Of a stretch of DNA of 64,000 nt, positions 1 to 64,000 are shown piece by piece. The notes under the pieces are model-generated. The model was not told the DNA's origin, searched no databases, and was given only the letters and a program-made list of their open reading frames with translations. The position numbers and the translations under genes were made by a program. Numbering within the stretch: the first letter of the stretch is position 1; each line of letters opens with the position of its first letter. The stretch comes from Nitrosomonas sp. Is35 (GTDB lineage: Bacteria > Pseudomonadota > Gammaproteobacteria > Burkholderiales > Nitrosomonadaceae): contig NZ_JAWJZH010000001.1 in NCBI RefSeq assembly GCF_033063295.1, forward strand, positions 3,038,001-3,102,000, in the 5' to 3' direction.

Positions 1-187
1 CATTCACAAACGCCATGGTTTGATAGTAATTTTTGAACGCGTAGGTTTTGCTGATCTGTTTGTCTTGCAATTGCCACCCTTGAACCTGCTGCAAAAAGGC
101 GGAAACTTCTGCGCCCGGCAGCGGCGGTACACCGCCCTCGCACGGTTTGCATTGCTTGGAAGTTAAGTCGCATACGCTATTATTCAT
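1..187 (-). CDS. 4a-hydroxytetrahydrobiopterin dehydratase (pterin-4a-carbinolamine dehydratase), partial
   Basis: The reverse strand from 187 reads about 62 codons beginning MNNSVCDLTSKQCKPCEGG and continuing through GWQLQDKQISKTYAFKNY, then runs off the left edge, so the C-terminal half is missing. The GW-x(n)-F-F-x-F pattern after a short Cys-containing N-terminus is typical of the PCD/DCoH family, which dehydrates 4a-hydroxytetrahydrobiopterin in pterin recycling. The catalytic His pair would lie beyond the edge. The start codon ATG (187-185) overlaps the TGA stop of the M48 protease gene (186-184) as ATGA, so the two genes are translationally coupled. Identification rests on the visible half only. 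Confidence 0.8.
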   Translation of the reverse strand, partial: MNNSVCDLTSKQCKPCEGGVPPLPGAEVSAFLQQVQGWQLQDKQISKTYAFKNYYQTMAFVN

Positions 188-1440
188 GCTTGTCCCTGAC
201 TTTGTAAGTGCGCCACGCGAATGGCCGCGGGCGGGTGTGAATCATAAAATGCGGAATGCAGCGGATCCGGCGTGAGTGTTGCGGCATTATCCTGATACAG
301 TTTGACCAGTGCGTGAATCAGATCATCCGCCGAAGCATTTTGCGCGGCATAGGCATCCGCTTCAAACTCATGTTTACGTGAGTAAATACTCGATATTGGA
401 TGCAACAGGAAAGTAAACACTGGCATCACCAGGAAAAACAGCAACAACGCCATCGCAGTTGACGGCACGGCTGCAACCGTCACACCCAGTCCCTCATAAA
501 ACCAGCTTTGCCCCATCAGAAAACCCAGTATCCAGAGAAACGCCAGACTCATCGCGAAAGAAATTACGATACGTTTGATCACGTGACGGTGTTTGAAATG
601 CCCCAATTCATGCGCTAAAACCGCTTCAATCTCACTTGGATTCAGACGCGCCAGCAAAGTATCGAAAAAGACAATGCGCTTGGTTTTACCGAAGCCGGTG
701 AAATACGCGTTGCCGTGATTGCTGCGGCGCGAGCCGTCCATGACAAATAAGCCGCTGGCTTTGAAACCGCATTTGCTCATCAATTGTTCGATGCGCGTTT
801 TCAGTGTGGCGTCTTCCAGCGGTGTGAATTTATTAAACAGCGGCGCGATCCATGTCGGAAAAATCGCCAGCACGAACAAATTAAAAGCGATCCAGGCAAA
901 CCAGGCGTACAACCACCAGCTTTCGCCCATTTTCTCCATCAACCACAATACGCAAAATAACAAAGGCGCGCCCAGCAATAAACCCAATACGGATTGTTTA
1001 ATAAGATCGGTAAAGAACATTCCTGGCGTCATTTTATTGAAACCGTATTGCTCTTCGATCACAAAAGTGCGGTAGTAACTCAACGGAATGTCAGCGGCGC
1101 TCATGATGAAGAATGTGGTGATAATCAATGCCATGCCGTGCGCCACGGGATCGCTTAACCAGCCCGCCCAGAATTCACTCAAGGCATTCAAGCCGCCACC
1201 CAGGGTAAATGCTAGCAGCAGCGCAACTTGCAGCAATATGCCCGGATAGCCCGCGCGCGTTTTGGCGCAGGTGTAATCCGCAGCCTTTTGGTGATCGCTT
1301 AAACTGATCTGACTGGCAAACTCTTCCGGCACCTTGTCCCTATGCGTGCGTACATGACCGGTATGTCTTGCTGCCAGCCAGATTTGAGTCAGCGTTGTCA
1401 GTAATAATGCGAAAAGAAAAACTAAAGTAAATGTTTGCAT
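184..1440 (-). CDS. M48 family (Ste24/CAAX-type) membrane metalloprotease
   Basis: 418 aa, the usual size of bacterial Ste24 homologues. The zinc-protease motif HELGH is at residues 277-281 (two His ligands and catalytic Glu278), and a third ligand is expected from the EFEAD segment near 358-362. Several hydrophobic stretches (about 2-22, 65-85, 100-120, 150-168, 175-200, 290-312, 325-348) place it in the inner membrane. The family cleaves C-terminal CAAX-type substrates in eukaryotes; bacterial members are generally linked to membrane-protein quality control, with substrates unknown. The downstream pterin dehydratase gene overlaps it by ATGA. The family assignment is secure; the substrate is not. 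Confidence 0.93.
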   Translation of the reverse strand: MQTFTLVFLFALLLTTLTQIWLAARHTGHVRTHRDKVPEEFASQISLSDHQKAADYTCAKTRAGYPGILLQVALLLAFTLGGGLNALSEFWAGWLSDPVAHGMALIITTFFIMSAADIPLSYYRTFVIEEQYGFNKMTPGMFFTDLIKQSVLGLLLGAPLLFCVLWLMEKMGESWWLYAWFAWIAFNLFVLAIFPTWIAPLFNKFTPLEDATLKTRIEQLMSKCGFKASGLFVMDGSRRSNHGNAYFTGFGKTKRIVFFDTLLARLNPSEIEAVLAHELGHFKHRHVIKRIVISFAMSLAFLWILGFLMGQSWFYEGLGVTVAAVPSTAMALLLFFLVMPVFTFLLHPISSIYSRKHEFEADAYAAQNASADDLIHALVKLYQDNAATLTPDPLHSAFYDSHPPAAIRVAHLQSQGQA

Positions 1441-1592
1441 AGTAGTTTGTTTTAAGCGCTAAAGTTTGAATTCATTCAATATTCAATGATCACTGCCAAA
1501 TAAGCCGGGCATTCCCAATCTGTTTAAAAGTGACGGACTGATGGCGATATGACACAATTAAACGCATTGCATTCAAAAAAATCGAAACAATT

Positions 1593-2138
1593 ATGGCACA
1601 AGATAACAATAACCTCATCTGGGTCGATATGGAAATGACCGGGCTCAATCCGGATACCGATCGTATCATTGAAGTCGCTCTGGTGATTACCGATTCACAA
1701 CTGAATACTGTCGCCGAAGGCCCGGTTCTGGTCGTACACCAGCCGGATGAAGTGCTGAACGGCATGGATAAATGGAATCAATCGACACATTCCAAATCCG
1801 GCCTGATCGGCAAGGTGAAAGCATCGCGCCTCAACGAAGCGGAAGTGGAAGCGCAACTGATCGAATTCCTGAAACTGCATGTACCCTCCGGCGCATCACC
1901 AATGTGCGGCAATTCGATCTGCCAGGACCGGCGCTTCATGGTACGTTCAATGCCGCAATTGGAAGCTTATTTTCACTACCGTAATCTGGATGTCAGCACG
2001 CTCAAAGAACTCGCCAAACGCTGGAAACCGCAAATTGCGTCAGGCTTCTCCAAAGACAGCAAGCACGAAGCGCTATCGGATATTTACGATTCCATCAACG
2101 AATTGAAGTATTACCGCGAGCATTTTATCGTCGCCTGA
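1593..2138 (+). CDS. orn: oligoribonuclease
   Basis: 181 aa, exactly the family length. The N-terminus carries the DEDD exonuclease motif VDMEMTGL, and the later [10 protein letters not shown] and [12 protein letters not shown] segments provide the remaining acidic and His residues of the DEDDh active site. Orn degrades 2-5 nt RNA fragments to mononucleotides in the cytoplasm and also clears pGpG, the breakdown product of cyclic-di-GMP. It is divergent from the M48 protease gene with about 150 bp between them. No anomalies are seen. Confidence 0.97.
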
Positions 2139-2273
2139 CCTCACGCTCTCCGCGGCATCACATAACATAATATTGAAATGGTTTTCCGAACTTTACTGGG
2201 GGAACCGTTTCTAAAAAACCGAAAGAAAATTTTGCTCTTTCATTCATTGACTATCTCATTTAGGAGAAACAAG

Positions 2274-2657
2274 ATGCGCCACAAAAGAAATTTGGTTTCT
2301 ATCGCCGCTGCAACTGTTTTTTTACTCGCAGGCACTGCAACCACGGTATTCGCCGCTGATGCCACGCAAGGCAGCAGCCACCAGCATCAAAGCGGGCAAG
2401 CCGCAGGCCATAGTCATGGCGATGCAAAGTCCGGTGATGCGCACGGCCATCAGTGTGAACACATGGGGCCAGTGGATTCGAATAAAGACAGCAAAATCAG
2501 CAAGGAAGAGTTTATGAAACACCATGAAGCCATGTTTGACAAAAAAGATGCCAACAAAGACGGCTTTATCGATCAATCGGAAATGCACCGCATGATGGAT
2601 CACATGCATAAACAGGGGAATACGGAGCAATCCAAAGACAGCGCTCATAGTCATTGA
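2274..2657 (+). CDS. periplasmic EF-hand calcium-binding protein, His-rich
   Basis: 127 aa. I chose ATG 2274 because AGGAG lies 7 nt upstream and the protein then starts with a clean signal peptide (MRHKRN, a hydrophobic core, cleavage near VFAADA). The mature part has a His/Gly-rich linker and two EF-hand loops, DSNKDSKISKEE and DANKDGFIDQSE, in which Asp/Asn residues occupy the calcium-coordinating positions. The His-rich segments (HQHQ, HSHGD, HMHK, HSH) suggest it may also bind transition metals. The open frame extends upstream to 2178 but has no ribosome site there. The role is unknown; calcium or metal buffering in the periplasm is an inference. Confidence 0.85.
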   Translation: MRHKRNLVSIAAATVFLLAGTATTVFAADATQGSSHQHQSGQAAGHSHGDAKSGDAHGHQCEHMGPVDSNKDSKISKEEFMKHHEAMFDKKDANKDGFIDQSEMHRMMDHMHKQGNTEQSKDSAHSH

Positions 2658-2709
2658 GCCGGAAACAAACAACGCTTAGAAGCTTACCAATATTCCTCAG
2701 TTCTTCGCC

Positions 2710-2752
2710 CTGACAGCCGCTCAAATTTTCAGCAATTCAATGCGGCTGTCAG
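2710..2752. terminator. hairpin between convergent genes
   Basis: A perfect 11-bp inverted repeat, CTGACAGCCGC (2710-2720) and GCGGCTGTCAG (2742-2752), sits between the converging EF-hand gene and M16 peptidase gene. It has no long T-run, but its position fits a bidirectional terminator. Confidence 0.6.
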
Positions 2753-2774
2753 CATTTCAATCGATTCAACTGAC

Positions 2775-4175
2775 TTAATGTCTTAAACCGCTAGGCACTT
2801 TCGCGGGCGCTCTTCTTTCCAGCGGTTGCGGATCCAAGACTGCCACGGTTAGGCTATCGTCATTAAAATACTTTTTCGCCACGTCGCGGACTTGCGCAGC
2901 CGTAACCGCTTTCAGCTTTTCCAGAATGACATCGATATCGCGGTAGGACAATCCGGTGCTTTCCAACCGCCCCAGTTGCATGGCTTGGGAAAAGATAGAA
3001 TCGCGTTGATACACATGACCGGCGACAACTTGCGCCTTCACGCGCGCCAATTCATCTTCAGTGACGCCATCTTTGGTGATTTTCTCGATTTCTTTGCGCA
3101 AAGCCTGTTCCAGCTCGGCAACTGTTTTACCGGCACGCGGCACCGCGCTCAGAAAGAAAATGCTTGGACCGCGCGCCATCGCGCTATAGCCCGCATTAGC
3201 CGAATTGGCAATCTGGCTTTCACGCACCAAATTTTTATTCAGCCTGGCCGATGCATGGCCATCCAGGACACCTTCCAGTATTTCCAGCGCATACGGCTCC
3301 CAGTCTTCCATAACATTTTTAATCGTCGGCGCGTGATACCCCATCATCAGATAAGGCAGTTCCGCCGGCGCCTTGACGATGATGCGCTTGGTGCCTGTTT
3401 GCGGCGGCTCGGTTTGCGGCTTGCGGGCATTGAGCGGCAATAAGGGATGCTTAGGGATAGTGCCATAGTTTTTTTGCACCAGCCGGAATACTTCATTGGC
3501 ATCGACATCACCGACCACAATCAATATCGCATTATTAGGCGCATACCAACGGTCGTACCATTCGCGCGCATCTTCCACACGCATATTTTCCAGATCGTTC
3601 ATCCAGCCGATAATCGGGTTTTTGTATGGATGCGCTTGATAAGCAACCGACATCATTTTTTCATACAGCAATGAACGGGCCTGGTCTTCCGTACGCAACC
3701 GGCGCTCCTCCATCACCACTTTAATTTCTTTGGAAAACTCTTCCTCGGTCAGAATCAAATTGCGCATCCGGTCCGCTTCCAGCTCCATCGCCATAGGCAA
3801 GTGATTCTTATGCAATTGCTGGTAATAGGCAGTGTAATCGTAACTGGTAAAGGCATTCTCCCGGCCGCCCGCAGCGGCGATCTTCTTTGAAAAATCGCCA
3901 TTCGGCACTTTCTCTGTTCCTTTGAACATCATATGTTCCAGCACATGCGCTACACCGGTGACGCCGTTTACTTCATCGATACTACCCGCTTTGTACCAGA
4001 CTTGCGTGACCACCACCGGTGAGCGATGATCCTGTTTAACAATCAATCTCAGGCCATTATCGAGTAAAAATTCATGCGGATTGGCAGCTGCTGTGGATGA
4101 AATCAGCAGGATCGCGATGCATAACCCGGAAAAAGAAAAAAAGCGATGTACAGTAAAACAATAATCAGGTTTCAT
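2775..4175 (-). CDS. M16 family zinc peptidase (pitrilysin-like), secreted
   Basis: About 466 aa from ATG 4175; a TTG three codons upstream is a less likely start. The inverted zinc motif HVLEH (HxxEH) lies in GVAHVLEHMMFKGT, and the distal Glu ligand is in the EERR segment about 75 residues later. The N-terminus (FTVHRFFSFSGLCIAILLISSTAAANP) is a signal peptide, so it acts in the periplasm. Members of this single-unit M16B group often come in pairs with a second, inactive subunit; no partner gene is adjacent here. It is divergent from ftsY, an arrangement common in proteobacteria. The substrate is unknown. Confidence 0.93.
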   Translation of the reverse strand: MKPDYCFTVHRFFSFSGLCIAILLISSTAAANPHEFLLDNGLRLIVKQDHRSPVVVTQVWYKAGSIDEVNGVTGVAHVLEHMMFKGTEKVPNGDFSKKIAAAGGRENAFTSYDYTAYYQQLHKNHLPMAMELEADRMRNLILTEEEFSKEIKVVMEERRLRTEDQARSLLYEKMMSVAYQAHPYKNPIIGWMNDLENMRVEDAREWYDRWYAPNNAILIVVGDVDANEVFRLVQKNYGTIPKHPLLPLNARKPQTEPPQTGTKRIIVKAPAELPYLMMGYHAPTIKNVMEDWEPYALEILEGVLDGHASARLNKNLVRESQIANSANAGYSAMARGPSIFFLSAVPRAGKTVAELEQALRKEIEKITKDGVTEDELARVKAQVVAGHVYQRDSIFSQAMQLGRLESTGLSYRDIDVILEKLKAVTAAQVRDVAKKYFNDDSLTVAVLDPQPLERRAPAKVPSGLRH

Positions 4176-4258
4176 TTTTACCAACCAAAATGTGAGTAAA
4201 CAGAATAAAATTAGGCTTTGAGAATTTCCAATGTCTATCAGTAGAAGAGCCTACCAGA

Positions 4259-5302
4259 ATGTTTAGTTTTTTTAAATCCAAAAAAAATCCCGCAGACTCC
4301 GCTGAAACACCGGTCTCACCCGATACCGATGTTCAAACTGAAGCTGAAGCCGAGTCCAAGCCGGAAGAATCGATAAGCTTCGCCGCCAAACTTAAGCAAG
4401 GGTTAGCGCGCACCCGGCAGAATCTGGGCAAACAGCTATCGGGTTTATTCGGTGGCGGCAAAATTGATGAGGCGCTTTACGAGGAACTGGAAACTATTTT
4501 ATTAACCTCCGATATTGGCGTCAGCGCAACGCAGCAGTTATTGGAAAATCTGCGCAAACAAGTCAAGCGCGATGCCCTGACAGACTCGGCACAACTCAAA
4601 GAAGCACTGAAAGAATCGCTCATTGCCATGCTGGAACCACTGGCACAACCGCTGGATACTACCACACATAAACCTTTCGTCATCATGATCACCGGCGTCA
4701 ACGGCGTAGGCAAGACCACATCAATTGGCAAACTGGCCAAATATTTCCAAATTCAGGGAAAATCGGTATTGCTGGCTGCCGGCGATACTTTCCGCGCAGC
4801 TGCGCGCGAGCAATTGATTGCTTGGGGGGAACGCAACAATGTCACCGTGATTGCGCCGGACAGCGATCCGGATAAAAAAGGCGATCCGGCGGCGGTGATT
4901 TTCGACGCGGTCAATTCCGCCAAAGCGCGCGGCATCGATATCGTGCTGGCGGATACCGCCGGACGGTTAACCACGCAGCTGCATTTGATGGAGGAGATCA
5001 AAAAAGTCAAACGCGTCGTCGCCAAAGCGATGCCGGATGCGCCGCACGAAGTATTGCTGGTACTCGATGCCAATACCGGACAAAATGCCATCACGCAAGT
5101 CAAGGCGTTTGACGAGGCGCTCAATGTCACCGGTCTGATTCTGACCAAATTGGACGGCACCGCCAAAGGCGGCGTGGTCGCGGCAATTGCCGGGCAGTAC
5201 CCAGAAAATCCACCAGCATTGCGTTTTATCGGCGTCGGCGAAGGCGTGGACGATTTAAGGCCGTTTGACGCCCGGCAGTTTGTTGATGCACTGTTTGATT
5301 AA
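4259..5302 (+). CDS. ftsY: signal recognition particle receptor FtsY
   Basis: 347 aa. A short acidic N-terminal A domain (residues 1-40) precedes the NG GTPase domain: P-loop GVNGVGKTT at 146-154, DTFRA near 176-180, DTAGR at 232-236 and TKLD at 296-299, followed by GTAKGG. FtsY docks SRP-ribosome complexes at the inner membrane for co-translational insertion of membrane proteins. It is the first gene of the conserved ftsY-ftsE-ftsX set; ftsE starts 29 nt after its stop codon. The A domain is much shorter than that of E. coli FtsY, as in many betaproteobacteria. Confidence 0.98.
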   Translation: MFSFFKSKKNPADSAETPVSPDTDVQTEAEAESKPEESISFAAKLKQGLARTRQNLGKQLSGLFGGGKIDEALYEELETILLTSDIGVSATQQLLENLRKQVKRDALTDSAQLKEALKESLIAMLEPLAQPLDTTTHKPFVIMITGVNGVGKTTSIGKLAKYFQIQGKSVLLAAGDTFRAAAREQLIAWGERNNVTVIAPDSDPDKKGDPAAVIFDAVNSAKARGIDIVLADTAGRLTTQLHLMEEIKKVKRVVAKAMPDAPHEVLLVLDANTGQNAITQVKAFDEALNVTGLILTKLDGTAKGGVVAAIAGQYPENPPALRFIGVGEGVDDLRPFDARQFVDALFD

Positions 5303-5331
5303 ACGCTACGGATAGCATAAGGCATAGGCCG

Positions 5332-5985
5332 ATGATCACTTTCAAAAATGTCTCGAAACGTTATCCCGACGGGTATGTGGCGCTGAATAACGTTGACCTT
5401 ACGGTTGAGCCCGGTGAAATGGTATTCCTGACCGGTCACTCGGGCGCGGGAAAGAGCACGTTATTAAAACTTATCGCCGCCATCGAACGGCCAACATCCG
5501 GCACCATCACGATCAGCGGGCAGAATATCGCCCAGCTTAAACCGGCCGCCATCCCCTACATGCGCCGCAAAATCGGTTTCATTTTCCAGGATCACAAGCT
5601 GCTGTTTGATCGCAGCGTTTTTGACAATGTCCTGCTGCCGCTGCAAATCAGCAATTTTGATAACAATACCGTAGCTGCCCGGGTTCGCGCCGCTTTGGAT
5701 AAAGTGGGCTTGCTCAAAAAAGAAAAAGCCATGCCCATCGCGTTATCCGGCGGGGAAAGACAGCGCTTATGCATCGCACGCGCAGTGGTCCATCGTCCGG
5801 CCATTCTGATTGCCGATGAACCCACTGGCAATCTGGATGTTGAATACGCCCGGGATATCATGACCATGTTCACTTCATTTAACCAAGTGGGCGTCACTGT
5901 GCTGATTGCAACGCACGATGCTTCACTGCTGGAAGATACGCAACATCGCATTTTGTCACTCAAACAAGGGAAACTGGCGGCATGA
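5332..5985 (+). CDS. ftsE: cell division ATP-binding protein FtsE
   Basis: 217 aa ABC ATPase with Walker A GHSGAGKST (35-43), signature LSGGE (138-142) and Walker B ILIADE (158-163), followed by the switch His in LIATHD. FtsE pairs with FtsX at the divisome and drives activation of periplasmic murein hydrolases during septation. The stop codon overlaps the ftsX start (ATGA at 5982-5985), so the two are translationally coupled and made in matching amounts. Confidence 0.98.
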   Translation: MITFKNVSKRYPDGYVALNNVDLTVEPGEMVFLTGHSGAGKSTLLKLIAAIERPTSGTITISGQNIAQLKPAAIPYMRRKIGFIFQDHKLLFDRSVFDNVLLPLQISNFDNNTVAARVRAALDKVGLLKKEKAMPIALSGGERQRLCIARAVVHRPAILIADEPTGNLDVEYARDIMTMFTSFNQVGVTVLIATHDASLLEDTQHRILSLKQGKLAA

Positions 5986-6893
5986 TACGCGCATGGCTGA
6001 CGCAACACGGGTTTGTGTTCTTTCTGACGCTCAAACGGCTGATTTCAACACCGGTTACCAGCTTGCTCAGCATTATTGTGATGGGCATTGCCCTCAGTCT
6101 CCCGGCCGGCATTTACGTGCTCATGCAAAACCTGCAAGCCATCTCTGGGCAAACTGCGGATTCCCCGCAAATGAGTTTGTTTCTTAAGCTTGATATGACA
6201 CAGGATAGCATTGAGAAAGTAAATCAACGCTTGGAAGAAAATCCGCAAATCCAGACTGTCCAGTTTATCCCCAAAGACGTTGCGCTCCAGCAGTTACAAC
6301 AAAGTACCGGACTCACGGATATCACCCCCACCCTGATGCGCAATCCGCTTCCGGATGCTTTTGTAATTCACACCCAGGAAAGCAGTACCGAGGCATTGGA
6401 GCAATTGCGCACAGTCATACAAAGCTGGCCGGAAATCGAACACGTGCAATTTGATTCCGCGTGGGTCGAACGCCTGAATGCCTTACTCGATCTCGCCCGT
6501 TTTGCCGTGCTGATGCTGGCAACGCTATTGAGCATTGCGATTATCGCGATCATGTTCAACACCATCCGTCTGCAAATTCTGACCAAGCGCGATGAAATTG
6601 AAATATCCAAACTCATCGGTGCAACCGATAGTTTCATCCAGCGACCTTTTCTCTATTTCGGCGCGATTCAGGGGTTGGCGGGAGGCGCTACCGCATGGCT
6701 TATCATGGCATTGGCCATCCACACGCTCAATGAAGAGCTCGTCACCCTTGCGCAACTTTATCGCATTGATTTGCAGCTACAACACCTTTCCTCAACTGAC
6801 AGTATCAGCTTGCTATTGTTTTCCGCTTGGTTAGGGTGGTTAGGCGCCCGCATCTCCGTTGCAAGACATCTCTGGCAAATCGAACCCAAATAA
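5982..6893 (+). CDS. ftsX: cell division membrane protein FtsX
   Basis: 303 aa with four membrane segments (about residues 20-45, 170-195, 225-245 and 270-290) and a periplasmic loop between the first and second, the family layout. FtsX is the permease-like partner of FtsE and passes the ATPase signal to periplasmic hydrolase activators. The start is fixed by the ATGA overlap with ftsE. rpoH follows on the same strand after a 116-bp gap with its own promoter. Confidence 0.97.
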   Translation: MIRAWLTQHGFVFFLTLKRLISTPVTSLLSIIVMGIALSLPAGIYVLMQNLQAISGQTADSPQMSLFLKLDMTQDSIEKVNQRLEENPQIQTVQFIPKDVALQQLQQSTGLTDITPTLMRNPLPDAFVIHTQESSTEALEQLRTVIQSWPEIEHVQFDSAWVERLNALLDLARFAVLMLATLLSIAIIAIMFNTIRLQILTKRDEIEISKLIGATDSFIQRPFLYFGAIQGLAGGATAWLIMALAIHTLNEELVTLAQLYRIDLQLQHLSSTDSISLLLFSAWLGWLGARISVARHLWQIEPK

Positions 6894-6924
6894 ACCGGGC
6901 GTAACGCACGAACTTTTCAAAAAT

Positions 6925-6954
6925 TTGGCACTCTCATTGCGGGAGTGCTAGAAT
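6925..6954 (+). promoter_or_regulatory. CIRCE-type (HrcA) operator overlapping the rpoH promoter
   Basis: TTGGCACTC (6925-6933), a 9-nt spacer, then GAGTGCTAG (6943-6951). Each arm matches the CIRCE consensus TTAGCACTC-N9-GAGTGCTAA at 8 of 9 positions and the spacer length is exact. A plausible sigma-70 promoter coincides with it: TTGGCA (6925-6930), 18 nt, TAGAAT (6949-6954). HrcA bound here would block transcription of rpoH, which begins at 7010. The sequence match is direct; repression is an inference, and hrcA is not in this window. Confidence 0.82.
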
Positions 6955-7009
6955 GTGTTTAATTAAAAACTGAAGAGTAAGCACAATCCATCATCAGGAG
7001 ATTATTACA

Positions 7010-7855
7010 ATGACGAATGCTCTAACACTGCCTTCAATGGGCGGAAGTATAGAAAGTTATATTCAGTCTGTTAATTCTTTCCCTATTCTCTCGCAAGAGG
7101 AAGAAACCAGTCTGGCCCGGCGCTTGTGGAATCAGGGCGATCTCGAAGCTGCGCAACAACTGATTCTGTCGCACTTGCGTTTTGTAGTTGCCATCGCGCG
7201 CGGTTACAAAGGCTATGGCCTTCCACAAGCCGACTTGATTCAGGAAGGTAATATCGGACTGATGAAGGCCGTTAAACGCTTCGACCCTGAACGCGGCGTG
7301 CGCTTGGTATCGTTTGCCGTTCACTGGATAAAAGCGGAAATTCACGAATTCATCATGCGCAACTGGCGCTTGGTTAAAATAGCCACCACCAAACAGCAAC
7401 GTAAACTGTTTTTCAACTTGCGCAGCATGAAGCAAGGACTGGATACAATGAACCCGCAAGAAGTCGATGCAATGGCCGCGCAATTGGGGGTTAAATCCGA
7501 GGAAGTGGTGGAAATGGAAAAGCGCTTCAACGGCTCGGATATTTCACTGGAACCGATTTCGGATGAAGAAGACGATGCATTCAGTCCGATCAGTTATCTA
7601 ACCGATGGCGAAGAACCATCACAGATTCTGGAAAATGAGCAAATCACGAATTTACGCGAAAAAGGCCTGCAACAATCGCTCGCGTGTCTGGACGATCGCA
7701 GCCGCCATATCATTGAAGCCCGCTGGTTAAGGGAAAAAGATACCGCGACACTGCATGATCTTGCTGCGGAATTAGGCGTATCCGCAGAACGCGTCCGTCA
7801 AATTGAAGCCAAAGCACTGCAAAAAATGCGTGGCGCATTGGCAACAACAGCATAA
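7010..7855 (+). CDS. rpoH: heat-shock sigma factor RpoH (sigma-32)
   Basis: 281 aa, the usual length. Regions 1.2-2.4 run from YIQSVNSFPILSQEEE through DLIQEGNIGLMKAVKRFDPERG, the RpoH box QRKLFFNLR follows region 2.4, and region 4.2 ends with SAERVRQIEAKALQKMR, the helix-turn-helix that reads the -35 element. RpoH directs transcription of chaperones and proteases. The start ATG 7010 has AGGAG 12 nt upstream. The CIRCE-like operator upstream suggests HrcA control on top of any protein-level regulation. Confidence 0.98.
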   Translation: MTNALTLPSMGGSIESYIQSVNSFPILSQEEETSLARRLWNQGDLEAAQQLILSHLRFVVAIARGYKGYGLPQADLIQEGNIGLMKAVKRFDPERGVRLVSFAVHWIKAEIHEFIMRNWRLVKIATTKQQRKLFFNLRSMKQGLDTMNPQEVDAMAAQLGVKSEEVVEMEKRFNGSDISLEPISDEEDDAFSPISYLTDGEEPSQILENEQITNLREKGLQQSLACLDDRSRHIIEARWLREKDTATLHDLAAELGVSAERVRQIEAKALQKMRGALATTA

Positions 7856-7886
7856 CGCGAATATGTAAATTTACCCCATTTCAAAT

Positions 7887-7917
7887 ACCGGTTTGATCTC
7901 AACCAGCTCAAACCGGT
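7887..7917 (+). terminator. rpoH downstream hairpin
   Basis: A perfect 10-bp inverted repeat, ACCGGTTTGA (7887-7896) and TCAAACCGGT (7908-7917), with an 11-nt loop, lies 31 nt after the rpoH stop and 18 nt before tRNA-Ser. It lacks a strong T-run. Confidence 0.6.
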
Positions 7918-7935
7918 GTATCATTGCCACCCCAA

Positions 7936-8028
7936 GGAGAGGTACCGAAGCGGTCATAACGGCGCTGACTCGAAATCAGATGGTCAAGGTAACTTGGCAC
8001 ATGGGTTCGAATCCCATCCTCTCCGCCA
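7936..8028 (+). tRNA. tRNA-Ser(CGA)
   Basis: A 93-nt class II tRNA with acceptor stem GGAGAGG/CCTCTCC, discriminator G, encoded CCA (8026-8028), a T-loop GGTTCGAATCC and a long variable arm typical of tRNA-Ser. The anticodon loop CTCGAAA gives anticodon CGA, reading UCG. A phage-type integrase gene starts 122 nt downstream, so its 3' end is a likely integration site. Confidence 0.95.
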
Positions 8029-9087
8029 ACCATTGATCCAAAGAAATCCAAAGCAGTATAAATAAGCTAATAAGTCAATAGATTCACTCTGAAGTTTGTC
8101 CAGAGGAATCTCGTGGAATATAATGCCATCCAACTTTTTGGGAAAGACGGATGGCAAAGGAAGTTAAAAGACTAAAATCAGTACAAATCAATTCACTCCC
8201 ACCTGGCACACACTCGGACGGTGATAACCTGCTTTTACGAGTACGAGATTCCGGTTCTCGCAGCTGGGTATTCCGATATAAGCAAAATGGCCGGGCCATT
8301 GAACTTGGATTAGGCTCAACAACGGATAGAACACTGGCCGAAGCTCGTGAAATCGCCGGTCATATGCGGCGTGCAATTGCAAATGGCCAATCCCCTAAAG
8401 AAGTATTGCGTGTAGAAAAGCCAAGTAAGACTTTCGCTGACTATGCACTCGAATGCATAGAACATAAAAAGACCGGATGGCGGAACAGCAAGCACGAGAG
8501 CCAATGGAAAAACACGCTAATGCAATATGCGTTTCCATTCATTGGCAATAAATCCATCACGGATATTGGCGTAGATGATATTAAAGCTGCGCTTAATCCA
8601 ATTTGGAAAGACAAGACGGAAACTGCCTCAAGGGTAAGACAGCGGATAGAAGTTGTACTGGATTACGCTTTTCTTCATGAAAATATAGATAAGAGTAACC
8701 CCGCTCGATGGAAAGGTTGTTTAGACCACATTTTTCCAGCACCGAAGAAAGTAACTCCTGTCGTTCATTTTAATGCGATTCCCTATGACAAATTGATTGA
8801 TGTCATGAAAGCATTGCGTGCAAAAGAAGAAAATAGTAGGAGCGCTTATTGCGTTCGATGGATAGCTCTGACCGCTTGCAGAAGTTCAGAGGCGCGTGGC
8901 ATCACTTGGAATGAAATCGATAAGACCGCAAAAACATGGACAATCCCAGCCAACCGAATGAAATCGGGTCGAATACACCGTGTGCCGCTAGGCCGTGAGT
9001 GCCTGGAAATAGTGACTTTGTTAGAAAAATACAAATCAGCGAATGATGATCATGTGTTTGGTCGAAAACTCAGCGATGTAGCAATTA

Positions 9088-9891
9088 GGGCCTGTTAACG
9101 CTATTTGATATAATTTGGTGATGGAAATCACCGAAACTCAATATCAACAGATCGAGCACTGCCTGCCGCGTCAGCGTGGCAACGTCAGCCATTCCAATCT
9201 GCAAGTTCTCAGTGCCATTCTTTACGTTGCCGAGCATGGCTGCAAGTGGCGAGGACTGCCCAAGCGATTCGGCAACTGGCATACCATCTATACCCGCATG
9301 AATCGCTGGGCAAAGAGTGGTGTACTGAGCCATGTATTTGGGCAACTTCAGCATCAGCAAATCATCCGTATCCGTATTGAAACTGTTTCGCTGGACAGCA
9401 CCAGCATCAAAGTCCATCCCGACGGTACGGGTGCGTTAAAAAAAACGGCCCCCAATCCATCGGAAAATCTCGAGGTGGATGGACCACCAAAATTCATCTG
9501 GTTGCCGCAGATTCCAGAACAACCATAAGCTTTGCCCTCTCGCCCGGTCACGCCCACGATGCGCCAGAGGGCAGGCAGCTTTTGCTTTCCCTCGGTCCCG
9601 TCAATACGCCCACCTACCTGCTGATGGATCGTGCTTATGAGGGCGACCAAACCCGGCAACTGGCACTAGATTTGGGTTACATCCCGGTTGTTCCGCCCAA
9701 AGCAAATCGCTTGTCACCCTGGGAATACAACCGTGCCATGTACAAAAAACGCAACGAGATCGAACGATTGTTCAGAAGGCTCAAGGGATTTCGCCGCATC
9801 TTCTCCAGGTTCGATAAGCTCGATGTCGTCTTCATCTCCTTTATCCACTTCGCTCTCATCGTCGAAGCAATCAGATTGTGTTAACAGACCC
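9088..9891 (+). mobile_element. IS5-family (IS427-group-like) insertion sequence, copy 1
   Basis: 804 bp bounded by GGGCCTGTTAAC on the left and GTTAACAGACCC on the right (one mismatch), flanked by TA on both sides (9086-9087, 9892-9893), consistent with a 2-bp target duplication. A wider reading as a 4-bp YTAR duplication gives TTAG and CTAG, which differ. It carries a two-frame transposase. Copy 2 at 20138-20941 is the same length and differs at about three bases, so transposition was recent. It interrupts the integrase gene. Confidence 0.95.
9121..9884 (+). CDS. IS5-family transposase in two frames (probable -1 frameshift)
   Basis: The first frame (ATG 9121, stop 9528) encodes the helix-turn-helix region and the first catalytic Asp in SLDSTSIKVHPDG. 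The second frame (to 9884) supplies TTKIHLVAADSRTT, the second Asp in LLMDRAYEGD and the catalytic Glu in YKKRNEIERLFRRLKGF. The frames join at a run of eight A at 9438-9445 (TTA AAA AAA ACG in frame 1); a -1 shift there reads on as KKNGPQSIGKSRGGW, the expected family sequence. All three DDE residues are present, so the element is probably active. Confidence 0.9.
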
Positions 9892-10276
9892 TAGTAAAAT
9901 GCTCAAAAGCGTTTCTTACCCTGGAGCTACCGTACATGGTTTACGAAGCTCATTTCGTGATTGGTGTGGCGACAAAACCAATTTTCCACGGGAAGTTTGC
10001 GAAGCAGCATTAGCTCATGTGATCGAGAACCAAACAGAAGCTGCTTACCGGAGGAGTGATTTATTCGAAAAGCGACGTAAATTAATGGCGAGGTGGGGAG
10101 ACTATATTAGTGATCACTGCAAATTATAGGAGGCCCGGCCCCAAGCCGCCGAGTTTTAGAAGATGGATAATTGCGGTAGTATCAGGAGTTCTGTGTGCTG
10201 AGGTTGGGTAAAGATCTTAAATCATTACAGTTAATTACCTCCAATGATTTCTGCCTCAACTCTGGAAACGGATTGG

Positions 10277-10303
10277 AACACCACCGGTAATACCGATGGT
10301 GTT
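10277..10303 (-). terminator. hairpin downstream of the protease pseudogene
   Basis: AACACCACCGGTA (10277-10289) and TACCGATGGTGTT (10291-10303) form a 13-bp stem with one mismatch and a 1-nt spacer. It lies about 70 nt past the end of the minus-strand protease reading frame. Confidence 0.5.
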
Positions 10304-10375
10304 TATTCATTAACAGTTGCCAGCTCTACGTGCACAAGCTACATCAAGAATGCCTGTTTTTATGTTATTGGTAAA

Positions 10376-11171
10376 CTAGCCATCTAAGATGCTGGAACCC
10401 AAAGAGCGTACAGCCGTATCACTTGGTCCATAAGAAACCACGCCTACTAGCGCGTTCATAAAACCAGACACAGATTGACCACTCGCAATATCCCCGAAAT
10501 TTTCCAAGAATGGACCGCCCGAGCTTCCTCCGGTCATATCCGCACCGAATTCGACCGTGTTGATTGAAGTTGGCCTTATAAGACTAAGAATCCACACGGT
10601 GCAACCAACTGGCGCGATCGAATGCCGCTGGATAACCGAAAATTGTTACATGATTGGGACTCAGAGCATTTAATAGATATCCATAATAACCTGTAATATT
10701 GCCGAGTTTTTGGCCAAGAAAATTATCTTGCATCTCAATTAACGCGAAATCTCCTGAATTGGGGACCTTACCTCCACCATTCACCCAATTATTAGTCGTT
10801 ATGGCATAAGCCCAATACCATTGTTCGTAGGGAGCGCTCCCATTATGAAATGCGGGAATGAATTTAAAATTCGTAAACCATTTCTTGTTGACTGCATCAT
10901 AAACACAATGACCAGCCGTGAGAATAAGGCGGGGCTTAACTACAGACGCTGTACACGTGTATTGATTTCCTACTGAGTCGCTAAAAAACAGTTTTCCTGT
11001 TGCGATAAATGGCCAAGAATTTTGTACCGTAGGAGCAGGACCAACCCTAGAGCTTGTAAAATAAGCACCGGCTGTACCAAAGGAATAAGGTGTAATATGT
11101 GAAGAATTAAATGGGAAAGACGAAAGGAAAGACTTGTTCGATATATTAATAGAATTAATTTTATTAATCAT
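10376..11171 (-). pseudogene. trypsin/V8-like serine protease, frameshifted
   Basis: Two overlapping minus-strand frames together make one S1-type (glutamyl endopeptidase-like) protease. The first (11171-10584) has the catalytic His in TAGHC (residue 88) and the Asp region SGDFALIEM; the second (10597-10376) has the catalytic Ser in GGSSGGPF. All three triad residues survive, but the frame changes within 10584-10597 and the first frame stops after HRVDS. A single-base indel explains this; a sequencing error cannot be excluded. No clear signal peptide is seen at the N-terminus. The gene lies next to the broken integrase, so it may be island cargo. Confidence 0.75.
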
Positions 11172-11286
11172 AGTCTTGAATTACATAATCGCCAGACGCC
11201 TTATCCGACACAAATTCATTAAATATCAACAACTTAGTTAAAGTACTGACCGTTTCCAGGCATGAATAATCATGTTCCTGATAGGA

Positions 11287-11673
11287 TTACTTCGTTGCCG
11301 CATAGTAAGAGTGCATTTGATTATCCCAGGATTTGTCTGCCATATCCGGCCAGTGGTTCTTATCAAACCCCGGTGCATTTCTGAGGCGATCCTTATCCAC
11401 ATTCAGCACAAAGTGTTTTTTGCCTGAATCAAACTTCAATCGGTACCAAGGCACCGCAAACAGCTTGCTGCCTATTCCCAAGATACCACCAAAAGACAGC
11501 ACCGCATAACACACATTACCGGAGGCTGTATCCAGCATGATTTCTTTAATGTTACCCAGTTTTTCACCACCCTCGTTGCAAACAACATTGCCAACGAGTC
11601 TTTCCGAACCTGTCAAACGAGTTTCAGATGCTTTATTATCAGTACCATGCGTATTGCGATCTGCGTCATTCAT
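11287..11673 (-). CDS. PRC-barrel domain protein
   Basis: 128 aa from ATG 11673, chosen because AGGAG lies about 7 nt upstream; the longer open frame to 11799 has no ribosome site. Residues 18-90 form a PRC-barrel: GSERLVGNVVCNEGGEKLGNIKEIMLD split by the usual Gly turns, then YAVLSFGGILGIGSKLFAVPW. PRC-barrel proteins of this small stand-alone type are common in stress and envelope gene sets, with no settled function. A copy of the 16-bp regional palindrome (11808-11823) is 135 bp upstream, linking it to the neighbouring small envelope genes. Confidence 0.88.
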   Translation of the reverse strand: MNDADRNTHGTDNKASETRLTGSERLVGNVVCNEGGEKLGNIKEIMLDTASGNVCYAVLSFGGILGIGSKLFAVPWYRLKFDSGKKHFVLNVDKDRLRNAPGFDKNHWPDMADKSWDNQMHSYYAATK

Positions 11674-11807
11674 ATAAACTCCTGTCAAAAACACTATGGA
11701 TATAGGATTTTCCAATCCTACCGGTGACCATCGGAATCCGATGATTGAAGGTACAAGAAAATTACCACACCTCGTTGTAAATAATACAAGCCAAACCACA
11801 TGCGGTC

Positions 11808-11823
11808 GGTTCGCTAGCGAACT
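11808..11823. promoter_or_regulatory. 16-bp palindromic site 1 of 10 (regional regulon motif), weak match
   Basis: GGTTCGCTAGCGAACT, itself a near-perfect palindrome, is a weaker match to TGTRCGNTANCGYACA, 135 bp upstream of the PRC-barrel gene. Confidence 0.5.
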
Positions 11824-11892
11824 TACGCTACATCAAACGCCAAATACAACGGAAACAAGGCACCCCGCCGGAATCAGCGGAAGCATTGATGT

Positions 11893-11946
11893 GCCGGTTC
11901 TCAATTAACTTCCTCTCCGTTGGGTAGAAGTTAATTGAGAACCGGC
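11893..11946. repeat. perfect 20-bp inverted repeat, 14-nt loop
   Basis: The left arm at 11893-11912 (GCCGGTTCTC then AATTAACTTC) is matched exactly in reverse complement at 11927-11946. It lies between the start of the PRC-barrel gene and the end of the OmpA-like gene, both on the minus strand. It could end the OmpA-like transcript, though it is about 100 nt past the stop and has no T-run. A related AGAACCGGCA occurs again near 11995. Confidence 0.75.
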
Positions 11947-12049
11947 AGTTAAACTGATCAAACCGAATTCTTAATTGCTACAGCTAATTTGCTTAGAACC
12001 GGCAATGAAGCCTACGCAATATCCTTTCACATTCCTGTGGATATTGCTT

Positions 12050-12874
12050 TCAGCGCGAGGTGATATTGCCATTGTCATCGGAAAGAACGATTTCCACGCG
12101 CCGGTTCAATTGGCGGCTACCTGCGGAATCGTTGCTGGCAACCGGATAAGCCTTACCATAACCACGAGAAACGATACGGTCGCCGCTGATCCCGCTATCG
12201 ATCAAAGCCACTCGCACAGCATTAGCGCGCCGTTCGGAGAGCTCCTGATTGTAGCTGTCACTGCCAATGCTGTCGGTATGGCCTTCGATCAACACTTTGC
12301 GCTGGGAATATTGCCTGAGAAAATTAGCCAGCTTCTGCACGGTGCGCATTCCGCCCGGTTCCAGTTGAGACTGATTGGTACGAAACAATACATCGCCTAA
12401 TGTGATGACCAGACCGCGCTCCGTTTTTATGGCATTGAGTTCTTTGAGCTGCATTTCCTGTTCGGCAATAAGCGCCTGATCGAATGCCACCTGCCGTTTG
12501 GATTCGTCCGCCTCGGCTGTTCTCGCGTCCAGGAGGATTTTGTCACGCTTTCCGCCGGCGTTAGTAACAGCTAATTCAGCCACTTTTCCCCTGGCGGTTT
12601 CCTGTGCGATAGCGACTTGTTGATTGGCCATATAGGCCAGATGATTGACTGCGGTATCGTTTTCCCTGTTGTTTAAAGCAGTGTCCGCTTTTTCCAGAAA
12701 GCTGCTGGCTTCTTTCAATTCAAGTGCTGCCATATTGGTGATTTGGGGATTGGTTTGTGCATTGTTGTAATTGCGATGCGCTTCAGTCAGCGATGCATTC
12801 TGCGGTACCGAGCTGCAACCGGAAGCAGCAGCGGCAGCTATCAGAATCATAGAGAAATACCAGTTTCTTTTCAT
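12050..12874 (-). CDS. OmpA-family lipoprotein with N-terminal DUF4398 region
   Basis: 274 aa. The signal peptide ends in lipobox ASGCSS (Cys 20), so it is a lipoprotein. Residues about 25-110 resemble the DUF4398 helical region seen in the next gene upstream (AHRNYNNAQ...LKEASSFLEKADTALNNREND), followed by a coiled segment. Residues about 155-270 form an OmpA C-terminal peptidoglycan-binding domain: TNQSQLEPGG, EGHTDSIGSDSYNQELSERRA and NRRVEIVLSD. It should tether the outer membrane to the wall. It follows the DUF4398 lipoprotein gene by 18 nt in the same direction, so the two form an operon, and may derive from a shared ancestral domain. Confidence 0.92.
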   Translation of the reverse strand: MKRNWYFSMILIAAAAASGCSSVPQNASLTEAHRNYNNAQTNPQITNMAALELKEASSFLEKADTALNNRENDTAVNHLAYMANQQVAIAQETARGKVAELAVTNAGGKRDKILLDARTAEADESKRQVAFDQALIAEQEMQLKELNAIKTERGLVITLGDVLFRTNQSQLEPGGMRTVQKLANFLRQYSQRKVLIEGHTDSIGSDSYNQELSERRANAVRVALIDSGISGDRIVSRGYGKAYPVASNDSAGSRQLNRRVEIVLSDDNGNITSR

Positions 12875-12892
12875 GATAAATTCCTTTCAGGA

Positions 12893-13288
12893 TTATTGGG
12901 TTTGACGATCTATTTCTTTGCGCAGCACGCGGCTATCTTCCTGCAAAGCATCGGCTGCTTTCTGAGCCTTGGATGAACGCGCCATCGTTCCAGCCAGCTT
13001 GGCATCAATCTGAGCTTGCTCGGCTAGTTGCCGTGCCAGTTCATAATTTCTCTCCGTCATCGCGCGCTCGGCCGCATCCATTTTTTCCATCGCAGACTTG
13101 AGCTGTACCGGTGCAAATTCATTGCTGCCAGCACTCAGGGCATTATTCACCGCGGCTTTTGAAACCGCCATTTGTTCAGTCGGTGCCGGAATGCTTGCGC
13201 AACCTGCGATAAAGATGGCGGAGATTACTGCCACACCGGCTGTGAGCATCATTTGATGCGATTTTGTGTAATAAGAGTTCTTCATCAT
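12893..13288 (-). CDS. DUF4398 lipoprotein
   Basis: 131 aa with a signal peptide and lipobox IAGCAS near residue 30. The mature part is almost wholly alpha-helical and Ala/Glu-rich (KSAMEKMDAAERAMTERNYELARQLAEQAQIDAKLA), matching DUF4398. It is the first gene of an operon with the OmpA-like lipoprotein, and the regional palindrome lies 168 bp upstream of its start (13456-13471). A structural envelope role is inferred; no enzymatic motif is present. Confidence 0.85.
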   Translation of the reverse strand: MMKNSYYTKSHQMMLTAGVAVISAIFIAGCASIPAPTEQMAVSKAAVNNALSAGSNEFAPVQLKSAMEKMDAAERAMTERNYELARQLAEQAQIDAKLAGTMARSSKAQKAADALQEDSRVLRKEIDRQTQ

Positions 13289-13455
13289 CCTTTATCCATT
13301 GAATTAAATTTTGAACACAATTGTTGCAATGAATATTTATCACCCTTGTAACAATTGACTATTGATTGATAACTGGATCCAGATGAACCTAGCTTGGAAA
13401 TCAACCGGCTCTAAGATCATCGGAAGCCATTAGATGCTCTTTCTAAACAAAACAC

Positions 13456-13471
13456 AGTTCGCTAGCGCACA
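13456..13471. promoter_or_regulatory. 16-bp palindromic site 2 of 10
   Basis: AGTTCGCTAGCGCACA matches TGTRCGNTANCGYACA except at positions 1 and 4. It is 168 bp upstream of the DUF4398-OmpA lipoprotein operon, in a 333-bp gene-free gap (13289-13621) that otherwise holds only the terminator at 13545-13569. Confidence 0.65.
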
Positions 13472-13544
13472 TAAGTACCACGGCGAAGAATTGGAGGTGA
13501 CAAAGCGAATCAATCAGTGACCCGTATCAGTTATTACAAATACA

Positions 13545-13569
13545 AAACCCCGCTCAAGGAGCAGGGTTT
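13545..13569 (-). terminator. terminator of the PEP-CTERM gene
   Basis: AAACCCCGCTC (13545-13555), loop AAG, GAGCAGGGTTT (13559-13569): an 11-bp stem with one mismatch. Read on the minus strand it ends in TTTTGTATTTG, fitting rho-independent termination of the gene ending at 13622. Confidence 0.75.
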
Positions 13570-13621
13570 CGATGCGATACCCGATCTAGAATTATTTTCT
13601 AATGCTAGAAAAATCCTTTAT

Positions 13622-14155
13622 TTATGCAGCATAAACCGGCGAAAACTTAGTTTCTCTGCGAAATAACGAAAAACCGACTAATCCTAGACCGACAAACAAC
13701 ATGGCGTAGGTTTCGGGTTCAGGAACTGGCGAAATCTGGAAATTCCCAGAATAAGAACCGCTGTTATTCGGCCCGATAATATGACCCTCGACCAGCAGTT
13801 GATAGTTATCAGCAGCACTCAGCGGGCCGAAAGAAAAAACCGAAGTAGAACCGGCTATGCCCGAAGCTACCAGTGTAGCCGTAGAAGCATCAACCAATGC
13901 AAAGCTATCGATAAAGACATTAAAACCTAACAGATTAAAACCGCTGGTTACACTGGCTCCACCGCTCAACGCATCGAACGGTAACGTCACTGGATGAACG
14001 TCGCTGAAAGTTGAGGTTACTACATCATCGTTACCGAAAATCGCATTCCATGAAGGCGAAAATACCGGTGGTGTCAGCGCAGCACTGGCTGTTCCAATAC
14101 CTAATCCGAATGATAGCGCTATGACAGCAGTCAGTACTTGTAAATTTTTTTTCAT
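13622..14155 (-). CDS. PEP-CTERM sorting-signal protein
   Basis: 177 aa from ATG 14155, with AAAGG upstream. An N-terminal signal peptide (MKKNLQVLTAVIALSFGLGIGTASA) and a C-terminal PEP-CTERM signal (SPVPEPETYAML, membrane segment, RRE basic end) flank a secreted body of unknown fold. PEP-CTERM proteins are processed by an exosortase and usually belong to exopolysaccharide or biofilm matrix systems; no exosortase gene is in this window. The open frame extends 18 codons upstream to 14209 but without a ribosome site. A palindrome at 14236-14260 lies 81 bp upstream. Confidence 0.9.
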   Translation of the reverse strand: MKKNLQVLTAVIALSFGLGIGTASAALTPPVFSPSWNAIFGNDDVVTSTFSDVHPVTLPFDALSGGASVTSGFNLLGFNVFIDSFALVDASTATLVASGIAGSTSVFSFGPLSAADNYQLLVEGHIIGPNNSGSYSGNFQISPVPEPETYAMLFVGLGLVGFSLFRRETKFSPVYAA

Positions 14156-14235
14156 AATAATTACCTTTAAAGTCAATGCATTTCTTAAAGAATTTTTAAA
14201 AAATGGCAATCATAGTTTGGATTAGGAGATATTGA

Positions 14236-14260
14236 TTTTGGTTAACTACGTTAACTAAAA
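14236..14260. promoter_or_regulatory. GTTAAC-centred palindrome upstream of the PEP-CTERM gene
   Basis: TTTTGGTTAAC (14236-14246), TAC, GTTAACTAAAA (14250-14260): 10 of 11 arm bases pair. Its shape and position suggest a regulator binding site for the PEP-CTERM gene; it is unrelated to the TGTRCG palindrome. Confidence 0.5.
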
Positions 14261-14331
14261 TGGCAACTTCACTTACATACCTTTTCATCAAACACAATTA
14301 ATTACATTTTCATACTAGTCCTTCTTGATGA

Positions 14332-14559
14332 CTCACTCGGTGCGGTATAACACTTAAGATTAAAATAAACTCAGATTTTCCATTCGTATCTATCCGGAAT
14401 GAGAAATATGAGCTGGTTAATTTAACTGTGGAGCGAAACAAGCGGAATCTAGCTGACTTACTGAAGAATCGTGAAGAATATTCCAGCGCGTATTTGGACT
14501 CATTCCGGATCCGGAACAACAGTGAATTTCTAGCTGTTGCCCAGGTATTCCAGCATTGA
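14332..14559 (+). pseudogene. possible gene remnant, unidentified
   Basis: In the 452-bp gap 14156-14607 the plus strand is open for 75 codons with no start codon and ends at TGA 14557-14559. The translation is protein-like (FVSIRNEKYELVNLTVERNK, later NREEYSSAYLDSFRIRNNSE) but I recognise no family. The opposite-strand frame 14519-14310 reads poorly. It may be the 3' end of a lost gene or chance. The rest of the gap holds the palindrome at 14236-14260 and nothing else I can support. Confidence 0.25.
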
Positions 14560-14607
14560 GTCCGGATTTACATCGTTCGTAGAATCATTTTAATATTTAA
14601 ACGGATA

Positions 14608-14838
14608 CTACTTTTTATTCCGCTTATCACCGACCTCATGGCCTACGACGCCACCGACCGCCGCACCGCCGACCGTCCCGAGAGCACTGCCCCCCGTAAG
14701 GATGGCGCCGCCGACAGCACCGGCACCCGCACCGATCGCCGTGTTTCTATCCTGTGCCGACATTCCTGCGCAGCCTATTAAACCGGCTATCACTGCTAGG
14801 GTCACAGCACTGGCTGTAATTGTTCGCATCATTTTCAT
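14608..14838 (-). CDS. small glycine-zipper lipoprotein
   Basis: 76 aa with signal peptide and lipobox IGCAG (Cys 23). The mature part is a glycine-zipper membrane segment (AIGAGAGAVGGAILTGGSAL then GTVGGAAVGGVVGHEVGDKR), as in OsmB/YMGG-type outer-membrane lipoproteins induced by osmotic or envelope stress. It is the last of three small minus-strand genes (15469, 15169, 14838), so co-transcription is likely. Confidence 0.85.
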   Translation of the reverse strand: MKMMRTITASAVTLAVIAGLIGCAGMSAQDRNTAIGAGAGAVGGAILTGGSALGTVGGAAVGGVVGHEVGDKRNKK

Positions 14839-14893
14839 TGCAGCACCTTATCGTCGAATATCGAGATATAGGGAATTCCTATACGCATCAAAC

Positions 14894-15169
14894 TTATTTG
14901 TTACCTTTGACAGCGGCACTGAGTGTGTTCCAGGCGCTTTCCGCACCGCTCTTCATATGTTCCCAGGCTTCCTCGCTCGCTTCGCTCAGCTCTTTCAGCT
15001 TGGACTTCGTGGCGCCAATCTTCTGTTCCAGTTCTTCGATTTGATTTTCATATTCGATACGGACATCGGCTGCGGAATTCTTCGCCTCAGCTTTCAATTC
15101 TGCCAATTTAGCCTGCGCCAACTCGACTTCGGCTTCTATTTTTTGTTTGTATGCTTCTTTTGTGCTCAT
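14894..15169 (-). CDS. small coiled-coil protein
   Basis: 91 aa, highly charged and continuously helical (KIEAEVELAQAKLAELKAEA, then IEELEQKIGATKSKLKELSE), ending in an amphipathic AWEHMKSGAESAWNTLSAAV segment. No signal peptide, so it should be cytoplasmic. Such proteins occur beside BON/CsbD-type stress genes in many proteobacteria; function unknown. It lies 55 nt upstream of the glycine-zipper gene and 84 nt downstream of the next lipoprotein gene in the same direction. Confidence 0.75.
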   Translation of the reverse strand: MSTKEAYKQKIEAEVELAQAKLAELKAEAKNSAADVRIEYENQIEELEQKIGATKSKLKELSEASEEAWEHMKSGAESAWNTLSAAVKGNK

Positions 15170-15253
15170 AATATTTCTCCAATGTGAATAGATCCGGAAT
15201 TGTTTTCAGACTTTCCGGTGAGTCCGGTCAAAAATGACCCAATAGAACAAAAG

Positions 15254-15469
15254 CTAATTAGTAGCATCTTTAATTGTTTCTTTTATTTCTTTGCCAGTAC
15301 TTTTCAATTTATCACCGGCATCTTCGGCAGCATCGCGCACCTTCTCGCCGGGGCGCTGATCCAGAATGTCATCGACGTTATCCTTGACTGCTGAGGAATT
15401 CGCATTATTTTGGTCACAAGCGGATAGCGTTATGAGTGCGGCAATGATGAGGGGATAGCATGGTTTCAT
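15254..15469 (-). CDS. small helical lipoprotein
   Basis: 71 aa with lipobox LSACDQ (Cys 18). The mature part is charged and helical (VDDILDQRPGEKVRDAAEDA, DKLKSTGKEIKETIKDAT), like other small entericidin- or CsbD-like stress lipoproteins, though I cannot assign it to a named family. The regional palindrome at 15583-15598 is 114 bp upstream, and two more small genes follow in the same direction. Confidence 0.75.
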   Translation of the reverse strand: MKPCYPLIIAALITLSACDQNNANSSAVKDNVDDILDQRPGEKVRDAAEDAGDKLKSTGKEIKETIKDATN

Positions 15470-15582
15470 TTGTATTGCTCCATTTTAAGTTTTGCTAAGT
15501 TCTATACTGACTTGGCATTTTCTGTTGCACGTTCTTAACTTTCTAAGACTTTTACAGTTTAATGACACTATTGAATACCATC

Positions 15583-15598
15583 TGTACGGTGTCGCACA
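15583..15598. promoter_or_regulatory. 16-bp palindromic site 3 of 10
   Basis: TGTACGGTGTCGCACA, flanked by C and TA, 114 bp upstream of the small lipoprotein gene starting at 15469. Confidence 0.7.
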
Positions 15599-15647
15599 TA
15601 ATGAGAAAGAAACCTGATTCCAGCGTTTGCAGTTTATCCGGTAACGG

Positions 15648-15788
15648 CTACCGGCCCTGAATGACGCGAAGCAGGATGACTATCAGCGCAATCACTAAAA
15701 GAATGTGAATAAGCCCTCCGAGGGTGTACGAGGAAACCAAACCCAGTAGCCACAAGATGATCAAGATGAGTGCAATTGATTCAAGCAT
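15648..15788 (-). CDS. 46-aa membrane protein (lmo0937/DUF5670-like)
   Basis: A short frame beginning ATG 15788, with AAGGAG 9 nt upstream, encodes MLESIALILIILWLLGLVSS followed by YTLGGLIHILLVIALIVILL and RVIQGR: two hydrophobic segments with a Gly-rich turn, the pattern of the lmo0937 family. The family is widespread and its function unknown. A weak, partial version of the regional palindrome may lie at 15848-15863, about 60 bp upstream. The small size lowers certainty, but the ribosome site and the family pattern support it. Confidence 0.75.
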   Translation of the reverse strand: MLESIALILIILWLLGLVSSYTLGGLIHILLVIALIVILLRVIQGR

Positions 15789-15917
15789 TTTTACTTCTCC
15801 TTGATAGTTCACTATTTGATGATATTTTTACGGCGAATCCTGCGGATAATGCGCTACCGTCCCGGCACATTGCGGCGCGATTCTCAGGAAAACCCAGATT
15901 CACTATGCCATTCTGCG

Positions 15918-17057
15918 CTAGAAGTGATAGTGGGCTCCGACTCCGATATATTCCACTTTGTTTTTAAAAAACTGCCCGCTCGAAGAGTGTCCGTCAAAGT
16001 ACTCGACCAGTAACTGAAGTTTCCTGCCAAGCACTTGCAAATTCTCAAACTCAATCCCGGCTCTGGCCGATATATCCGTACCCCAGTTATTTTCTTGAAA
16101 ATTTTTGAAGTCAGCCGCCAGGATTGGCCGCACGGGGGCAGATCCGATGCGCCATGGGCTGCGAAACTCAGCGCCGTATTGCACCATCCATACTTTGAGT
16201 GCAGAAGGTTCTTTATGAAACAGCCCGCCTCCGCCGCCATACAAGCGCACACCATAAGGAAACTCATAAGACAACCTCAGATCCACGCCTTCATAGCTGA
16301 GATTAACGCGCTCAAATGCAGAGCCTTCTTTGCGCAGCAGAAATTCGTCACCCAAATGTGAACTTTGATGATAAATGCGGCCAAAGGCTGAAAATTGTTT
16401 TGCCCGGAAACTTGAATATACCGATGCAATAAAATCGGAGTTCACCAGATCCGAAGATGGCGCACCCAGATTGAAGTCACTGAAGACGCCACCTTGCAGT
16501 CCGACTTCCCACTGTGCGACAGACTCCCCTAAATTCCTGCGGTAAATCGGTATCGTTTCACCGAAGCTCACGGAAGCGATATTTCTGCCATCAAAATTAT
16601 CGTTCTGGAAATTGCGGTAAGCGGCCGTGAAATGCGCCCAGCGGGGATCCGCTAATAACGGCTTGAATAGATGGCCAGCGGGTAAGAGTCCGGTGGGTAA
16701 CAATGCAGGATTGGCGGCTACGGCCGCCGGTTTCCCGGAAAATTGCTTGACCGGCTGCGAAGAAGCATTAGCCGCCGGTGGCTGGTACGTGACTTCCGCA
16801 ATCCTGACCGCATTCACGCCTGGAATCTCCGACAACACCCGCACCACGTTTGCTCGATCAACATTGCCTAAACTACCCGCAGGCAAAGTTATGGTGCCAT
16901 CCTGTACGGTCAATGATGGAATATCCAGCATCAATGTATGCTTTAACACGGCGGCCGCATAACCGGCAATGTAAGTATCATCCGGTATTGCAGCATGCAC
17001 TGCCTGCGCTGCTAGCAGCATGACTGCCAATGCTGCGGCAGATCGCAGATAAACCAT
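15918..17057 (-). CDS. outer-membrane protein, DUF1207-like, with BON-like N-terminal region
   Basis: 379 aa with a signal peptide cleaved near AVHAA. Residues about 25-90 (DDTYIAGYAAAVLKHTL...IPGVNAVRIAEV) resemble a single BON-type alpha/beta unit; the rest is beta-rich with alternating hydrophobic strands (VNLSYEGVDLRLSYEFPYGV) and ends in HYHF, the terminal aromatic of outer-membrane barrels. DUF1207 proteins are outer-membrane proteins of unknown role. The start codon overlaps the stop of the upstream BON lipoprotein gene (TAATG), so the two are translationally coupled and probably work together. Confidence 0.8.
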   Translation of the reverse strand: MVYLRSAAALAVMLLAAQAVHAAIPDDTYIAGYAAAVLKHTLMLDIPSLTVQDGTITLPAGSLGNVDRANVVRVLSEIPGVNAVRIAEVTYQPPAANASSQPVKQFSGKPAAVAANPALLPTGLLPAGHLFKPLLADPRWAHFTAAYRNFQNDNFDGRNIASVSFGETIPIYRRNLGESVAQWEVGLQGGVFSDFNLGAPSSDLVNSDFIASVYSSFRAKQFSAFGRIYHQSSHLGDEFLLRKEGSAFERVNLSYEGVDLRLSYEFPYGVRLYGGGGGLFHKEPSALKVWMVQYGAEFRSPWRIGSAPVRPILAADFKNFQENNWGTDISARAGIEFENLQVLGRKLQLLVEYFDGHSSSGQFFKNKVEYIGVGAHYHF

Positions 17058-17548
17058 TATTCTTTACTCGATGCATTCACATCCAGAATCAGATCATTCT
17101 GCACCGATCTCACATGTTCCTGGTTTGTTGCCACTTCGATCGCCTTGTCGATACTTTGCTGGGAATCAAGTGTACCGCTCAGGTGCACGAGGCCATTTTC
17201 GGTCGTCACTTTAATTTGAAATGCCTTGAGCAAAGAGTCGCTAAGAAGGGCCTTTTTTACATGCATCGTGATCACTGAATCATCAATGTATTGATCGGTT
17301 GTTTCAGATTTATCGCTGATCGACTTTTTTGCGTCATCGAGTTTCTTTTCTGCTTGCTCTGCTGTTTTCTCAATTTTCTTTTCAGCGTTTTCAATCGAAC
17401 GATCCAGTTTTTTCCCTGCCGTCTCAGCAGGCCCTTCCTTTTGGCAACCCGCCAAACCCATAACAATGGCTAAACCAGTAATCGTAAGTAAAAGGGCTTT
17501 TTTTGATTTTGCTACTGTATTTTGTTCGTTTTCAATTTTCATTTTCAT
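17057..17548 (-). CDS. BON-domain lipoprotein
   Basis: 163 aa. The signal peptide ends in lipobox LAGCQK; a long charged helix follows (KKLDRSIENAEKKIEKTAEQ) and then one BON domain, about residues 85-158 (YIDDSVITMHVKKALLSDSL, VHLSGTLDSQQSIDKAIEVA). BON domains are thought to bind phospholipid or support envelope integrity, as in OsmY. ATG 17548 has AAGGAAG 5 nt upstream. It is coupled to the downstream DUF1207 gene by a TAATG overlap. A palindromic site (17704-17719) lies 156 bp upstream. Confidence 0.9.
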   Translation of the reverse strand: MKMKIENEQNTVAKSKKALLLTITGLAIVMGLAGCQKEGPAETAGKKLDRSIENAEKKIEKTAEQAEKKLDDAKKSISDKSETTDQYIDDSVITMHVKKALLSDSLLKAFQIKVTTENGLVHLSGTLDSQQSIDKAIEVATNQEHVRSVQNDLILDVNASSKE

Positions 17549-17703
17549 CGTTCTTCCTTAAATTTTTCTTTAAATCAGCAACACGTGACATTCATATTCA
17601 GAAAAGCGTCATAGGGATGAGCGTCTCTCCATTCTGATGGAACGCTATGCACCATGAAACCTACTTTCTGTTTTAAAGATTAAGCGGAAGATTGAAGATG
17701 GTC

Positions 17704-17719
17704 TGTGCGGTATCGTACG
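17704..17719. promoter_or_regulatory. 16-bp palindromic site 4 of 10
   Basis: TGTGCGGTATCGTACG, 156 bp upstream of the minus-strand BON lipoprotein gene, in the 396-bp divergent gap 17549-17944. The gap holds this site, site 5, and no other structure I can support. Confidence 0.75.
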
Positions 17720-17814
17720 TAATGCTTTGAATAATTCTCTGCGATTGCTTTTTCTTGCCCGGTACCTTCTTAGTAGCCCCCCCTCAAGCACAGAATCGAT
17801 TCACTGCATAACTA

Positions 17815-17830
17815 TGTACGTTAACGTACA
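17815..17830. promoter_or_regulatory. 16-bp palindromic site 5 of 10 (perfect palindrome)
   Basis: TGTACGTTAACGTACA, a perfect 16-bp palindrome, 115 bp upstream of the plus-strand BON gene at 17945. Sites 4 and 5 are separate copies serving the two divergent genes. Confidence 0.85.
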
Positions 17831-17944
17831 GACCGTGATGGGTTTTGCAGTTAAATTGCTCGCCAGTGCCGCAGTTTTTCTCCATCGCATTATGTGATTG
17901 AGACATCGGTTATAAAACCCTAACAAGTAATAGGAGATTGAATC

Positions 17945-18259
17945 ATGAAACACTTTATCAAATTACTGTCTGCCTCTTTTTTGGCTTTAACCTTGCTGAC
18001 AGTTACAGGATGCGCATCAACCAAAACTCATGAGGGAACGGGTGAATACCTCGATGACAGCGTGATTACCACTAAGGTAAAAGCAGCCATACTGAATGAA
18101 CCCACATTAAGCTCCGCTGAGATCAACGTCGAAACTTTCAAAGGCATCGTTCAGTTAAGCGGTTTCGTTAGATCCACCGCCAGTATTAATAAAGCCATCG
18201 AAGTAGCAAGCAGTGTCGGTGGCGTTAAATCGGTCAAAAACAGTCTGCAACTCAAATAA
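17945..18259 (+). CDS. BON-domain lipoprotein (single BON)
   Basis: 104 aa with lipobox VTGCAS (Cys 23) and one BON domain, residues about 35-103 (YLDDSVITTKVKAAILNEPT, VQLSGFVRSTASINKAIEVA). It closely resembles the BON domain of the divergent lipoprotein at 17057-17548 (shared YxDDSVIT and SINKAIEVA), so the two are paralogues. AGGAG lies 8 nt before the ATG. The catalase-like gene follows 59 nt downstream, probably in one transcript. Confidence 0.92.
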   Translation: MKHFIKLLSASFLALTLLTVTGCASTKTHEGTGEYLDDSVITTKVKAAILNEPTLSSAEINVETFKGIVQLSGFVRSTASINKAIEVASSVGGVKSVKNSLQLK

Positions 18260-18318
18260 ACAGAAAATTTTCTCATGCGCATGAATGGCTTCTGTGCGCA
18301 TCCCGGAGGTGCATTGAA

Positions 18319-19365
18319 ATGTTGAATAAAGGAAATTTGTTGTTGGCACTGATCACTTTCTTGCCAACGAGCGCTTTTAGTAATGAGCGCGTACCTGCGG
18401 ATGAAGCATCGGCGATTCAGGAGATTACGCGAATGGTGGAGGAAAACATTCGAGCCGAGACCAAGCAGGGTCCGGCTCATCGCGATGTGCACTTCAAGGC
18501 GCATGGTTGTGTGAAAGCGGAATTCCGTGTGCTCCCGCTACCTGCCTCAATGCAAATCGGGATCTTCGCAGAAGCGCGCAATTACCCTGCCTGGATCCGT
18601 TACTCCAATGGCTCTGGAAAAGTGCAAAATGACTCCGTTGGCGATGGCCGTGGAATGGCCATCAAGCTTATGGGTGTTGAATCCAGCCAATCCGGCACAC
18701 AAGATTTTTTGATGGTCAATCATCCGGTATTCTTTGTCAGAAATGCGGCAGAATATGTTGAATTTCAAAAAACTATTGCGCAGGATGCGCTTAATAAATT
18801 CTTTTTCCCGGGTTTCAATCCGCTGAATTTCCGTCTGCATGAACTTGCCACTGCTATCGCGATCCGCAGCAAGAAGGTTGAAAACCCGCTGGATATTCAA
18901 TATTGGAGCGCAACGCCTTATCGTTTTGGCGAAAATACCGCCATGAAGTTTTCCGTTCGTCCTTGCGGCAAACCCAGCCGGTCTTCATCTGCCGAAACTA
19001 CAGCGCCCGATTTCCTGCGTGAAAATATGCAAAAGCATCTCGCTAACGATGATGCGTGTTTCGATTTTATGGTTCAGCTCGGTACACATCCTGTCGCGAT
19101 GCCGGTCGAAGATCCCACCATCGCATGGAGTGAAAAAGATTCCCCTTTTGTGCCTGTAGCGAAAATAACCATTCCGGCGCAAACATTCACAGCATCCGAA
19201 CAACTGAAATTCTGCGAGGATCTTTCCTTCACGCCGTGGCATGCTATACCTGATCATCAACCATTGGGAGGTATCAATCGTGTACGCAAGGCCGTTTACG
19301 AAACATCCTCACGTGTCCGTCATGAACTGAACGATATCGAACGCCATGAACCGAAGGGCTTCTAA
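18319..19365 (+). CDS. periplasmic catalase-like heme protein
   Basis: 348 aa with a signal peptide (cleavage near AFSNE). It is a short, catalase-core protein: the distal region HFKAHGCVKAEF corresponds to the H-A-K-G-x-G catalase signature, GDGRGMAIKL to the D-x-R-G core motif, and YWSATPYRFG to a conserved core segment. Members of this SrpA-like family may act as peroxidases; some lack true catalase activity, and the axial Tyr is not certain here. It lies 59 nt after the BON lipoprotein gene, suggesting joint expression under the palindromic site. It ends tail-to-tail with the GGDEF gene, overlapping by 4 bp. Confidence 0.85.
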   Translation: MLNKGNLLLALITFLPTSAFSNERVPADEASAIQEITRMVEENIRAETKQGPAHRDVHFKAHGCVKAEFRVLPLPASMQIGIFAEARNYPAWIRYSNGSGKVQNDSVGDGRGMAIKLMGVESSQSGTQDFLMVNHPVFFVRNAAEYVEFQKTIAQDALNKFFFPGFNPLNFRLHELATAIAIRSKKVENPLDIQYWSATPYRFGENTAMKFSVRPCGKPSRSSSAETTAPDFLRENMQKHLANDDACFDFMVQLGTHPVAMPVEDPTIAWSEKDSPFVPVAKITIPAQTFTASEQLKFCEDLSFTPWHAIPDHQPLGGINRVRKAVYETSSRVRHELNDIERHEPKGF

Positions 19366-20093
19366 TCGTTACAAATCGTTTGCAAATCAGGTGGGTGTTT
19401 AACGTTTGTCTTGGCGCAGTACATGGCAATATCCGCTTGATTGATCAACTCACTGCAGTTTTTGCCATCGATAGGATAAACGGTAGTACCGATACTCGCT
19501 GATAGTACAATAGCATGGCCGTCTATCACATACGGTATGGACAACTGAGTACGAATCTTCTCCGTTACGACAGTCACATTTTCCGGATTATCCATTTCCG
19601 GCAGCATGATTAAAAATTCATCACCGCCATACCGGCAGGCTGTGTCACCGTAACGGATACACGCAACTAAACGTTCTGCAAACATTTGCAGAAGTCTGTC
19701 TCCTGTCGCATGGCCAAAGCTGTCATTAATGTTTTTGAATTTGTCCAGATCTATGAATAGCAATGCAATTTGCTTACGTTGCCGGTCGGATTGGGTTATC
19801 GCCTGTTGAAGCCGGTTCAGTAATAATCTGCGGTTAGGCAACTGGGTGAGTTCGTCGTAATACCCAAAATGATGAGCTTGTGTCAATTTTTTCGCAAATC
19901 GTACCAATTTTCTTCTTTGGCAAATATTGATTTTATTCAATATCTCAATTTGCTGTTGCGCTGCGACAAGCATTTGCTTGAGTATCGCTAGCTCCACGAG
20001 AGAGGACTGTAACTTCTCGGCGCTGACTTGATCGGAAGTATGCAAAAGTGCGGTATCAAAGTCTTCCGCGTTTAATGAATGCATTTTTTTCAT
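19362..20093 (-). CDS. GGDEF-domain diguanylate cyclase, soluble
   Basis: 243 aa. An N-terminal helical region (1-75) without membrane segments or a known sensor domain precedes a GGDEF domain (about 80-240). The active-site motif is intact (RYGGDEF), and an RxxD inhibitory site (RYGD) sits five residues before it, so it should make cyclic-di-GMP with product feedback. IS copy 2 begins 44 bp upstream of the start, so the native promoter may have been cut off. Start ATG 20093 has only a weak GGAAC nearby; ATG 20084 is an alternative. Confidence 0.93.
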   Translation of the reverse strand: MKKMHSLNAEDFDTALLHTSDQVSAEKLQSSLVELAILKQMLVAAQQQIEILNKINICQRRKLVRFAKKLTQAHHFGYYDELTQLPNRRLLLNRLQQAITQSDRQRKQIALLFIDLDKFKNINDSFGHATGDRLLQMFAERLVACIRYGDTACRYGGDEFLIMLPEMDNPENVTVVTEKIRTQLSIPYVIDGHAIVLSASIGTTVYPIDGKNCSELINQADIAMYCAKTNVKHPPDLQTICND

Positions 20094-20137
20094 TGTATTG
20101 TTCCTGCCACTTTTGTTTAATTTGGTTTATCAATCTA

Positions 20138-20941
20138 GGGCCTGTTAACGCTATTTGATATAATTTGGTGATGGAAATCACCGAAACTCAATATCAACAG
20201 ATCGAGCACTGCCTGCCGCGTCAGCGTGGCAACGTCAGCCATTCCAATCTGCAAGTTCTCAATGCCATTCTTTACGTTGCCGAGCATGGCTGCAAGTGGC
20301 GAGGACTGCCCAAGCGATTCGGCAACTGGCATACCATCTATACCCGCATGAATCGCTGGGCAAAGAGTGGTGTACTGAGCCATGTATTTGGGCAACTTCA
20401 GCATCAGCAAATCATCCGTATCCGTATTGAAACTGTTTCGCTGGACAGCACCAGCATCAAAGTCCATCCCGACGGTACGGGTGCGTTAAAAAAAACGGCC
20501 CCCAATCCATCGGAAAATCTCGAGGTGGATGGACCACCAAAATTCATCTGGTTGCCGCAGATTCCAGAACAACCATAGGCTTTGCCCTCTCGCCCGGTCA
20601 CGCCCACGATGCGCCAGAGGGCAGGCAGCTTTTGCTTTCCCTCGGTCCCGTCAATACGCCCACCTACCTGCTGATGGATCGTGCTTATGAGGGCGACCAA
20701 ACCCGGCAACTGGCACTAGATTTGGGTTACATCCCGGTTGTTCCGCCCAAAGCAAATCGCTTGTCACCCTGGGAATACAACCGTGCCATGTACAAAAAAC
20801 GCAACGAGATCGAACGATTGTTCAGAAGGCTCAAGGGATTTCGCCGCATCTTCTCCAGGTTCGATAAGCTCGATGTCGTCTTCATCTCCTTTATCCACTT
20901 CGCTCTCATCGTCGAAGCAATCAGATTGTGTTAACAGGCCC
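20138..20941 (+). mobile_element. IS5-family (IS427-group-like) insertion sequence, copy 2
   Basis: 804 bp with terminal repeats GGGCCTGTTAAC and GTTAACAGGCCC, which here are a perfect inverted pair, flanked by TA (or read more widely, CTAG) on both sides. It is in the same orientation as copy 1, exactly 11,050 bp away, and differs from it at about three bases. It lies just upstream of the GGDEF gene. Confidence 0.95.
20171..20934 (+). CDS. IS5-family transposase in two frames, copy 2
   Basis: Same organisation as copy 1: first frame from ATG 20171 to 20578, slippery run of eight A at 20488-20495, second frame to 20934. The only protein difference noticed is Asn for Ser in the VLxAIL segment. 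All DDE residues (SLDSTS, LLMDRAYEGD, NEIERLF) are present. Confidence 0.9.
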
Positions 20942-21011
20942 TAGTCAAATGCACGATAGGGCAAAGCATGCAAAACCCGGCACAAGCCCATTCTGTGATA
21001 TTGGTGCACGG

Positions 21012-21482
21012 CTATGGTGTTGCTTCGCCCGTGCGCTTGGTCTCGATCCTGACGTGAGCCGTACCATCCTTATGCATATCCAGTTTCTTAGCAGCTGCCT
21101 TAGAAACATCAATGACACGATCTTTGGCATAGGGGCCGCGGTCGTTAATTCTGACTTCCACTGTTTTATCATTATCGAGGTTGGTCACTTGGGCTTTGGT
21201 ACCCATCGGCAAACTCGGATGGGCTGCCGTCATCTTGGTTTGATCGAAGATATCGCCATTAGCGGTTTCCTTACCTTGAAATCCAGGTCCATACCAGGAT
21301 GCCTCGCCAATCTCAGTGCGTACTGAACGATCAGTGCCTCCCCTTTTCTCTTGCTGGGTCAGTTTGTTTTTTTCATTCCCATACTCTGAACTACAACCTG
21401 AAATCATAGCGGAGCAAAAAAACAATGCGATTGGCAAAATCCTCAAGAACTGTGCACGGCAGAATATGATCTGTTTCATCAA
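21012..21482 (-). CDS. RlpA-like septal-ring lytic transglycosylase family lipoprotein
   Basis: 156 aa with a signal peptide and lipobox ISGCSS. The mature part is a double-psi beta-barrel (about 60-150) with the RlpA motifs GEASWYGPGFQGKETANG, ...MTAAHPSLPMGT and VRINDRGPY. RlpA in Pseudomonas cleaves naked glycan strands; this protein lacks the C-terminal SPOR domain, so septal targeting is doubtful. Palindromic site 6 (21609-21624) lies 127 bp upstream. The plus strand has an open overlapping frame at 20928-21326 that is only a shadow. Confidence 0.9.
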   Translation of the reverse strand: MMKQIIFCRAQFLRILPIALFFCSAMISGCSSEYGNEKNKLTQQEKRGGTDRSVRTEIGEASWYGPGFQGKETANGDIFDQTKMTAAHPSLPMGTKAQVTNLDNDKTVEVRINDRGPYAKDRVIDVSKAAAKKLDMHKDGTAHVRIETKRTGEATP

Positions 21483-21608
21483 TTCTCCTGTATTATCAAG
21501 GTATAAATACGCTAAAAGCGCCGCAATCGATAGAACAGTGGAATATCGATTGCGTGTTTCTTATCAGTCCATCATTGGGTTATTTTTCTCTTATCCCCGA
21601 TATAAATC

Positions 21609-21624
21609 TGTACGTTCCCGCACA
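21609..21624. promoter_or_regulatory. 16-bp palindromic site 6 of 10
   Basis: TGTACGTTCCCGCACA, 127 bp upstream of the RlpA-like gene and 25 bp downstream of the first Crp/Fnr-type gene. Confidence 0.7.
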
Positions 21625-21648
21625 TATCATCGTGCGCCGGATTTATTC

Positions 21649-22368
21649 CTAGCCTAGAATTCTTTCGTACAGTGCTTTTTCCGTGCGATAGCACTCGCAG
21701 GAAGCCGCTTCCAGTCCGGTACGGTCGAGAATCTTAATATCTCCTCGTTTGTAACTGATTAATGCCTTATTTTGTAGAGAATTCGCCGCCTTAGTAATGC
21801 CGACACGCCGCACCCCCAACATATAAGCCAGGAATACATGCGTGACATGAAATTGATCTGATTGCGCCCGGTCCTGTGTCATCAATAGCCAGCGCGCAAG
21901 GCGAGCTTCCACCACATGGAAACGGTTACATCCAGCCGTTTGAGCAATCTGGCTCATTACAACATACAGGTAGCGTTTTAATTCCTGCTTAAATGCAGCA
22001 TTTGTCTCAATTTCTTGTAGAAATAAGGGGGCCGATAAGCGCAATGCCTGACCTGCTCCCTGAACCACTGCATTATAGGAGGCGACATTAATTGACAAGA
22101 TGAGAGGAAGACCGAACATGCCTTCATAACCGACCAATCCTACTTCCAGGTTGTGATTGCTATCAATCGGCGTGACCAGGGAAACAATGCTCGTGGTTGG
22201 GAAATAAACATGCGATATGGGATCGCCAGAGCGATACAGAGTGTCTGCAAAAACAAGTTCAGTTTCTACACAACGCGCAAGTAACTGTTCTGAATCATCG
22301 CTAGGTAAGGCAGCTAACAGATGATTAGTGCCGGTAACGACTGGAGCAAGTGACATCAGCATTCTCAA
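21649..22368 (-). CDS. Crp/Fnr-family transcriptional regulator A
   Basis: 239 aa. An N-terminal cyclic-nucleotide-binding-like beta-roll (about 25-140; VYFPTTSIVSLVTPID, VGLVGYEGMFGLP) is followed by a Crp-type winged helix with recognition region YMLGVRRVGITKAANSLQ. It lacks the four N-terminal Cys of Fnr, so an iron-sulfur cluster is not expected, and the Arg/Glu pattern of cAMP binding is not clear. Palindromic site 7 (22491-22506) lies 123 bp upstream, suggesting autoregulation. A paralogue follows at 22737-23444. I infer that one or both regulators bind the palindrome. Confidence 0.9.
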   Translation of the reverse strand: MRMLMSLAPVVTGTNHLLAALPSDDSEQLLARCVETELVFADTLYRSGDPISHVYFPTTSIVSLVTPIDSNHNLEVGLVGYEGMFGLPLILSINVASYNAVVQGAGQALRLSAPLFLQEIETNAAFKQELKRYLYVVMSQIAQTAGCNRFHVVEARLARWLLMTQDRAQSDQFHVTHVFLAYMLGVRRVGITKAANSLQNKALISYKRGDIKILDRTGLEAASCECYRTEKALYERILG

Positions 22369-22490
22369 AGTATAAAAATAAACCGGTTGATCAGTGAGAT
22401 ATCAGTATCCATATCTCTGAGGAATAAAGAAAAAGGTATTTGGCCCGACACGTTAAAAGGGGCAAGTTACATAAGAAAATTTTGATTGTC

Positions 22491-22506
22491 TGTGCGGTAG
22501 TGTACG
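22491..22506. promoter_or_regulatory. 16-bp palindromic site 7 of 10
   Basis: TGTGCGGTAGTGTACG, 123 bp upstream of regulator A, in the 368-bp gap 22369-22736. The gap also holds the terminator at 22609-22625. Confidence 0.7.
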
Positions 22507-22608
22507 TACCTGCATTTAGCTTGACACACCACGAAACACAGCTGATTAATCTACAAAGCCAATTTTTTGCAGCGAGAAATCACAAACCCGATGATTGATC
22601 GTTGAATG

Positions 22609-22625
22609 CCCCGGTTTTTCCGGGG
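22609..22625 (-). terminator. terminator hairpin of regulator B
   Basis: CCCCGG, TTTTT, CCGGGG: a 6-bp GC stem with a 5-nt loop, 112 nt past the stop of the minus-strand gene at 22737. Weak T-run. Confidence 0.5.
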
Positions 22626-22736
22626 ATTCTCAGTGTTGAATCAAACCCAAGTGACCGGCTCTTTCCGCTGGCGAGAGTAAGCTTGTGATCGATTGATTGC
22701 GTGAAAAAATAGATGATCAGTGTCGTCAGACAAAGA

Positions 22737-23444
22737 TCAGGGATGAAGTATACGATCGAATTCCTTCCTAACCACCTGATAGCATTCACAGACTCGTTCT
22801 TCCAATCCTTTCCGGTCCAGCACGATGATATGGCCGCGGCTGTATTGAATCAAACCTGCCTGTTGCAATTTTCCGGCCGCTTCAGTGACGCCTTCACGGC
22901 GTACGCCTAACATATTGGCAATTAATTCCTGCGTCATGGCCAATTCATTCGAAGAAAGACGATCGAGGCTTAGCAGCAGCCAGCGGCAGAGCTGTTGATC
23001 GACTGAATGATGCCGGTTGCACACCGCCGTTTGGGACATCTGGGTAATGAGTGCTTGTGTGTAGTTCAGCAATTTATGCAGTAGCGCGCCATGGCGGTTA
23101 AATTCTTGCATAAATAGCTGCTGCCGTACTCGATAGCAATATCCTGCGCTCTGCACTACGGCACGATTCGGCATGGTTTGCCCGCCCATGAAAAGAGCAA
23201 TACCGACAACTCCCTCAAAACCGACCACGGCAATTTCCGCTGAGGCGCCATTCTCCATCACATACAGCAGCGATATGATGCAATCCATGGGAAAATAAAC
23301 GTACTGGAGTTTTTCTCCTGATTCGTAAATCACATCGCCCAGGGGCATCTCGACCAGTTCAAGATGAGGAAAAATGCGCTGGTATTCTGTTTCCGGTAAC
23401 GCCGTCAGGAGGTGGTTTTTTTTAGGGCTGCAGTGCGTATCCAT
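22737..23444 (-). CDS. Crp/Fnr-family transcriptional regulator B
   Basis: About 235 aa from ATG 23444, chosen over TTG 23459 because GAGGG sits 9 nt upstream. Architecture as regulator A: beta-roll (YVYFPMDCIISLLYVMENGA, VVGFEGVVGIALFM) then winged helix with recognition region NMLGVRREGVTEAAGKLQ. It shares with A the C-terminal LDRxGLE...CECY segment, so they are paralogues. Palindromic site 8 (23527-23542) is 83 bp upstream and is shared with the divergent DUF3309 gene. The effector ligand is unknown. Confidence 0.9.
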   Translation of the reverse strand: MDTHCSPKKNHLLTALPETEYQRIFPHLELVEMPLGDVIYESGEKLQYVYFPMDCIISLLYVMENGASAEIAVVGFEGVVGIALFMGGQTMPNRAVVQSAGYCYRVRQQLFMQEFNRHGALLHKLLNYTQALITQMSQTAVCNRHHSVDQQLCRWLLLSLDRLSSNELAMTQELIANMLGVRREGVTEAAGKLQQAGLIQYSRGHIIVLDRKGLEERVCECYQVVRKEFDRILHP

Positions 23445-23526
23445 CACGTAAACCCTCAAATTATTATCAACAATATAGAAAAAACTATATGCCTTGAGCT
23501 TTATAACATATTCCCGCTCAATACAG

Positions 23527-23542
23527 TGTGCGCTAGCGTACA
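23527..23542. promoter_or_regulatory. 16-bp palindromic site 8 of 10
   Basis: TGTGCGCTAGCGTACA, placed between divergent genes: 83 bp upstream of regulator B and 88 bp upstream of the DUF3309-like gene. Confidence 0.8.
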
Positions 23543-23629
23543 GATTCTTCCGGGGATTATCGCTAGGCTGCCTGTGCTGTATTCAGATACGGCTTTTCAA
23601 TTTAACATTCTTTGAGCAGGAGTATTTCC

Positions 23630-23788
23630 ATGTCACTTAGCGCAATTTTACTTTTAATTATTATTTTGATGCTCGTTGGCGTCATACCCATCTGGCCACA
23701 TAGCCGTGGGTGGGGATATGGACCGAGTGGCGGACTGGGGTTGATCTTGACCATTCTGTTGATCTTAATTTTATTAGAAAAAATATAA
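23630..23788 (+). CDS. 52-aa membrane protein, DUF3309-like
   Basis: A short frame starting ATG 23630 with GCAGGAG upstream encodes MSLSAILLLIIILMLVGVIP, then IWPHSRGWGYGPSGGLGLIL and TILLILILLEKI: two hydrophobic segments around a PHSRGWGYGPSG centre, the DUF3309 signature. Function unknown; members accompany stress genes. A strong bidirectional terminator follows at 23898-23921. Confidence 0.85.
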   Translation: MSLSAILLLIIILMLVGVIPIWPHSRGWGYGPSGGLGLILTILLILILLEKI

Positions 23789-23897
23789 CTGTAAGTACTC
23801 GTGTTGTATTCATTTCTTAGTTTTGAGAATTTCTCCCAAAAAATTGACAAAACTACCCGATAGCCGAACCGTATACCCTTCCAAAAGTTTAAAAAAA

Positions 23898-23921
23898 AGC
23901 AGCGGGGATTAACCCGCTGCT
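23898..23921. terminator. bidirectional rho-independent terminator
   Basis: AGCAGCGGG (23898-23906) and CCCGCTGCT (23913-23921), a perfect 9-bp stem, with eight A before and a T-run after. It serves the DUF3309-like gene on the plus strand and the SmbP-like gene on the minus strand. Confidence 0.9.
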
Positions 23922-23951
23922 TTTTTATTGCTACCGGAATGAATTAAACCA

Positions 23952-24293
23952 CTATGCAGCTTGTTTCAAATGAGCCACTGCTTCTTCAGCAGCTTTCTTT
24001 GCTAAATCCGTAGCTCCGGATTTACCTTGCTTAATTGCTTCGTCCAGGCTCTTAATACCGGCATCGATATGTACAGCGGCATTTTTTGCGGAAGTTTTTT
24101 CGGCTTTTGAAGCATTTGCATGGGTTTTTGCTTCTTCGGCATGTTTAGCGACAGTTTTTCCATCGGTTGCTTTGATCGCTGCCTCAGCATGCTGGATCGC
24201 TTCATCCAGATGACTTTCGGCTGCAAGAGCACTAAACGAGCAAAGCGATATGATTAAGACGATGGCAAATAGAATATTGGTTTTTATGTTCAT
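23952..24293 (-). CDS. SmbP-like small metal-binding protein
   Basis: 113 aa with a signal peptide (cleavage near LAAES). The mature 90 residues are repeated helices of the type HLDEAIQHAEAAIK, AKHAEEAKTHA, HIDAGIKSLDEAIKQG and EEAVAHLKQAA, the layout of SmbP, a periplasmic copper-binding protein of Nitrosomonas europaea. This version keeps six His, fewer than I recall for the europaea protein, so metal capacity may be lower. It lies between the DUF3309-like and CsbD genes and is read with CsbD from the right. The family match is by recall, without alignment. Confidence 0.8.
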   Translation of the reverse strand: MNIKTNILFAIVLIISLCSFSALAAESHLDEAIQHAEAAIKATDGKTVAKHAEEAKTHANASKAEKTSAKNAAVHIDAGIKSLDEAIKQGKSGATDLAKKAAEEAVAHLKQAA

Positions 24294-24399
24294 TTTATAA
24301 TTCCAGTTAAATGCGTATTCAATAGATTGAGTTGTTGCTCCGTAACAGCCAGCCCGGAAATTCCGGCCAGACTGTTACAGATCAGTCACATGCGCTTTG

Positions 24400-24585
24400 C
24401 TAGCAAGTTTTTTTAGCTTCTTTGATGTCTTCTTTGGCATCGCCGACACCCGCCTGAATTTTTCCGACATTTTTCTGGATATTGCCTTTTACTTCCATTT
24501 CTTTATTGTCCAATATTTTGCCGGCAACTTCTTTAGCTTTACCTTTGGTTTCTTCGAAACGGCCTTTCACTTGATCTTTGTTCAT
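24400..24585 (-). CDS. CsbD-family stress protein
   Basis: 61 aa, the standard CsbD size, with the family motifs MNKDQVKGRFEETKGKAKEV and a second KGNIQKNVGKIQAGVGDAKE unit. CsbD-like proteins are small, soluble and strongly induced in general stress; their action is unknown. Palindromic site 9 (24684-24699) lies 99 bp upstream, GGAG is 4-8 nt before the ATG, and a partial hairpin (GTAACAG...CTGTTAC, 24341-24377) follows the gene. Confidence 0.92.
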   Translation of the reverse strand: MNKDQVKGRFEETKGKAKEVAGKILDNKEMEVKGNIQKNVGKIQAGVGDAKEDIKEAKKTC

Positions 24586-24683
24586 GATTGTCTCCTGACA
24601 ATTAACTTCAAGCGATGATCAAAACATGGAATCACGTCTCGCATCACTTGTTTGTAAGCCTATATACATCGCTACATTCAGTC

Positions 24684-24699
24684 TGTGCGACAACGAACT
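24684..24699. promoter_or_regulatory. 16-bp palindromic site 9 of 10, right half degenerate
   Basis: TGTGCGACAACGAACT: the left half matches fully, the right half only partly. It is 99 bp upstream of the CsbD gene in the 363-bp divergent gap 24586-24948, which also holds site 10. Confidence 0.5.
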
Positions 24700-24798
24700 T
24701 ATCCTGAAATAAATACCGGATCACCCCGGTTTCTTGAGATTTGTGCAGCAAAAACAGGCATCGCCGGTAACCGGGTTTGCCACTCCGGAGAGATTCTA

Positions 24799-24814
24799 TG
24801 TACGTTATCGCACA
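24799..24814. promoter_or_regulatory. 16-bp palindromic site 10 of 10
   Basis: TGTACGTTATCGCACA, a full consensus match, 135 bp upstream of the cyclic glucan synthase gene. Confidence 0.8.
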
Positions 24815-24948
24815 TACGCCCCTATATTCCGATCAGTATAATTTCCTTCAAACACAGCAGCAGAGGCCTATTCATCGCTAGGGCAATCCGGATGCAGAAA
24901 GATTTTAATCATAGTTTCACCGAAGTAATAAACACAGCGTAATGGTTC

Positions 24949-27900
24949 TTGGCACATACAGCCTATAAAACCGGCGCTACGCTGACTTCCACAAGTTCGA
25001 GCAAGGAGAATGTTATTAACATCAAAGAGTTCGAATTTTCAGCACGTACACGAAACATACTCCACAATGCCCAGGATACGGAGTTATTACGCTCCGAGCT
25101 GTTCAGCATCGAGCAATTGAAACGTCACGGCGCAACGCTGGCTGGACAGTACGAGATCGATCCGCATCCTGGACCAGACCGGTTGTTGCCGCGATTAGCG
25201 GACAATGAACGCATCCTGCTAGCGGCCTATGACGTTGTGACCGCGGCAGCACCGGGACAACGAATCATTCCGGCGGAGGCTTGGCTGCTTGATAATTTTT
25301 ATCTCATCGAACAGCAAATTGGTCAAGCGCGCCGGCATTTGCCACGCGGATACAGCCGCCAATTGCCGCGATTGGCAAATGGCCCGTCAGCCGGTTTTCC
25401 CCGCATTTATGATTTGGCATTGCAATTGATTTCCCACATGGATGGCCGTGTCGACAAGGAAAACGTCACCCAATTTATCGCCGCCTACCAGACAGTAGAA
25501 CCGTTAAAACTCGGTGAATTATGGGCATTCCCGATCATGTTGCAGCTGGCGTTGATAGAAAACCTCCGCCGCGTCGCATTGCGTATCGCCCGCCGCCGCG
25601 AAGATCTCAACACGGCCATCAGCTGGGCGGATCGCATGCTTGCGACCGCTGAGAATAAGCCGAAGCAGCTGATCCAATTGCTGGCCGAATTCGCCAATGC
25701 CGATGTACCCTTGACTGCGCCGTTTGTAGAGGAATTCTATGCCCGGCTCCAGGCTCAAGGACCTGCGATGGCATTCGTTCAAACCTGGCTTGAACAAAAG
25801 CTGTTAGAACAAGGTGTAACGGCAACACAACTATCAGAGTCGGCCGGCCGCACCGCAGCGGCCAATCAGATCTCCATCGCCAACAGTATCGGCAGTCTGC
25901 GTGTTATCGATACCATGAACTGGCGGGATTACGTTGAGTTACTCAGTGTTGTCGAAGAGATATTGCGTGAAGATCCGGCGGGGATGCACATCTGCCAGGA
26001 TTTTGCCACCCGCGACCGCTACCGGCATGTCATCGAGGATGTGGCAAGGAGCAGCTCGCACAGTGAACCGGAAGTGGCACGGGAAGCTATTGTTCTGGCC
26101 CAGGCAGCGGCAGAACGGCTTGATGTCAGTGATCGTACCGCCCATGTTGGATATTATCTGATCAGTCACGGCCGGCTGGTACTGGAACGCGCAACCGGTT
26201 TCCGGCCCTCGTGGAAATTACGGATTAGCCGCGCGAGCCGGCATTTCAATCTATTCCTTTATCTGGGTCCGATTCTGCTGCTCAGCGTATTGACTGCATC
26301 GGCCGCACTGTTTGCGTTCGACGATCTCGGGCTGCAAGACTGGCGCTATTGGTTTTTTGCGATGACCGGCATCATTGCGGCATCGGCATTGGCGGTGCCA
26401 CTGGTCAATTTATTCGTTACGCTTATTTTTCCTCCGCGCACATTGCCAAGGCTGGATTTTTCCAGTGGTATCCCAGCGGCTCACCGCACCATGGTGGTCG
26501 TTCCCACTTTGCTGAGCAAACCGCAGGAAATCGATGATCTGCTCGAAGCCCTGGAGATCCGCTATCTCGGCAATCGTGACTCCAATCTGTTCTTTGCCTT
26601 GCTGACGGATTTCCGCGATGCGCCGCAATGCACACAACCGGAAGATGACGCATTACTGGCGTATGCGCGTACAGCTGTGCAGAGACTCAATGCCGCTTAC
26701 CAAGACGACCGTCCGTGCATTTTCTATTGGTTTCACCGCCCGCGGGTGTGGAACCCTTACGAACAAGTATGGATGGGCTACGAGCGCAAGCGCGGCAAAC
26801 TGGAGCAATTCAATGCCTTACTGCGCGGCGCAGCCAAAACGGCATTTTCGGAGATCGCCGGAGAGATTTCCATCTTGGAATCGATCCAATACGTCATCAC
26901 GCTGGATACCGACACGCAGCTTCCCCGCGATGCGGCACGCACTCTGATCGGTAACATCGCCCATCCGCTCAACCGGCCGGTATACGATACTGAAAAGCGG
27001 CGCATCGTCGAAGGCTATGCGATTCTGCAACCACGTGTTTCCATCAGCTTAACCAGCGCGGGCCAATCGCGGTTTACAAAATTGTTTGCCGGTGAATCGG
27101 GCATTGATCCCTATTCACGCGAAGTATCCGATGTGTATCAAGATATTTTTGGCGAGGGGTCATTCATCGGTAAAGGGATTTACGATGTGGATGCCTTTCG
27201 TCAGGCTGTCGATGGCTGTTTTCCCGAAAACCTTATTCTGAGCCACGACTTGCTGGAAAGCGGATATGCCCGTTGCGCGCTGGTAACCGATGTTGATCTC
27301 ATCGAAGAACATCCGGCCAGTTACGCCATAGAAGCCAGCCGTCGGCACCGCTGGATACGCGGCGATTGGCAACTTGCGGGCTGGTTGCTGCCGCACGTAC
27401 CCGGGCCACCCGGCTCCGAACAAGCAAAAACAAAGCGGCAACCGAATCCGCTCACTGCATTATTAATATGGAAAATATTCGACAACCTCCGGCGCAGCCT
27501 CGTGTCGCCGTCGCTGTTGGCTTTACTGGCAGGAGGCTGGCTATTCGGTCCGGGACACGCATGGTTCTGGACTCTGCTGGCCGCAAGCGTAGTGTTTTTG
27601 CCCATCTTGCTGGGAACGCTGATCGAATTCATCCGTAAACCGGCAGAACGGGATTGGCTGGTGCACATTAATTTGACCGGCATTTTAGCAGGCCGCCCCA
27701 TTACGCTCGCTGTGCTGACTTTGATTCTACTGCCATACGATGCGTTGATCAGTCTGGGTGCAATCGTGCGTTCGGGATTGCGCATGTTGTTTACGCGTCA
27801 CGGCTTGATGCTGTGGCACTTGCCATCCTATACGCATCGCAATGCGCGCCGCACCTTGGCCGATTTTGTGCAGGAGATGTGGATCGGACCGGCCTCGGCG

Positions 27901-30900
27901 GTGTTGTTGTTCCTGTTATTGGCACACAATCAATCCGCTGGATTGTTGTCCTGCGCACCGGTTTTGTTAGGCTGGTTATTGTCACCGGTTGTTGGCTGGT
28001 GGATCAGCAAACCGCTTTCATCGCCAGTACCTCAACTGACGGCCGATCAGCTTGTGTTTCTGCGCACATCCGCCCGGCGGACGTGGCGCTACTTCGCGCA
28101 GTTTGCGGGTCCGCAGGACAATTGGCTGCCACCCGACAATTTTCAGGAGCATCCGGCCAAAGCTATTGCCACACGCACATCTCCAACGAATATCGGCATG
28201 TCATTGCTGGCCGATTTGGCTGCATATGATTTTGGTTATATCTCCGCGGGCGAATTCCTGCATCGGACTCAAAACACCCTGGAAACGATGGAAAAGCTGG
28301 AACGCTACTCCGGCCATTTTTACAACTGGTATGACACGCGCACACTTAAACCATTGCACCCGCAATATATTTCTTCCGTGGATAGCGGCAATCTGGCCGG
28401 TAGTTTGCTCACTTTGCAAGCAGGATTGATCGAGTTGAAAGATCAACCGGTTCTTTCAGCCAATGCGTTTCAAGGGTTGCAGGATACCTTGTCTGTGCTC
28501 GCAGAGCATGTACCCGCATCACCTGCCTCGAATCTTGCACAGCGTGTCAAAGCGCTTGAAGATAATCTGCGCACACTGATAGCGAATGGGCCGCCGCACA
28601 CATTGGCAGCTGTGGATAGCTCGCTGGAGAAAATTCGTTTTATTGGCGAAGAGTTGGTGACCTGGCTGCCTGCAAATATCGATATCGATGGCGAACTGTA
28701 TTACTGGGTACGGGCATTCAATCAGCAAATTAGCGCACTCCAAGAGGATCTTCGATACTTGGTACCTGAACCGCAGAATTTTCACCACATTCCGGCATTG
28801 CTGGAATTGATCAAGGGAAATGCGGCAGATACTGAAACGCAGCTTCCAACCGGAACCATCAGAAGTGCACGGGAACGAATCACTCTTATCAATGATCTGG
28901 CGGATCGTTGCCGCAAGCTCGCGATCATGGATTTTGAGTTTCTCTATGACAAATCGCGCGACTTGCTGGCCATCGGCTACGATGTAGGCGAACGGCGCCG
29001 CGATCAATCCTGTTACGATCTGCTGGCTTCCGAAGCGCGCTTAGCCAGTTTCTTGCTCATCGCGCAAGGACAGATACCGCAAAGGCATTGGTTTTCACTT
29101 GGCCGTCTGCTGACCAGTCATGGCAGTAACGTGAGCCTGATTTCCTGGAGCGGCTCAATGTTCGAGTACCTGATGCCGCGTCTGATTATGCCCAGTTACG
29201 AAAACACGTTATTGGAGCAAACCTGCAAAGCCGCCGTGTTGCGCCAGATCGAATACGGCAGGCAACGCGATGTACCATGGGGAATTTCCGAATCCTGCTA
29301 TAACACCACCGACCTGCATCAAGTCTATCAATATAGGGCATTCGGTGTGCCAGGACTGGGCTTCAAGCGAGGCCTGGGAGATGATCTGGTCATTGCGCCT
29401 TACGCCAGCGCGCTGGCGTTGACCGTGATGCCGCGCGAAGCGTGCGTTAACCTGCAAATGCTAGCTGCCAATGGCTTACTCGGCGCGTATGGATTTTATG
29501 AGGCCGTCGATTACACGCCATCGCGCGTGCCGCGTGGCAAGACACGTTCTATTGTGCGCACCTTCATGGCGCATCACCAAGGCATGAGCCTGCTGGCCTT
29601 CGCGCATGTATTGCTCGATCATCCGATGGAACGCCGCTTTATGTCCGATCCGCTCGCCCAAGCGACAAAATTGTTGCTGCAAGAACGTGTACCGAAGAAA
29701 GGCGCAACATTACATCCTCATGCGGCGGAAGTCAGCGCCGCAGCGCGCCCGGCGGCCGCAGAAGCCGGTGCTATCATGCGGGTTTTCACCAACCCGGACA
29801 CGCTGATACCGGAAGTGCATCTATTGTCCAACGGTCAGTATCACGTCATGGCGACTCATGCCGGTGGCGGTTACAGCCGCTGGCGCGATATGGCCGTTAC
29901 CCGCTGGCGCGAGGATGCCACTTCCGATAGCTGGGGCACCTTCATTTATTTGCGTGATCGTGATTCCGGACAGTATTGGTCCACCGCGTATCAGCCCACG
30001 CTGCGCAAAGCCGATCACTATGAAGCGATTTTCGTACAAGCGCGCGCGGAATACCGCCGCCGCGATCAGGCGATTGAAACGCACACTGAGATCAGCGTTT
30101 CACCCGAGGACAATGTGGAAATCCGCCGTGTCACGCTCACTAACCAATCACTCCGTATCCGTCACATTGAAGTAACGAGTTATGCGGAAGTAGTGCTGGC
30201 AGCGCTGAATTCAGACCTGGCTCATCGCACGTTCAGTAATTTGTTCGTGCAAACGGAAATAGTCCCCGATAAACAGGCGATTCTCTGCACACGGCGGCGG
30301 CGCACACCGGAAGAACAGATTCCCTGGATGTTTCATCTCATGGCGGCACCGGGTGCGGTAATTGGCGAGCCGTCTTATGAAACGGACCGTGCGAAATTCA
30401 TCGGGCGCGGGCGGACGGCGTTTAATCCAGTGGTATTGGATAAGAATAATCGTTCGTCAGTCTTGTCGAACACGGACGGTTCGGTGCTTGATCCGATCGT
30501 ATCCATCCGCCGCACCATTACTTTGCTGCCGGATGAATCGGCCACGGTGCAGATCATCTCGGGTGTGGCAAGTACGCGTGAAGGCGCTTTGGCGTTGCTG
30601 GAAAATTATTGCGACCGGCACTTCGTGGAACGCGCTTTTGAAATGGCATGGTTCCAGAGTCAGGAAGTGCTGCGCCTCATCAACGCCACCGAAACCGATG
30701 CGCAGATCTACGGCCGCCTTGCGAGCTCCATCATATTCAGCAATGCATTGCGGCGCGCTGCTCCCAGCATCATTGCCCGCAACCAGTTGGGTCAATCCGG
30801 GCTTTGGCGCTTTGCTATTTCAGGTGATTTACCGATCGTACTGATTAGAATCGGTAACCTGAATCGTATCGATTTGGTCAAACAAGCGCTGCAAGCGCAT

Positions 30901-33675
30901 GCCTACTGGCGCATGAAAGGCTTGGCCGTCGACCTGGTGATCGTGAACGAAGATTTTTCGGGTTACCGGGCAACTTTGCACGACCAGGTCATAGGTTTGA
31001 TTAATGCGGGATCGGACGGGCAAATCATTGACAAGCCCGGCGGGGTTTTCGTGCGGCGTACCGAAGAACTGACCGAAGATGAAAGAGTCTTGCTCCAGAC
31101 GGCTGCTCGTATCGTATTTAGCGACACGTCCGAAACATTGATCGAGCCATTGGAACGCCGCATATCATCCGAACGGGTTTCGGATCTCCTGGAGCCCCGG
31201 TTACTGCCGGTCTCTGAACCAGTAACCCCGTTGCCAATACGCGAACGGATATTTTACAACGGTTTGGGGGGATTTACGCCCGATGGGCGCGAGTATGTCA
31301 TTACGTTGGAACCCGGTAAAAGTACGCCCGCACCGTGGGTCAATGTCATTGCCAGTCCGCACATCGGCACGGTTGTGAGTGAGAGCGGCAGTGCCTATAC
31401 CTGGGTGGAAAACGCGCACGAATTCCGCTTGACCACTTGGCACAACGATCCACTGAGCGACAGCAGCGGTGAAATGTTCTACATCCGCGATGACGATAGC
31501 GGGGTGTTCTGGTCACCAACGCCCTTGCCAAGCGGCGGTCAATCCGGATATGTATGCCGCCATGGGTTTGGATACAGCGTATTCGAACATTACCAGGTGG
31601 GGATTTCTTCGGAACTGCATACCTATGTCGCTATGAATGCGCCGGTGAAATTCGTGGTGATCAAGCTACGCAATCATTCCAAGCGCGCACGGCGATTATC
31701 GCTAACCGGCTACTGGGAACTGGTACTCGGTGAATGGCGGCACACTAATTTAATGCACATTGTGACTGAAGTGGAGCCGCATAGTGGAGCGCTGTTGGCT
31801 CGCAACGCGTACGGCCGCGAATACGCCAAACGAGTTGTCTTTGTGAAAGTGAGCGAACAAGAATGCTCAGTGACCGGAAATCGCACCGAGTTCATTGGCC
31901 GCAATGGCTTGTTGTCGAATCCAGCGGCAATGCGGCGCAAACGCTTGTCCGGCAAGACAGGCGCAGGTCTCGATCCATGCGCTGCAATCCAGACGCAAAT
32001 CGAACTGGCTGCAGGACAAGAACGCGAAATCGTGTTTCTCTTCGGCGCAGCGCAAAGCACCGGCGAAGCGCAGCAGTTTATCGAACAATATGGTGGAATT
32101 TCAGGCGCCCGGCAAGCATTGGAAGAGGTGTGGAACTACTGGAACCACACGCTGAGCGCGGTACGTGTAGAAACACCGGATCCTGCTTTGGATGTTCTGA
32201 CCAATGGCTGGCTTATCTACCAAACACTATCCTGCCGGTTCTGGGGCCGTAGCGGATATTATCAGTCCGGTGGCGCGTACGGTTTCCGCGATCAATTGCA
32301 GGACAGTATGGCACTGATTCATGCCACACCGTGGCTTGCCCGTGATCAACTCATACGTTGCGCCGGACGGCAATTTCTGCAAGGCGATGTGCAGCACTGG
32401 TGGCATCCCCCCAACGGGCAAGGCGTGCGCACGCATTTTTCCGATGATTATCTGTGGCTGCCGTATGTGACCTGCCATTATGTGCTGGCGACTGGCGATA
32501 CCGGTGTACTGGATGAATCGATCCACTTTCTGGAAGGCCGCGAGTTATATCCGGAAGAAGAAGCGTACTACGACCAGCCTCAGCGTTCCGCAGAAGCAGC
32601 AAGCCTTTACGAGCATTGCATACGCGCCATTAAACATGGCCTGCGCTTTGGGGAACATCAGTTACCCCTGATAGGATGCGGAGACTGGAATGATGGCATG
32701 AATCATGTCGGCCGCGATGGCAAGGGCGAAAGTGTCTGGCTGGCATGGTTCTTGTACGCAAACCTTCAGCTGTTTTCCGGCTTGGCACAGAGCCGGGGAG
32801 ACCAAGCTTTCGCCGATGTTTGTGACGAACAGGCTAAATTGCTGAGCAACCATATCGAGGCCAATGCCTGGGACGGAGAATGGTACCGGCGAGCCTATTT
32901 CGATGACGGCACACCGCTCGGCTCGTCCAGCAACGATGAATGTCAAATCGATTCAATCAGTCAGAGCTGGGCAGTCATTTCAGGTGGCGGAAACACCGTG
33001 CGTGCCCGGCAAGCGATGACAGCAGTCGACAAGCGCCTGATACGGCGCGATAAGCAGCTAGCTCAGCTGTTCGATCCTCCCTTTGATCAATCAGAACTTG
33101 AACCCGGGTATATCAAGGGTTATGTTCCCGGCATCCGTGAAAATGGCGGGCAGTATACCCATGCTGCGATTTGGTCTGCGATGGCATTTGCCCTGCTAGG
33201 TGACCGGGAACGCACCTGGGAATTGTTTGCCATGCTCAATCCCCTTAACCACGGCCGGACACCGGCGGAGATCGAGCGTTATAAAGTCGAGCCGTACGTC
33301 ATGTGCGCGGATATTTATGGGGTAGCACCCCATGTCGGACGAGGCGGTTGGACTTGGTATACCGGTGCAGCAGGCTGGATGTACCGGCTGACCGTGGAAA
33401 CACTGCTCGGTCTGCGATTGGAAGTAGACCATTTACGCATAACCCCGTGCATCCCGGCGCAGTGGAAGTCGTACATCATCCACTACCGCTTTCGTGAGAC
33501 TTTCTATCACATCACCGTTAAATGCAACGGTACGGAATTAAGTCATGCGATGCATATAACGGTGGATGGTAACGTGATCGATAGCATAGTCACCGGTAAG
33601 CCAGGACGGCCACAAGGTATGATTCCGCTTGTAAATGACCGGCAGGTTCACCACGTTGCGGTGGATTTGAGTTAA
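24949..33675 (+). CDS. ndvB: cyclic beta-1,2-glucan synthase (NdvB/ChvB type)
   Basis: 2,908 aa, the normal size for NdvB/ChvB. Membrane segments at about 433-490 and 830-1030 flank a GT84 glycosyltransferase domain with D653-T-D655 (TLDTDTQLPRD) and RRHRWIRGDWQ near 800. Then follow a glucoamylase-like region and two GH94-type beta-sandwich units (about 1620-1990 and 2140-2400), and a C-terminal GH94 catalytic barrel with FRDQLQDSM near 2445, GCGDWNDGM near 2575 and GGQYTHAAIW near 2735. The enzyme initiates, extends and cyclises periplasmic beta-1,2-glucan for osmoadaptation. The start is uncertain: TTG 24949 is the earliest codon after an in-frame stop and has no good ribosome site. Palindromic site 10 lies upstream. 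The gene's composition fits its neighbours. Confidence 0.92.
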   Translation: MAHTAYKTGATLTSTSSSKENVINIKEFEFSARTRNILHNAQDTELLRSELFSIEQLKRHGATLAGQYEIDPHPGPDRLLPRLADNERILLAAYDVVTAAAPGQRIIPAEAWLLDNFYLIEQQIGQARRHLPRGYSRQLPRLANGPSAGFPRIYDLALQLISHMDGRVDKENVTQFIAAYQTVEPLKLGELWAFPIMLQLALIENLRRVALRIARRREDLNTAISWADRMLATAENKPKQLIQLLAEFANADVPLTAPFVEEFYARLQAQGPAMAFVQTWLEQKLLEQGVTATQLSESAGRTAAANQISIANSIGSLRVIDTMNWRDYVELLSVVEEILREDPAGMHICQDFATRDRYRHVIEDVARSSSHSEPEVAREAIVLAQAAAERLDVSDRTAHVGYYLISHGRLVLERATGFRPSWKLRISRASRHFNLFLYLGPILLLSVLTASAALFAFDDLGLQDWRYWFFAMTGIIAASALAVPLVNLFVTLIFPPRTLPRLDFSSGIPAAHRTMVVVPTLLSKPQEIDDLLEALEIRYLGNRDSNLFFALLTDFRDAPQCTQPEDDALLAYARTAVQRLNAAYQDDRPCIFYWFHRPRVWNPYEQVWMGYERKRGKLEQFNALLRGAAKTAFSEIAGEISILESIQYVITLDTDTQLPRDAARTLIGNIAHPLNRPVYDTEKRRIVEGYAILQPRVSISLTSAGQSRFTKLFAGESGIDPYSREVSDVYQDIFGEGSFIGKGIYDVDAFRQAVDGCFPENLILSHDLLESGYARCALVTDVDLIEEHPASYAIEASRRHRWIRGDWQLAGWLLPHVPGPPGSEQAKTKRQPNPLTALLIWKIFDNLRRSLVSPSLLALLAGGWLFGPGHAWFWTLLAASVVFLPILLGTLIEFIRKPAERDWLVHINLTGILAGRPITLAVLTLILLPYDALISLGAIVRSGLRMLFTRHGLMLWHLPSYTHRNARRTLADFVQEMWIGPASAVLLFLLLAHNQSAGLLSCAPVLLGWLLSPVVGWWISKPLSSPVPQLTADQLVFLRTSARRTWRYFAQFAGPQDNWLPPDNFQEHPAKAIATRTSPTNIGMSLLADLAAYDFGYISAGEFLHRTQNTLETMEKLERYSGHFYNWYDTRTLKPLHPQYISSVDSGNLAGSLLTLQAGLIELKDQPVLSANAFQGLQDTLSVLAEHVPASPASNLAQRVKALEDNLRTLIANGPPHTLAAVDSSLEKIRFIGEELVTWLPANIDIDGELYYWVRAFNQQISALQEDLRYLVPEPQNFHHIPALLELIKGNAADTETQLPTGTIRSARERITLINDLADRCRKLAIMDFEFLYDKSRDLLAIGYDVGERRRDQSCYDLLASEARLASFLLIAQGQIPQRHWFSLGRLLTSHGSNVSLISWSGSMFEYLMPRLIMPSYENTLLEQTCKAAVLRQIEYGRQRDVPWGISESCYNTTDLHQVYQYRAFGVPGLGFKRGLGDDLVIAPYASALALTVMPREACVNLQMLAANGLLGAYGFYEAVDYTPSRVPRGKTRSIVRTFMAHHQGMSLLAFAHVLLDHPMERRFMSDPLAQATKLLLQERVPKKGATLHPHAAEVSAAARPAAAEAGAIMRVFTNPDTLIPEVHLLSNGQYHVMATHAGGGYSRWRDMAVTRWREDATSDSWGTFIYLRDRDSGQYWSTAYQPTLRKADHYEAIFVQARAEYRRRDQAIETHTEISVSPEDNVEIRRVTLTNQSLRIRHIEVTSYAEVVLAALNSDLAHRTFSNLFVQTEIVPDKQAILCTRRRRTPEEQIPWMFHLMAAPGAVIGEPSYETDRAKFIGRGRTAFNPVVLDKNNRSSVLSNTDGSVLDPIVSIRRTITLLPDESATVQIISGVASTREGALALLENYCDRHFVERAFEMAWFQSQEVLRLINATETDAQIYGRLASSIIFSNALRRAAPSIIARNQLGQSGLWRFAISGDLPIVLIRIGNLNRIDLVKQALQAHAYWRMKGLAVDLVIVNEDFSGYRATLHDQVIGLINAGSDGQIIDKPGGVFVRRTEELTEDERVLLQTAARIVFSDTSETLIEPLERRISSERVSDLLEPRLLPVSEPVTPLPIRERIFYNGLGGFTPDGREYVITLEPGKSTPAPWVNVIASPHIGTVVSESGSAYTWVENAHEFRLTTWHNDPLSDSSGEMFYIRDDDSGVFWSPTPLPSGGQSGYVCRHGFGYSVFEHYQVGISSELHTYVAMNAPVKFVVIKLRNHSKRARRLSLTGYWELVLGEWRHTNLMHIVTEVEPHSGALLARNAYGREYAKRVVFVKVSEQECSVTGNRTEFIGRNGLLSNPAAMRRKRLSGKTGAGLDPCAAIQTQIELAAGQEREIVFLFGAAQSTGEAQQFIEQYGGISGARQALEEVWNYWNHTLSAVRVETPDPALDVLTNGWLIYQTLSCRFWGRSGYYQSGGAYGFRDQLQDSMALIHATPWLARDQLIRCAGRQFLQGDVQHWWHPPNGQGVRTHFSDDYLWLPYVTCHYVLATGDTGVLDESIHFLEGRELYPEEEAYYDQPQRSAEAASLYEHCIRAIKHGLRFGEHQLPLIGCGDWNDGMNHVGRDGKGESVWLAWFLYANLQLFSGLAQSRGDQAFADVCDEQAKLLSNHIEANAWDGEWYRRAYFDDGTPLGSSSNDECQIDSISQSWAVISGGGNTVRARQAMTAVDKRLIRRDKQLAQLFDPPFDQSELEPGYIKGYVPGIRENGGQYTHAAIWSAMAFALLGDRERTWELFAMLNPLNHGRTPAEIERYKVEPYVMCADIYGVAPHVGRGGWTWYTGAAGWMYRLTVETLLGLRLEVDHLRITPCIPAQWKSYIIHYRFRETFYHITVKCNGTELSHAMHITVDGNVIDSIVTGKPGRPQGMIPLVNDRQVHHVAVDLS

Positions 33676-34259
33676 CTGCCAAAATGTCTTCGCGTTTATT
33701 CGGTTTTTTTGACTTCGATGAAGATCAATGACAAACCGTTGATCAGCAAACTTATATCGAGTCAACATTCCTCATCGTCGTAGTTCTGTCACGACATGAA
33801 AATTATTGTTTCTGAAGTCATCAAAATCAATCAGCTTGATTCCAAAACGATCAATGAATTTGTTATAAACAAGATTCATCGGCATCATTATTGTCTACTG
33901 TACTACCTTACACAGCCGGGCTTAATAAACCGCCGGATTTCCTGTCGACCCAATAAGATCAATCGAGTGCGTTTGTATATGTTCCTTTAGAGTATTCTCC
34001 TGGATACTGTAAACAACCCTGAGATTTCTTACACCTAATTTGATTACTACTCAGAGGCGATCTTAATCTCTACAGTTTTTAAAAACTAGTACCCTTCTCT
34101 GCCACGCCTATCATAAACATACACAAAAAAGGCTATTTACAACCGTTCCGTACGAAATCCACAAGAATCGGCCGCAATAGCGAGAAACCTTATCAATCAA
34201 GACAATCAAAACCGGATAAATTGAAAAGCAAAACCATCATGGATACTTGATTACAAGAA
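33676..34259. other. 584-bp intergenic region, no supported gene
   Basis: AT-rich sequence after the glucan synthase gene. A 64-codon plus-strand frame (33796-33990) lacks a ribosome site and looks random. I see no hairpin with a T-run and no palindromic regulon site. Confidence 0.6.
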
Positions 34260-34937
34260 TCATATGACTCCCATCCTCGCTACATCGTTACTTGCGGGTT
34301 TGCTGGCAAAGTATAAGGAGATGGGACCTACCAAGGTTCGGTAAAACGCAACCTCCCGCACTGGATCAAATCCCGCATCCGCCATAAAAACCGGCAGCAG
34401 ACCCAGCATATGATCGTGAATCTCTTCAAACCAGCGCACGAACCAAGAAATCAACCACATGCCGGCATCATGCGGCGCGCCAAAATCCGCCACATGCAGC
34501 TCGCCGCCGGGCTTGAGCACGCGAAACGCTTCCCGGAGCGCTTGCTGCTTATCTTCTCTCGTCAGATGATGCAGCATCAAACTGGCGAATACACGATCAA
34601 AACTTTCATCCGGATAAGGCAGACAGGTTGCCGAACCTTGTTGCAGGGTGATGTTTTGCTCCGCTTTCTCGATCTTTTCGCGTGCGATGTTCAAAGCCTG
34701 CAAATCCATATCCAGTGCATGAACTACCGCACCCGGTTCGGTTTGTTTGATCAGCAACGTCAGCGTTCCGGTACCGCAACCCATGTCCAAAACTGTCTGC
34801 CCGGACTGCACTTTGGCTTGCGCAATCAATGCCGCCTTGATTCCCGATTCGGGAAAGAGCCACCGCATCATAGGATCGTAGTAACGCGTCAGCCAGTGAA
34901 AATGGAACGCCGGGATGAAAGTGGGCCGTTTGTCCAT
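34260..34937 (-). CDS. class I SAM-dependent methyltransferase (UbiE/Methyltransf_11-like)
   Basis: 225 aa. Motif I VLDMGCGTGTLTLLI (about 49-63) binds S-adenosylmethionine, with acidic Asp in ALDMDLQAL (motif II), RVFASLMLHHL (motif III region) and LKPGGELHVADFG (post-III). No membrane segment or special N-terminal domain. The substrate cannot be told; small-molecule or quinone-type methylation is the family norm. It starts 9 nt after the stop of the EamA transporter gene, so they form an operon. Confidence 0.88.
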   Translation of the reverse strand: MDKRPTFIPAFHFHWLTRYYDPMMRWLFPESGIKAALIAQAKVQSGQTVLDMGCGTGTLTLLIKQTEPGAVVHALDMDLQALNIAREKIEKAEQNITLQQGSATCLPYPDESFDRVFASLMLHHLTREDKQQALREAFRVLKPGGELHVADFGAPHDAGMWLISWFVRWFEEIHDHMLGLLPVFMADAGFDPVREVAFYRTLVGPISLYFASKPASNDVARMGVI

Positions 34938-34946
34938 AAAATCAGA

Positions 34947-35825
34947 TTAACTCCGGTAGTTGCGTGCGGCGAGGCGGGTTGCCAGCAAATTTATACAAAG
35001 ACCCGCAATAATTAAAGTGGCGGCACCGATTTTCCACGGATGGATGGGTTCGTTCAATACCCATGCGGAACTCGCAAACCCAAACACCGGCACAAGCAGC
35101 GAAAATGGCGCCACTGTCGCCGCCGGATAATGACTCATTAACCAGTTCCACGCCGCAAAGCCCAGCAGGGTAACCGGGTACGCATTATAGCCAATGGCGG
35201 CGGCAGAGCGCCACGTGAGCCCGGATAAACTTTCGAGATCCCAGAAGTTTTGTTCAAAGATGAATGACACCAGCAAAAGCGGCGGCCATGCAACGAAACT
35301 TCCCCAAACGACCAGCGCCAGCATATCAATCTTACCAAGCCGTTTGGAAATCAGATTGCCCGCACTCCACGAAGCCGCTGCTGCAATGATCAACCCCATG
35401 CCCAGCGCCGAAATATCGCCGCCCAGATTGGCGGCGACAAGCCCGATACCGGAGAATGCAATAATCGCCCCGGCGATCTGCCAGCCGGACGGCTTTTCAT
35501 GCAAAAACATGACGGCCAGCAAGATGGTAAAAAACACCTGAACTTGCAACAGCAACGAAGCGAGACCTGCTGTTGTTCCAGCAGCCATGCCAAAAAATAG
35601 CAAAGTGAATTGCAACGCGAACATGACCAACCCGAAAGCTGCCACTTGCCGGAAAGCGATGTTAGACCGCCGGATGAAGAAGACCGCCGGAAACGCCGCA
35701 AAAAAGAACCGCAACGCGCACAGCAGAATCGGCGGCAACTCCTCAAGCCCGGCCTTGATCATGACGAAATTGAATCCCCAGATCACCGCCACCGCGATGG
35801 CCAGCGCAATATGCTGCAGGTGCAT
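34947..35825 (-). CDS. EamA/RhaT-family (DMT) transporter
   Basis: 292 aa with ten predicted membrane segments in two EamA repeats (first HIALAIAVAVIWGFNFVMIK, second from about residue 150). It belongs to the drug/metabolite exporter superfamily; similar proteins export amino acids or pyrimidine-related compounds, but the substrate is not readable from sequence. It is the first gene of a two-gene operon with the methyltransferase. Confidence 0.9.
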   Translation of the reverse strand: MHLQHIALAIAVAVIWGFNFVMIKAGLEELPPILLCALRFFFAAFPAVFFIRRSNIAFRQVAAFGLVMFALQFTLLFFGMAAGTTAGLASLLLQVQVFFTILLAVMFLHEKPSGWQIAGAIIAFSGIGLVAANLGGDISALGMGLIIAAAASWSAGNLISKRLGKIDMLALVVWGSFVAWPPLLLVSFIFEQNFWDLESLSGLTWRSAAAIGYNAYPVTLLGFAAWNWLMSHYPAATVAPFSLLVPVFGFASSAWVLNEPIHPWKIGAATLIIAGLCINLLATRLAARNYRS

Positions 35826-36030
35826 TATTTTTTGTGCTTAATGTAAGTTAAATTCCCGGAATCATAAGTCATCATGGTATCCGGCGTATCTGGAAAAATA
35901 CCGGAAATCTCCATTGCCAAGATTGTTGAAGCACTGGGGTGCAAGTGAGTAGTGTCTTGAGTGTTGCCAGTTCGAGATTTTTTGGAGACGTTATGTCAAT
36001 GGTAAGGTTTGATTTTCAGGGCGTTGCGCA

Positions 36031-36089
36031 TCGTCATTCCGGCGCAGGTGGGAATCCAGGATTGCACGCGGCATGACGGGAATGCCGGA
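36031..36089. repeat. REP-like intergenic repeat
   Basis: In the gap 35826-36109, TCGTCATTCCGGCGCAGGTG at 36031-36050 is followed by GGAATCCAGG and, at 36072-36089, TGACGGGAATGCCGGAG. The CGTCATTCC and GGAAT-rich arms form an imperfect inverted pair typical of short dispersed repeats in proteobacterial genomes. Copy number cannot be judged from one window. Confidence 0.5.
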
Positions 36090-36109
36090 GTTCCTTACGT
36101 CACTTCAAC

Positions 36110-37087
36110 CTAGCTAAACATTTTATGCAAATATTGCCTTATTCTGGAAAATGGTGAAGCTGTTTTGACGGTTTTCTCATCCTTCCATTGCGCAATGGCT
36201 TTCTTGGCTCGCTCACCGGTGATACGAGTCGGCCGATTAACCAGAAAATGATCAACTTCAGCATCTTCAGGATAAATATTATCGATATAAGGATCATGTT
36301 GTGTAACGGCAACCGGTATACGGTTACCATCCTTAGCCGCACTGATTACGAAACTGCCACCTTGCTGTGCCTGCAAAATGCCAAATTCCGGATAATCATC
36401 ACACCAAACTTTAATATTCTTGAAACCAGCATCTGCAATAATTTGCAATAAATCCGCCTCTGCATAGACTCGCATTTCAAGTGTCGAACCTTCTCCTCCA
36501 TGCCAGGTTAACCGGTCATATACCTCTATACTCTGATCTTTGCGTTGATTAACCAACAGCATACCTTGCTGATCCCGGACAATTCCAAACTGATTCAAAT
36601 GCGGAAAATGTTCAACCGTTCTTGGCAACATCGTATAAGGGACTGTCAACAACATCAGTCCGTCCGGTTTTAACAAATGCCAACTGTTAACAAATGCGAC
36701 ATGACGGGGTGGCGAAACATGCTCATAAACATCAGAACTAATCAGTAAGTCATAACTACCTACCACCATATTTTCTATATTGCAAATGTCTAGGTATGGT
36801 TCTGTATGGTAAAAATAATTCGTGTAGTCAAATAGATTATTAAGTTTATCAGCATAATGCGGCGCATCACTCAACCCCAGCGCTTTTTGGTTCCGGTCAG
36901 GTGAAAAATTAGCAAGCGAAACTGGTTTGCCATAAAAATGGTGTGACAGTGCAAACATCAATGCACGAAAACGGACAATCGATCCACAGTGTTGGCACGC
37001 TCCCCCCTCGCGGTGAAAATCCGGCACTACCATAGACTCTTTGCCACAAAGATTGCAGGTGTATTGTTTGTAATCCGGTGCAGACAT
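36110..37087 (-). CDS. methyltransferase-domain protein with N-terminal zinc ribbon
   Basis: About 325 aa from ATG 37087; an upstream GTG at 37147 would add 20 residues without a clear ribosome site. Residues 8-35 carry paired cysteines (YTCNLCGKES and GACQHCGSIV), a zinc ribbon. The middle has a Methyltransf_11/23-type fold (DLLISSDVYEHVSPPRHVAF, LLKPDGLMLLTVPYT), but the glycine-rich SAM loop is weakly conserved. Such proteins occur in glycan and O-antigen loci; the neighbours here give no confirmation. It is in the same direction as, and downstream of, the large STAND gene. Confidence 0.75.
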   Translation of the reverse strand: MSAPDYKQYTCNLCGKESMVVPDFHREGGACQHCGSIVRFRALMFALSHHFYGKPVSLANFSPDRNQKALGLSDAPHYADKLNNLFDYTNYFYHTEPYLDICNIENMVVGSYDLLISSDVYEHVSPPRHVAFVNSWHLLKPDGLMLLTVPYTMLPRTVEHFPHLNQFGIVRDQQGMLLVNQRKDQSIEVYDRLTWHGGEGSTLEMRVYAEADLLQIIADAGFKNIKVWCDDYPEFGILQAQQGGSFVISAAKDGNRIPVAVTQHDPYIDNIYPEDAEVDHFLVNRPTRITGERAKKAIAQWKDEKTVKTASPFSRIRQYLHKMFS

Positions 37088-37220
37088 ATTGAAGAACCAG
37101 TGAATGATGCTTAGTTTGGAAGAGAGGGCTGAGGAAAGATAAATCACCTATTCCATGCGCGTTGAATGTACTGAAAGCCGCCTAGGTTGTCAAACACTGG
37201 GATAACTGATCGAAATTGAA

Positions 37221-40200
37221 TCAACATGATCTTTTGGTCAAATCGATTCCGATGACTGTTATGTCATCAACTTCCGGAAATTCCGGAGAAATGTGCTGCC
37301 AATGCTTCTGCAGTGCTTCAACCAGCCTGATGAAATCCAGTCGACCACTATCATGGATTTCCCAGTGACGTTGTTCACCTCGATATATGAGAACTAAAAC
37401 ACCCCGATTAGATCGATCATCCCGCAAGTAGTCACCACAAAGCTGATTTTCAAGTCGTTCAAATAGCTTTGGCCCGCTCCAGTTATCCGCAAGCTTGAGT
37501 TCAACAGGAACAGGGCCATCAAAGCTCATTCCCTTGAATCTCAGGTCAATCCTCTTGGCATCGGCCAATTCCTCTTCCTGTTGAATGGAGTAGCGCCCAA
37601 ATGCCTTCTCACGCAACTCTCGTCCAATGAATTTGCGCATCTCAGTTTCGAGTGTAATCTTTTGTAGAGTACTGGCAATGCTGCTGTCACCATGCTCCAA
37701 GTCGTGCTTGAGATCCTCAAGCCGCAAAACAGCCAGCTCATACAATTCTTTATGATTGCTCGGAGTACGCTCCAATTGATCGTTAAATTCTTTCACTTGC
37801 TCAGGCTTCCAGACCTCGATATCGCCGTCTTGTTCGGCTTTCGTTTTTGCTTGAAGCAGCGCCCATTGCCGGGATTTTTCGTTTGGATGCGTCTCGGCAA
37901 TTTTCCTCAGCGCTTGAAATGATTCTTTACCGGGAATTTGATTCAGTAACTTGAACAAATTACTCCGTGCATCTTGCGCATCATCTCTTAATCCGGGTGA
38001 ATATACGCCTTTTCCAGCACGATCGATGTCGTCTTCACGTCGAATATATTTGTGCATCAGCAGATAAAGCGATTTCAAATGTTGCGGTGTTTTGAATGCC
38101 TGCCGCACCGCAGAGCTATCAGTACTACGCCCGCCTAGCAGTTGGGTAACAAAAACCATCGCGAACAAAGTTTGTTGCTCCGGATCGGATATCGACTCAA
38201 TGCGGGCAATGAGCACTGACATTGCTTCATCGGGTGTAACGCTCATCCATACGGCAAACCAGCGAGCCACATGATCCCACTCCATCAAATTGTGGCATTT
38301 TTGAGAAGCCAACGCTTCAATCTGATTATCTGTTAATGCCGAACCTTGAACAACCTTGAGCAGCTTATCAAGGTTAGCCAGATTCTTTGGTTCCATGCCG
38401 TTCAGCAGATCATACAATTCCGGTGCAATTTGATCCCAAGCCCACTGTCCTGTCCAGCTCAAATCGCTGATGATGTAATGCGTTGGAGTATCCTGCGTTT
38501 CTATCGACAATTCATAGCGGATTTCTTGCATGAGAAAATCGCTTACAAGCTGCGGGTATGTTTCAAAAAACCGGGGAAACCACACCGGAAAACCGTTCAA
38601 TTCAAAGCTTGCATACCTGCAAGCCAGTTCGACTGTTTCGGGATTGAAATGCTTCGGCCAATCTGTGGTCTCATGAGCTTCAATTTCAAGACCAATCAAC
38701 CCAATAATGACGTTATAAGTTGTTTCATTGAGCGGTGCGCCTTCTGATCGTAATTTCGGTTTGTAATGCCGCCAAAAACAAACAGTGCTATCGCGATAAA
38801 ATCGCGCAACTTTTTCCCCGTATTCGGGTATCAGTGCTCGCCAGTTATAATCGGTCCAGCGGTTCGTTGAATTTTTCTTTTTCCGGGTTTGATCAAAGAG
38901 ATAAAGCAAATCATTTGTCAGAATCCCAGGATTCTCACGAAGTGCGGCTGAAGCTTCGTCAAGTTTCTCGTTGAAGTATTCCTTCCAGTCTGCATGATAT
39001 TTTTGCTGTTGTTTTTGGTAAGCCTTATGCTGCCTGTTCGATTTCGATTCCTCCTGTTTCAGGCGTCGATAAATTAAATCTTGTGCAGGAGGCTTTAAAT
39101 AAGAACTAAGGCGCTCGGATAGCTCCTTACTGTCAGCAACCAGTTTTTTCAGTTGCCTACGCCAGACAGCTGTTCGACCAGCTTTTTTGTAAAGATCAAA
39201 AGCCAATGACAAAGCAACCAAGCGATCATCCAGAAACGTTCGATTGGAAATTTCTTCGGTAATAGATTCAAAATCGCTTTCCTCGAATCGCCAGAACGGC
39301 CGGAATGGAATTTGAAAAAACTCGGTCAGCCGTGCCCCATTGTTTTTGTTCCTAGCATTTCTGGACTTTCGCACTTCGTACCAAAATAACGCGCTATTCA
39401 ACTCCTTCCATACAGGAATCAGCTTTGAGAACTCTGCTTTGACATCGGATGAGCGATCGATTCCGTACTCACGTACTGAAGACAGTTTATACAGAATTTC
39501 GAGTGCATCCGGTTCGAGTGAAGCAGAATGACGAATTGAAGTCAATCGTTCAACAGCCTTGCAGGCTGGTGCAATCAACCAGTGAAATTGCTCGGATATT
39601 TCACAAAGTGGCCGTTCGATGAGTGGCGGAAAGTCAAGCAATCTGTTTAAGCCAGCAACAAGTTGGGGAAGCAGGTCAATATCAGCAACTTCAACGAATG
39701 CAGATAAGTTGTAAAGCAAATTATCCGCGATGGGATTTTCCGTCGGCTCGACCTTCTCCAAACATGCCAATAGCCAAATCAGCGCCTTCTCTGTCGGATT
39801 TATGAATTCCACAAGCTCGGCAAGCCATTCACGGCTAAGTCTTGGTGCTTCGGCTAGAAAATTTTGACGGACATGTTCTTGATCTTCTTTGGAACCAATT
39901 GCTTTGATGGCTCTGAATGCCACGATGCGCACATAACGTTCCGCCTGAGGATTGAGGGCAACCTCCATGACTTCCTGCCGTGCACCTTCAAGCTGTCCGA
40001 TCCATACCATACGAAGCAGGAATGCTTTCAGGTCGTCATTATCCGCATACTCCCGGAGCAATGCCAGCACGTCATCGGTTAGATCGGGACCTGCAAATCG
40101 CTGCACTGCTGCTTTGTCTCGCATGGTACCGTCCGTCGCATAATCAGCCATTTGTTTGCAAACATCGTGCAGTACGTTCCTGCGTACTTCCCAAGGTAAC

Positions 40201-41546
40201 TGACTTGGATCACCTCCTTCGAAAAGGATTTCTGGCGACAGTTTACGGATACGATCTCTGATCTTTTCATCCCACAGAATCAACCAAGGCAAGATGGGGC
40301 GCAGCGTGGGGGCGACAATATCCAAACCGTATTGATTGCGAAAGAATAATGCTTCGATATTCCGTCGCGATGTTTCACGCTTGAACAATCCGTCAAACCA
40401 CTCGGCGGTTAAGTATTCTCGTACCGAACGATGATGAAAGCGCACCGTGCCATAAATCGCTTCATCGAAAATTGGCAATGACAACAGTGTCGATTGATCC
40501 TTGCTATTCCAATCCGGCAGTACGGATCGAACATCGATTCCTTTGGAATTAGCGCTACCATCCGGAACCTTGATTGTTGATTCACGCATCAGTGTCGCTG
40601 CTGCTGCCAGTAATCTTGCTCCCTGTCGAGCACGCTCTGCCGAAAGCGGACTGACATCGGCGCGATCCGGGTCGCGTTCAGTTAATCTGCGATCAATGCT
40701 ATTTCTCATGATCTCAAGACGGCTCCCGATCCGGCCTTGAATAAGCCAGAATCCGGTTAATTCCTCCAAGTCCTGAGGACGCGCTGTAAACGACCACGCA
40801 TCCGCGCGTTCCACTGCGTCAAGAAAAGCCTTGCTATCCGCGATTCCTCGCGCTTTGACAAAAACTTTGATTTGATCGGATGCAAGATCATCCAATGCAA
40901 CGATCCTGAAAAATGAATCATTTTCTTTCTTCGGGATGGTTTCGGTTAGCACGCTTCCGTCAGGTTGAATCGCTTCTTCCGATTCAACAATATTTGCTTT
41001 TGGATCGTGCTTTGATGTAGCAGCTGGTGCATAGGGAAAGCAATCGTTGCAATAATTGAGATCAGTTTTAGGCCGCCACGCTGTTGTTCGACCGGTGATG
41101 ACAATATGCGCACGGTCTTTTGCGGAACTAATTTTTCGGCTCAATTTGCGAATCGCCAGTTCGAAGTCACGGGGATTTCGAAGACGTGCCTCATCTACCG
41201 AATCGAGAAAAAGCCATCCTTCGTTGTTTGATGTTAACCACGCAACAAATTCTTCGTAAGTTCCTTCTTCAAAAGAATCTTCAAATTCTTCAGCAACATG
41301 TTCCAGGCGAAGAAAGAACGCTGATTTTCCTTGGTTTCTAAGTGAGTGTGCGATGTTACGGATTTCGGTCGTTTTGCCCGAACCGGCTTCGGATAAAATA
41401 ACCAAGCGGTACTCTTGAACCAGATCCGGCCAGCGCAGGCGCTTATCAGTAGGAAGCCATTGACTGAAGTCCGTGTCATCGCTTTCATTTGCTTCTTTCG
41501 GCAGATCACGAAAAGTCCTATGAAGTTCGATAAACTTATCTGTCAT
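37221..41546 (-). CDS. NACHT/STAND-type NTPase with C-terminal PD-(D/E)XK nuclease-like domain
   Basis: 1,441 aa. Walker A EAGSGKTT is at residues 53-60 and Walker B LFLDSVDE at 112-119, followed by ITGRT near 157, the layout of NACHT/STAND ATPases. A very long helical middle (about 280-1290) looks like HEAT-type solenoid repeats that could sense a ligand. The C-terminal 110 residues contain RIDLRF (Asp 1334), PVELKLADN (Glu 1349, Lys 1351) and QLCGDYL, the D-E-x-K pattern of PD-(D/E)XK nucleases. Known antiviral STAND proteins mostly carry the effector at the N-terminus; here the order is reversed. It lies beside a VapBC-like pair. A defence role is an inference. Confidence 0.75.
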   Translation of the reverse strand: MTDKFIELHRTFRDLPKEANESDDTDFSQWLPTDKRLRWPDLVQEYRLVILSEAGSGKTTEIRNIAHSLRNQGKSAFFLRLEHVAEEFEDSFEEGTYEEFVAWLTSNNEGWLFLDSVDEARLRNPRDFELAIRKLSRKISSAKDRAHIVITGRTTAWRPKTDLNYCNDCFPYAPAATSKHDPKANIVESEEAIQPDGSVLTETIPKKENDSFFRIVALDDLASDQIKVFVKARGIADSKAFLDAVERADAWSFTARPQDLEELTGFWLIQGRIGSRLEIMRNSIDRRLTERDPDRADVSPLSAERARQGARLLAAAATLMRESTIKVPDGSANSKGIDVRSVLPDWNSKDQSTLLSLPIFDEAIYGTVRFHHRSVREYLTAEWFDGLFKRETSRRNIEALFFRNQYGLDIVAPTLRPILPWLILWDEKIRDRIRKLSPEILFEGGDPSQLPWEVRRNVLHDVCKQMADYATDGTMRDKAAVQRFAGPDLTDDVLALLREYADNDDLKAFLLRMVWIGQLEGARQEVMEVALNPQAERYVRIVAFRAIKAIGSKEDQEHVRQNFLAEAPRLSREWLAELVEFINPTEKALIWLLACLEKVEPTENPIADNLLYNLSAFVEVADIDLLPQLVAGLNRLLDFPPLIERPLCEISEQFHWLIAPACKAVERLTSIRHSASLEPDALEILYKLSSVREYGIDRSSDVKAEFSKLIPVWKELNSALFWYEVRKSRNARNKNNGARLTEFFQIPFRPFWRFEESDFESITEEISNRTFLDDRLVALSLAFDLYKKAGRTAVWRRQLKKLVADSKELSERLSSYLKPPAQDLIYRRLKQEESKSNRQHKAYQKQQQKYHADWKEYFNEKLDEASAALRENPGILTNDLLYLFDQTRKKKNSTNRWTDYNWRALIPEYGEKVARFYRDSTVCFWRHYKPKLRSEGAPLNETTYNVIIGLIGLEIEAHETTDWPKHFNPETVELACRYASFELNGFPVWFPRFFETYPQLVSDFLMQEIRYELSIETQDTPTHYIISDLSWTGQWAWDQIAPELYDLLNGMEPKNLANLDKLLKVVQGSALTDNQIEALASQKCHNLMEWDHVARWFAVWMSVTPDEAMSVLIARIESISDPEQQTLFAMVFVTQLLGGRSTDSSAVRQAFKTPQHLKSLYLLMHKYIRREDDIDRAGKGVYSPGLRDDAQDARSNLFKLLNQIPGKESFQALRKIAETHPNEKSRQWALLQAKTKAEQDGDIEVWKPEQVKEFNDQLERTPSNHKELYELAVLRLEDLKHDLEHGDSSIASTLQKITLETEMRKFIGRELREKAFGRYSIQQEEELADAKRIDLRFKGMSFDGPVPVELKLADNWSGPKLFERLENQLCGDYLRDDRSNRGVLVLIYRGEQRHWEIHDSGRLDFIRLVEALQKHWQHISPEFPEVDDITVIGIDLTKRSC

Positions 41547-41617
41547 TTCACTTTTCCAATCGTGATTGAGTCAATGGAGTAAATCTCGAGCATTGTCGAA
41601 GCAAACTCTTTTGTCCT

Positions 41618-42040
41618 TCACTCACGAAACGGATTTTCAATCAACAGCTCACCGACTTGCTGTCCGTGCTGCAAATCTTCTGTGTATAAGCGGGTGCAAC
41701 CGGATTCAAGTGCTGCAGCGACAATCAAGGCATCGTAAAAGCTAAAGCCGCAACGTGCCTGAAGTTCGAGCCCCTGTTGATACAGGGCAAGACTTGGCAT
41801 GGTTTGCCATAGCGGAATCAAAATTTGCTCGAGAAAGCGCCGGGCATTTTCCGTACTCATCGGGGATGGCAGTTTGCGGGTCACAACGTTGAGTGTTTCC
41901 TGGATCACTTGGTAACTGATACAAGCATTGCGCGTCTCCAGCGCCTGCTGAATCAATTTTTCCGCGATTGCGCGTTTTCGATCATCGGTTTCATCGAACA
42001 GGTAGATGAAAATGTTGGTATCGATAAAATCACCGCTCAT
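41618..42040 (-). CDS. PIN-domain toxin (VapC-like)
   Basis: 140 aa with the four conserved acidic residues of PIN ribonucleases: Asp7 (FIDTNIF), Glu48 (QETLN), Asp103 (FYDALIVAAA) and Asp122 (YTEDLQHG). VapC toxins cut specific RNAs to halt translation. The start overlaps the end of the antitoxin gene by 11 bp, the usual toxin-antitoxin arrangement. It ends 70 bp before the STAND gene begins. Confidence 0.92.
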   Translation of the reverse strand: MSGDFIDTNIFIYLFDETDDRKRAIAEKLIQQALETRNACISYQVIQETLNVVTRKLPSPMSTENARRFLEQILIPLWQTMPSLALYQQGLELQARCGFSFYDALIVAAALESGCTRLYTEDLQHGQQVGELLIENPFRE

Positions 42041-42254
42041 TCATTTCCTCGCGCGTGAATTTACGGCCGCCCGTTCGCACTTGTCCGCGCAATTCTTCGA
42101 TCAATGCCATCGCCGATCCGGTTTTCTGCTCCTGTCGGACATAATCGGTCAGCCAACGGCGAAATTGCTCGTTCAATGTGGTTTGTTCAGCACGAGCACG
42201 GGCACGGGCGGCTTCGATCAATTTGTCATCCGCGCTCAAGGTAATATTCTTCAT
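42030..42254 (-). CDS. antitoxin of the PIN toxin
   Basis: 74 aa. The N-terminus (MKNITLSADDKLIEAARARA) fits a ribbon-helix-helix DNA-binding domain, and the rest is a charged helix (EELRGQVRTGGRKFTREEMN) that would wrap the toxin. It overlaps the toxin gene by 11 bp. A palindrome at 42276-42298, 22 bp upstream of the start, is the likely operator for autoregulation. Confidence 0.85.
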   Translation of the reverse strand: MKNITLSADDKLIEAARARARAEQTTLNEQFRRWLTDYVRQEQKTGSAMALIEELRGQVRTGGRKFTREEMNER

Positions 42255-42275
42255 CGCTATATCCTCTCAAATATT

Positions 42276-42298
42276 GTGTGCACGATTTAAGTGTACAC
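42276..42298. promoter_or_regulatory. probable operator of the toxin-antitoxin operon
   Basis: GTGTGCAC (42276-42283), 7 nt, GTGTACAC (42291-42298): half-sites of an inverted repeat with one mismatch, just upstream of the antitoxin start. Confidence 0.6.
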
Positions 42299-42356
42299 TA
42301 TTATGTGTAATTAGATTGTAAGCGAATCGAGCAAAAATAGAGCCGCCAGCCATTCT

Positions 42357-45300
42357 TTATGCACTCGCCCGCCGTATCGAAACCCCCTTCACCACCGCAT
42401 ACACCGCCGGGAAAATGATCAGTGTCAGGATCGCCGCCGACACCATGCCGCCGACCATCGGGGCGGCGATGCGGCGCATGACTTCGGAGCCGGTGCCGGT
42501 GCTAAGCATGACGGGTAGCAAGCCGACCACGCTGCCGGCGATGGTCATCATGACGGGGCGGATGCGGTACACCGCGCCTTGCACCACGGCGTCGTACAAA
42601 TCCGTCAATGCTACTTTCTCAGCCATCGCTTTGCGTTGCCGGGTGATCGTGGTTAGCGATTGGTCGATAAACGTCAGCATCACCATGCCGGATTCGGCGG
42701 CTATGCCGATCAGACCAATGAAACCGACCACGGCAGCAATGCTGAGGTTGTATTCCAGCCAATACATCAGCCAGATGCCGCCGACCAGCGAGAACGGTAT
42801 CGACAACATCACGATCAACGTTTCGGTTAAGCGGCCAAAATTCAAATACACCAGCAAGAACACCATCAGAACAGTCAACGGGATGACGATTTTTAGTTTC
42901 TCGGTGGCGCGCTGCATGTATTCAAACTGACCGCTCCAGGTAGCATAGTAACCCGGCGGAAATTGCACTTGCTCGCGCACCGCCTGTTGCGCATCGGCGA
43001 TATAGCCGCCGATGTCTCGGTCGCGGATGTCGACGAAGATGTAGGCGGACAGCAGCGCATTTTCGGTGCGGATGCTGGGCGGCCCTTGCACCAGTTTGAC
43101 TTGCGCCAATTGCCCCAATGGAATCATCGTGCCGCCCTGAGCTGGTACTAGCACTTGCGTGGCGATGGCCTGCGGATCGCTGCGCAGTTCGCGCGGATAG
43201 CGGATTGCGACATCGAAACGTTCACGGCCTTCCACCGTGGTGGTAATGACTTCGCTACCCATGGCAACGGAGACGACGTCGAGCAAGTCGCCAACCGTCA
43301 GGCCGTAACGCGCCAGCGCCATCCGGTCCGGTTCGATGTCTAGATAATAGCCGCCGGTAATCCGCTCCGCATAAGCACTGGCGGTGCCGGGCACGGCTTT
43401 CAGCACGGCCTCGATCTGCTTCGCGATGGCCTCGATTTCTTTCAGATTATTGCCAAAAACTTTAACGCCGACCGGGGTGCGGATGCCGGTGGCCAGCATG
43501 TCGATGCGGTTTTTGATCGGCATGGTCCAAGCGTTCGCGACACCGGGAATTTGCAGTGCTTGATCCAGCTCGGCGATTAATTTATCGATGGTCATACCGG
43601 GCCGCCATGCGTTTTCCGGCTTCAGGTTAATGATCGTTTCAGTCATTTCCAGCGGCGCCGGATCGGTGGCGGTATCGGCGCGCCCGGCTTTACCGAACAC
43701 CGAGGCGACTTCGGGAAAATTCATGATGATTTTGTTTTGCGTTTGCATCGTTTCCGCCGCTTTGGTTACCGAAATCCCCGGTAAGGTGACAGGCATGTAT
43801 AACAGCGTACCTTCGTTTAATGTTGGCATGAATTCAGTGCCTAACCGCATTGCCGGATACACCGTAGCTGCCAGCACGCCCAGTGCGATCACTAATATGG
43901 ATTTTTTCCAGCGCATCACCCCGGCCACAACCGGCTGGTACCCGCGAATCATCCAGCGGCCCAGCGGATTATCTTCTTCGCGCGGTATCCGCCCGCGGAT
44001 CAACAGCAGGATCAGTACCGGAACCAGGGTGATGGATAACATAGCCGCACCGGCCATGGCAAAGGTTTTGGTGTAGGCGAGCGGCTGAAACATACGCCCT
44101 TCTTGCGCTTCCAGCGCGAATACCGGCAGGAATGAGACGGTAATGATCAACAAGCTGAAGAATAATGACGGACCGACTTCCTGGCACGCGGTGATAACCG
44201 CTTGCGTGCGCGATTCGCCCGGCCCGGCACGCGCCAAATGCTTATGCGCATTTTCCACCATGACGATGGCAGCATCGGTCATTTCCGCAATCGCCAGCGC
44301 AATACCGGCCAGGCTCATAATATTGGAATTGATGCCGAGCTGCGCCATGGCAATGAATGCGATCAGCACGCCAACCGGCAGCATGATGATCGCCACCAGC
44401 GCGCTGCGCGCATGCATCAGAAACACCGCGCACACCAACGCCACAATCGCAATCTGCTCGACAAACACTTCTCGCAGCGTCGCAATGGCGCGGTGAATCA
44501 ATTCGGAACGATTGTACACCGACTCAACCGACACACCCTGCGGCAGACCGGATTTGATCTGATCGATTTTCGCTTCGAGATCGTGAATCACATCCAGCGC
44601 ATTTTCGCCGTAGCGCGCCACCGCAATGCCGGAAACCGCCTCACCTTCGCCGTTCAGCTCGGTGATGCCGCGGCGCTCACCGGGAACCAGTTCCACCCTG
44701 GCGACATCGCGTAACAGCACTGGTTTACCGATATGCGCCCTGACTACCAGATTCTCCAGATCGCTGCTGTTGCGCAGGTAACCGCGGCCACGCACCATGT
44801 ATTCCGTTTCCGCCAATTCGATGACACGTCCGCCGACGTCGCGGTTACTCGCGGCGATCACTTCGGTGATACGTTTCAATGGAATGTCATACGCTTGCAG
44901 GCGGCGCGGGTCGACCGTGATTTGGTAGGTTTTAACGAACCCGCCGACGCTGGCGACTTCCGAAACGCCGGATACGGTGGTTAATTGATAGCGCAGGAAC
45001 CAATCTTGAACAGCACGCAATTCATCCAGGGTGCGATCCTTACCCGTCACAACGTACTGATAAATCCAGCCGACGCCGGTGGCATCCGGACCAAGCGCGG
45101 GCCGTACGTCGCGGGGTAACTGGTTGGCGGCAAAATTCAGATATTCCAGCACGCGCGATCGCGCCCAGTAAATATCGGTGCCGTCTTCAAAAATGACATA
45201 GATGAATGAAACTCCGAATGCAGACAAGCCGCGCGCCACTTTTGCGCGCGGCACGGCCAGCATGGCCGTGGTGAGCGGATAGGTGACTTGATCTTCGACA

Positions 45301-45482
45301 ACTTGCGGCGCTTGACCCGGATATTCCGTGTAGATGATAACCTGCACGTCAGACAGATCGGGAATCGCGTCGACCGGCATTTTCCATAGCGCGTAGAGTC
45401 CCCACCCGGCGATAAATAAGGTGCTCAGCAACACCAGGAAAACATTACGGATCGACCATTCAATGACTTTTTTCAGCATCAT
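42357..45482 (-). CDS. cusA: CusA-type heavy-metal RND efflux pump
   Basis: 1,041 aa, 12 membrane segments in the RND pattern, beginning MLKKVIEWSIRNVFLVL. Three Met residues fall in the contexts of the CusA copper/silver site: LLYMPVTLPG (about residue 562), DPAPLEMTET (about 611) and NRIDMLATGI (about 661), so Cu(I)/Ag(I) is the likely substrate rather than Zn/Co/Cd. It is the inner-membrane motor of a tripartite pump and starts 9 nt after the adaptor gene. AAGGGA precedes the ATG. Confidence 0.93.
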   Translation of the reverse strand: MMLKKVIEWSIRNVFLVLLSTLFIAGWGLYALWKMPVDAIPDLSDVQVIIYTEYPGQAPQVVEDQVTYPLTTAMLAVPRAKVARGLSAFGVSFIYVIFEDGTDIYWARSRVLEYLNFAANQLPRDVRPALGPDATGVGWIYQYVVTGKDRTLDELRAVQDWFLRYQLTTVSGVSEVASVGGFVKTYQITVDPRRLQAYDIPLKRITEVIAASNRDVGGRVIELAETEYMVRGRGYLRNSSDLENLVVRAHIGKPVLLRDVARVELVPGERRGITELNGEGEAVSGIAVARYGENALDVIHDLEAKIDQIKSGLPQGVSVESVYNRSELIHRAIATLREVFVEQIAIVALVCAVFLMHARSALVAIIMLPVGVLIAFIAMAQLGINSNIMSLAGIALAIAEMTDAAIVMVENAHKHLARAGPGESRTQAVITACQEVGPSLFFSLLIITVSFLPVFALEAQEGRMFQPLAYTKTFAMAGAAMLSITLVPVLILLLIRGRIPREEDNPLGRWMIRGYQPVVAGVMRWKKSILVIALGVLAATVYPAMRLGTEFMPTLNEGTLLYMPVTLPGISVTKAAETMQTQNKIIMNFPEVASVFGKAGRADTATDPAPLEMTETIINLKPENAWRPGMTIDKLIAELDQALQIPGVANAWTMPIKNRIDMLATGIRTPVGVKVFGNNLKEIEAIAKQIEAVLKAVPGTASAYAERITGGYYLDIEPDRMALARYGLTVGDLLDVVSVAMGSEVITTTVEGRERFDVAIRYPRELRSDPQAIATQVLVPAQGGTMIPLGQLAQVKLVQGPPSIRTENALLSAYIFVDIRDRDIGGYIADAQQAVREQVQFPPGYYATWSGQFEYMQRATEKLKIVIPLTVLMVFLLVYLNFGRLTETLIVMLSIPFSLVGGIWLMYWLEYNLSIAAVVGFIGLIGIAAESGMVMLTFIDQSLTTITRQRKAMAEKVALTDLYDAVVQGAVYRIRPVMMTIAGSVVGLLPVMLSTGTGSEVMRRIAAPMVGGMVSAAILTLIIFPAVYAVVKGVSIRRASA

Positions 45483-45491
45483 GGTGTTCCC

Positions 45492-47069
45492 TTAGTGATC
45501 GTGAAAGGTATCCGCAGGCTGGATACGAACAATGACAAACTCGCCGTCCGGTTCTTCGGCGATCTCAAAGATAACTTTTTGCCCCGGCTTGAACGATTGC
45601 AGCAATGCCGCTTCCCGGATACGGAAATCCATCGTCATCGCAGGCCACTTCAGGCTTTCGATCGGGCCATGCGCCAGCGTCATCGTGGCATGCGCGAAAT
45701 CAATCGCATCGATGCGTCCTTCACCGCGGTATTGCACTTGAGAAGGTGACAAGACAGCCGAACTGGATTCGACTTCCTGCTTATCAACCGGGTAATAGGT
45801 GTTGTGGCCGAAACTATCGAGCGCGCTTTTGAAGTTGCTCTCCGCATCGATCAGGAAATTCGCCTTGACGACCACGTTTTCACCGGCCCGAAGCCCGCCC
45901 AGCACCTCGGCATAACCATCAGCATGCATGCCGAGCTTGACCGTGCGCGGCTCAAACCGGCCCGAACCCAAATCAACCAACACCATCCGCCGGGTGCCCG
46001 TATCCAGCACGGCGGAATCCGCGACGGTCAGCACTTTATGCTTGCTGTGAAACGACGCGAACTCGACCCGCGCATACATGGCGGGTTTGAGTAAACGATC
46101 GGGATTCGGCAGCACGATGCGCACGCTCGCGGTGCGCGTTTCCGGCGTGACCGCCGGATAGATGAAAGCGACTTCGCCGTTGAAAATCTTGTCGGGATAA
46201 GCATCCACCCGGACTGTCACCAGCTGACCGGGATGAATCATGCCCAGATCCTGTTCAAATACATCCGCCAATATCCACACGCTCGACAAATCGGCGAATT
46301 GATACAACATTTCCCCCGGCATAAAACGTTGCCCCATGACTGCTTGCTTTTCCATTACCACGCCATCGGCTGGTGCACGCAGCGCCATGTACTGCTGCAC
46401 TTCGCCGGTCTGTTGCAGGCGCCGTAGCTCGGCTTCGGCAATATTCCAATTACGCAGCTTCTGCAATGCGCCATCGACCAGCCGCTGCATCGCGGCACGC
46501 ACAGCCGCATCGCCATTCACGACGGACTGCAACCCTCTGATCGCGATCAGATACTCCTGCTGTGCGGTAATCAGCTCGGGGCTGTAGACATCCATCAAGG
46601 CCTCGCCTTTCTTGACCGCTTGCCCGGTGGTATTGACGTACAGCCGGTGTATCCAGCCCTCAAACTTGGTCACGAAGGTGTATTGCTTGCGCTCATCGGT
46701 TTGAATCGTCGCAACCGCCCGCACGGTGCGGATCAGTTCACGCATCTCCGCGGCTTCGGTACGCACACCGAGCTTCTGCACTTTTTCCGTGCTGATGGTC
46801 ACAACATTCTGTTCCGCAGACGGTTCCTTGCCTTCATTTTCATAAACCGGCAGATAATCCATGCCCATTGGATCTTTCTTCGGCACCAGCGAAGTATCGG
46901 GCAGCCCCATCGGATTGCGGTAATACAGCACTTTCCGTTCCCCGTTAGCGGCTTGCGGTGCGGCAATTCCGGTGTCTGGCGACGATTGTGTTTTCCCCCA
47001 CCAGTAACCTGCAGCCAGTGTGGCGGTCAGCATCATTGCAGCGCTGATTTTCTTAGCGGTAGATTGCAT
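45492..47069 (-). CDS. cusB: CusB-type periplasmic adaptor with C-terminal CusF-like domain
   Basis: 525 aa from ATG 47069 (GGAG 6 nt upstream), preferred over ATG 47081. After an N-terminal anchor comes a heavy-metal-binding segment (YYRNPMGLPDTSLVPKKDPM and GMDYLP), then the hairpin, lipoyl and barrel domains of membrane-fusion proteins. The last 90 residues form a CusF-like copper chaperone domain with LAHGPIESLKWPAMTMDF, holding the Trp and two Met that bind Cu(I)/Ag(I). Fusing CusF to CusB keeps the chaperone at the pump. It lies 12 nt after the outer-membrane gene. Confidence 0.94.
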   Translation of the reverse strand: MQSTAKKISAAMMLTATLAAGYWWGKTQSSPDTGIAAPQAANGERKVLYYRNPMGLPDTSLVPKKDPMGMDYLPVYENEGKEPSAEQNVVTISTEKVQKLGVRTEAAEMRELIRTVRAVATIQTDERKQYTFVTKFEGWIHRLYVNTTGQAVKKGEALMDVYSPELITAQQEYLIAIRGLQSVVNGDAAVRAAMQRLVDGALQKLRNWNIAEAELRRLQQTGEVQQYMALRAPADGVVMEKQAVMGQRFMPGEMLYQFADLSSVWILADVFEQDLGMIHPGQLVTVRVDAYPDKIFNGEVAFIYPAVTPETRTASVRIVLPNPDRLLKPAMYARVEFASFHSKHKVLTVADSAVLDTGTRRMVLVDLGSGRFEPRTVKLGMHADGYAEVLGGLRAGENVVVKANFLIDAESNFKSALDSFGHNTYYPVDKQEVESSSAVLSPSQVQYRGEGRIDAIDFAHATMTLAHGPIESLKWPAMTMDFRIREAALLQSFKPGQKVIFEIAEEPDGEFVIVRIQPADTFHDH

Positions 47070-47093
47070 AGAAAGCTCCATAATCGGTATTCG

Positions 47094-48440
47094 TTAGTGT
47101 TGCTTCTTGCCAATCAGAAAATCGATTTCTGCCAGCGCTTTGTTGTAATTCGCGATCGCGGTAATCAGGCTGGTTTCATAGTCGAATACCGTCATCTGGT
47201 TATCCAGCAAAGTCAGAAAATCAACCCGGTTTACTTGATAGGCCGCCAGCGCGGATTCAACGGTTAGCTTTGCCTGCGGCAGAATCGCGGTCTGATAGAG
47301 TTTGACCGATTTCATACTCTGTTCGGCCATCGCAATCTGCTGACGCAGTTTTGCCGCGATGTCATTACGCTGCGCCTGATACAAACTGATTGCCTGGTCA
47401 CGCATGGCTTGCGATTCCATAATACGCGGCTCAATTTTGTTGCCGCGCCATACCGGCAAGTTGACCGCCACAGTCATACTGACCATGTCGTCACGCCGCA
47501 TGCTGCCCAGCGTGTTATCGCGCTGACCGTACGATACGCGCACATCGAAATCCGGGTAGTACGCCTTGCGCGCCAGATCGGCGGATTTCTCATTGCGTGC
47601 AATCAAACTCTGTAGTGCCAGCAATTGCGGGCGTTGCGTCCAGGCTTCTTGTTGCAGCGCTTCCAGCAGCAAAGGCGTTTCGTGAATCTGCAACAATACC
47701 GGCGCCGGAATCTCGCCGCGCGTGCTACGCCCCAGCGCGCGGATGAGTTCGGCTTCAAACGCCGGTAGCTCGCGCTCGAGCCCCAACAACCTGTCCAGCA
47801 TTCTCGATACTTGCATTTGCGCTTTCAGCACATCGGCCTGACTGCTTTCTCCAACCTGATAGCGCGCTTCGGCCATGCGTAGAAAGTGTTCCAGTGTTTG
47901 CTTATTTTTCTCAACCAGCTTGATCATTTCCAGCGTAAGCCCAAGATCAAAGTAGGCGGTTTTCAGATCATGCACGACGCGGTTAACCGTTTCATGGTAG
48001 CCCTGCTCAATGGCTTCCGCATCCTTGCTGGCGACTTCCTTGCGCAAACCGCGTTTACCGGGAAACGGCAAGCGCTGGGAAAGACCGATCATTTTCATCG
48101 TCATATCTTCGCGGTTAAACGGCGATGACGCCAAAGGCGCATTGATCACGCCCGCCTCGAGCATCGGATCGTCCAGCGCCTCCGCCGGTGCGATGCGCTG
48201 CCGGGCTGCTTCGCGTTCTTGATAGGCGGCCTGAATCTCGGGATTGTTCTCCAACGCTTCCGCAATCAAGCCGGGCAACAATACCGCATGGCGAGCATTG
48301 GCTGTTGTAAGCGTTTCTGCTGGAACAGCGCGGCTCAGCATGGTTGTTCCAGTTTTACCGGCCAACATTTCTTGCCCCTGCGCTGCGGTTGTAATGGCGG
48401 TAGCTAGCAGCGCGATCACGATCACACCGGCGCGGTTCAT
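47094..48440 (-). CDS. cusC: CusC/TolC-family outer-membrane efflux protein
   Basis: 448 aa with a signal peptide (cleavage near AQGQE) and two outer-membrane efflux repeats (AYQEREAARQRI...; ALQSLIARNEKSADLARKAY). It forms the outer-membrane channel of the CusCBA pump and is the first large gene of the operon. Its ATG overlaps the stop of the 21-residue leader peptide (ATGA at 48437-48440). GGAGG lies 6 nt upstream, within the leader coding sequence. Confidence 0.93.
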   Translation of the reverse strand: MNRAGVIVIALLATAITTAAQGQEMLAGKTGTTMLSRAVPAETLTTANARHAVLLPGLIAEALENNPEIQAAYQEREAARQRIAPAEALDDPMLEAGVINAPLASSPFNREDMTMKMIGLSQRLPFPGKRGLRKEVASKDAEAIEQGYHETVNRVVHDLKTAYFDLGLTLEMIKLVEKNKQTLEHFLRMAEARYQVGESSQADVLKAQMQVSRMLDRLLGLERELPAFEAELIRALGRSTRGEIPAPVLLQIHETPLLLEALQQEAWTQRPQLLALQSLIARNEKSADLARKAYYPDFDVRVSYGQRDNTLGSMRRDDMVSMTVAVNLPVWRGNKIEPRIMESQAMRDQAISLYQAQRNDIAAKLRQQIAMAEQSMKSVKLYQTAILPQAKLTVESALAAYQVNRVDFLTLLDNQMTVFDYETSLITAIANYNKALAEIDFLIGKKQH

Positions 48441-48502
48441 CGCAGCCTCCTGAAGGTGTTTTGCTGTTGCTGACGAGTGTTAAGAATGAATGATACGAAC
48501 AT
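48437..48502 (-). CDS. 21-residue leader peptide of the cus operon
   Basis: A short frame starting ATG 48502 with a perfect AGGAGG 6 nt upstream encodes MFVSFILNTRQQQQNTFRRL plus Arg, and its stop TGA overlaps the cusC start as ATGA. The strong ribosome site and the coupling suggest that it is translated and helps set cusC translation. Four consecutive Gln and three Arg near the end are notable. A hairpin at 48526-48544 lies just upstream. Function inferred; no family recognised. Confidence 0.65.
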   Translation of the reverse strand: MFVSFILNTRQQQQNTFRRLR

Positions 48503-48525
48503 GCTTGTCCTCCTAGCAGGTAATC

Positions 48526-48572
48526 TCACCGGTTCCGCCGGTGATGGGCAGACATTGACGATAATTGTCAAT
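48526..48572. promoter_or_regulatory. hairpin and operator-like palindrome upstream of the cus operon
   Basis: TCACCGG, TTCCG, CCGGTGA (48526-48544) can fold in the 5' leader. ATTGAC (48554-48559), 7 nt, GTCAAT (48567-48572) is a perfect 19-bp palindrome that may bind the operon's regulator. No regulator gene is adjacent. Confidence 0.45.
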
Positions 48573-48624
48573 ATTTCATGGCTTGCGCAGCATTCGCGCA
48601 AGCACAAAGCTCATGCAAGAAATT

Positions 48625-48657
48625 GCACTTTTTACCTGACACTCAGGCAAAAAGTGC
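48625..48657 (-). terminator. terminator of the CzcI-like gene
   Basis: GCACTTTTTACCTGA (48625-48639), CAC, TCAGGCAAAAAGTGC (48643-48657): a 15-bp stem with one mismatch, touching the stop codon of the minus-strand gene. It isolates that gene from the cus operon downstream. Confidence 0.85.
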
Positions 48658-49046
48658 TAAAGGGAGATTACTACCGGAGGACGTTGCGGGTGTTCCGGCA
48701 CAAACGAGACAAAGCCGGAATCAAATGAAGCAATGGTGGAAGTATCGGTAACTGGCATGGATACGGCAGCACCCGGAAGCACTGGCGTATGACTGTACGC
48801 ATCGCAGGAAGTATCGTCGCACGGCAAGCTGGCTAAGACATGCCCGGCATGCTCACTGGTACTATTGTCCGTTTGCTTATGGCAACCATCATGATGGTGA
48901 TTGTCGATGATAATCGCTGATTTGTCATGCGTAGCGGTGAAGTTTTTTTCCTGTACGCAGACTGACAAAATAGCCGCTGCAGCGCCTTGCAACGGGAGCC
49001 ACAGCATGAAAAAAACCAATAGCCATTTGTAGCGATATGCTTTCAT
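48657..49046 (-). CDS. small His/Cys-containing periplasmic protein, CzcI-like
   Basis: About 129 aa from ATG 49046; an in-frame codon at 49064 is a weaker start. A signal peptide (LLVFFMLWLPLQGAAAA) precedes a His- and Cys-containing body (DNHHHDGCHKQ, CDDTSCDAYSH) and a PEHPQRPP end, a pattern seen in CzcI-like and DUF2946-like proteins beside metal pumps. CzcI is linked to heavy-metal response control, mechanism unclear. It lies upstream of the cus operon in the same direction but is separated by a strong terminator. Confidence 0.6.
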   Translation of the reverse strand: MKAYRYKWLLVFFMLWLPLQGAAAAILSVCVQEKNFTATHDKSAIIIDNHHHDGCHKQTDNSTSEHAGHVLASLPCDDTSCDAYSHTPVLPGAAVSMPVTDTSTIASFDSGFVSFVPEHPQRPPVVISL

Positions 49047-49103
49047 GTCTTTTATTATAAACAATTTTCAGATTTGACCAATTAAATCCAGAAAATTACT
49101 TAT

Positions 49104-50702
49104 TCATTTGTGCGACTGGTTAGATAGGGTCAACTGCTGATACTGTTGCTGGTATTGCTCTGCTTTGGACTGATCCCCAGCTTCTCTTGCTGCCTGTGCT
49201 GCACGATAAACACCATTGCGCCGGTTGGGCGTGCGTATCAAGGATGCTTCCAATTCCTTCAACGCATCACTGGGTTGCTTCAATTCCAGCAATAATTCGC
49301 CGAGCAGTTCTCTGGCCGGAATGATTGCGCCGGGCGTGACATTGTCTTTTTCGGTCGAATCTTCCAGGTCCGCCGAAGCACGCATGAGTTTCACCGCTTC
49401 TTCCGTTTCACCTTCCGCATAAGCAATCCAGGCAGCTACCGCTAAGCGTTGGATGTCGATTTGACTGGCGGTGTAGTCTTTATTGTCCGCTTGATCGGCA
49501 TTGCGTAAAACCTTCAGCTGCCGCAGGCTGTAGTGGGCAATGTCCATTTTTCCGCTGCGCGCGGCACCTAAACCACGAGCAAAGTGCGTGATGGCCTCGC
49601 ACCAGCCAAATTGCTGCCAAGGAAAATCCGCTGGCAATACCTCGAGTTTTGCGGCTTCACTCCACTCGCCGCGTTCTATCGCATAACGCGCTGGAATCGC
49701 AGCAAAAGCATAGGCGACGGTGGTATTTTCCGGCTGCGCTTTTTTGATGCCTTGCAGTTCGCGCAGAATTTCCCTGGCTTTTTCCGTCTCACCGCTTTGC
49801 AGATACGCGTACATCATGTAATCCATGAAATGGAACTGCTGATCCCAAGTTCCGGACAATGCATTTTTCCGCGCGTGATCTTTTGCCGCATGATAGGCGG
49901 CCAGATTCGATTGCGCCGCATCCTGCCATAGCCCGAGCCGGATGAAAATATGCGAAGGCATGTGCAATGCATGCGGCACCGCCGGTGCAATGTGCGTATA
50001 AGCGCGCGCCGCGCTCAATCCAAGCCCGGCGAGTTCGGGGTAATCGCTGCTGTGAATGATGTAATGCGCCACGCCGGGGTGTTCCGGCTCATGTTCCAGC
50101 ACCTGCTGCAATAGATGTAATGCTTTCTTCTGATTGGCAAAAGTCTTGTCCTTGGGCGATGCCGTGGAAATCAGCGCTAAAGCATAGAACACCGCAGCCT
50201 CCCGGTCATCTGGATTGTGTTTCAGGACTTGTTCCATCGCTTTCTGATACATCAGCTTTCTGGTAGTGAGGTCCACTTTTTCATCTTCGGGATACAAAAA
50301 ACTTACGGCTTCAAGGTAAGCTTTCTCACGCTCTGTCTTGATTGCCAGCTTTTTTGCCTGCTGCAACGCTTCGCGCCCCGTTTGCAGTTCTGCCGCAGTC
50401 GGCGCTGTCGCCCATAACTGGTAATACAGGCTCATCGCAACGCCCCAATAACCCATCGCGCAAGCCGGATCGGTAACGGTCACTTGGCGGAATGTCTTTC
50501 CGGCTTCGTCGTACCAAAAGGAATGCAACATCGCGACGGCTTGATTGAACTGTGCTTGCGCGGCTGGCGCACAGGAAACCGGGAAGGTCACTTTTCCCAG
50601 ATTTTTCTCATCGAATGCACCGGCATGATGATCCCCATCCGCTCGCACCCCCCCGGCGGACATCATGGCAGCGATCAGAAGAACCCATCCCCATTTTTTC
50701 AT
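49104..50702 (-). CDS. periplasmic TPR protein, function unknown
   Basis: About 532 aa from ATG 50702 (GGAGAA upstream). Signal peptide cleaved near GVRADG, then a conserved N-terminal FPVSCAPAAQAQFNQAVAML segment and multiple TPR-like helical pairs through to the C-terminus (EQVLKHNPDDREAAVFYALA, ELEASLIRTPNRRNGVYRAA). It belongs to a family of soluble TPR proteins often seen near metal-related genes, without a known activity. It is divergent from the Fur/Zur-family regulator, with the GCAAC-N3-GTTGC site between them, so it may be part of that regulon. Confidence 0.8.
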   Translation of the reverse strand: MKKWGWVLLIAAMMSAGGVRADGDHHAGAFDEKNLGKVTFPVSCAPAAQAQFNQAVAMLHSFWYDEAGKTFRQVTVTDPACAMGYWGVAMSLYYQLWATAPTAAELQTGREALQQAKKLAIKTEREKAYLEAVSFLYPEDEKVDLTTRKLMYQKAMEQVLKHNPDDREAAVFYALALISTASPKDKTFANQKKALHLLQQVLEHEPEHPGVAHYIIHSSDYPELAGLGLSAARAYTHIAPAVPHALHMPSHIFIRLGLWQDAAQSNLAAYHAAKDHARKNALSGTWDQQFHFMDYMMYAYLQSGETEKAREILRELQGIKKAQPENTTVAYAFAAIPARYAIERGEWSEAAKLEVLPADFPWQQFGWCEAITHFARGLGAARSGKMDIAHYSLRQLKVLRNADQADNKDYTASQIDIQRLAVAAWIAYAEGETEEAVKLMRASADLEDSTEKDNVTPGAIIPARELLGELLLELKQPSDALKELEASLIRTPNRRNGVYRAAQAAREAGDQSKAEQYQQQYQQLTLSNQSHK

Positions 50703-50829
50703 ATCAATTCTCCAGTATTGGTAAGACTTCACCGGAATGAACAATCGACATTCTTCCCGATAGCGCCAAGTAATCCAGGATTAAAAGAACAACTTGTTGC
50801 GCCATGAAAATCACTTAGTTACAATAATC

Positions 50830-50842
50830 GCAACATTGTTGC
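50830..50842. promoter_or_regulatory. Zur/Fur-type operator candidate at the regulator gene
   Basis: GCAACATTGTTGC, a perfect 13-bp palindrome (GCAAC-N3-GTTGC), 12 bp upstream of the regulator start and between it and the divergent TPR gene. The same pattern recurs at 51701-51713 upstream of the receptor gene. Confidence 0.65.
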
Positions 50843-50854
50843 ATTTATTTAAGT

Positions 50855-51277
50855 ATGCTTAATCAGTTTCATCATACCGCAGAAGACATGATCCGGCACA
50901 ACGGCGGACGGGCAACTGTGGGCAGAACCGGAATTCTGGCCATTTTGCTGGCTGAGCAGCAGGCCATTACCCACCGCGAAATTGAACAACGCCTGCCACA
51001 AGCGCTGCAATTGGACCGGGTGACTTTATATCGCGCGCTAGAGTGGCTGGTCGAGAAAAATTTGATCCATAAAGTAACCAGCGACGACCGGGCGTGGCGT
51101 TATCACGCCAATCGCGAATTGCATTCACATCAACATGCGCACTTCAAATGCACAGGTTGCGCGCAAGTGATTTGCCTGGATAAATTACCGGTAGAAGCAA
51201 ACTGGCCGCTACCGGCCGGTTACCGGTTCCAGGAAATTGAATTGACCGTCAAAGGCCTTTGCGCTAACTGCTGTTGA
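50855..51277 (+). CDS. Fur-family metalloregulator, probably Zur
   Basis: 140 aa. An N-terminal winged helix (ITHREIEQRLPQALQLDRVT, LYRALEWLVEKNLIHKV) is followed by a dimerisation domain with a His cluster (HSHQHAHFKC) and two structural CxxC pairs (CTGC and CANC), as in the Fur/Zur group. The gene order regulator, small membrane protein, ZnuD-like receptor points to zinc as the signal. The start ATG 50855 lacks a good ribosome site; ATG 50888 is an alternative. Autoregulation through the 13-bp palindrome is likely. Confidence 0.85.
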   Translation: MLNQFHHTAEDMIRHNGGRATVGRTGILAILLAEQQAITHREIEQRLPQALQLDRVTLYRALEWLVEKNLIHKVTSDDRAWRYHANRELHSHQHAHFKCTGCAQVICLDKLPVEANWPLPAGYRFQEIELTVKGLCANCC

Positions 51278-51279
51278 CT

Positions 51280-51603
51280 ATGCTACGCAAAAGCTTATTT
51301 CTATTTTTGACGCTGGCTTTGTTAGCTGTGCCGGTCTTCTTGCTGGCGCATGCTTTCACACATTATGCACAAACCGATGTGCTTGATGCCGCCGGAAGCG
51401 AAGCTGATGCCAGTGTTGATCTTGACGAAATTTGCTTCGATTGCGTCGCACTCACTGCATTAAACTTCATTCTGATCGCTTCGGGCCTGCTTCTGCGCAA
51501 CCCGGCAAATCACCGCCGGTTGCCATTATGGGCCATGGGGCGTCATTCCAATCGCACCACACTTCCTTACTGCTCGCGCGCACCACCATTCCAGCTGCTC
51601 TGA
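51280..51603 (+). CDS. small membrane protein, function unknown
   Basis: About 107 aa, beginning 2 nt after the regulator stop codon, so the two are co-transcribed. It has an N-terminal hydrophobic segment (SLFLFLTLALLAVPVFLLAH), a short acidic loop with a CFDC pair, and a second hydrophobic segment (ALNFILIASGLLL). The layout resembles DUF2946-like small proteins near metal-uptake genes. I recognise no definite family. A hairpin after the gene (51641-51658) may end the transcript. Confidence 0.65.
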   Translation: MLRKSLFLFLTLALLAVPVFLLAHAFTHYAQTDVLDAAGSEADASVDLDEICFDCVALTALNFILIASGLLLRNPANHRRLPLWAMGRHSNRTTLPYCSRAPPFQLL

Positions 51604-51640
51604 TTCTTGAGGTTGTTAATCCAGGCTTGACTTAATCATC

Positions 51641-51658
51641 AGCAATCGGTCGATTGCT
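51641..51658 (+). terminator. hairpin after the regulator operon
   Basis: AGCAATCG, GT, CGATTGCT: an 8-bp perfect inverted pair followed by TTGATTT. A short or tight loop makes terminator function uncertain. Confidence 0.45.
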
Positions 51659-51698
51659 TTGATTTGCATTGCTTACCTGTGATTGATCAGTTCCATTG

Positions 51699-51715
51699 GT
51701 GCAACTCAGTTGCAC
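51699..51715. promoter_or_regulatory. Zur/Fur-type operator candidate at the receptor gene
   Basis: GTGCAACTCAGTTGCAC, a perfect 17-bp palindrome containing GCAAC-N3-GTTGC, 32 bp upstream of the receptor start. It shares its core with the site at 50830-50842. Confidence 0.7.
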
Positions 51716-51746
51716 GGCAAATACCCGTCAGGGTTAGGAAAGTTGT

Positions 51747-53810
51747 ATGGATTATTCTGATCATGAATCAAATAACGCGCGATGGCAGCGTAAAAACTTG
51801 CTGTCGAAACCGGCAACCATCACGCTGTTTATATTTTTGCTGCATCCGTTGCATAGTTCCGGGCAAACCGCCGGCAAAAACGTCGAGCTGCCCGGTGTGA
51901 TGATTACTGCGCCTGTTTCAAGTTCGGCTGAATCGGCCGGATTCAAACCGGACACGGTTGTGTCAGGAGATCGTCTGCGCCGGAAAAGGGAAACCAATCT
52001 GGGCGATACGTTATCGCATGAACTGGGGGTCAGTTCCAGCAGTTTCGGTCCTGGCGCTGGCCGCCCGATTATCCGCGGTCAGGATGGGCCGCGCGTACAG
52101 GTACTGGAAAATGGCATCGGCACCGGCGATATCTCAACCATCAGCCCGGATCACGCCGTCGCGACCGAAACCTTAAATGCATCGCGCATCGAGATATTAC
52201 GTGGACCATCGACATTGATGTATGGCAGCGGTATTTCCGGTGGTGTGGTGAACGTGATCAACGACCGCATACCCGACCGCTTATTCAAAAAGCCGCAAGC
52301 AAACTTTGAAGGGCGCTTCAATTCCGCGCTGGAAGAACGCAATGGCGCCCTCATGGCATCCGGCAGTTTGGGCAGGATGTCCTGGAATCTTGAAGGCGTG
52401 AAAAGAAAAACCAGCGATGTGCATATCCCCGGACTAGCGAATCCCAATGATCCGGACAGCGGCACCGGCTTGATCAGAAACAGCGCGATCGATTCCAGCA
52501 ATTTATCGGTAGGCAGTTCGTACGTCGGCGAACGTGGCTTTGCGGGGATGTCGGTTTCAAGATTGGAAAATTTTTACGGTATTCCCGGCCCGGAAGGCGC
52601 GAAAATCGATATGGGTCAGACCCGCTACGGTCTGGCGGGTGATCTGGATAATCCGCTGAAAGGATTCCGGCAGCTCAAGATGCGCTTCAATTACAACGAT
52701 TATCAACACAAAGAACTCGAACAAAGCGGCGCGGTCGGCAGCCGTTTCAGCAATAACGAACTGGAAGGACGCGCCGAATTAGCCCACAAGCCAATCGCCC
52801 AATGGCAAGGCATCATGGGCATTCAATTACAAAACCGCAATTTTTCCGCAAAAGGCGAGGAAGCTTTCGTGCCATCCAGCCTGTCGCAATCGGCCAGCGC
52901 GTTTATGCTGGAAAAACGCAATTGGCAACGCTGGCAGTTTGAAGCCGGTGGACGCTTTGAACATACCCTGCATAACCCGCAAGCAGCATCGTTGCAAGCA
53001 CGCGATTTTAATTTGTACAGCATTTCCGCGGGAAGCGCTTGGCAATTCAGGGATGGCTATCAACTCAATCTGACGGCCACGCGCGGACAACGCGCGCCGA
53101 ATACCGTCGCGCTGTATGCCAACGGTATTCATGTGGCCACCAACACTTTTGAGCAAGGCGCGCAAAACCTGCGCAAAGAAACTTCCAATAATTTCGATAT
53201 TGCGCTGCAGAAAACCAGCGGCCTGATTACGGGCAAAGTGAATTTGTTCTATAACCATGTCAACGATTATATTTTTCAGCAAAGCCGTGACAGCAATGGC
53301 GACGGGCTAGCGGATAGAATCAACGATGAGGGCATGCTGGATAATCACGGCGCTTATCTGGTACAGGATTACACTCAAACCCGGGCGAAATTCTATGGCC
53401 TGGAAGCCGAAGCCATCGTTGCAGTAATACCGGATACGTTGAATTTGCGGTTATTCACCGATATGGTTTATGGCAGATTGAAAAATAACGGCAACATCCC
53501 GCGCATAACACCGCAACGTTTCGGCTTTGATCTGGATTTCAAGAAAAATGCCTGGCAAGCCAATTTCAACCTCACTCGTGTCACTCAACAGGATCGCGTC
53601 GCCGTATTGGAAAGCGAAACCCCAGGTTATATCCTGATGAACGCCGAAATGAGCTATCACATGAAACTAACCAAGTCGGTCAACTATACGCTTTTTCTGC
53701 AGGGCCGGAATTTGCTCGATAGCGATATGCGCGTTCATACTTCCTTCTTGAAAGATGTTGCTCCATTGCCGGGGCGAGCCATTGTCGCAGGGATTAGAGG
53801 CGCTTTTTAA
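51747..53810 (+). CDS. znuD: ZnuD-like TonB-dependent receptor
   Basis: 687 aa. After an N-terminal signal sequence (about 24-44) comes a plug domain with GRPIIRGQDGPRVQVLENG, SPDHAVATETLNASRIEILR and GPSTLMYGSG, close to the plug of Neisseria ZnuD as I recall it, then a 22-strand barrel ending in GRAIVAGIRGAF (terminal Phe). It should import zinc, or possibly heme, across the outer membrane with TonB energy. The start ATG 51747 has AGGAAAG upstream. A Zur-type palindrome 32 bp upstream and the adjacent Fur-family gene support zinc repression. Confidence 0.88.
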   Translation: MDYSDHESNNARWQRKNLLSKPATITLFIFLLHPLHSSGQTAGKNVELPGVMITAPVSSSAESAGFKPDTVVSGDRLRRKRETNLGDTLSHELGVSSSSFGPGAGRPIIRGQDGPRVQVLENGIGTGDISTISPDHAVATETLNASRIEILRGPSTLMYGSGISGGVVNVINDRIPDRLFKKPQANFEGRFNSALEERNGALMASGSLGRMSWNLEGVKRKTSDVHIPGLANPNDPDSGTGLIRNSAIDSSNLSVGSSYVGERGFAGMSVSRLENFYGIPGPEGAKIDMGQTRYGLAGDLDNPLKGFRQLKMRFNYNDYQHKELEQSGAVGSRFSNNELEGRAELAHKPIAQWQGIMGIQLQNRNFSAKGEEAFVPSSLSQSASAFMLEKRNWQRWQFEAGGRFEHTLHNPQAASLQARDFNLYSISAGSAWQFRDGYQLNLTATRGQRAPNTVALYANGIHVATNTFEQGAQNLRKETSNNFDIALQKTSGLITGKVNLFYNHVNDYIFQQSRDSNGDGLADRINDEGMLDNHGAYLVQDYTQTRAKFYGLEAEAIVAVIPDTLNLRLFTDMVYGRLKNNGNIPRITPQRFGFDLDFKKNAWQANFNLTRVTQQDRVAVLESETPGYILMNAEMSYHMKLTKSVNYTLFLQGRNLLDSDMRVHTSFLKDVAPLPGRAIVAGIRGAF

Positions 53811-53819
53811 ATTCCCGCC

Positions 53820-53842
53820 GCATCCTAGCGAAGCTAGGATGC
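53820..53842 (+). terminator. terminator of the receptor gene
   Basis: GCATCCTAGC, GAA, GCTAGGATGC: a perfect 10-bp stem with a 3-nt loop, 10 nt after the stop codon, followed by TTGCAAAAT. Confidence 0.8.
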
Positions 53843-53917
53843 TTGCAAAATAACCGCTAAATGCTAATCTGCATGAGCAATCATTTCTGATACTTTCCTC
53901 AATTAGTTAAAGCGACT

Positions 53918-56101
53918 ATGGGCAGATGGCTTAAATACTTTTTTTTGGGCATTTTTACCGGTTTGCTCGGCGTAACCCTCTATTTGTCACCTGCTGGCTT
54001 ATGGTTGGAAGAACGATTCGGTTTGAACGCATTGTTTCTGTTACGCGGCGCAATCCAGGCACCCGATGAGGTAGTCGTCGTTGCGCTTGATCAGCAATCC
54101 GCCGCACAGCTCAAACTGCACGTTAAGCCACGACTGTGGCCGAGAAGTATACACGCACGATTAGTTGATCAGCTTGCGGCAGCCGGTGCCAACACTATCA
54201 TCTTCGATCTTATTTTTGACACCCCCAGTGACATACCAGAACAAGATGAGGAACTGGCCAATGCCATTAAAAGAGCAGGCAATGTCCTGTTGGTGGAACG
54301 GCTGGATTATCAGGATTCGACATCGCTGAATCGGCTCGATGGCATTACTTATCAAGCGTTTATTCAAGAAGGCACTACTCAGCTCTTGCCAATCATCGGG
54401 GAGGCTGCAAAGGCCCGGGCGCCTTTCACATTGCCGAAAGCGGAACGAGTTCATCATTACTGGACTTTCAAATCGTATGCCGGTGATATCGCTACGGTGC
54501 CGGTTGTGGTATTACAACTCTATGCAGCGGCGTTGTACGAAGACTTTGCCCGGCTGCTCAGCTCAGCGGAACCGGAGCTTGCCACGCAATTACCCGCTCG
54601 CATCAACGAAGAAACGGATATTGAGGATCTGATCCTGACACTGCGCAATCTATTCGCAGGCAATCCGCGGCTAGCTGTTCAAATGAAAGAAGGTTTGGAT
54701 CGCGATCGCCATTTAAAACCGGAAGAAAAGAAACTGCTAAGATCGCTGCTCGACCTGTACGCTGGCGATCAAACCCGTTACTTGAATTTCTACGGCCCGC
54801 CGCGCAGCATAAAGACCATTTCGTATGATCAAGCACTGCAATTAGAAAAGGGCGCGTTAAAAAATAAAGTCGTTTTCGTTGGATTTTCCGGCGCTACTCA
54901 GTCCGAGCAAGAAATCGTCCGGGACGATTACCCCACGGTATTTTCCAATCCGGATGGGCTTTATATCAGCGGCGTCGAGATTGCCGCCACGGCTTTCGCC
55001 AATTTGCTCGAAAACAAACCGGTCAGACCTTTGTCTTTAGCCGGTAATTTAAGTATTTTATTTCTGTTGGGGTTTGCCATCGGCATGGCAACTCAAATCC
55101 TGTCGACGCGCAAAACCATCGCTCTGAGTCTTTCCGTCGTCCTTATCTATACTTTCATTGCATTCTCTTTCTTTAAACATACCCTGATATGGCTCCCGGT
55201 CATTATTCCGGCCCTGTTAGTGTTAGTCGCGCTTATGCTCGCCTGGGTATTAAAAATTCTTAAGCTAGAAGGCTTTATTGGTAAATCCGGCCCGGCTCGA
55301 GAACTTGATCAGATCATTGAAGGGCGGGCAGGGAAATTCTCGGGTGCATGCCTAACGACCGATATCGCGGGTTACACGACACTGTCCGAAACAATGAATC
55401 CCTCTGATCTTGAGAAATTGATGACCAATTACCGGACTGTATTGAGGGATGCAATTGATCAGCATCATGGCAGAGTTATGGATACCACAGGCGACTCATC
55501 CCTCTCCATATGGATTAAAAAACCAGATAATCCACGCACACCAGCGATTTTTCGGCCGATCAGGAAAACGCCTAATTCCACTGAGAAGCTTCGTGCCTGC
55601 AAAGCAGCACTTGACCTTAATGCTGCCATTATGCGTTTCAACAAATTACATAATCCGCCGCTGCCAACCCGAATCGGCTTGCATTTTGGTGATATGTCAC
55701 TGAACAAAAGCGATGGAACTTACCGCGTCACGGGAGATGTCGTCAATACAGCAAACAGGATTCAAAATACTAATAAAATTTTAAAAACGCGAATTCTGCT
55801 ATCGAGCGATGTAATCGAAGAATTGGACGATTTTCTTGTCCGTCCTCTGGGAAGCTTTCAATTACCGGGGAGAACTCAATCCGTTGAGCTTTTTGAGCTG
55901 ATTGCCTACCGGCAATCAGCCAGCAAGCAACAGCTATGGCTATGCGAAATCTTTGCAAAAGCTTTAAATGCTTATGAACTGAAACAATGGACCGAAGCCA
56001 GTCAGTATTTTTACGATATTCTGAGAGAATTCCCTTCCGACGGCCCGACCCATCACTTTCTGTCGTTGTGTTCCAAATATCAGAACGAGTCCTCCCCGTA
56101 A
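53918..56101 (+). CDS. CHASE2 sensor adenylate/guanylate cyclase
   Basis: 727 aa: an N-terminal membrane anchor, a periplasmic CHASE2 domain (about 35-350; VVVVALDQQSAAQL, WPRSIHARLVDQLAAAGANT), three to four membrane segments (about 365-450), then a class III cyclase domain (about 475-640). The metal-binding Asp residues are in TTDIAGYTTLSE and DTTGDSSLSIW, and the transition-state Asn and Arg are in GDVVNTANRIQN, so it should be active. The substrate-selecting Lys is not evident, so cAMP or cGMP remains open. The FecR-type gene follows on the same strand after 266 bp, a pairing seen in other genomes. Confidence 0.92.
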   Translation: MGRWLKYFFLGIFTGLLGVTLYLSPAGLWLEERFGLNALFLLRGAIQAPDEVVVVALDQQSAAQLKLHVKPRLWPRSIHARLVDQLAAAGANTIIFDLIFDTPSDIPEQDEELANAIKRAGNVLLVERLDYQDSTSLNRLDGITYQAFIQEGTTQLLPIIGEAAKARAPFTLPKAERVHHYWTFKSYAGDIATVPVVVLQLYAAALYEDFARLLSSAEPELATQLPARINEETDIEDLILTLRNLFAGNPRLAVQMKEGLDRDRHLKPEEKKLLRSLLDLYAGDQTRYLNFYGPPRSIKTISYDQALQLEKGALKNKVVFVGFSGATQSEQEIVRDDYPTVFSNPDGLYISGVEIAATAFANLLENKPVRPLSLAGNLSILFLLGFAIGMATQILSTRKTIALSLSVVLIYTFIAFSFFKHTLIWLPVIIPALLVLVALMLAWVLKILKLEGFIGKSGPARELDQIIEGRAGKFSGACLTTDIAGYTTLSETMNPSDLEKLMTNYRTVLRDAIDQHHGRVMDTTGDSSLSIWIKKPDNPRTPAIFRPIRKTPNSTEKLRACKAALDLNAAIMRFNKLHNPPLPTRIGLHFGDMSLNKSDGTYRVTGDVVNTANRIQNTNKILKTRILLSSDVIEELDDFLVRPLGSFQLPGRTQSVELFELIAYRQSASKQQLWLCEIFAKALNAYELKQWTEASQYFYDILREFPSDGPTHHFLSLCSKYQNESSP

Positions 56102-56367
56102 CCTCTTTGGTTATCCTAAAAATAGACAGCGAGTAATTCATAGTAGCTGCTCAAAGAAATAAAATCATTGTGTTTTAAGAGCTCTTCTGTGAGAAAAGTC
56201 ACAGACAGAAATATGCCTCTTTGATTAGAATCATTTACCTTATTGGTTATAAGGCCATCGATTCAGTATAATGAGAAAATGCATAACAAGTCTTCAATAT
56301 CTTGTTATTTCTGATACAGAATTGCAAATCAATGCTCAACAATTGAGCTGATAGCGAAAGATCGATA

Positions 56368-59300
56368 ATGAAAATATGTTGGGCAGTGGCAATCTACTCA
56401 CATCAGAGAAAATTCTCAGCGCTGATACTCACTATTTTTACAGTGACCTGCTGGATGACGTATATCACCCAGGCACATGCGGCACCAACGTGCAAGCCGG
56501 AAGTAGCGCGATTGGTATCGATGCAGGGTATGATCGAAATACGCCGGACTCAAGAGAATGTCTGGCAGCAAGCGGGGATGGAAGTAGTTCTTTGCGCCGG
56601 AGATATGATTCGCGCCCGGTCGCAAAGCCGAGCGGCGCTGCGTTTAAGCAATAACAGCATGCTACGGCTTGATCAAAAAACCAGCATCACATTTCCAGCA
56701 GTTCAAGAAGAAGGAGGCACCTCCTTACTGGACTTATTCGAAGGTGCGATCCACATCATTACGCGCACGCCTCAGCCCTTTAAAATAAGAACCCCCTTTG
56801 TCAATGCCAGTGTGGAAGGCACAGAATTCGTTGTGGGTCTTAGGGAAGACAATACAGAAGTTGTCGTGTATGAAGGCAAAGTATCGGTCAGCAATGAGCT
56901 GGGAAGCTTATTGCTTCATGATCATGAAGCAGCTGTCACATACAAAGGACAAGCACCACGTAAAGAAATCATCATCCGGCCGGCGGATGCCGTGCAGTGG
57001 GCATTGTATTATCCCGTCATCCTGGATTATTGGCAGGGTAGTGAAGACGGTTCCAGTACTTTGGTTCGTCAAGCAAGCCATTTGTTGACTGTCGGACAGG
57101 CTGATGAAGCTAAGGAAATCATCCAGCAAGTCCTGCAACTAGAACTTAACAATAGTAACGCACATGCGCTGCTGGCCATCATTGCTCTGGTTCAGAATGA
57201 AAAAGACCAGGCGCTGGAGCTTGCGAGCAAGGCTGTCACGCTCGACCCGGAATCGGCTGCCGGACATTTAGCGCTTTCTTATACGCAGCAAGCGCATTTT
57301 GAGATTGAGGCAGCGTTAGCGAGTGTACAAAAGGCACTGGCATCCGATGCTCAGAACGCACTGATTTGGGCCCGATTAGCCGAGTTACAGATGTCCGTAG
57401 GCTATCTGGAACGTGCTCTGGATGCCGCAAAACTTGCCGTAAGTTTAAATCCCGGTCTGGCAAAAACTCAAGCGGTATTAGGTTTTGCGCATCTGCTGCA
57501 AATCGATACCCAAACCGCGAAAGATATTTTCCATCGCGCCATTGCATTGGACCAGGCCGATCCCATGCCACGGCTTGGATTGGGACTCGCCTTGATCCGT
57601 GAAGGAGAACTGGAAGCGGGCCGGATAGAATTGGAGATTGCCGCCAGTTTGGATCCAGCGAACTCGCTAATCCGTAGTTACCTGGGTAAAGCTTATTTTG
57701 AGGAAAAACGCTATCCGCTTGCCAGCACGCAATTCGATCTCGCCAAGGAACGTGACCCCAAGGATCCAACACCTTGGTTCTATGATGCGATTCAAAAACA
57801 AACGCAGAATCGCCCGGTAGAGGCATTAAAAGACATTCAAAAATCGATTGAACTGAACAATAACCGCGCAGTATACCGCTCCCAATTTCTGCTGGATCGT
57901 GACGAAGCGGCGCGCGGCTCCAGCTTGGCACGGATCTTCGAGAATCTGGGGTTTGAACGGCGTGCCATCATGGAAACGGCCAAATCATTGAGCTTTGATC
58001 CCGCAAATCATTCGGCGCACCGGTTCTTATCGGACACCTATGCGAATACTCCTCGTCACGAAGTCGCACGTGTTAGCGAACTCCTTCAAGCTCAGCTTCT
58101 ACAACCCATTAACGTTAATCCGGTACAGCCACATGCAGCGGTCGCTGACCTCAATATTATCAACAATACGGGGCCATCCACGCTTGGGTTCAATGAATTC
58201 GCACCACTAATGGAACGAAGCAAGCCACAACTGGTCGTTTCAGGCGTTGCAGGTAATAACGGCACTCTAGGAAATGAAATGGTTTTTTCCAAGCTCTATG
58301 ATCGAACATCGATCAGTCTCGGGCAATTTCACCATGAAACCAATGGTTTTCGTCCAAACAATGATCAGAAACACAATATCTATAATGCATTCATTCAGCA
58401 TGCATTCACGCCAAAATTTAACGTTCAGGCAGAATTCCGTACGCGCCAAACTCAACATGGCGATATTACACTTAATTTTAATCCAAACTTCTTTTCTCAG
58501 ATTAATTCTCTGAAATATAATGAAAATACAGCGCGCACTGGTTTTCGCTATGCGATTTCACCTGAACAAGATTTTATTGTATCTGCAATGTATAAGAACA
58601 GAGATGAACACCGAACTTTTGACTTCTTCCAAAAGAATTCGTACGGTCGTCAAGCAGAATTTTCACATGCAAATTCAGAAGCCTATCAAGTTGAAGTACA
58701 GCATCATCTAAGGAAGCAATTTATCAATTTTGTAACGGGAGGAGGAGTCTATGAAATATGGGCCAATAGCTCTGCACAACTAAAAAATCCCAGAGCCTGT
58801 GTTGAAAGAACATGTTATGACGATATACTAACTAAAGAGCAGAATCATAATTTACATTTTTATTCAAATGTAAATTTACTAACCAATCTGGTTGCTACGT
58901 TTGGGGCAAGCTACAATTCGTATCAGAACAAGAGTGAATTCAAATCGGTTAAACCATTTCATTTTAATGAGATAGATCCTAAAATTGGTTTGCAATGGAA
59001 TATTGCCAATACTGTTCGAGTAAGAGCTGCTTGGGTCGAAACAGTCAAATCTGGTTTAATTGCACAACAAACAATCGAACCAACACAGGTAGCGGGTTTT
59101 AATCAACTGTACGATGATCCGATTGGTACAAAATCAAAGCGAAAAGGAATTGGCGTAGATGTTCAATTCTCAAAGAATCTTTATGGTGGCATCGAAGGGT
59201 CTATTCGCCAATTAGACATGCCCTTTTTAGGAGGCTCCTCAGAAACTCAAAAAGAACAACTATATCGTGCATATCTATATGGGTTGATGACAACTCATTG

Positions 59301-59745
59301 GTCATTTACCCATGAATTACAATTTGAGAAATTCAGCAGAAAAGAGCGTTTCGGGAATGGTATTGAACCCAATAATATTCAAACACTAAGTATTCCTGTC
59401 AGCCTGAATTATTTCAATCCAAACGGTATTTTTCTTAAACTCACAGGAACTTATGTTAAACAAGACCTGGAAAGGATTAGTGATATATCAACTATAAATG
59501 GTTTTAAGAGGGCTGGTGAATATCCAAGAGATTTTAAGATTGAAGGGTTGAGCAGTTTTTTCTTATTAGATGCTTCCATTGGATACAGATTGCCACAGAG
59601 GAGAGGATTAATAAGTTTTGAAGGTCGGAATCTTCTAGGCGAGGACTTCTATTTTAGAAACTCACAATTCTATACATCTCAACCGATGCCACCACGCTAT
59701 GCACCTTTTCGTGCACTTTTTGTTCAGTTAACTTTAAATTTTTAA
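56368..59745 (+). CDS. FecR-TPR-beta-barrel fusion protein, outer membrane
   Basis: 1,125 aa. A signal sequence (cleavage near AHAAPT) is followed by a FecR domain (about 45-190; VSMQGMIEIRRTQ, MIRARSQSRAALRLSNNSML, NASVEGTEFVVGL), a TPR solenoid (about 230-590; DEAKEIIQQVLQLELNNSNA, ALDAAKLAVSLNPGLAKTQA) and a C-terminal outer-membrane barrel (about 630-1125) ending in VQLTLNF. TPR plus barrel is the layout of exopolysaccharide exporters such as PgaA and BcsC, although the barrel end (FEGRNLLGEDFYFR) resembles TonB-type receptors. GC content falls sharply from about 58,270 on, so the barrel half may be acquired. It follows the CHASE2 cyclase gene. Confidence 0.85.
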   Translation: MKICWAVAIYSHQRKFSALILTIFTVTCWMTYITQAHAAPTCKPEVARLVSMQGMIEIRRTQENVWQQAGMEVVLCAGDMIRARSQSRAALRLSNNSMLRLDQKTSITFPAVQEEGGTSLLDLFEGAIHIITRTPQPFKIRTPFVNASVEGTEFVVGLREDNTEVVVYEGKVSVSNELGSLLLHDHEAAVTYKGQAPRKEIIIRPADAVQWALYYPVILDYWQGSEDGSSTLVRQASHLLTVGQADEAKEIIQQVLQLELNNSNAHALLAIIALVQNEKDQALELASKAVTLDPESAAGHLALSYTQQAHFEIEAALASVQKALASDAQNALIWARLAELQMSVGYLERALDAAKLAVSLNPGLAKTQAVLGFAHLLQIDTQTAKDIFHRAIALDQADPMPRLGLGLALIREGELEAGRIELEIAASLDPANSLIRSYLGKAYFEEKRYPLASTQFDLAKERDPKDPTPWFYDAIQKQTQNRPVEALKDIQKSIELNNNRAVYRSQFLLDRDEAARGSSLARIFENLGFERRAIMETAKSLSFDPANHSAHRFLSDTYANTPRHEVARVSELLQAQLLQPINVNPVQPHAAVADLNIINNTGPSTLGFNEFAPLMERSKPQLVVSGVAGNNGTLGNEMVFSKLYDRTSISLGQFHHETNGFRPNNDQKHNIYNAFIQHAFTPKFNVQAEFRTRQTQHGDITLNFNPNFFSQINSLKYNENTARTGFRYAISPEQDFIVSAMYKNRDEHRTFDFFQKNSYGRQAEFSHANSEAYQVEVQHHLRKQFINFVTGGGVYEIWANSSAQLKNPRACVERTCYDDILTKEQNHNLHFYSNVNLLTNLVATFGASYNSYQNKSEFKSVKPFHFNEIDPKIGLQWNIANTVRVRAAWVETVKSGLIAQQTIEPTQVAGFNQLYDDPIGTKSKRKGIGVDVQFSKNLYGGIEGSIRQLDMPFLGGSSETQKEQLYRAYLYGLMTTHWSFTHELQFEKFSRKERFGNGIEPNNIQTLSIPVSLNYFNPNGIFLKLTGTYVKQDLERISDISTINGFKRAGEYPRDFKIEGLSSFFLLDASIGYRLPQRRGLISFEGRNLLGEDFYFRNSQFYTSQPMPPRYAPFRALFVQLTLNF

Positions 59746-59756
59746 AGGGGAAAGTA

Positions 59757-60230
59757 ATGAGTATATCAGTAGAATCGACAAGCAGTTTATGGGTTATGAG
59801 AGTATTTAAAGTGATCTTTAGCATATTGTTCATGTATTTTGCGTACACTTTATTTGTAACAATCGATCGCCTTAATTCGTCACCATCTCACATTTTTGAC
59901 TCGAAAGTAATTAAACCAACAATTAAACTTTACTCAAAAGAAAATTTATCGACTGAAGTTTCAAATGAAGATAACATAAAATTTATTGCTATCGTAACTA
60001 AGAATGAAGATGAAGGAATAAAAATACTCATACCTAAACTCGTTGCACCATCTATTGATGCACATTCATCTCTCGAAGAATTGGCTTTACAATATGCCAG
60101 TGGAAGTGGTCTAGTTTATGCTGACCATTGTCGTTCTACAAGATATAGGCACGAATGTACTGGGCCGGTATACGATGGGGGTAAATTAGTATCTGAGAAA
60201 ACCTGTAGCTGTGTAAAATCCCTTAATTAA
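59757..60230 (+). CDS. small secreted or membrane-anchored protein with four Cys, unknown
   Basis: 157 aa starting 11 nt after the FecR-fusion gene, with AAGGGGAAAG upstream, so it is in the same operon. One membrane segment (about 14-36) is followed by an exported AT-rich-coded domain whose last 35 residues hold four Cys (HC, EC, TC, SC), probably two disulfides. I recognise no family. It could be a partner or substrate of the barrel protein. A hairpin, now split by the IS256-type element, followed the gene. Confidence 0.7.
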   Translation: MSISVESTSSLWVMRVFKVIFSILFMYFAYTLFVTIDRLNSSPSHIFDSKVIKPTIKLYSKENLSTEVSNEDNIKFIAIVTKNEDEGIKILIPKLVAPSIDAHSSLEELALQYASGSGLVYADHCRSTRYRHECTGPVYDGGKLVSEKTCSCVKSLN

Positions 60231-60333
60231 TTTAATCTCGGATTACTTTATCGAAACAAAATATTCCCAAATAAAACACTTACCATCAGGACAATGGCTT
60301 ATATGAAAAATTACCGGAAGTGTAAGCTTCCGG

Positions 60334-61661
60334 GGGGTGTAAATAATTTTGTGTAAATGGTCATATTGCAGGAAACTGCTTATATATATTTGGAGTAAAA
60401 ATGACCACACCCAAACCCCTGCCAGCCGGCTTAATTGATAGCCTGCTGGCCGATTACAAAAAGCCAGAAGATTTAATCGGTGAGCATGGTCTTCTCAAGC
60501 AACTCACCAAAGCGTTGGTTGAACGTGCCTTGCAAGCAGAAATGGCCGATCATCTTGGTCACGATAAGCACGAAACGGTAGTCAATGCCACTGGCAATAC
60601 CAGAAATGGTAAAAGCCGTAAGACCTTGAAAGGTGAATTCGGTGAGTTACCCATCGAGATCCCCCGTGACCGTGAGGGCAGCTTCGAGCCTCTGATCATT
60701 TCCAAGCATCAGACCCGCTGGGCGGGCTTTGATGACAAGATCCTCTCGCTGTATGCCCGTGGCATGACAGTGCGTGAAATCCAACAGCACCTCACTGAAA
60801 TGTATGGCACAGAAGTATCGCCTACGCTCATTTCTACGGTCACTGATGGCGTAATGGATGAAGTGAAGCAGTGGCAATCCCGGCCTCTCGATGCGGTGTA
60901 TCCTGTGATCTATCTCGATTGTATCCATGCCAAAGTTCGTGACGCTGGTAGCGTTCGTACCAAAGCGATTTACCTGGCGATCGGCATTAACATGGAGGGC
61001 CATAAAGAAATACTGGGCTTATGGATTGCTCAGACCGAGGGTGCCAAGTTCTGGCTCAGCGTTGTCACTGAACTCAAAAATCGTGGCGTGCAAGATATCT
61101 TTATCGCCTGTGTCGATGGCTTAAAGGGCTTTCCCGAAGCGATTGAAACCATCTATCCACATGCCATTGTACAACTCTGTATCGTGCACATGGTTCGTAA
61201 TAGTCTCAACTACGTCAGCTGGAATAAACGCAAGGAAGTAGCTGCTGATTTACGTTTGGTCTACAGCGCCGCCACGATTGATGAGGCTGAACACGCGTTA
61301 GCCGACTTTGAAGATAAATGGAACTATGCTTATCCACCGATCGCCCGATCTTGGCGCAATAACTGGCAACGCATCATTCCATTCTTCGACTACCCGCCTG
61401 AGATACGGCGCATTATTTACACCACCAATGCGATTGAGTCAGTCAATATGAGCCTACGCAAAGTCAGCAAAAACCGTGGATCGTTTCCCAACGATGAAGC
61501 CGTGATCAAATTGTTTTATTTGGCTCTCAGCAATATCGCCAAAAAATGGTCTATGCCACTAAGAGATTGGAAACCGGCACTAAACAGGTTTACTATTCAA
61601 TTTAACGAAAGAATGCCTCGGCATTATTAACCACCGTTTACACAAAATCTAGGCCCCCCCC
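60334..61661 (+). mobile_element. IS256-family insertion sequence
   Basis: 1,328 bp. The left end (GGGGTGTAAATA then ATTTTGTGTAAATGGT) and the complement of the right end (GGGGGGGGCCTAG then ATTTTGTGTAAACGGT) share the inner inverted repeat. AGCTTCCGG occurs at both flanks (60325-60333 and 61662-61670), a 9-bp (possibly 8-bp) target duplication. Removing the element restores a hairpin, TACCGGAAG, 6 nt, CTTCCGGTA. The transposase is intact. Confidence 0.92.
60401..61630 (+). CDS. IS256-family transposase
   Basis: 409 aa, full length. The catalytic region includes VYPVIYLDCIHAKVRDAG (first Asp), FIACVDGLKGFPEAIETIYP (second Asp) and TTNAIESVNMSLRKVSKNRG (Glu), the Transposase_mut signature of the family. 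ATG 60401 is preceded by TTTGGAGTAAAA. No frameshift, so the element may be mobile. Confidence 0.96.
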   Translation: MTTPKPLPAGLIDSLLADYKKPEDLIGEHGLLKQLTKALVERALQAEMADHLGHDKHETVVNATGNTRNGKSRKTLKGEFGELPIEIPRDREGSFEPLIISKHQTRWAGFDDKILSLYARGMTVREIQQHLTEMYGTEVSPTLISTVTDGVMDEVKQWQSRPLDAVYPVIYLDCIHAKVRDAGSVRTKAIYLAIGINMEGHKEILGLWIAQTEGAKFWLSVVTELKNRGVQDIFIACVDGLKGFPEAIETIYPHAIVQLCIVHMVRNSLNYVSWNKRKEVAADLRLVYSAATIDEAEHALADFEDKWNYAYPPIARSWRNNWQRIIPFFDYPPEIRRIIYTTNAIESVNMSLRKVSKNRGSFPNDEAVIKLFYLALSNIAKKWSMPLRDWKPALNRFTIQFNERMPRHY

Positions 61662-61713
61662 AGCTTCCGGTATCAAAATGACTCTATAATTGAATTGAAC
61701 CAAGCCTCTTACA

Positions 61714-62460
61714 TTAAATAAAAATTAGTCCAAGATAGCTTGCATCTAATAACCCAACGATTCCACCAGCTTGGTGTTCAACAATAATTCGCTCAGCATC
61801 TGCAATTACATTTTTTGCTAATACACTGCTGTCAATGGGATCGGTTGGTAAGCTTGTGATAGAGTTAAAAAGTAGTGACCGGTATCCATCGGAATTTTGA
61901 TCCCCAGAAAAATTTTTGATTTGTGTGAGTTCAGATTGATCAATTCTCGAGAATATATTTATTAGCGAACCATAAAATATGGACTCTAGATTTTCATCAG
62001 TCGCAGGTATATCACCTAGATGCTGAATACCTGATTCGTCTGAATCATAGACACCATCTCTCACTTGGAATGGATAAGTTTTCTCAAAGAAGATTTCATC
62101 ATAATAACTGTCATAATCTGAATGTCGAGTTAATGGCTCCACATTAGCTCGCAAGGAATTAACAGACAAAACTCCCTCGGTATTTTTGTCGTAATCAATA
62201 AGATTTTTCAAAGAACCTGGATCAAAATTTACCAGGGTGTGCGTTTGATCAAGATCATTGCTATCAAACCCTGCGGCAGCAAAATATTCTCTAATTGTAT
62301 CTGTCGAATAATTTGTAATTTCCCGTAACATGTCAGTTGTAACAGCATTATCAAAAGCTGCATCAAATAATTTCTCGGGATCATTAATATTTGCTGAAAT
62401 AAAATCATTGGCTTGTTCAACTGTGATTTCTAATTTACTTAAATGCGTCTCTACTGACAT
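61714..62460 (-). CDS. acidic protein of unknown function
   Basis: 248 aa, no Cys, acidic and AT-rich-coded. GGGGGA lies 4 nt before ATG 62460. The N-terminal third (ITVEQANDFISANINDPEKL, VTTDMLREITNYSTDTIREY) resembles a short helical unit I associate with large secreted repeat proteins, but this is recall only. The rest has no motif I know. It has no signal peptide. Its composition differs from the core genes and it lies among mobile elements, so horizontal acquisition is likely. Confidence 0.6.
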   Translation of the reverse strand: MSVETHLSKLEITVEQANDFISANINDPEKLFDAAFDNAVTTDMLREITNYSTDTIREYFAAAGFDSNDLDQTHTLVNFDPGSLKNLIDYDKNTEGVLSVNSLRANVEPLTRHSDYDSYYDEIFFEKTYPFQVRDGVYDSDESGIQHLGDIPATDENLESIFYGSLINIFSRIDQSELTQIKNFSGDQNSDGYRSLLFNSITSLPTDPIDSSVLAKNVIADAERIIVEHQAGGIVGLLDASYLGLIFI

Positions 62461-62664
62461 AAATCCCCCTTGAAAATCCCCAATTCTCAGATTAACAGCA
62501 TCCAGTTTGATGTTATCCCTAGAAACACGGGTAGTTAATGGTTATAAACAAAATAACATAATGTAATTATATGCTAGATGGAAAAAATTCCGTCCTAAAA
62601 GCTTTAGCTTTGAAGATGAAATATCAAGTGAATAATTATCACTGAAAAATAATTAACTAGATGT

Positions 62665-63295
62665 TTAGTCCCCCGGTATGTTGTGGATGAATCAACGATA
62701 AATCGTTCAAGCTCTTTTGTCCATATCTTGCAAATACTCATAAGACGTAAGGCCCTTGAGGGTTCTCAGTCGTTTAGCGAAATTATAGGCCATCACAAAA
62801 GATGCAAATAGCCCTTCAGCTGGTCATGCGAATTATAGTAAAAGCGTTTCACAGTTGCTTCTTTGATTGCTCTATTCATGCGTTCGACCTGTCGTTCGCC
62901 CAGAGATGTTTTGGTTTCGTGAGCCTGTGTTCGATGACCTAGCCAAGTAAAACCGGACTACTCGTTAATCGACTCGGCTAATGCATTGTCATAAAAATTG
63001 CCAACACTTCCAATAAAAGCGTTAATATTGGCTTGTACTAGGCGTTCCGAATTGCGAAGCGACAGATCTTTGATGCTCGATTGCAGACCACTATGATCCA
63101 TTTCCTCTTTGCTGTTCAAATACTAATCGTACCGCTCGTTCTCGCACTTCCGATAAATAACTGATTTTATTATTCATCACCCTCTCCTCTCAAATCATTT
63201 TATCTCCGAAAAACCCGGAGCAGTTCATTGCCAAGCTTAGCTACCAAATTAAGCAGGCTAATCTCGTGTTTGATGACTTTCTGTTGAAAACCACT
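62665..63295 (-). pseudogene. degraded IS481-family transposase
   Basis: In the gene-free stretch 62461-63435, the minus strand shows an N-terminal piece (MSGFQQKVIKHEISLLNLVA, from about 63295) and a C-terminal piece (ERQVERMNRAIKEATVKRFY, then MAYNFAKRLRTLKGLTSYEY, then KIWTKELERFIVDSSTTYRG in another frame). These fit an IS481 integrase with at least two frameshifts, and its middle is replaced by IS3 fragments at 62946-63177. It is not functional. Confidence 0.7.
62946..63177 (-). pseudogene. IS3-family remnant nested in the IS481 remnant
   Basis: From ATG 63177 the minus strand reads MNNKISYLSEVRERAVRLVF then stops, the start of an IS3-type OrfA. Further on, in another frame, it reads INAFIGSVGNFYDNALAESI, a conserved OrfB segment near the catalytic Glu. 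Most of both reading frames between these pieces is deleted. Confidence 0.65.
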
Positions 63296-63435
63296 CATGG
63301 GATTACTCCTTGCGCTTGCACGCTTGGTAGACAAAGTTTCACACCATCTCTATCAAACCGGGTAATCCCACCTCCTGACAAGATTCTGCTGTCAGATCAA
63401 GCTAAATTGCTACTCTATTCTCCGTCACCCACCAC

Positions 63436-63831
63436 TCACTTCTGGTGGCAAACTGCGCAGGCATAGGGTGAAGCCGACATGACCGGTTTATATTCTCCAT
63501 TTGAACCATCAGGTGCGGCATTAAAGCGGTTTATATTCAACTGCACATCGTTAATCCGCTCCTCAAGTTCACCTTTAAACTTCCATGTTGAGTAGCTTGG
63601 AATCACGCGTGCATTTGCATAAATCTTCCTGGCGGTACTCCAGTCCCCGGCTTTCACTAGCATATCCCTCATGTTCATGAACCAGCCCTCCAGATTGTGA
63701 GGTGCTTTTTCATTATTCCAGCAGACTCTTTTTCTTCCCGTGTGGACTTCACGTGATAGAAATGGGGTAAAGTCAGGGTTACTGCGATCGACTTTTTCCC
63801 CTAAGCAGATCTCGTAATCTTCCCACCACAT
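63436..63831 (-). CDS. protein of unknown function with a C-terminal CxxCH motif
   Basis: About 131 aa from ATG 63831 (AAGGGG upstream); TTG 63837 is possible. It is rich in Trp and Tyr and ends with ASPYACAVCHQK, a single CxxCH motif that could bind heme c, though the protein has no signal peptide visible in this frame. The preceding minus-strand gene ends 28 nt upstream, so they look like an operon. I recognise no family. It may be a C-terminal piece of a longer secreted protein broken by mutation. Confidence 0.6.
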   Translation of the reverse strand: MWWEDYEICLGEKVDRSNPDFTPFLSREVHTGRKRVCWNNEKAPHNLEGWFMNMRDMLVKAGDWSTARKIYANARVIPSYSTWKFKGELEERINDVQLNINRFNAAPDGSNGEYKPVMSASPYACAVCHQK

Positions 63832-63858
63832 TTCCAAGCCCCTTTGATAATTCTCGTC

Positions 63859-64000
63859 TTACGGCGGCAGCATTCTGCTAAACAAATAGCCGGGAGTAAA
63901 TAAATTAAATTCCGGCCAATCTTTTACCGAACGCATTAATTTGCTCAACCCATCTTTACTTAACGCATCATTGGCATCAATTTGCCCCTCCGCCATGGTC
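63859..64000 (-). CDS. unidentified protein, partial (cut by the right edge)
   Basis: The last 46 codons of a minus-strand gene whose start lies beyond the edge: it reads MAEGQIDANDALSKDGLSKL, then MRSVKDWPEFNLFTPGYLFS, ending RMLPP at a TAA (63861-63859). No family is recognisable from this piece. It lies just upstream of the CxxCH gene in the same direction. Confidence 0.55.
   Translation of the reverse strand, partial: TMAEGQIDANDALSKDGLSKLMRSVKDWPEFNLFTPGYLFSRMLPP

Follow-up and report, generated by a model that had tools for sequence, protein, structure and literature searches.

A palindromic operator with fixed -10 spacing in Nitrosomonas and a Crp/Fnr subfamily as its probable activator

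Ten copies of a 16-bp palindrome lie in a 13-kb block (11808..24814) of the 64-kb stretch of Nitrosomonas sp. Is35 DNA analysed here (the window), raising the question of what acts at them and to what end. An initial annotation had attributed them to a dedicated transcription factor and a new envelope-stress regulon. Judged from sequence, the 16-mer is probably the operator of a Crp/Fnr activator subfamily, which would act at class II promoters of a general stress regulon.

Placement and strength of the sites

All ten 16-mers are present at the coordinates that had been claimed, and the reported distance of 80-170 bp to the genes holds: about 82-167 bp separate each site from the likely start codon, the start codons being putative and picked by eye or script. 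Masking open reading frames of at least 100 aa leaves all ten sites uncovered, although the unmasked DNA amounts to only 15% of the window (31% within the block). Scored with a leave-one-out matrix built from the other nine, eight of the ten outscore every non-site position in the window; 11808 is beaten by two positions and 22491 by one. The consensus offered in the annotation fits unevenly, being exact in three of ten sites, three mismatches away from 24684 and unmatched at up to three by 11808, a TTCG variant with the sequence GGTTCGCTAGCGAACT. At that tolerance the window holds 15 matches (6.3 expected; one of 100 shuffles reached 15), so that the signal comes from the strong sites and from where they lie. 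In its extended form the operator reads TnTGTRCG-NTAN-CGYACAGAC.

The 16-mer also has an orientation towards its gene, a directionality that the first reading overlooked.

Table 1. Operators and genes of the block (window coordinates; model, directional promoter model score)
Feature	Position	Strand	Remarks
PRC-barrel protein gene	11287..11673	-	PF05239
Operator, TTCG variant	11808..11823	-	-10 TATTAT 11781-11786; model 34.7, faces PRC-barrel gene
DUF4398 lipoprotein (12893-13288), DUF4398-OmpA protein (12050-12874)	12050..13288	-	domain matches
Operator	13456..13471	-	imperfect -10 TCTAAT 13429-13434; model 9.9, under best chance score
PEP-CTERM-like gene	starts 14155	-	candidate operator 14339 lies 183 bp upstream
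Candidate eleventh operator	14339..14354	-	weak 16-mer; -10 TAGTAT; model 15.0 vs best 11.1 in 20 Markov windows
Small lipoprotein (15254-15469), sll1863-family (14894-15169), OsmB-like (14608-14838)	14608..15469	-	family matches, OsmB model match under its cut-off; probably one operon
Operator	15583..15598	-	-10 TAAACT 15556-15561; composite and directional model support
BON protein (17057-17548), DUF1207 protein (15918-17057), lmo0937-family protein (15648-15812)	15648..17548	-	family matches
Operator	17704..17719	-	-10 TAATCT 17677-17682; composite and directional model support
Operator, exact consensus	17815..17830	+	-10 TAAATT 17852-17857; model 42.4, top of window
BON lipoprotein (17945-18259), catalase-domain protein (18319-19365)	17945..19365	+	domain matches
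RlpA-like protein	21012..21482	-	DPBB_1
Operator	21609..21624	-	poor -10 AAAAAT 21582-21587; model 15.9
RegA, Crp/Fnr-type regulator	21649..22362	-	ATG at 22362 or 22356
Operator of RegA gene	22491..22506	-	-10 TAACTT 22464-22469; model 21.0
RegB, Crp/Fnr-type regulator	22737..23444	-	domain matches
Operator common to RegB and DUF3309	23527..23542	both readings	RegB side -10-like TATAAA 23500-23505; DUF3309 side TAGGCT 23564-23569; model + 34.4, - 3.7
DUF3309 protein	23630..23788	+	family match
CsbD protein (24400-24585), small metal-binding protein SMBP (23952-24293)	23952..24585	-	family matches
Operator	24684..24699	-	-10 TAGGCT 24657-24662; model 28.4
Operator, exact consensus	24799..24814	+	-10 TATAAT 24837-24842, 22 nt not 21; model 6.8
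GH94 cyclic glucan synthase-type protein	24949..33675	+	start codon putative

Promoter architecture

Of the 11 readings that face a gene in the window, seven have a sigma70-type -10 (TAnnnT) exactly 21 nt past the 16-mer. This spacing puts the centre of the palindrome at -41.5, the position of a class II Crp/Fnr activator, so that the two elements together, a two-fold symmetric operator at -41.5 (a position read off from the -10) and a sigma70 -10, are those of a class II promoter. The palindrome spans -49 to -34, touching the -35 hexamer, and the -35 region it overlaps is degenerate (CAGACn).

The same offset recurs elsewhere. Among relatives (50 stretches from 14 other genomes, with the short loci L116-L123, several of them overlapping longer ones, excluded), an offset-21 -10 occurs in 45 of 177 orientations, against a mean of 3.6 at other offsets; in 72 non-Nitrosomonas loci it occurs in 113 of 387, against a mean of 4.6. 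Near-duplicate removal, the sole treatment of kinship in these statistics, leaves 35/143 and 87/328. A directional promoter model, trained on the distant (non-Nitrosomonas) loci alone and then applied to the window, places eight of the ten sites at the top, all of them in the orientation of their genes; within the window 13456 and 24799 gain no support from it.

In the mechanism proposed here, a Crp/Fnr-type dimer (of RegA, RegB or one of the two paralogues encoded elsewhere in the genome) would bind the palindrome at -41.5, overlap the degenerate -35 and bring RNA polymerase with sigma70 to the -10 box that lies 21 nt further on, as in class II activation. In the block such promoters would drive genes for CsbD, BON, OsmB-like, PRC-barrel, DUF3309 and DUF4398 proteins and the cyclic glucan synthase; elsewhere the predicted targets are KGG, DUF326, desaturase, cyclopropane synthase and squalene-hopene cyclase genes, which they would likewise drive.

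The regulator subfamily and its sites in other genomes

RegA and RegB match PF00027 (34.5 and 29.1 bits) and PF13545 (60.1 and 52.5 bits), all over cut-off, giving them the cNMP-binding-type sensory domain and C-terminal Crp HTH of the Crp/Fnr superfamily; structure comparison with VIA-align finds the Crp/Fnr fold as well, at about 15% sequence identity to solved CRPs. Two members of the subfamily lie in the block and two elsewhere in the genome. The recognition helix GVRRE is almost invariant across 90 regulators, and C142/H146/C219/C221 form a conserved residue set.

Many other proteobacteria have the motif as well, in some cases on plasmids. The earlier statement that no copy lies outside the block is true within the window and false for the genome, where copies elsewhere refute confinement to these 13 kb. 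The bare 16-mer shows no genome-wide enrichment at up to two mismatches (37 matches, reversed control 39), so a one-mismatch search and the composite promoter were used instead: 5 of 11 matches (reversed control 4) and 8 of 18 (reversed control 3), respectively, lie outside the block. The 72 distant loci hold 194 sites at a score of at least 14, where 30 permuted matrices give a mean of 6.4 and a maximum of 42. At least one such site is present in 65 of the 72, and non-ORF DNA, 23% of the bases, contains 140 of the 194. Site density drops with distance from the regulator, from 0.58 per kb in the nearest 1 kb to 0.13 at 5 kb, in loci picked for motif or regulator, a choice that inflates raw motif density and leaves the -10 spacing unaffected.

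Sites follow the regulator between genomes. Ten Nitrosomonas carriers of the subfamily have 233 composite promoters (27 reversed controls) and 15 non-carriers have 25 (38 reversed controls), in counts where both readings of one palindrome can be included; the reversed control is also slightly higher among carriers (p 0.025). Across the ten carriers, regulator copies and sites correlate with rho 0.96, the excess being weak in G005 (5 vs 4 control) and G022 (7 vs 3). At class level, 19 carriers (own genome left out) average 4.0 sites (control 1.2) and 165 non-carriers 0.78 (control 1.07; carriers vs non-carriers p 6.6e-7), with at most one site in 5 of the 19 carriers and at least four in 4 of the 165 non-carriers. 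Among csbD genes, 16 of 25 in carriers and 0 of 5 in non-carriers have a site upstream, as do 24 of 300 random stretches; genes were placed by match position, loci covered 30 of 36 csbD matches, and in G034, counted here as a carrier, the regulator is just a fragment at the edge of a contig. The annotation had named random scatter or lack of conservation as grounds for dropping its regulon; instead, the sites keep to intergenic DNA and to -10 boxes, and CsbD, BON and PRC-barrel genes of other genomes have them upstream as well.

Such patterns, with the -10 spacing, lend good support from sequence to the dedicated factor of the initial annotation, most likely the Crp/Fnr subfamily whose two genes it had listed as targets alone. 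It is also conceivable, if improbable, that another transcription factor binds the palindrome and the Crp/Fnr genes are mere members of its regulon. Distant regulators have a site upstream in 45 of 80 cases, with an offset-21 -10 facing the regulator in just 5 of those 45, and the four regulator-less genomes with at least four sites would suit another factor too; against it, site number tracks presence and copy number of the subfamily at genus and class level, motif density is highest at the regulator gene, and Crp/Fnr activators use two-fold symmetric sites at -41.5, as found here. About as improbable is a repressor operator, at which the Crp/Fnr proteins would keep stress genes shut off in the absence of a signal. 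Contact of the palindrome with the -35 hexamer fits such a role, but that hexamer is degenerate, and base-exact spacing suits activator contact where a repressor would allow other positions.

Still less credible is an alternative sigma factor whose -35 region would be the palindrome. Sigma-factor regulons likewise have stress-type targets and a set distance to a -10-like box; the upstream element, however, is a two-fold palindrome of 16 to 20 bp, the -10 is of sigma70 type, and, short of a co-occurrence search, these loci showed no sigma factor gene. That the sites are functionless, through chance or as a dispersed repeat, is hardly tenable: the bare 16-mer is unenriched genome-wide at two mismatches and the block has a transposase-like repeat next to it and inside it, but the sites fall outside that repeat and have differing flanks, which rules out a repeat origin, and their spacing and placement are conserved in other genera. 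Activation by the Crp/Fnr subfamily thus remains the preferred reading. That the regulator generally activates itself is unsupported, given the 5 of 45 in distant loci.

Regulon content and known systems

Recurrent targets are CsbD, BON, PRC-barrel, OsmB-like and lipid-enzyme genes, with CsbD at 14 and BON at 15 in a profile recount (17 and 13 as single-linkage clusters). Many targets are lipoproteins, periplasmic proteins or lipid enzymes, and a coherent regulon, as had been suggested, is well supported; the label of envelope stress proves too narrow, as CsbD, KGG, DUF883-like and DUF326 proteins are likewise among them, a set that fits a general stress regulon better. The best reading of these gene families is a general-stress regulon of RpoS-like content. 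RpoS itself exceeds the TIGR02394 cut-off in none of 25 Nitrosomonas genomes, five of them 75-89% complete, and in 8 of 41 genomes overall.

A search of the open-licence literature found no description of the motif or regulon, and several known systems are alike in part. CRP class II sites of E. coli are two-fold symmetric, centred at -41.5 and overlap a weak -35 ahead of a sigma70 -10, as here, and CRP has the two-domain fold of RegA/RegB, but its half-site is TGTGA, not TGTRCG. NtcA has a similar fold and is the best NCBIfam resemblance of RegA/RegB, yet its site is GTA-N8-TAC, and the scores, 22.1 and 21.1 bits with the cut-off at 244.95, rule out membership. FNR recognizes TTGAT-N4-ATCAA and has an N-terminal cysteine cluster, features absent here; no N-terminal cysteine column is kept in at least 20% of the 90 regulators, which rules out FNR/ANR membership. 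The FNR/ANR regulons do include a stress island under Crp/Fnr-family control, the low-oxygen-activated (lxa) locus of Burkholderia cenocepacia, which includes a BON-domain gene (PMC6127331). Six universal stress proteins are reported as the hallmark of lxa, along with a link to ANR-like BCAM0049; these set it apart from the block.

Resemblance in content is to sigma-factor systems, the chief form in which bacterial general stress responses are known. E. coli RpoS controls proteins of the OsmB, OsmY, YjbJ (CsbD), YciG (KGG), ElaB (DUF883) and cyclopropane synthase kinds, all with counterparts here, and the EcfG/PhyR response of Alphaproteobacteria includes CsbD, BON and PRC-barrel types and a hopanoid link; RpoS is a sigma factor and EcfG/PhyR a sigma/anti-sigma system, in contrast to an activator with an operator. 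An activator-based regulon with sigma-type targets would serve nitrifiers in which RpoS is undetected, and methanotrophs and Burkholderiales as well. Its base-exact promoter can be searched for in any genome; many DUF and hypothetical genes thereby gain a predicted regulator and operator, a predicted transcription start and a place in a target list, and there is a candidate role for a very large regulator family (at least 8000 clusters scored). A broader proposal, in which our confidence is somewhat short of even, is that of a widespread, partly plasmid-borne general stress response of Beta- and Gammaproteobacteria, run by a Crp/Fnr-subfamily activator in place of a sigma factor; it might stand in for RpoS, act on membrane lipids (hopanoids, in methanotrophs) and perhaps sense redox state or metals through C142/H146/C219/C221.

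Among the first four plasmid loci, L264 has a strong site, L262 and L265 have weak ones, and L263 has none at a score of at least 11. An unannotated B. cenocepacia locus (L296) has one match. On a B. multivorans plasmid, eight of ten matches at a score of at least 9 lie 58-291 bp upstream of a same-direction gene, the best match (20487) not being so placed. With their own activator and promoters aboard, stress islands may move as units.

Palindromes and promoter spacing in the block

The sites and their targets are, on sequence grounds, best read as a general stress regulon under class II Crp/Fnr control. The initial annotation, which proposed a probable new envelope-stress regulon with a dedicated transcription factor, names the right kind of system and draws its scope too narrowly. 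As far as we could tell within the open-licence literature searched, the regulon is new in motif, regulator group and spread. All ten 16-bp palindromes that had been claimed are present where they were placed, and 10/10 fall outside open reading frames (ORFs) of at least 100 aa. In leave-one-out scoring across the 64 kb, eight of the ten outscore every other position; the site at 11808, a TTCG variant, lies slightly below two non-sites, and that at 22491 slightly below one. The consensus first offered was overly strict, being exact in three sites only and more than three mismatches away from 11808.

Read towards their genes, the sites show features that visual inspection had overlooked: T at -2, GAC directly after the palindrome, and a -10 box. 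This box (TAnnnT) follows at exactly 21 nt in 7/11 gene-facing readings in the window, and site 24799, with its box at 22 nt, gives an eighth reading with a -10; placing the box at -12 to -7 would put the palindrome at -49 to -34, with its midpoint at -41.5. The 21-nt spacing hypothesis was drawn from the window and then tested on other sequences. In 804 kb of sequence from 14 other genomes, taken as 50 stretches, TAnnnT stands at offset 21 in 45/177 orientations, against a mean of 3.6 at offsets 3-60 (35/143 when near-duplicates are removed). Farther afield, 72 non-Nitrosomonas loci (763 kb) hold 194 sites scoring at least 14, spread over 65 loci, where 30 column-permuted palindromic matrices averaged 6.4 sites and reached 42 at most; offset 21 is occupied in 113/387 against a mean of 4.6 (87/328 without near-duplicates). 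Trained only on those 87 non-Nitrosomonas promoters, a 47-nt model places eight of the ten window sites on top, each towards its gene, with scores of 42.4 to 15.9 (top score among 20 Markov windows, 11.1); 13456 and 24799 gain no support from it beyond their 16-mers.

Features of the window and of two plasmid loci
Sequence	Coordinates	Feature	Remark
Window	19362-20093	GGDEF diguanylate cyclase gene	within block, without own site
Window	23952-24293	small metal-binding protein (SMBP) gene	downstream of csbD, same direction
Window	20128-20952	825-bp repeat, copy within block	99.3% identity between copies; by eye, an apparent small two-frame transposase
Window	9079-9902	825-bp repeat, second copy	2 kb beyond block
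B. multivorans plasmid (L297)	687-29361	stress island
P. aeruginosa pKLC102 (L262)	84782-103480	regulator region	conjugative plasmid

Genes downstream of the sites

Beyond the block, the same 3.3-Mb genome carries sites upstream of a DUF326 gene (which has its gap in common with a third regulator), a secreted CsbD gene, an ApbA-type gene and a small lysine-rich protein adjoining a fourth regulator. Where a site had a suitable -10, we gathered the ORFs that follow it, 202 in all; many are singletons, and some of these are plainly not genes. Recurring families, with Pfam assignment done on single members, are regulators (29), BON (15), CsbD (14), squalene-hopene cyclase (8, from 7 loci), a coiled-coil family that is sll1863-like by eye (7), PRC-barrel (6), small lipoprotein and desaturase (5 each), DUF326, OsmB-like and RlpA-like (4 each) and DUF3309-like (3).

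Conservation upstream of orthologues, as the initial annotation would predict, was borne out for csbD, on which it was run: a site precedes 16/25 genes in genomes carrying this regulator subfamily versus 0/5 in non-carriers (three genomes), with a background of 24/300 random stretches. CsbD itself is present in 9/10 carriers versus 3/15 non-carriers of the genus.

In Methylomonas and relatives (L170-L174, L204, L228), the squalene-hopene cyclase gene points away from the regulator and has its own site and -10. Hopanoid synthesis may, judging from such promoters, be part of the regulon in methanotrophs.

Regulator, RpoS and spread

The E. coli RpoS regulon is similar in kind to this target set, and RpoS scored above cut-off in 0/25 Nitrosomonas genomes (throughout, the same-genus genomes G000-G024). 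Two genomes, G031 and G037, hold RpoS and the regulator together, so the regulator is not simply an RpoS substitute. An alignment of 90 regulators shows C142, H146 and C219 in every member, C221 in 89 and C153 in 88, and no conserved N-terminal cysteine column. A thiol or metal sensor would be our guess, and the ligand may be a cyclic nucleotide. RegB, one of the block's two regulators, has a counterpart of 94% identity in N. oligotropha Nm45.

Plasmids also carry the regulator (69/72,556 records at E 1e-30). On the B. multivorans island, genes for BON, PRC-barrel, DUF3309, CsbD, desaturase and glycine-zipper proteins accompany two regulators; a GC-richer form of the site lies upstream of several of them, and 8/10 matches on the plasmid fall 58-291 bp upstream of a same-direction gene. 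On pKLC102, which has weak sites only, a regulator of the subfamily lies near GH94, methyltransferase and desaturase genes; both this plasmid and one from Acidovorax resemble the window in having a cyclic glucan synthase-type gene close to the regulator. Assemblies labelled spirochaetes (L196, L199, L221, L237) contain regulator genes 73-77% identical to RegB, reflecting either transfer or misbinned contigs.
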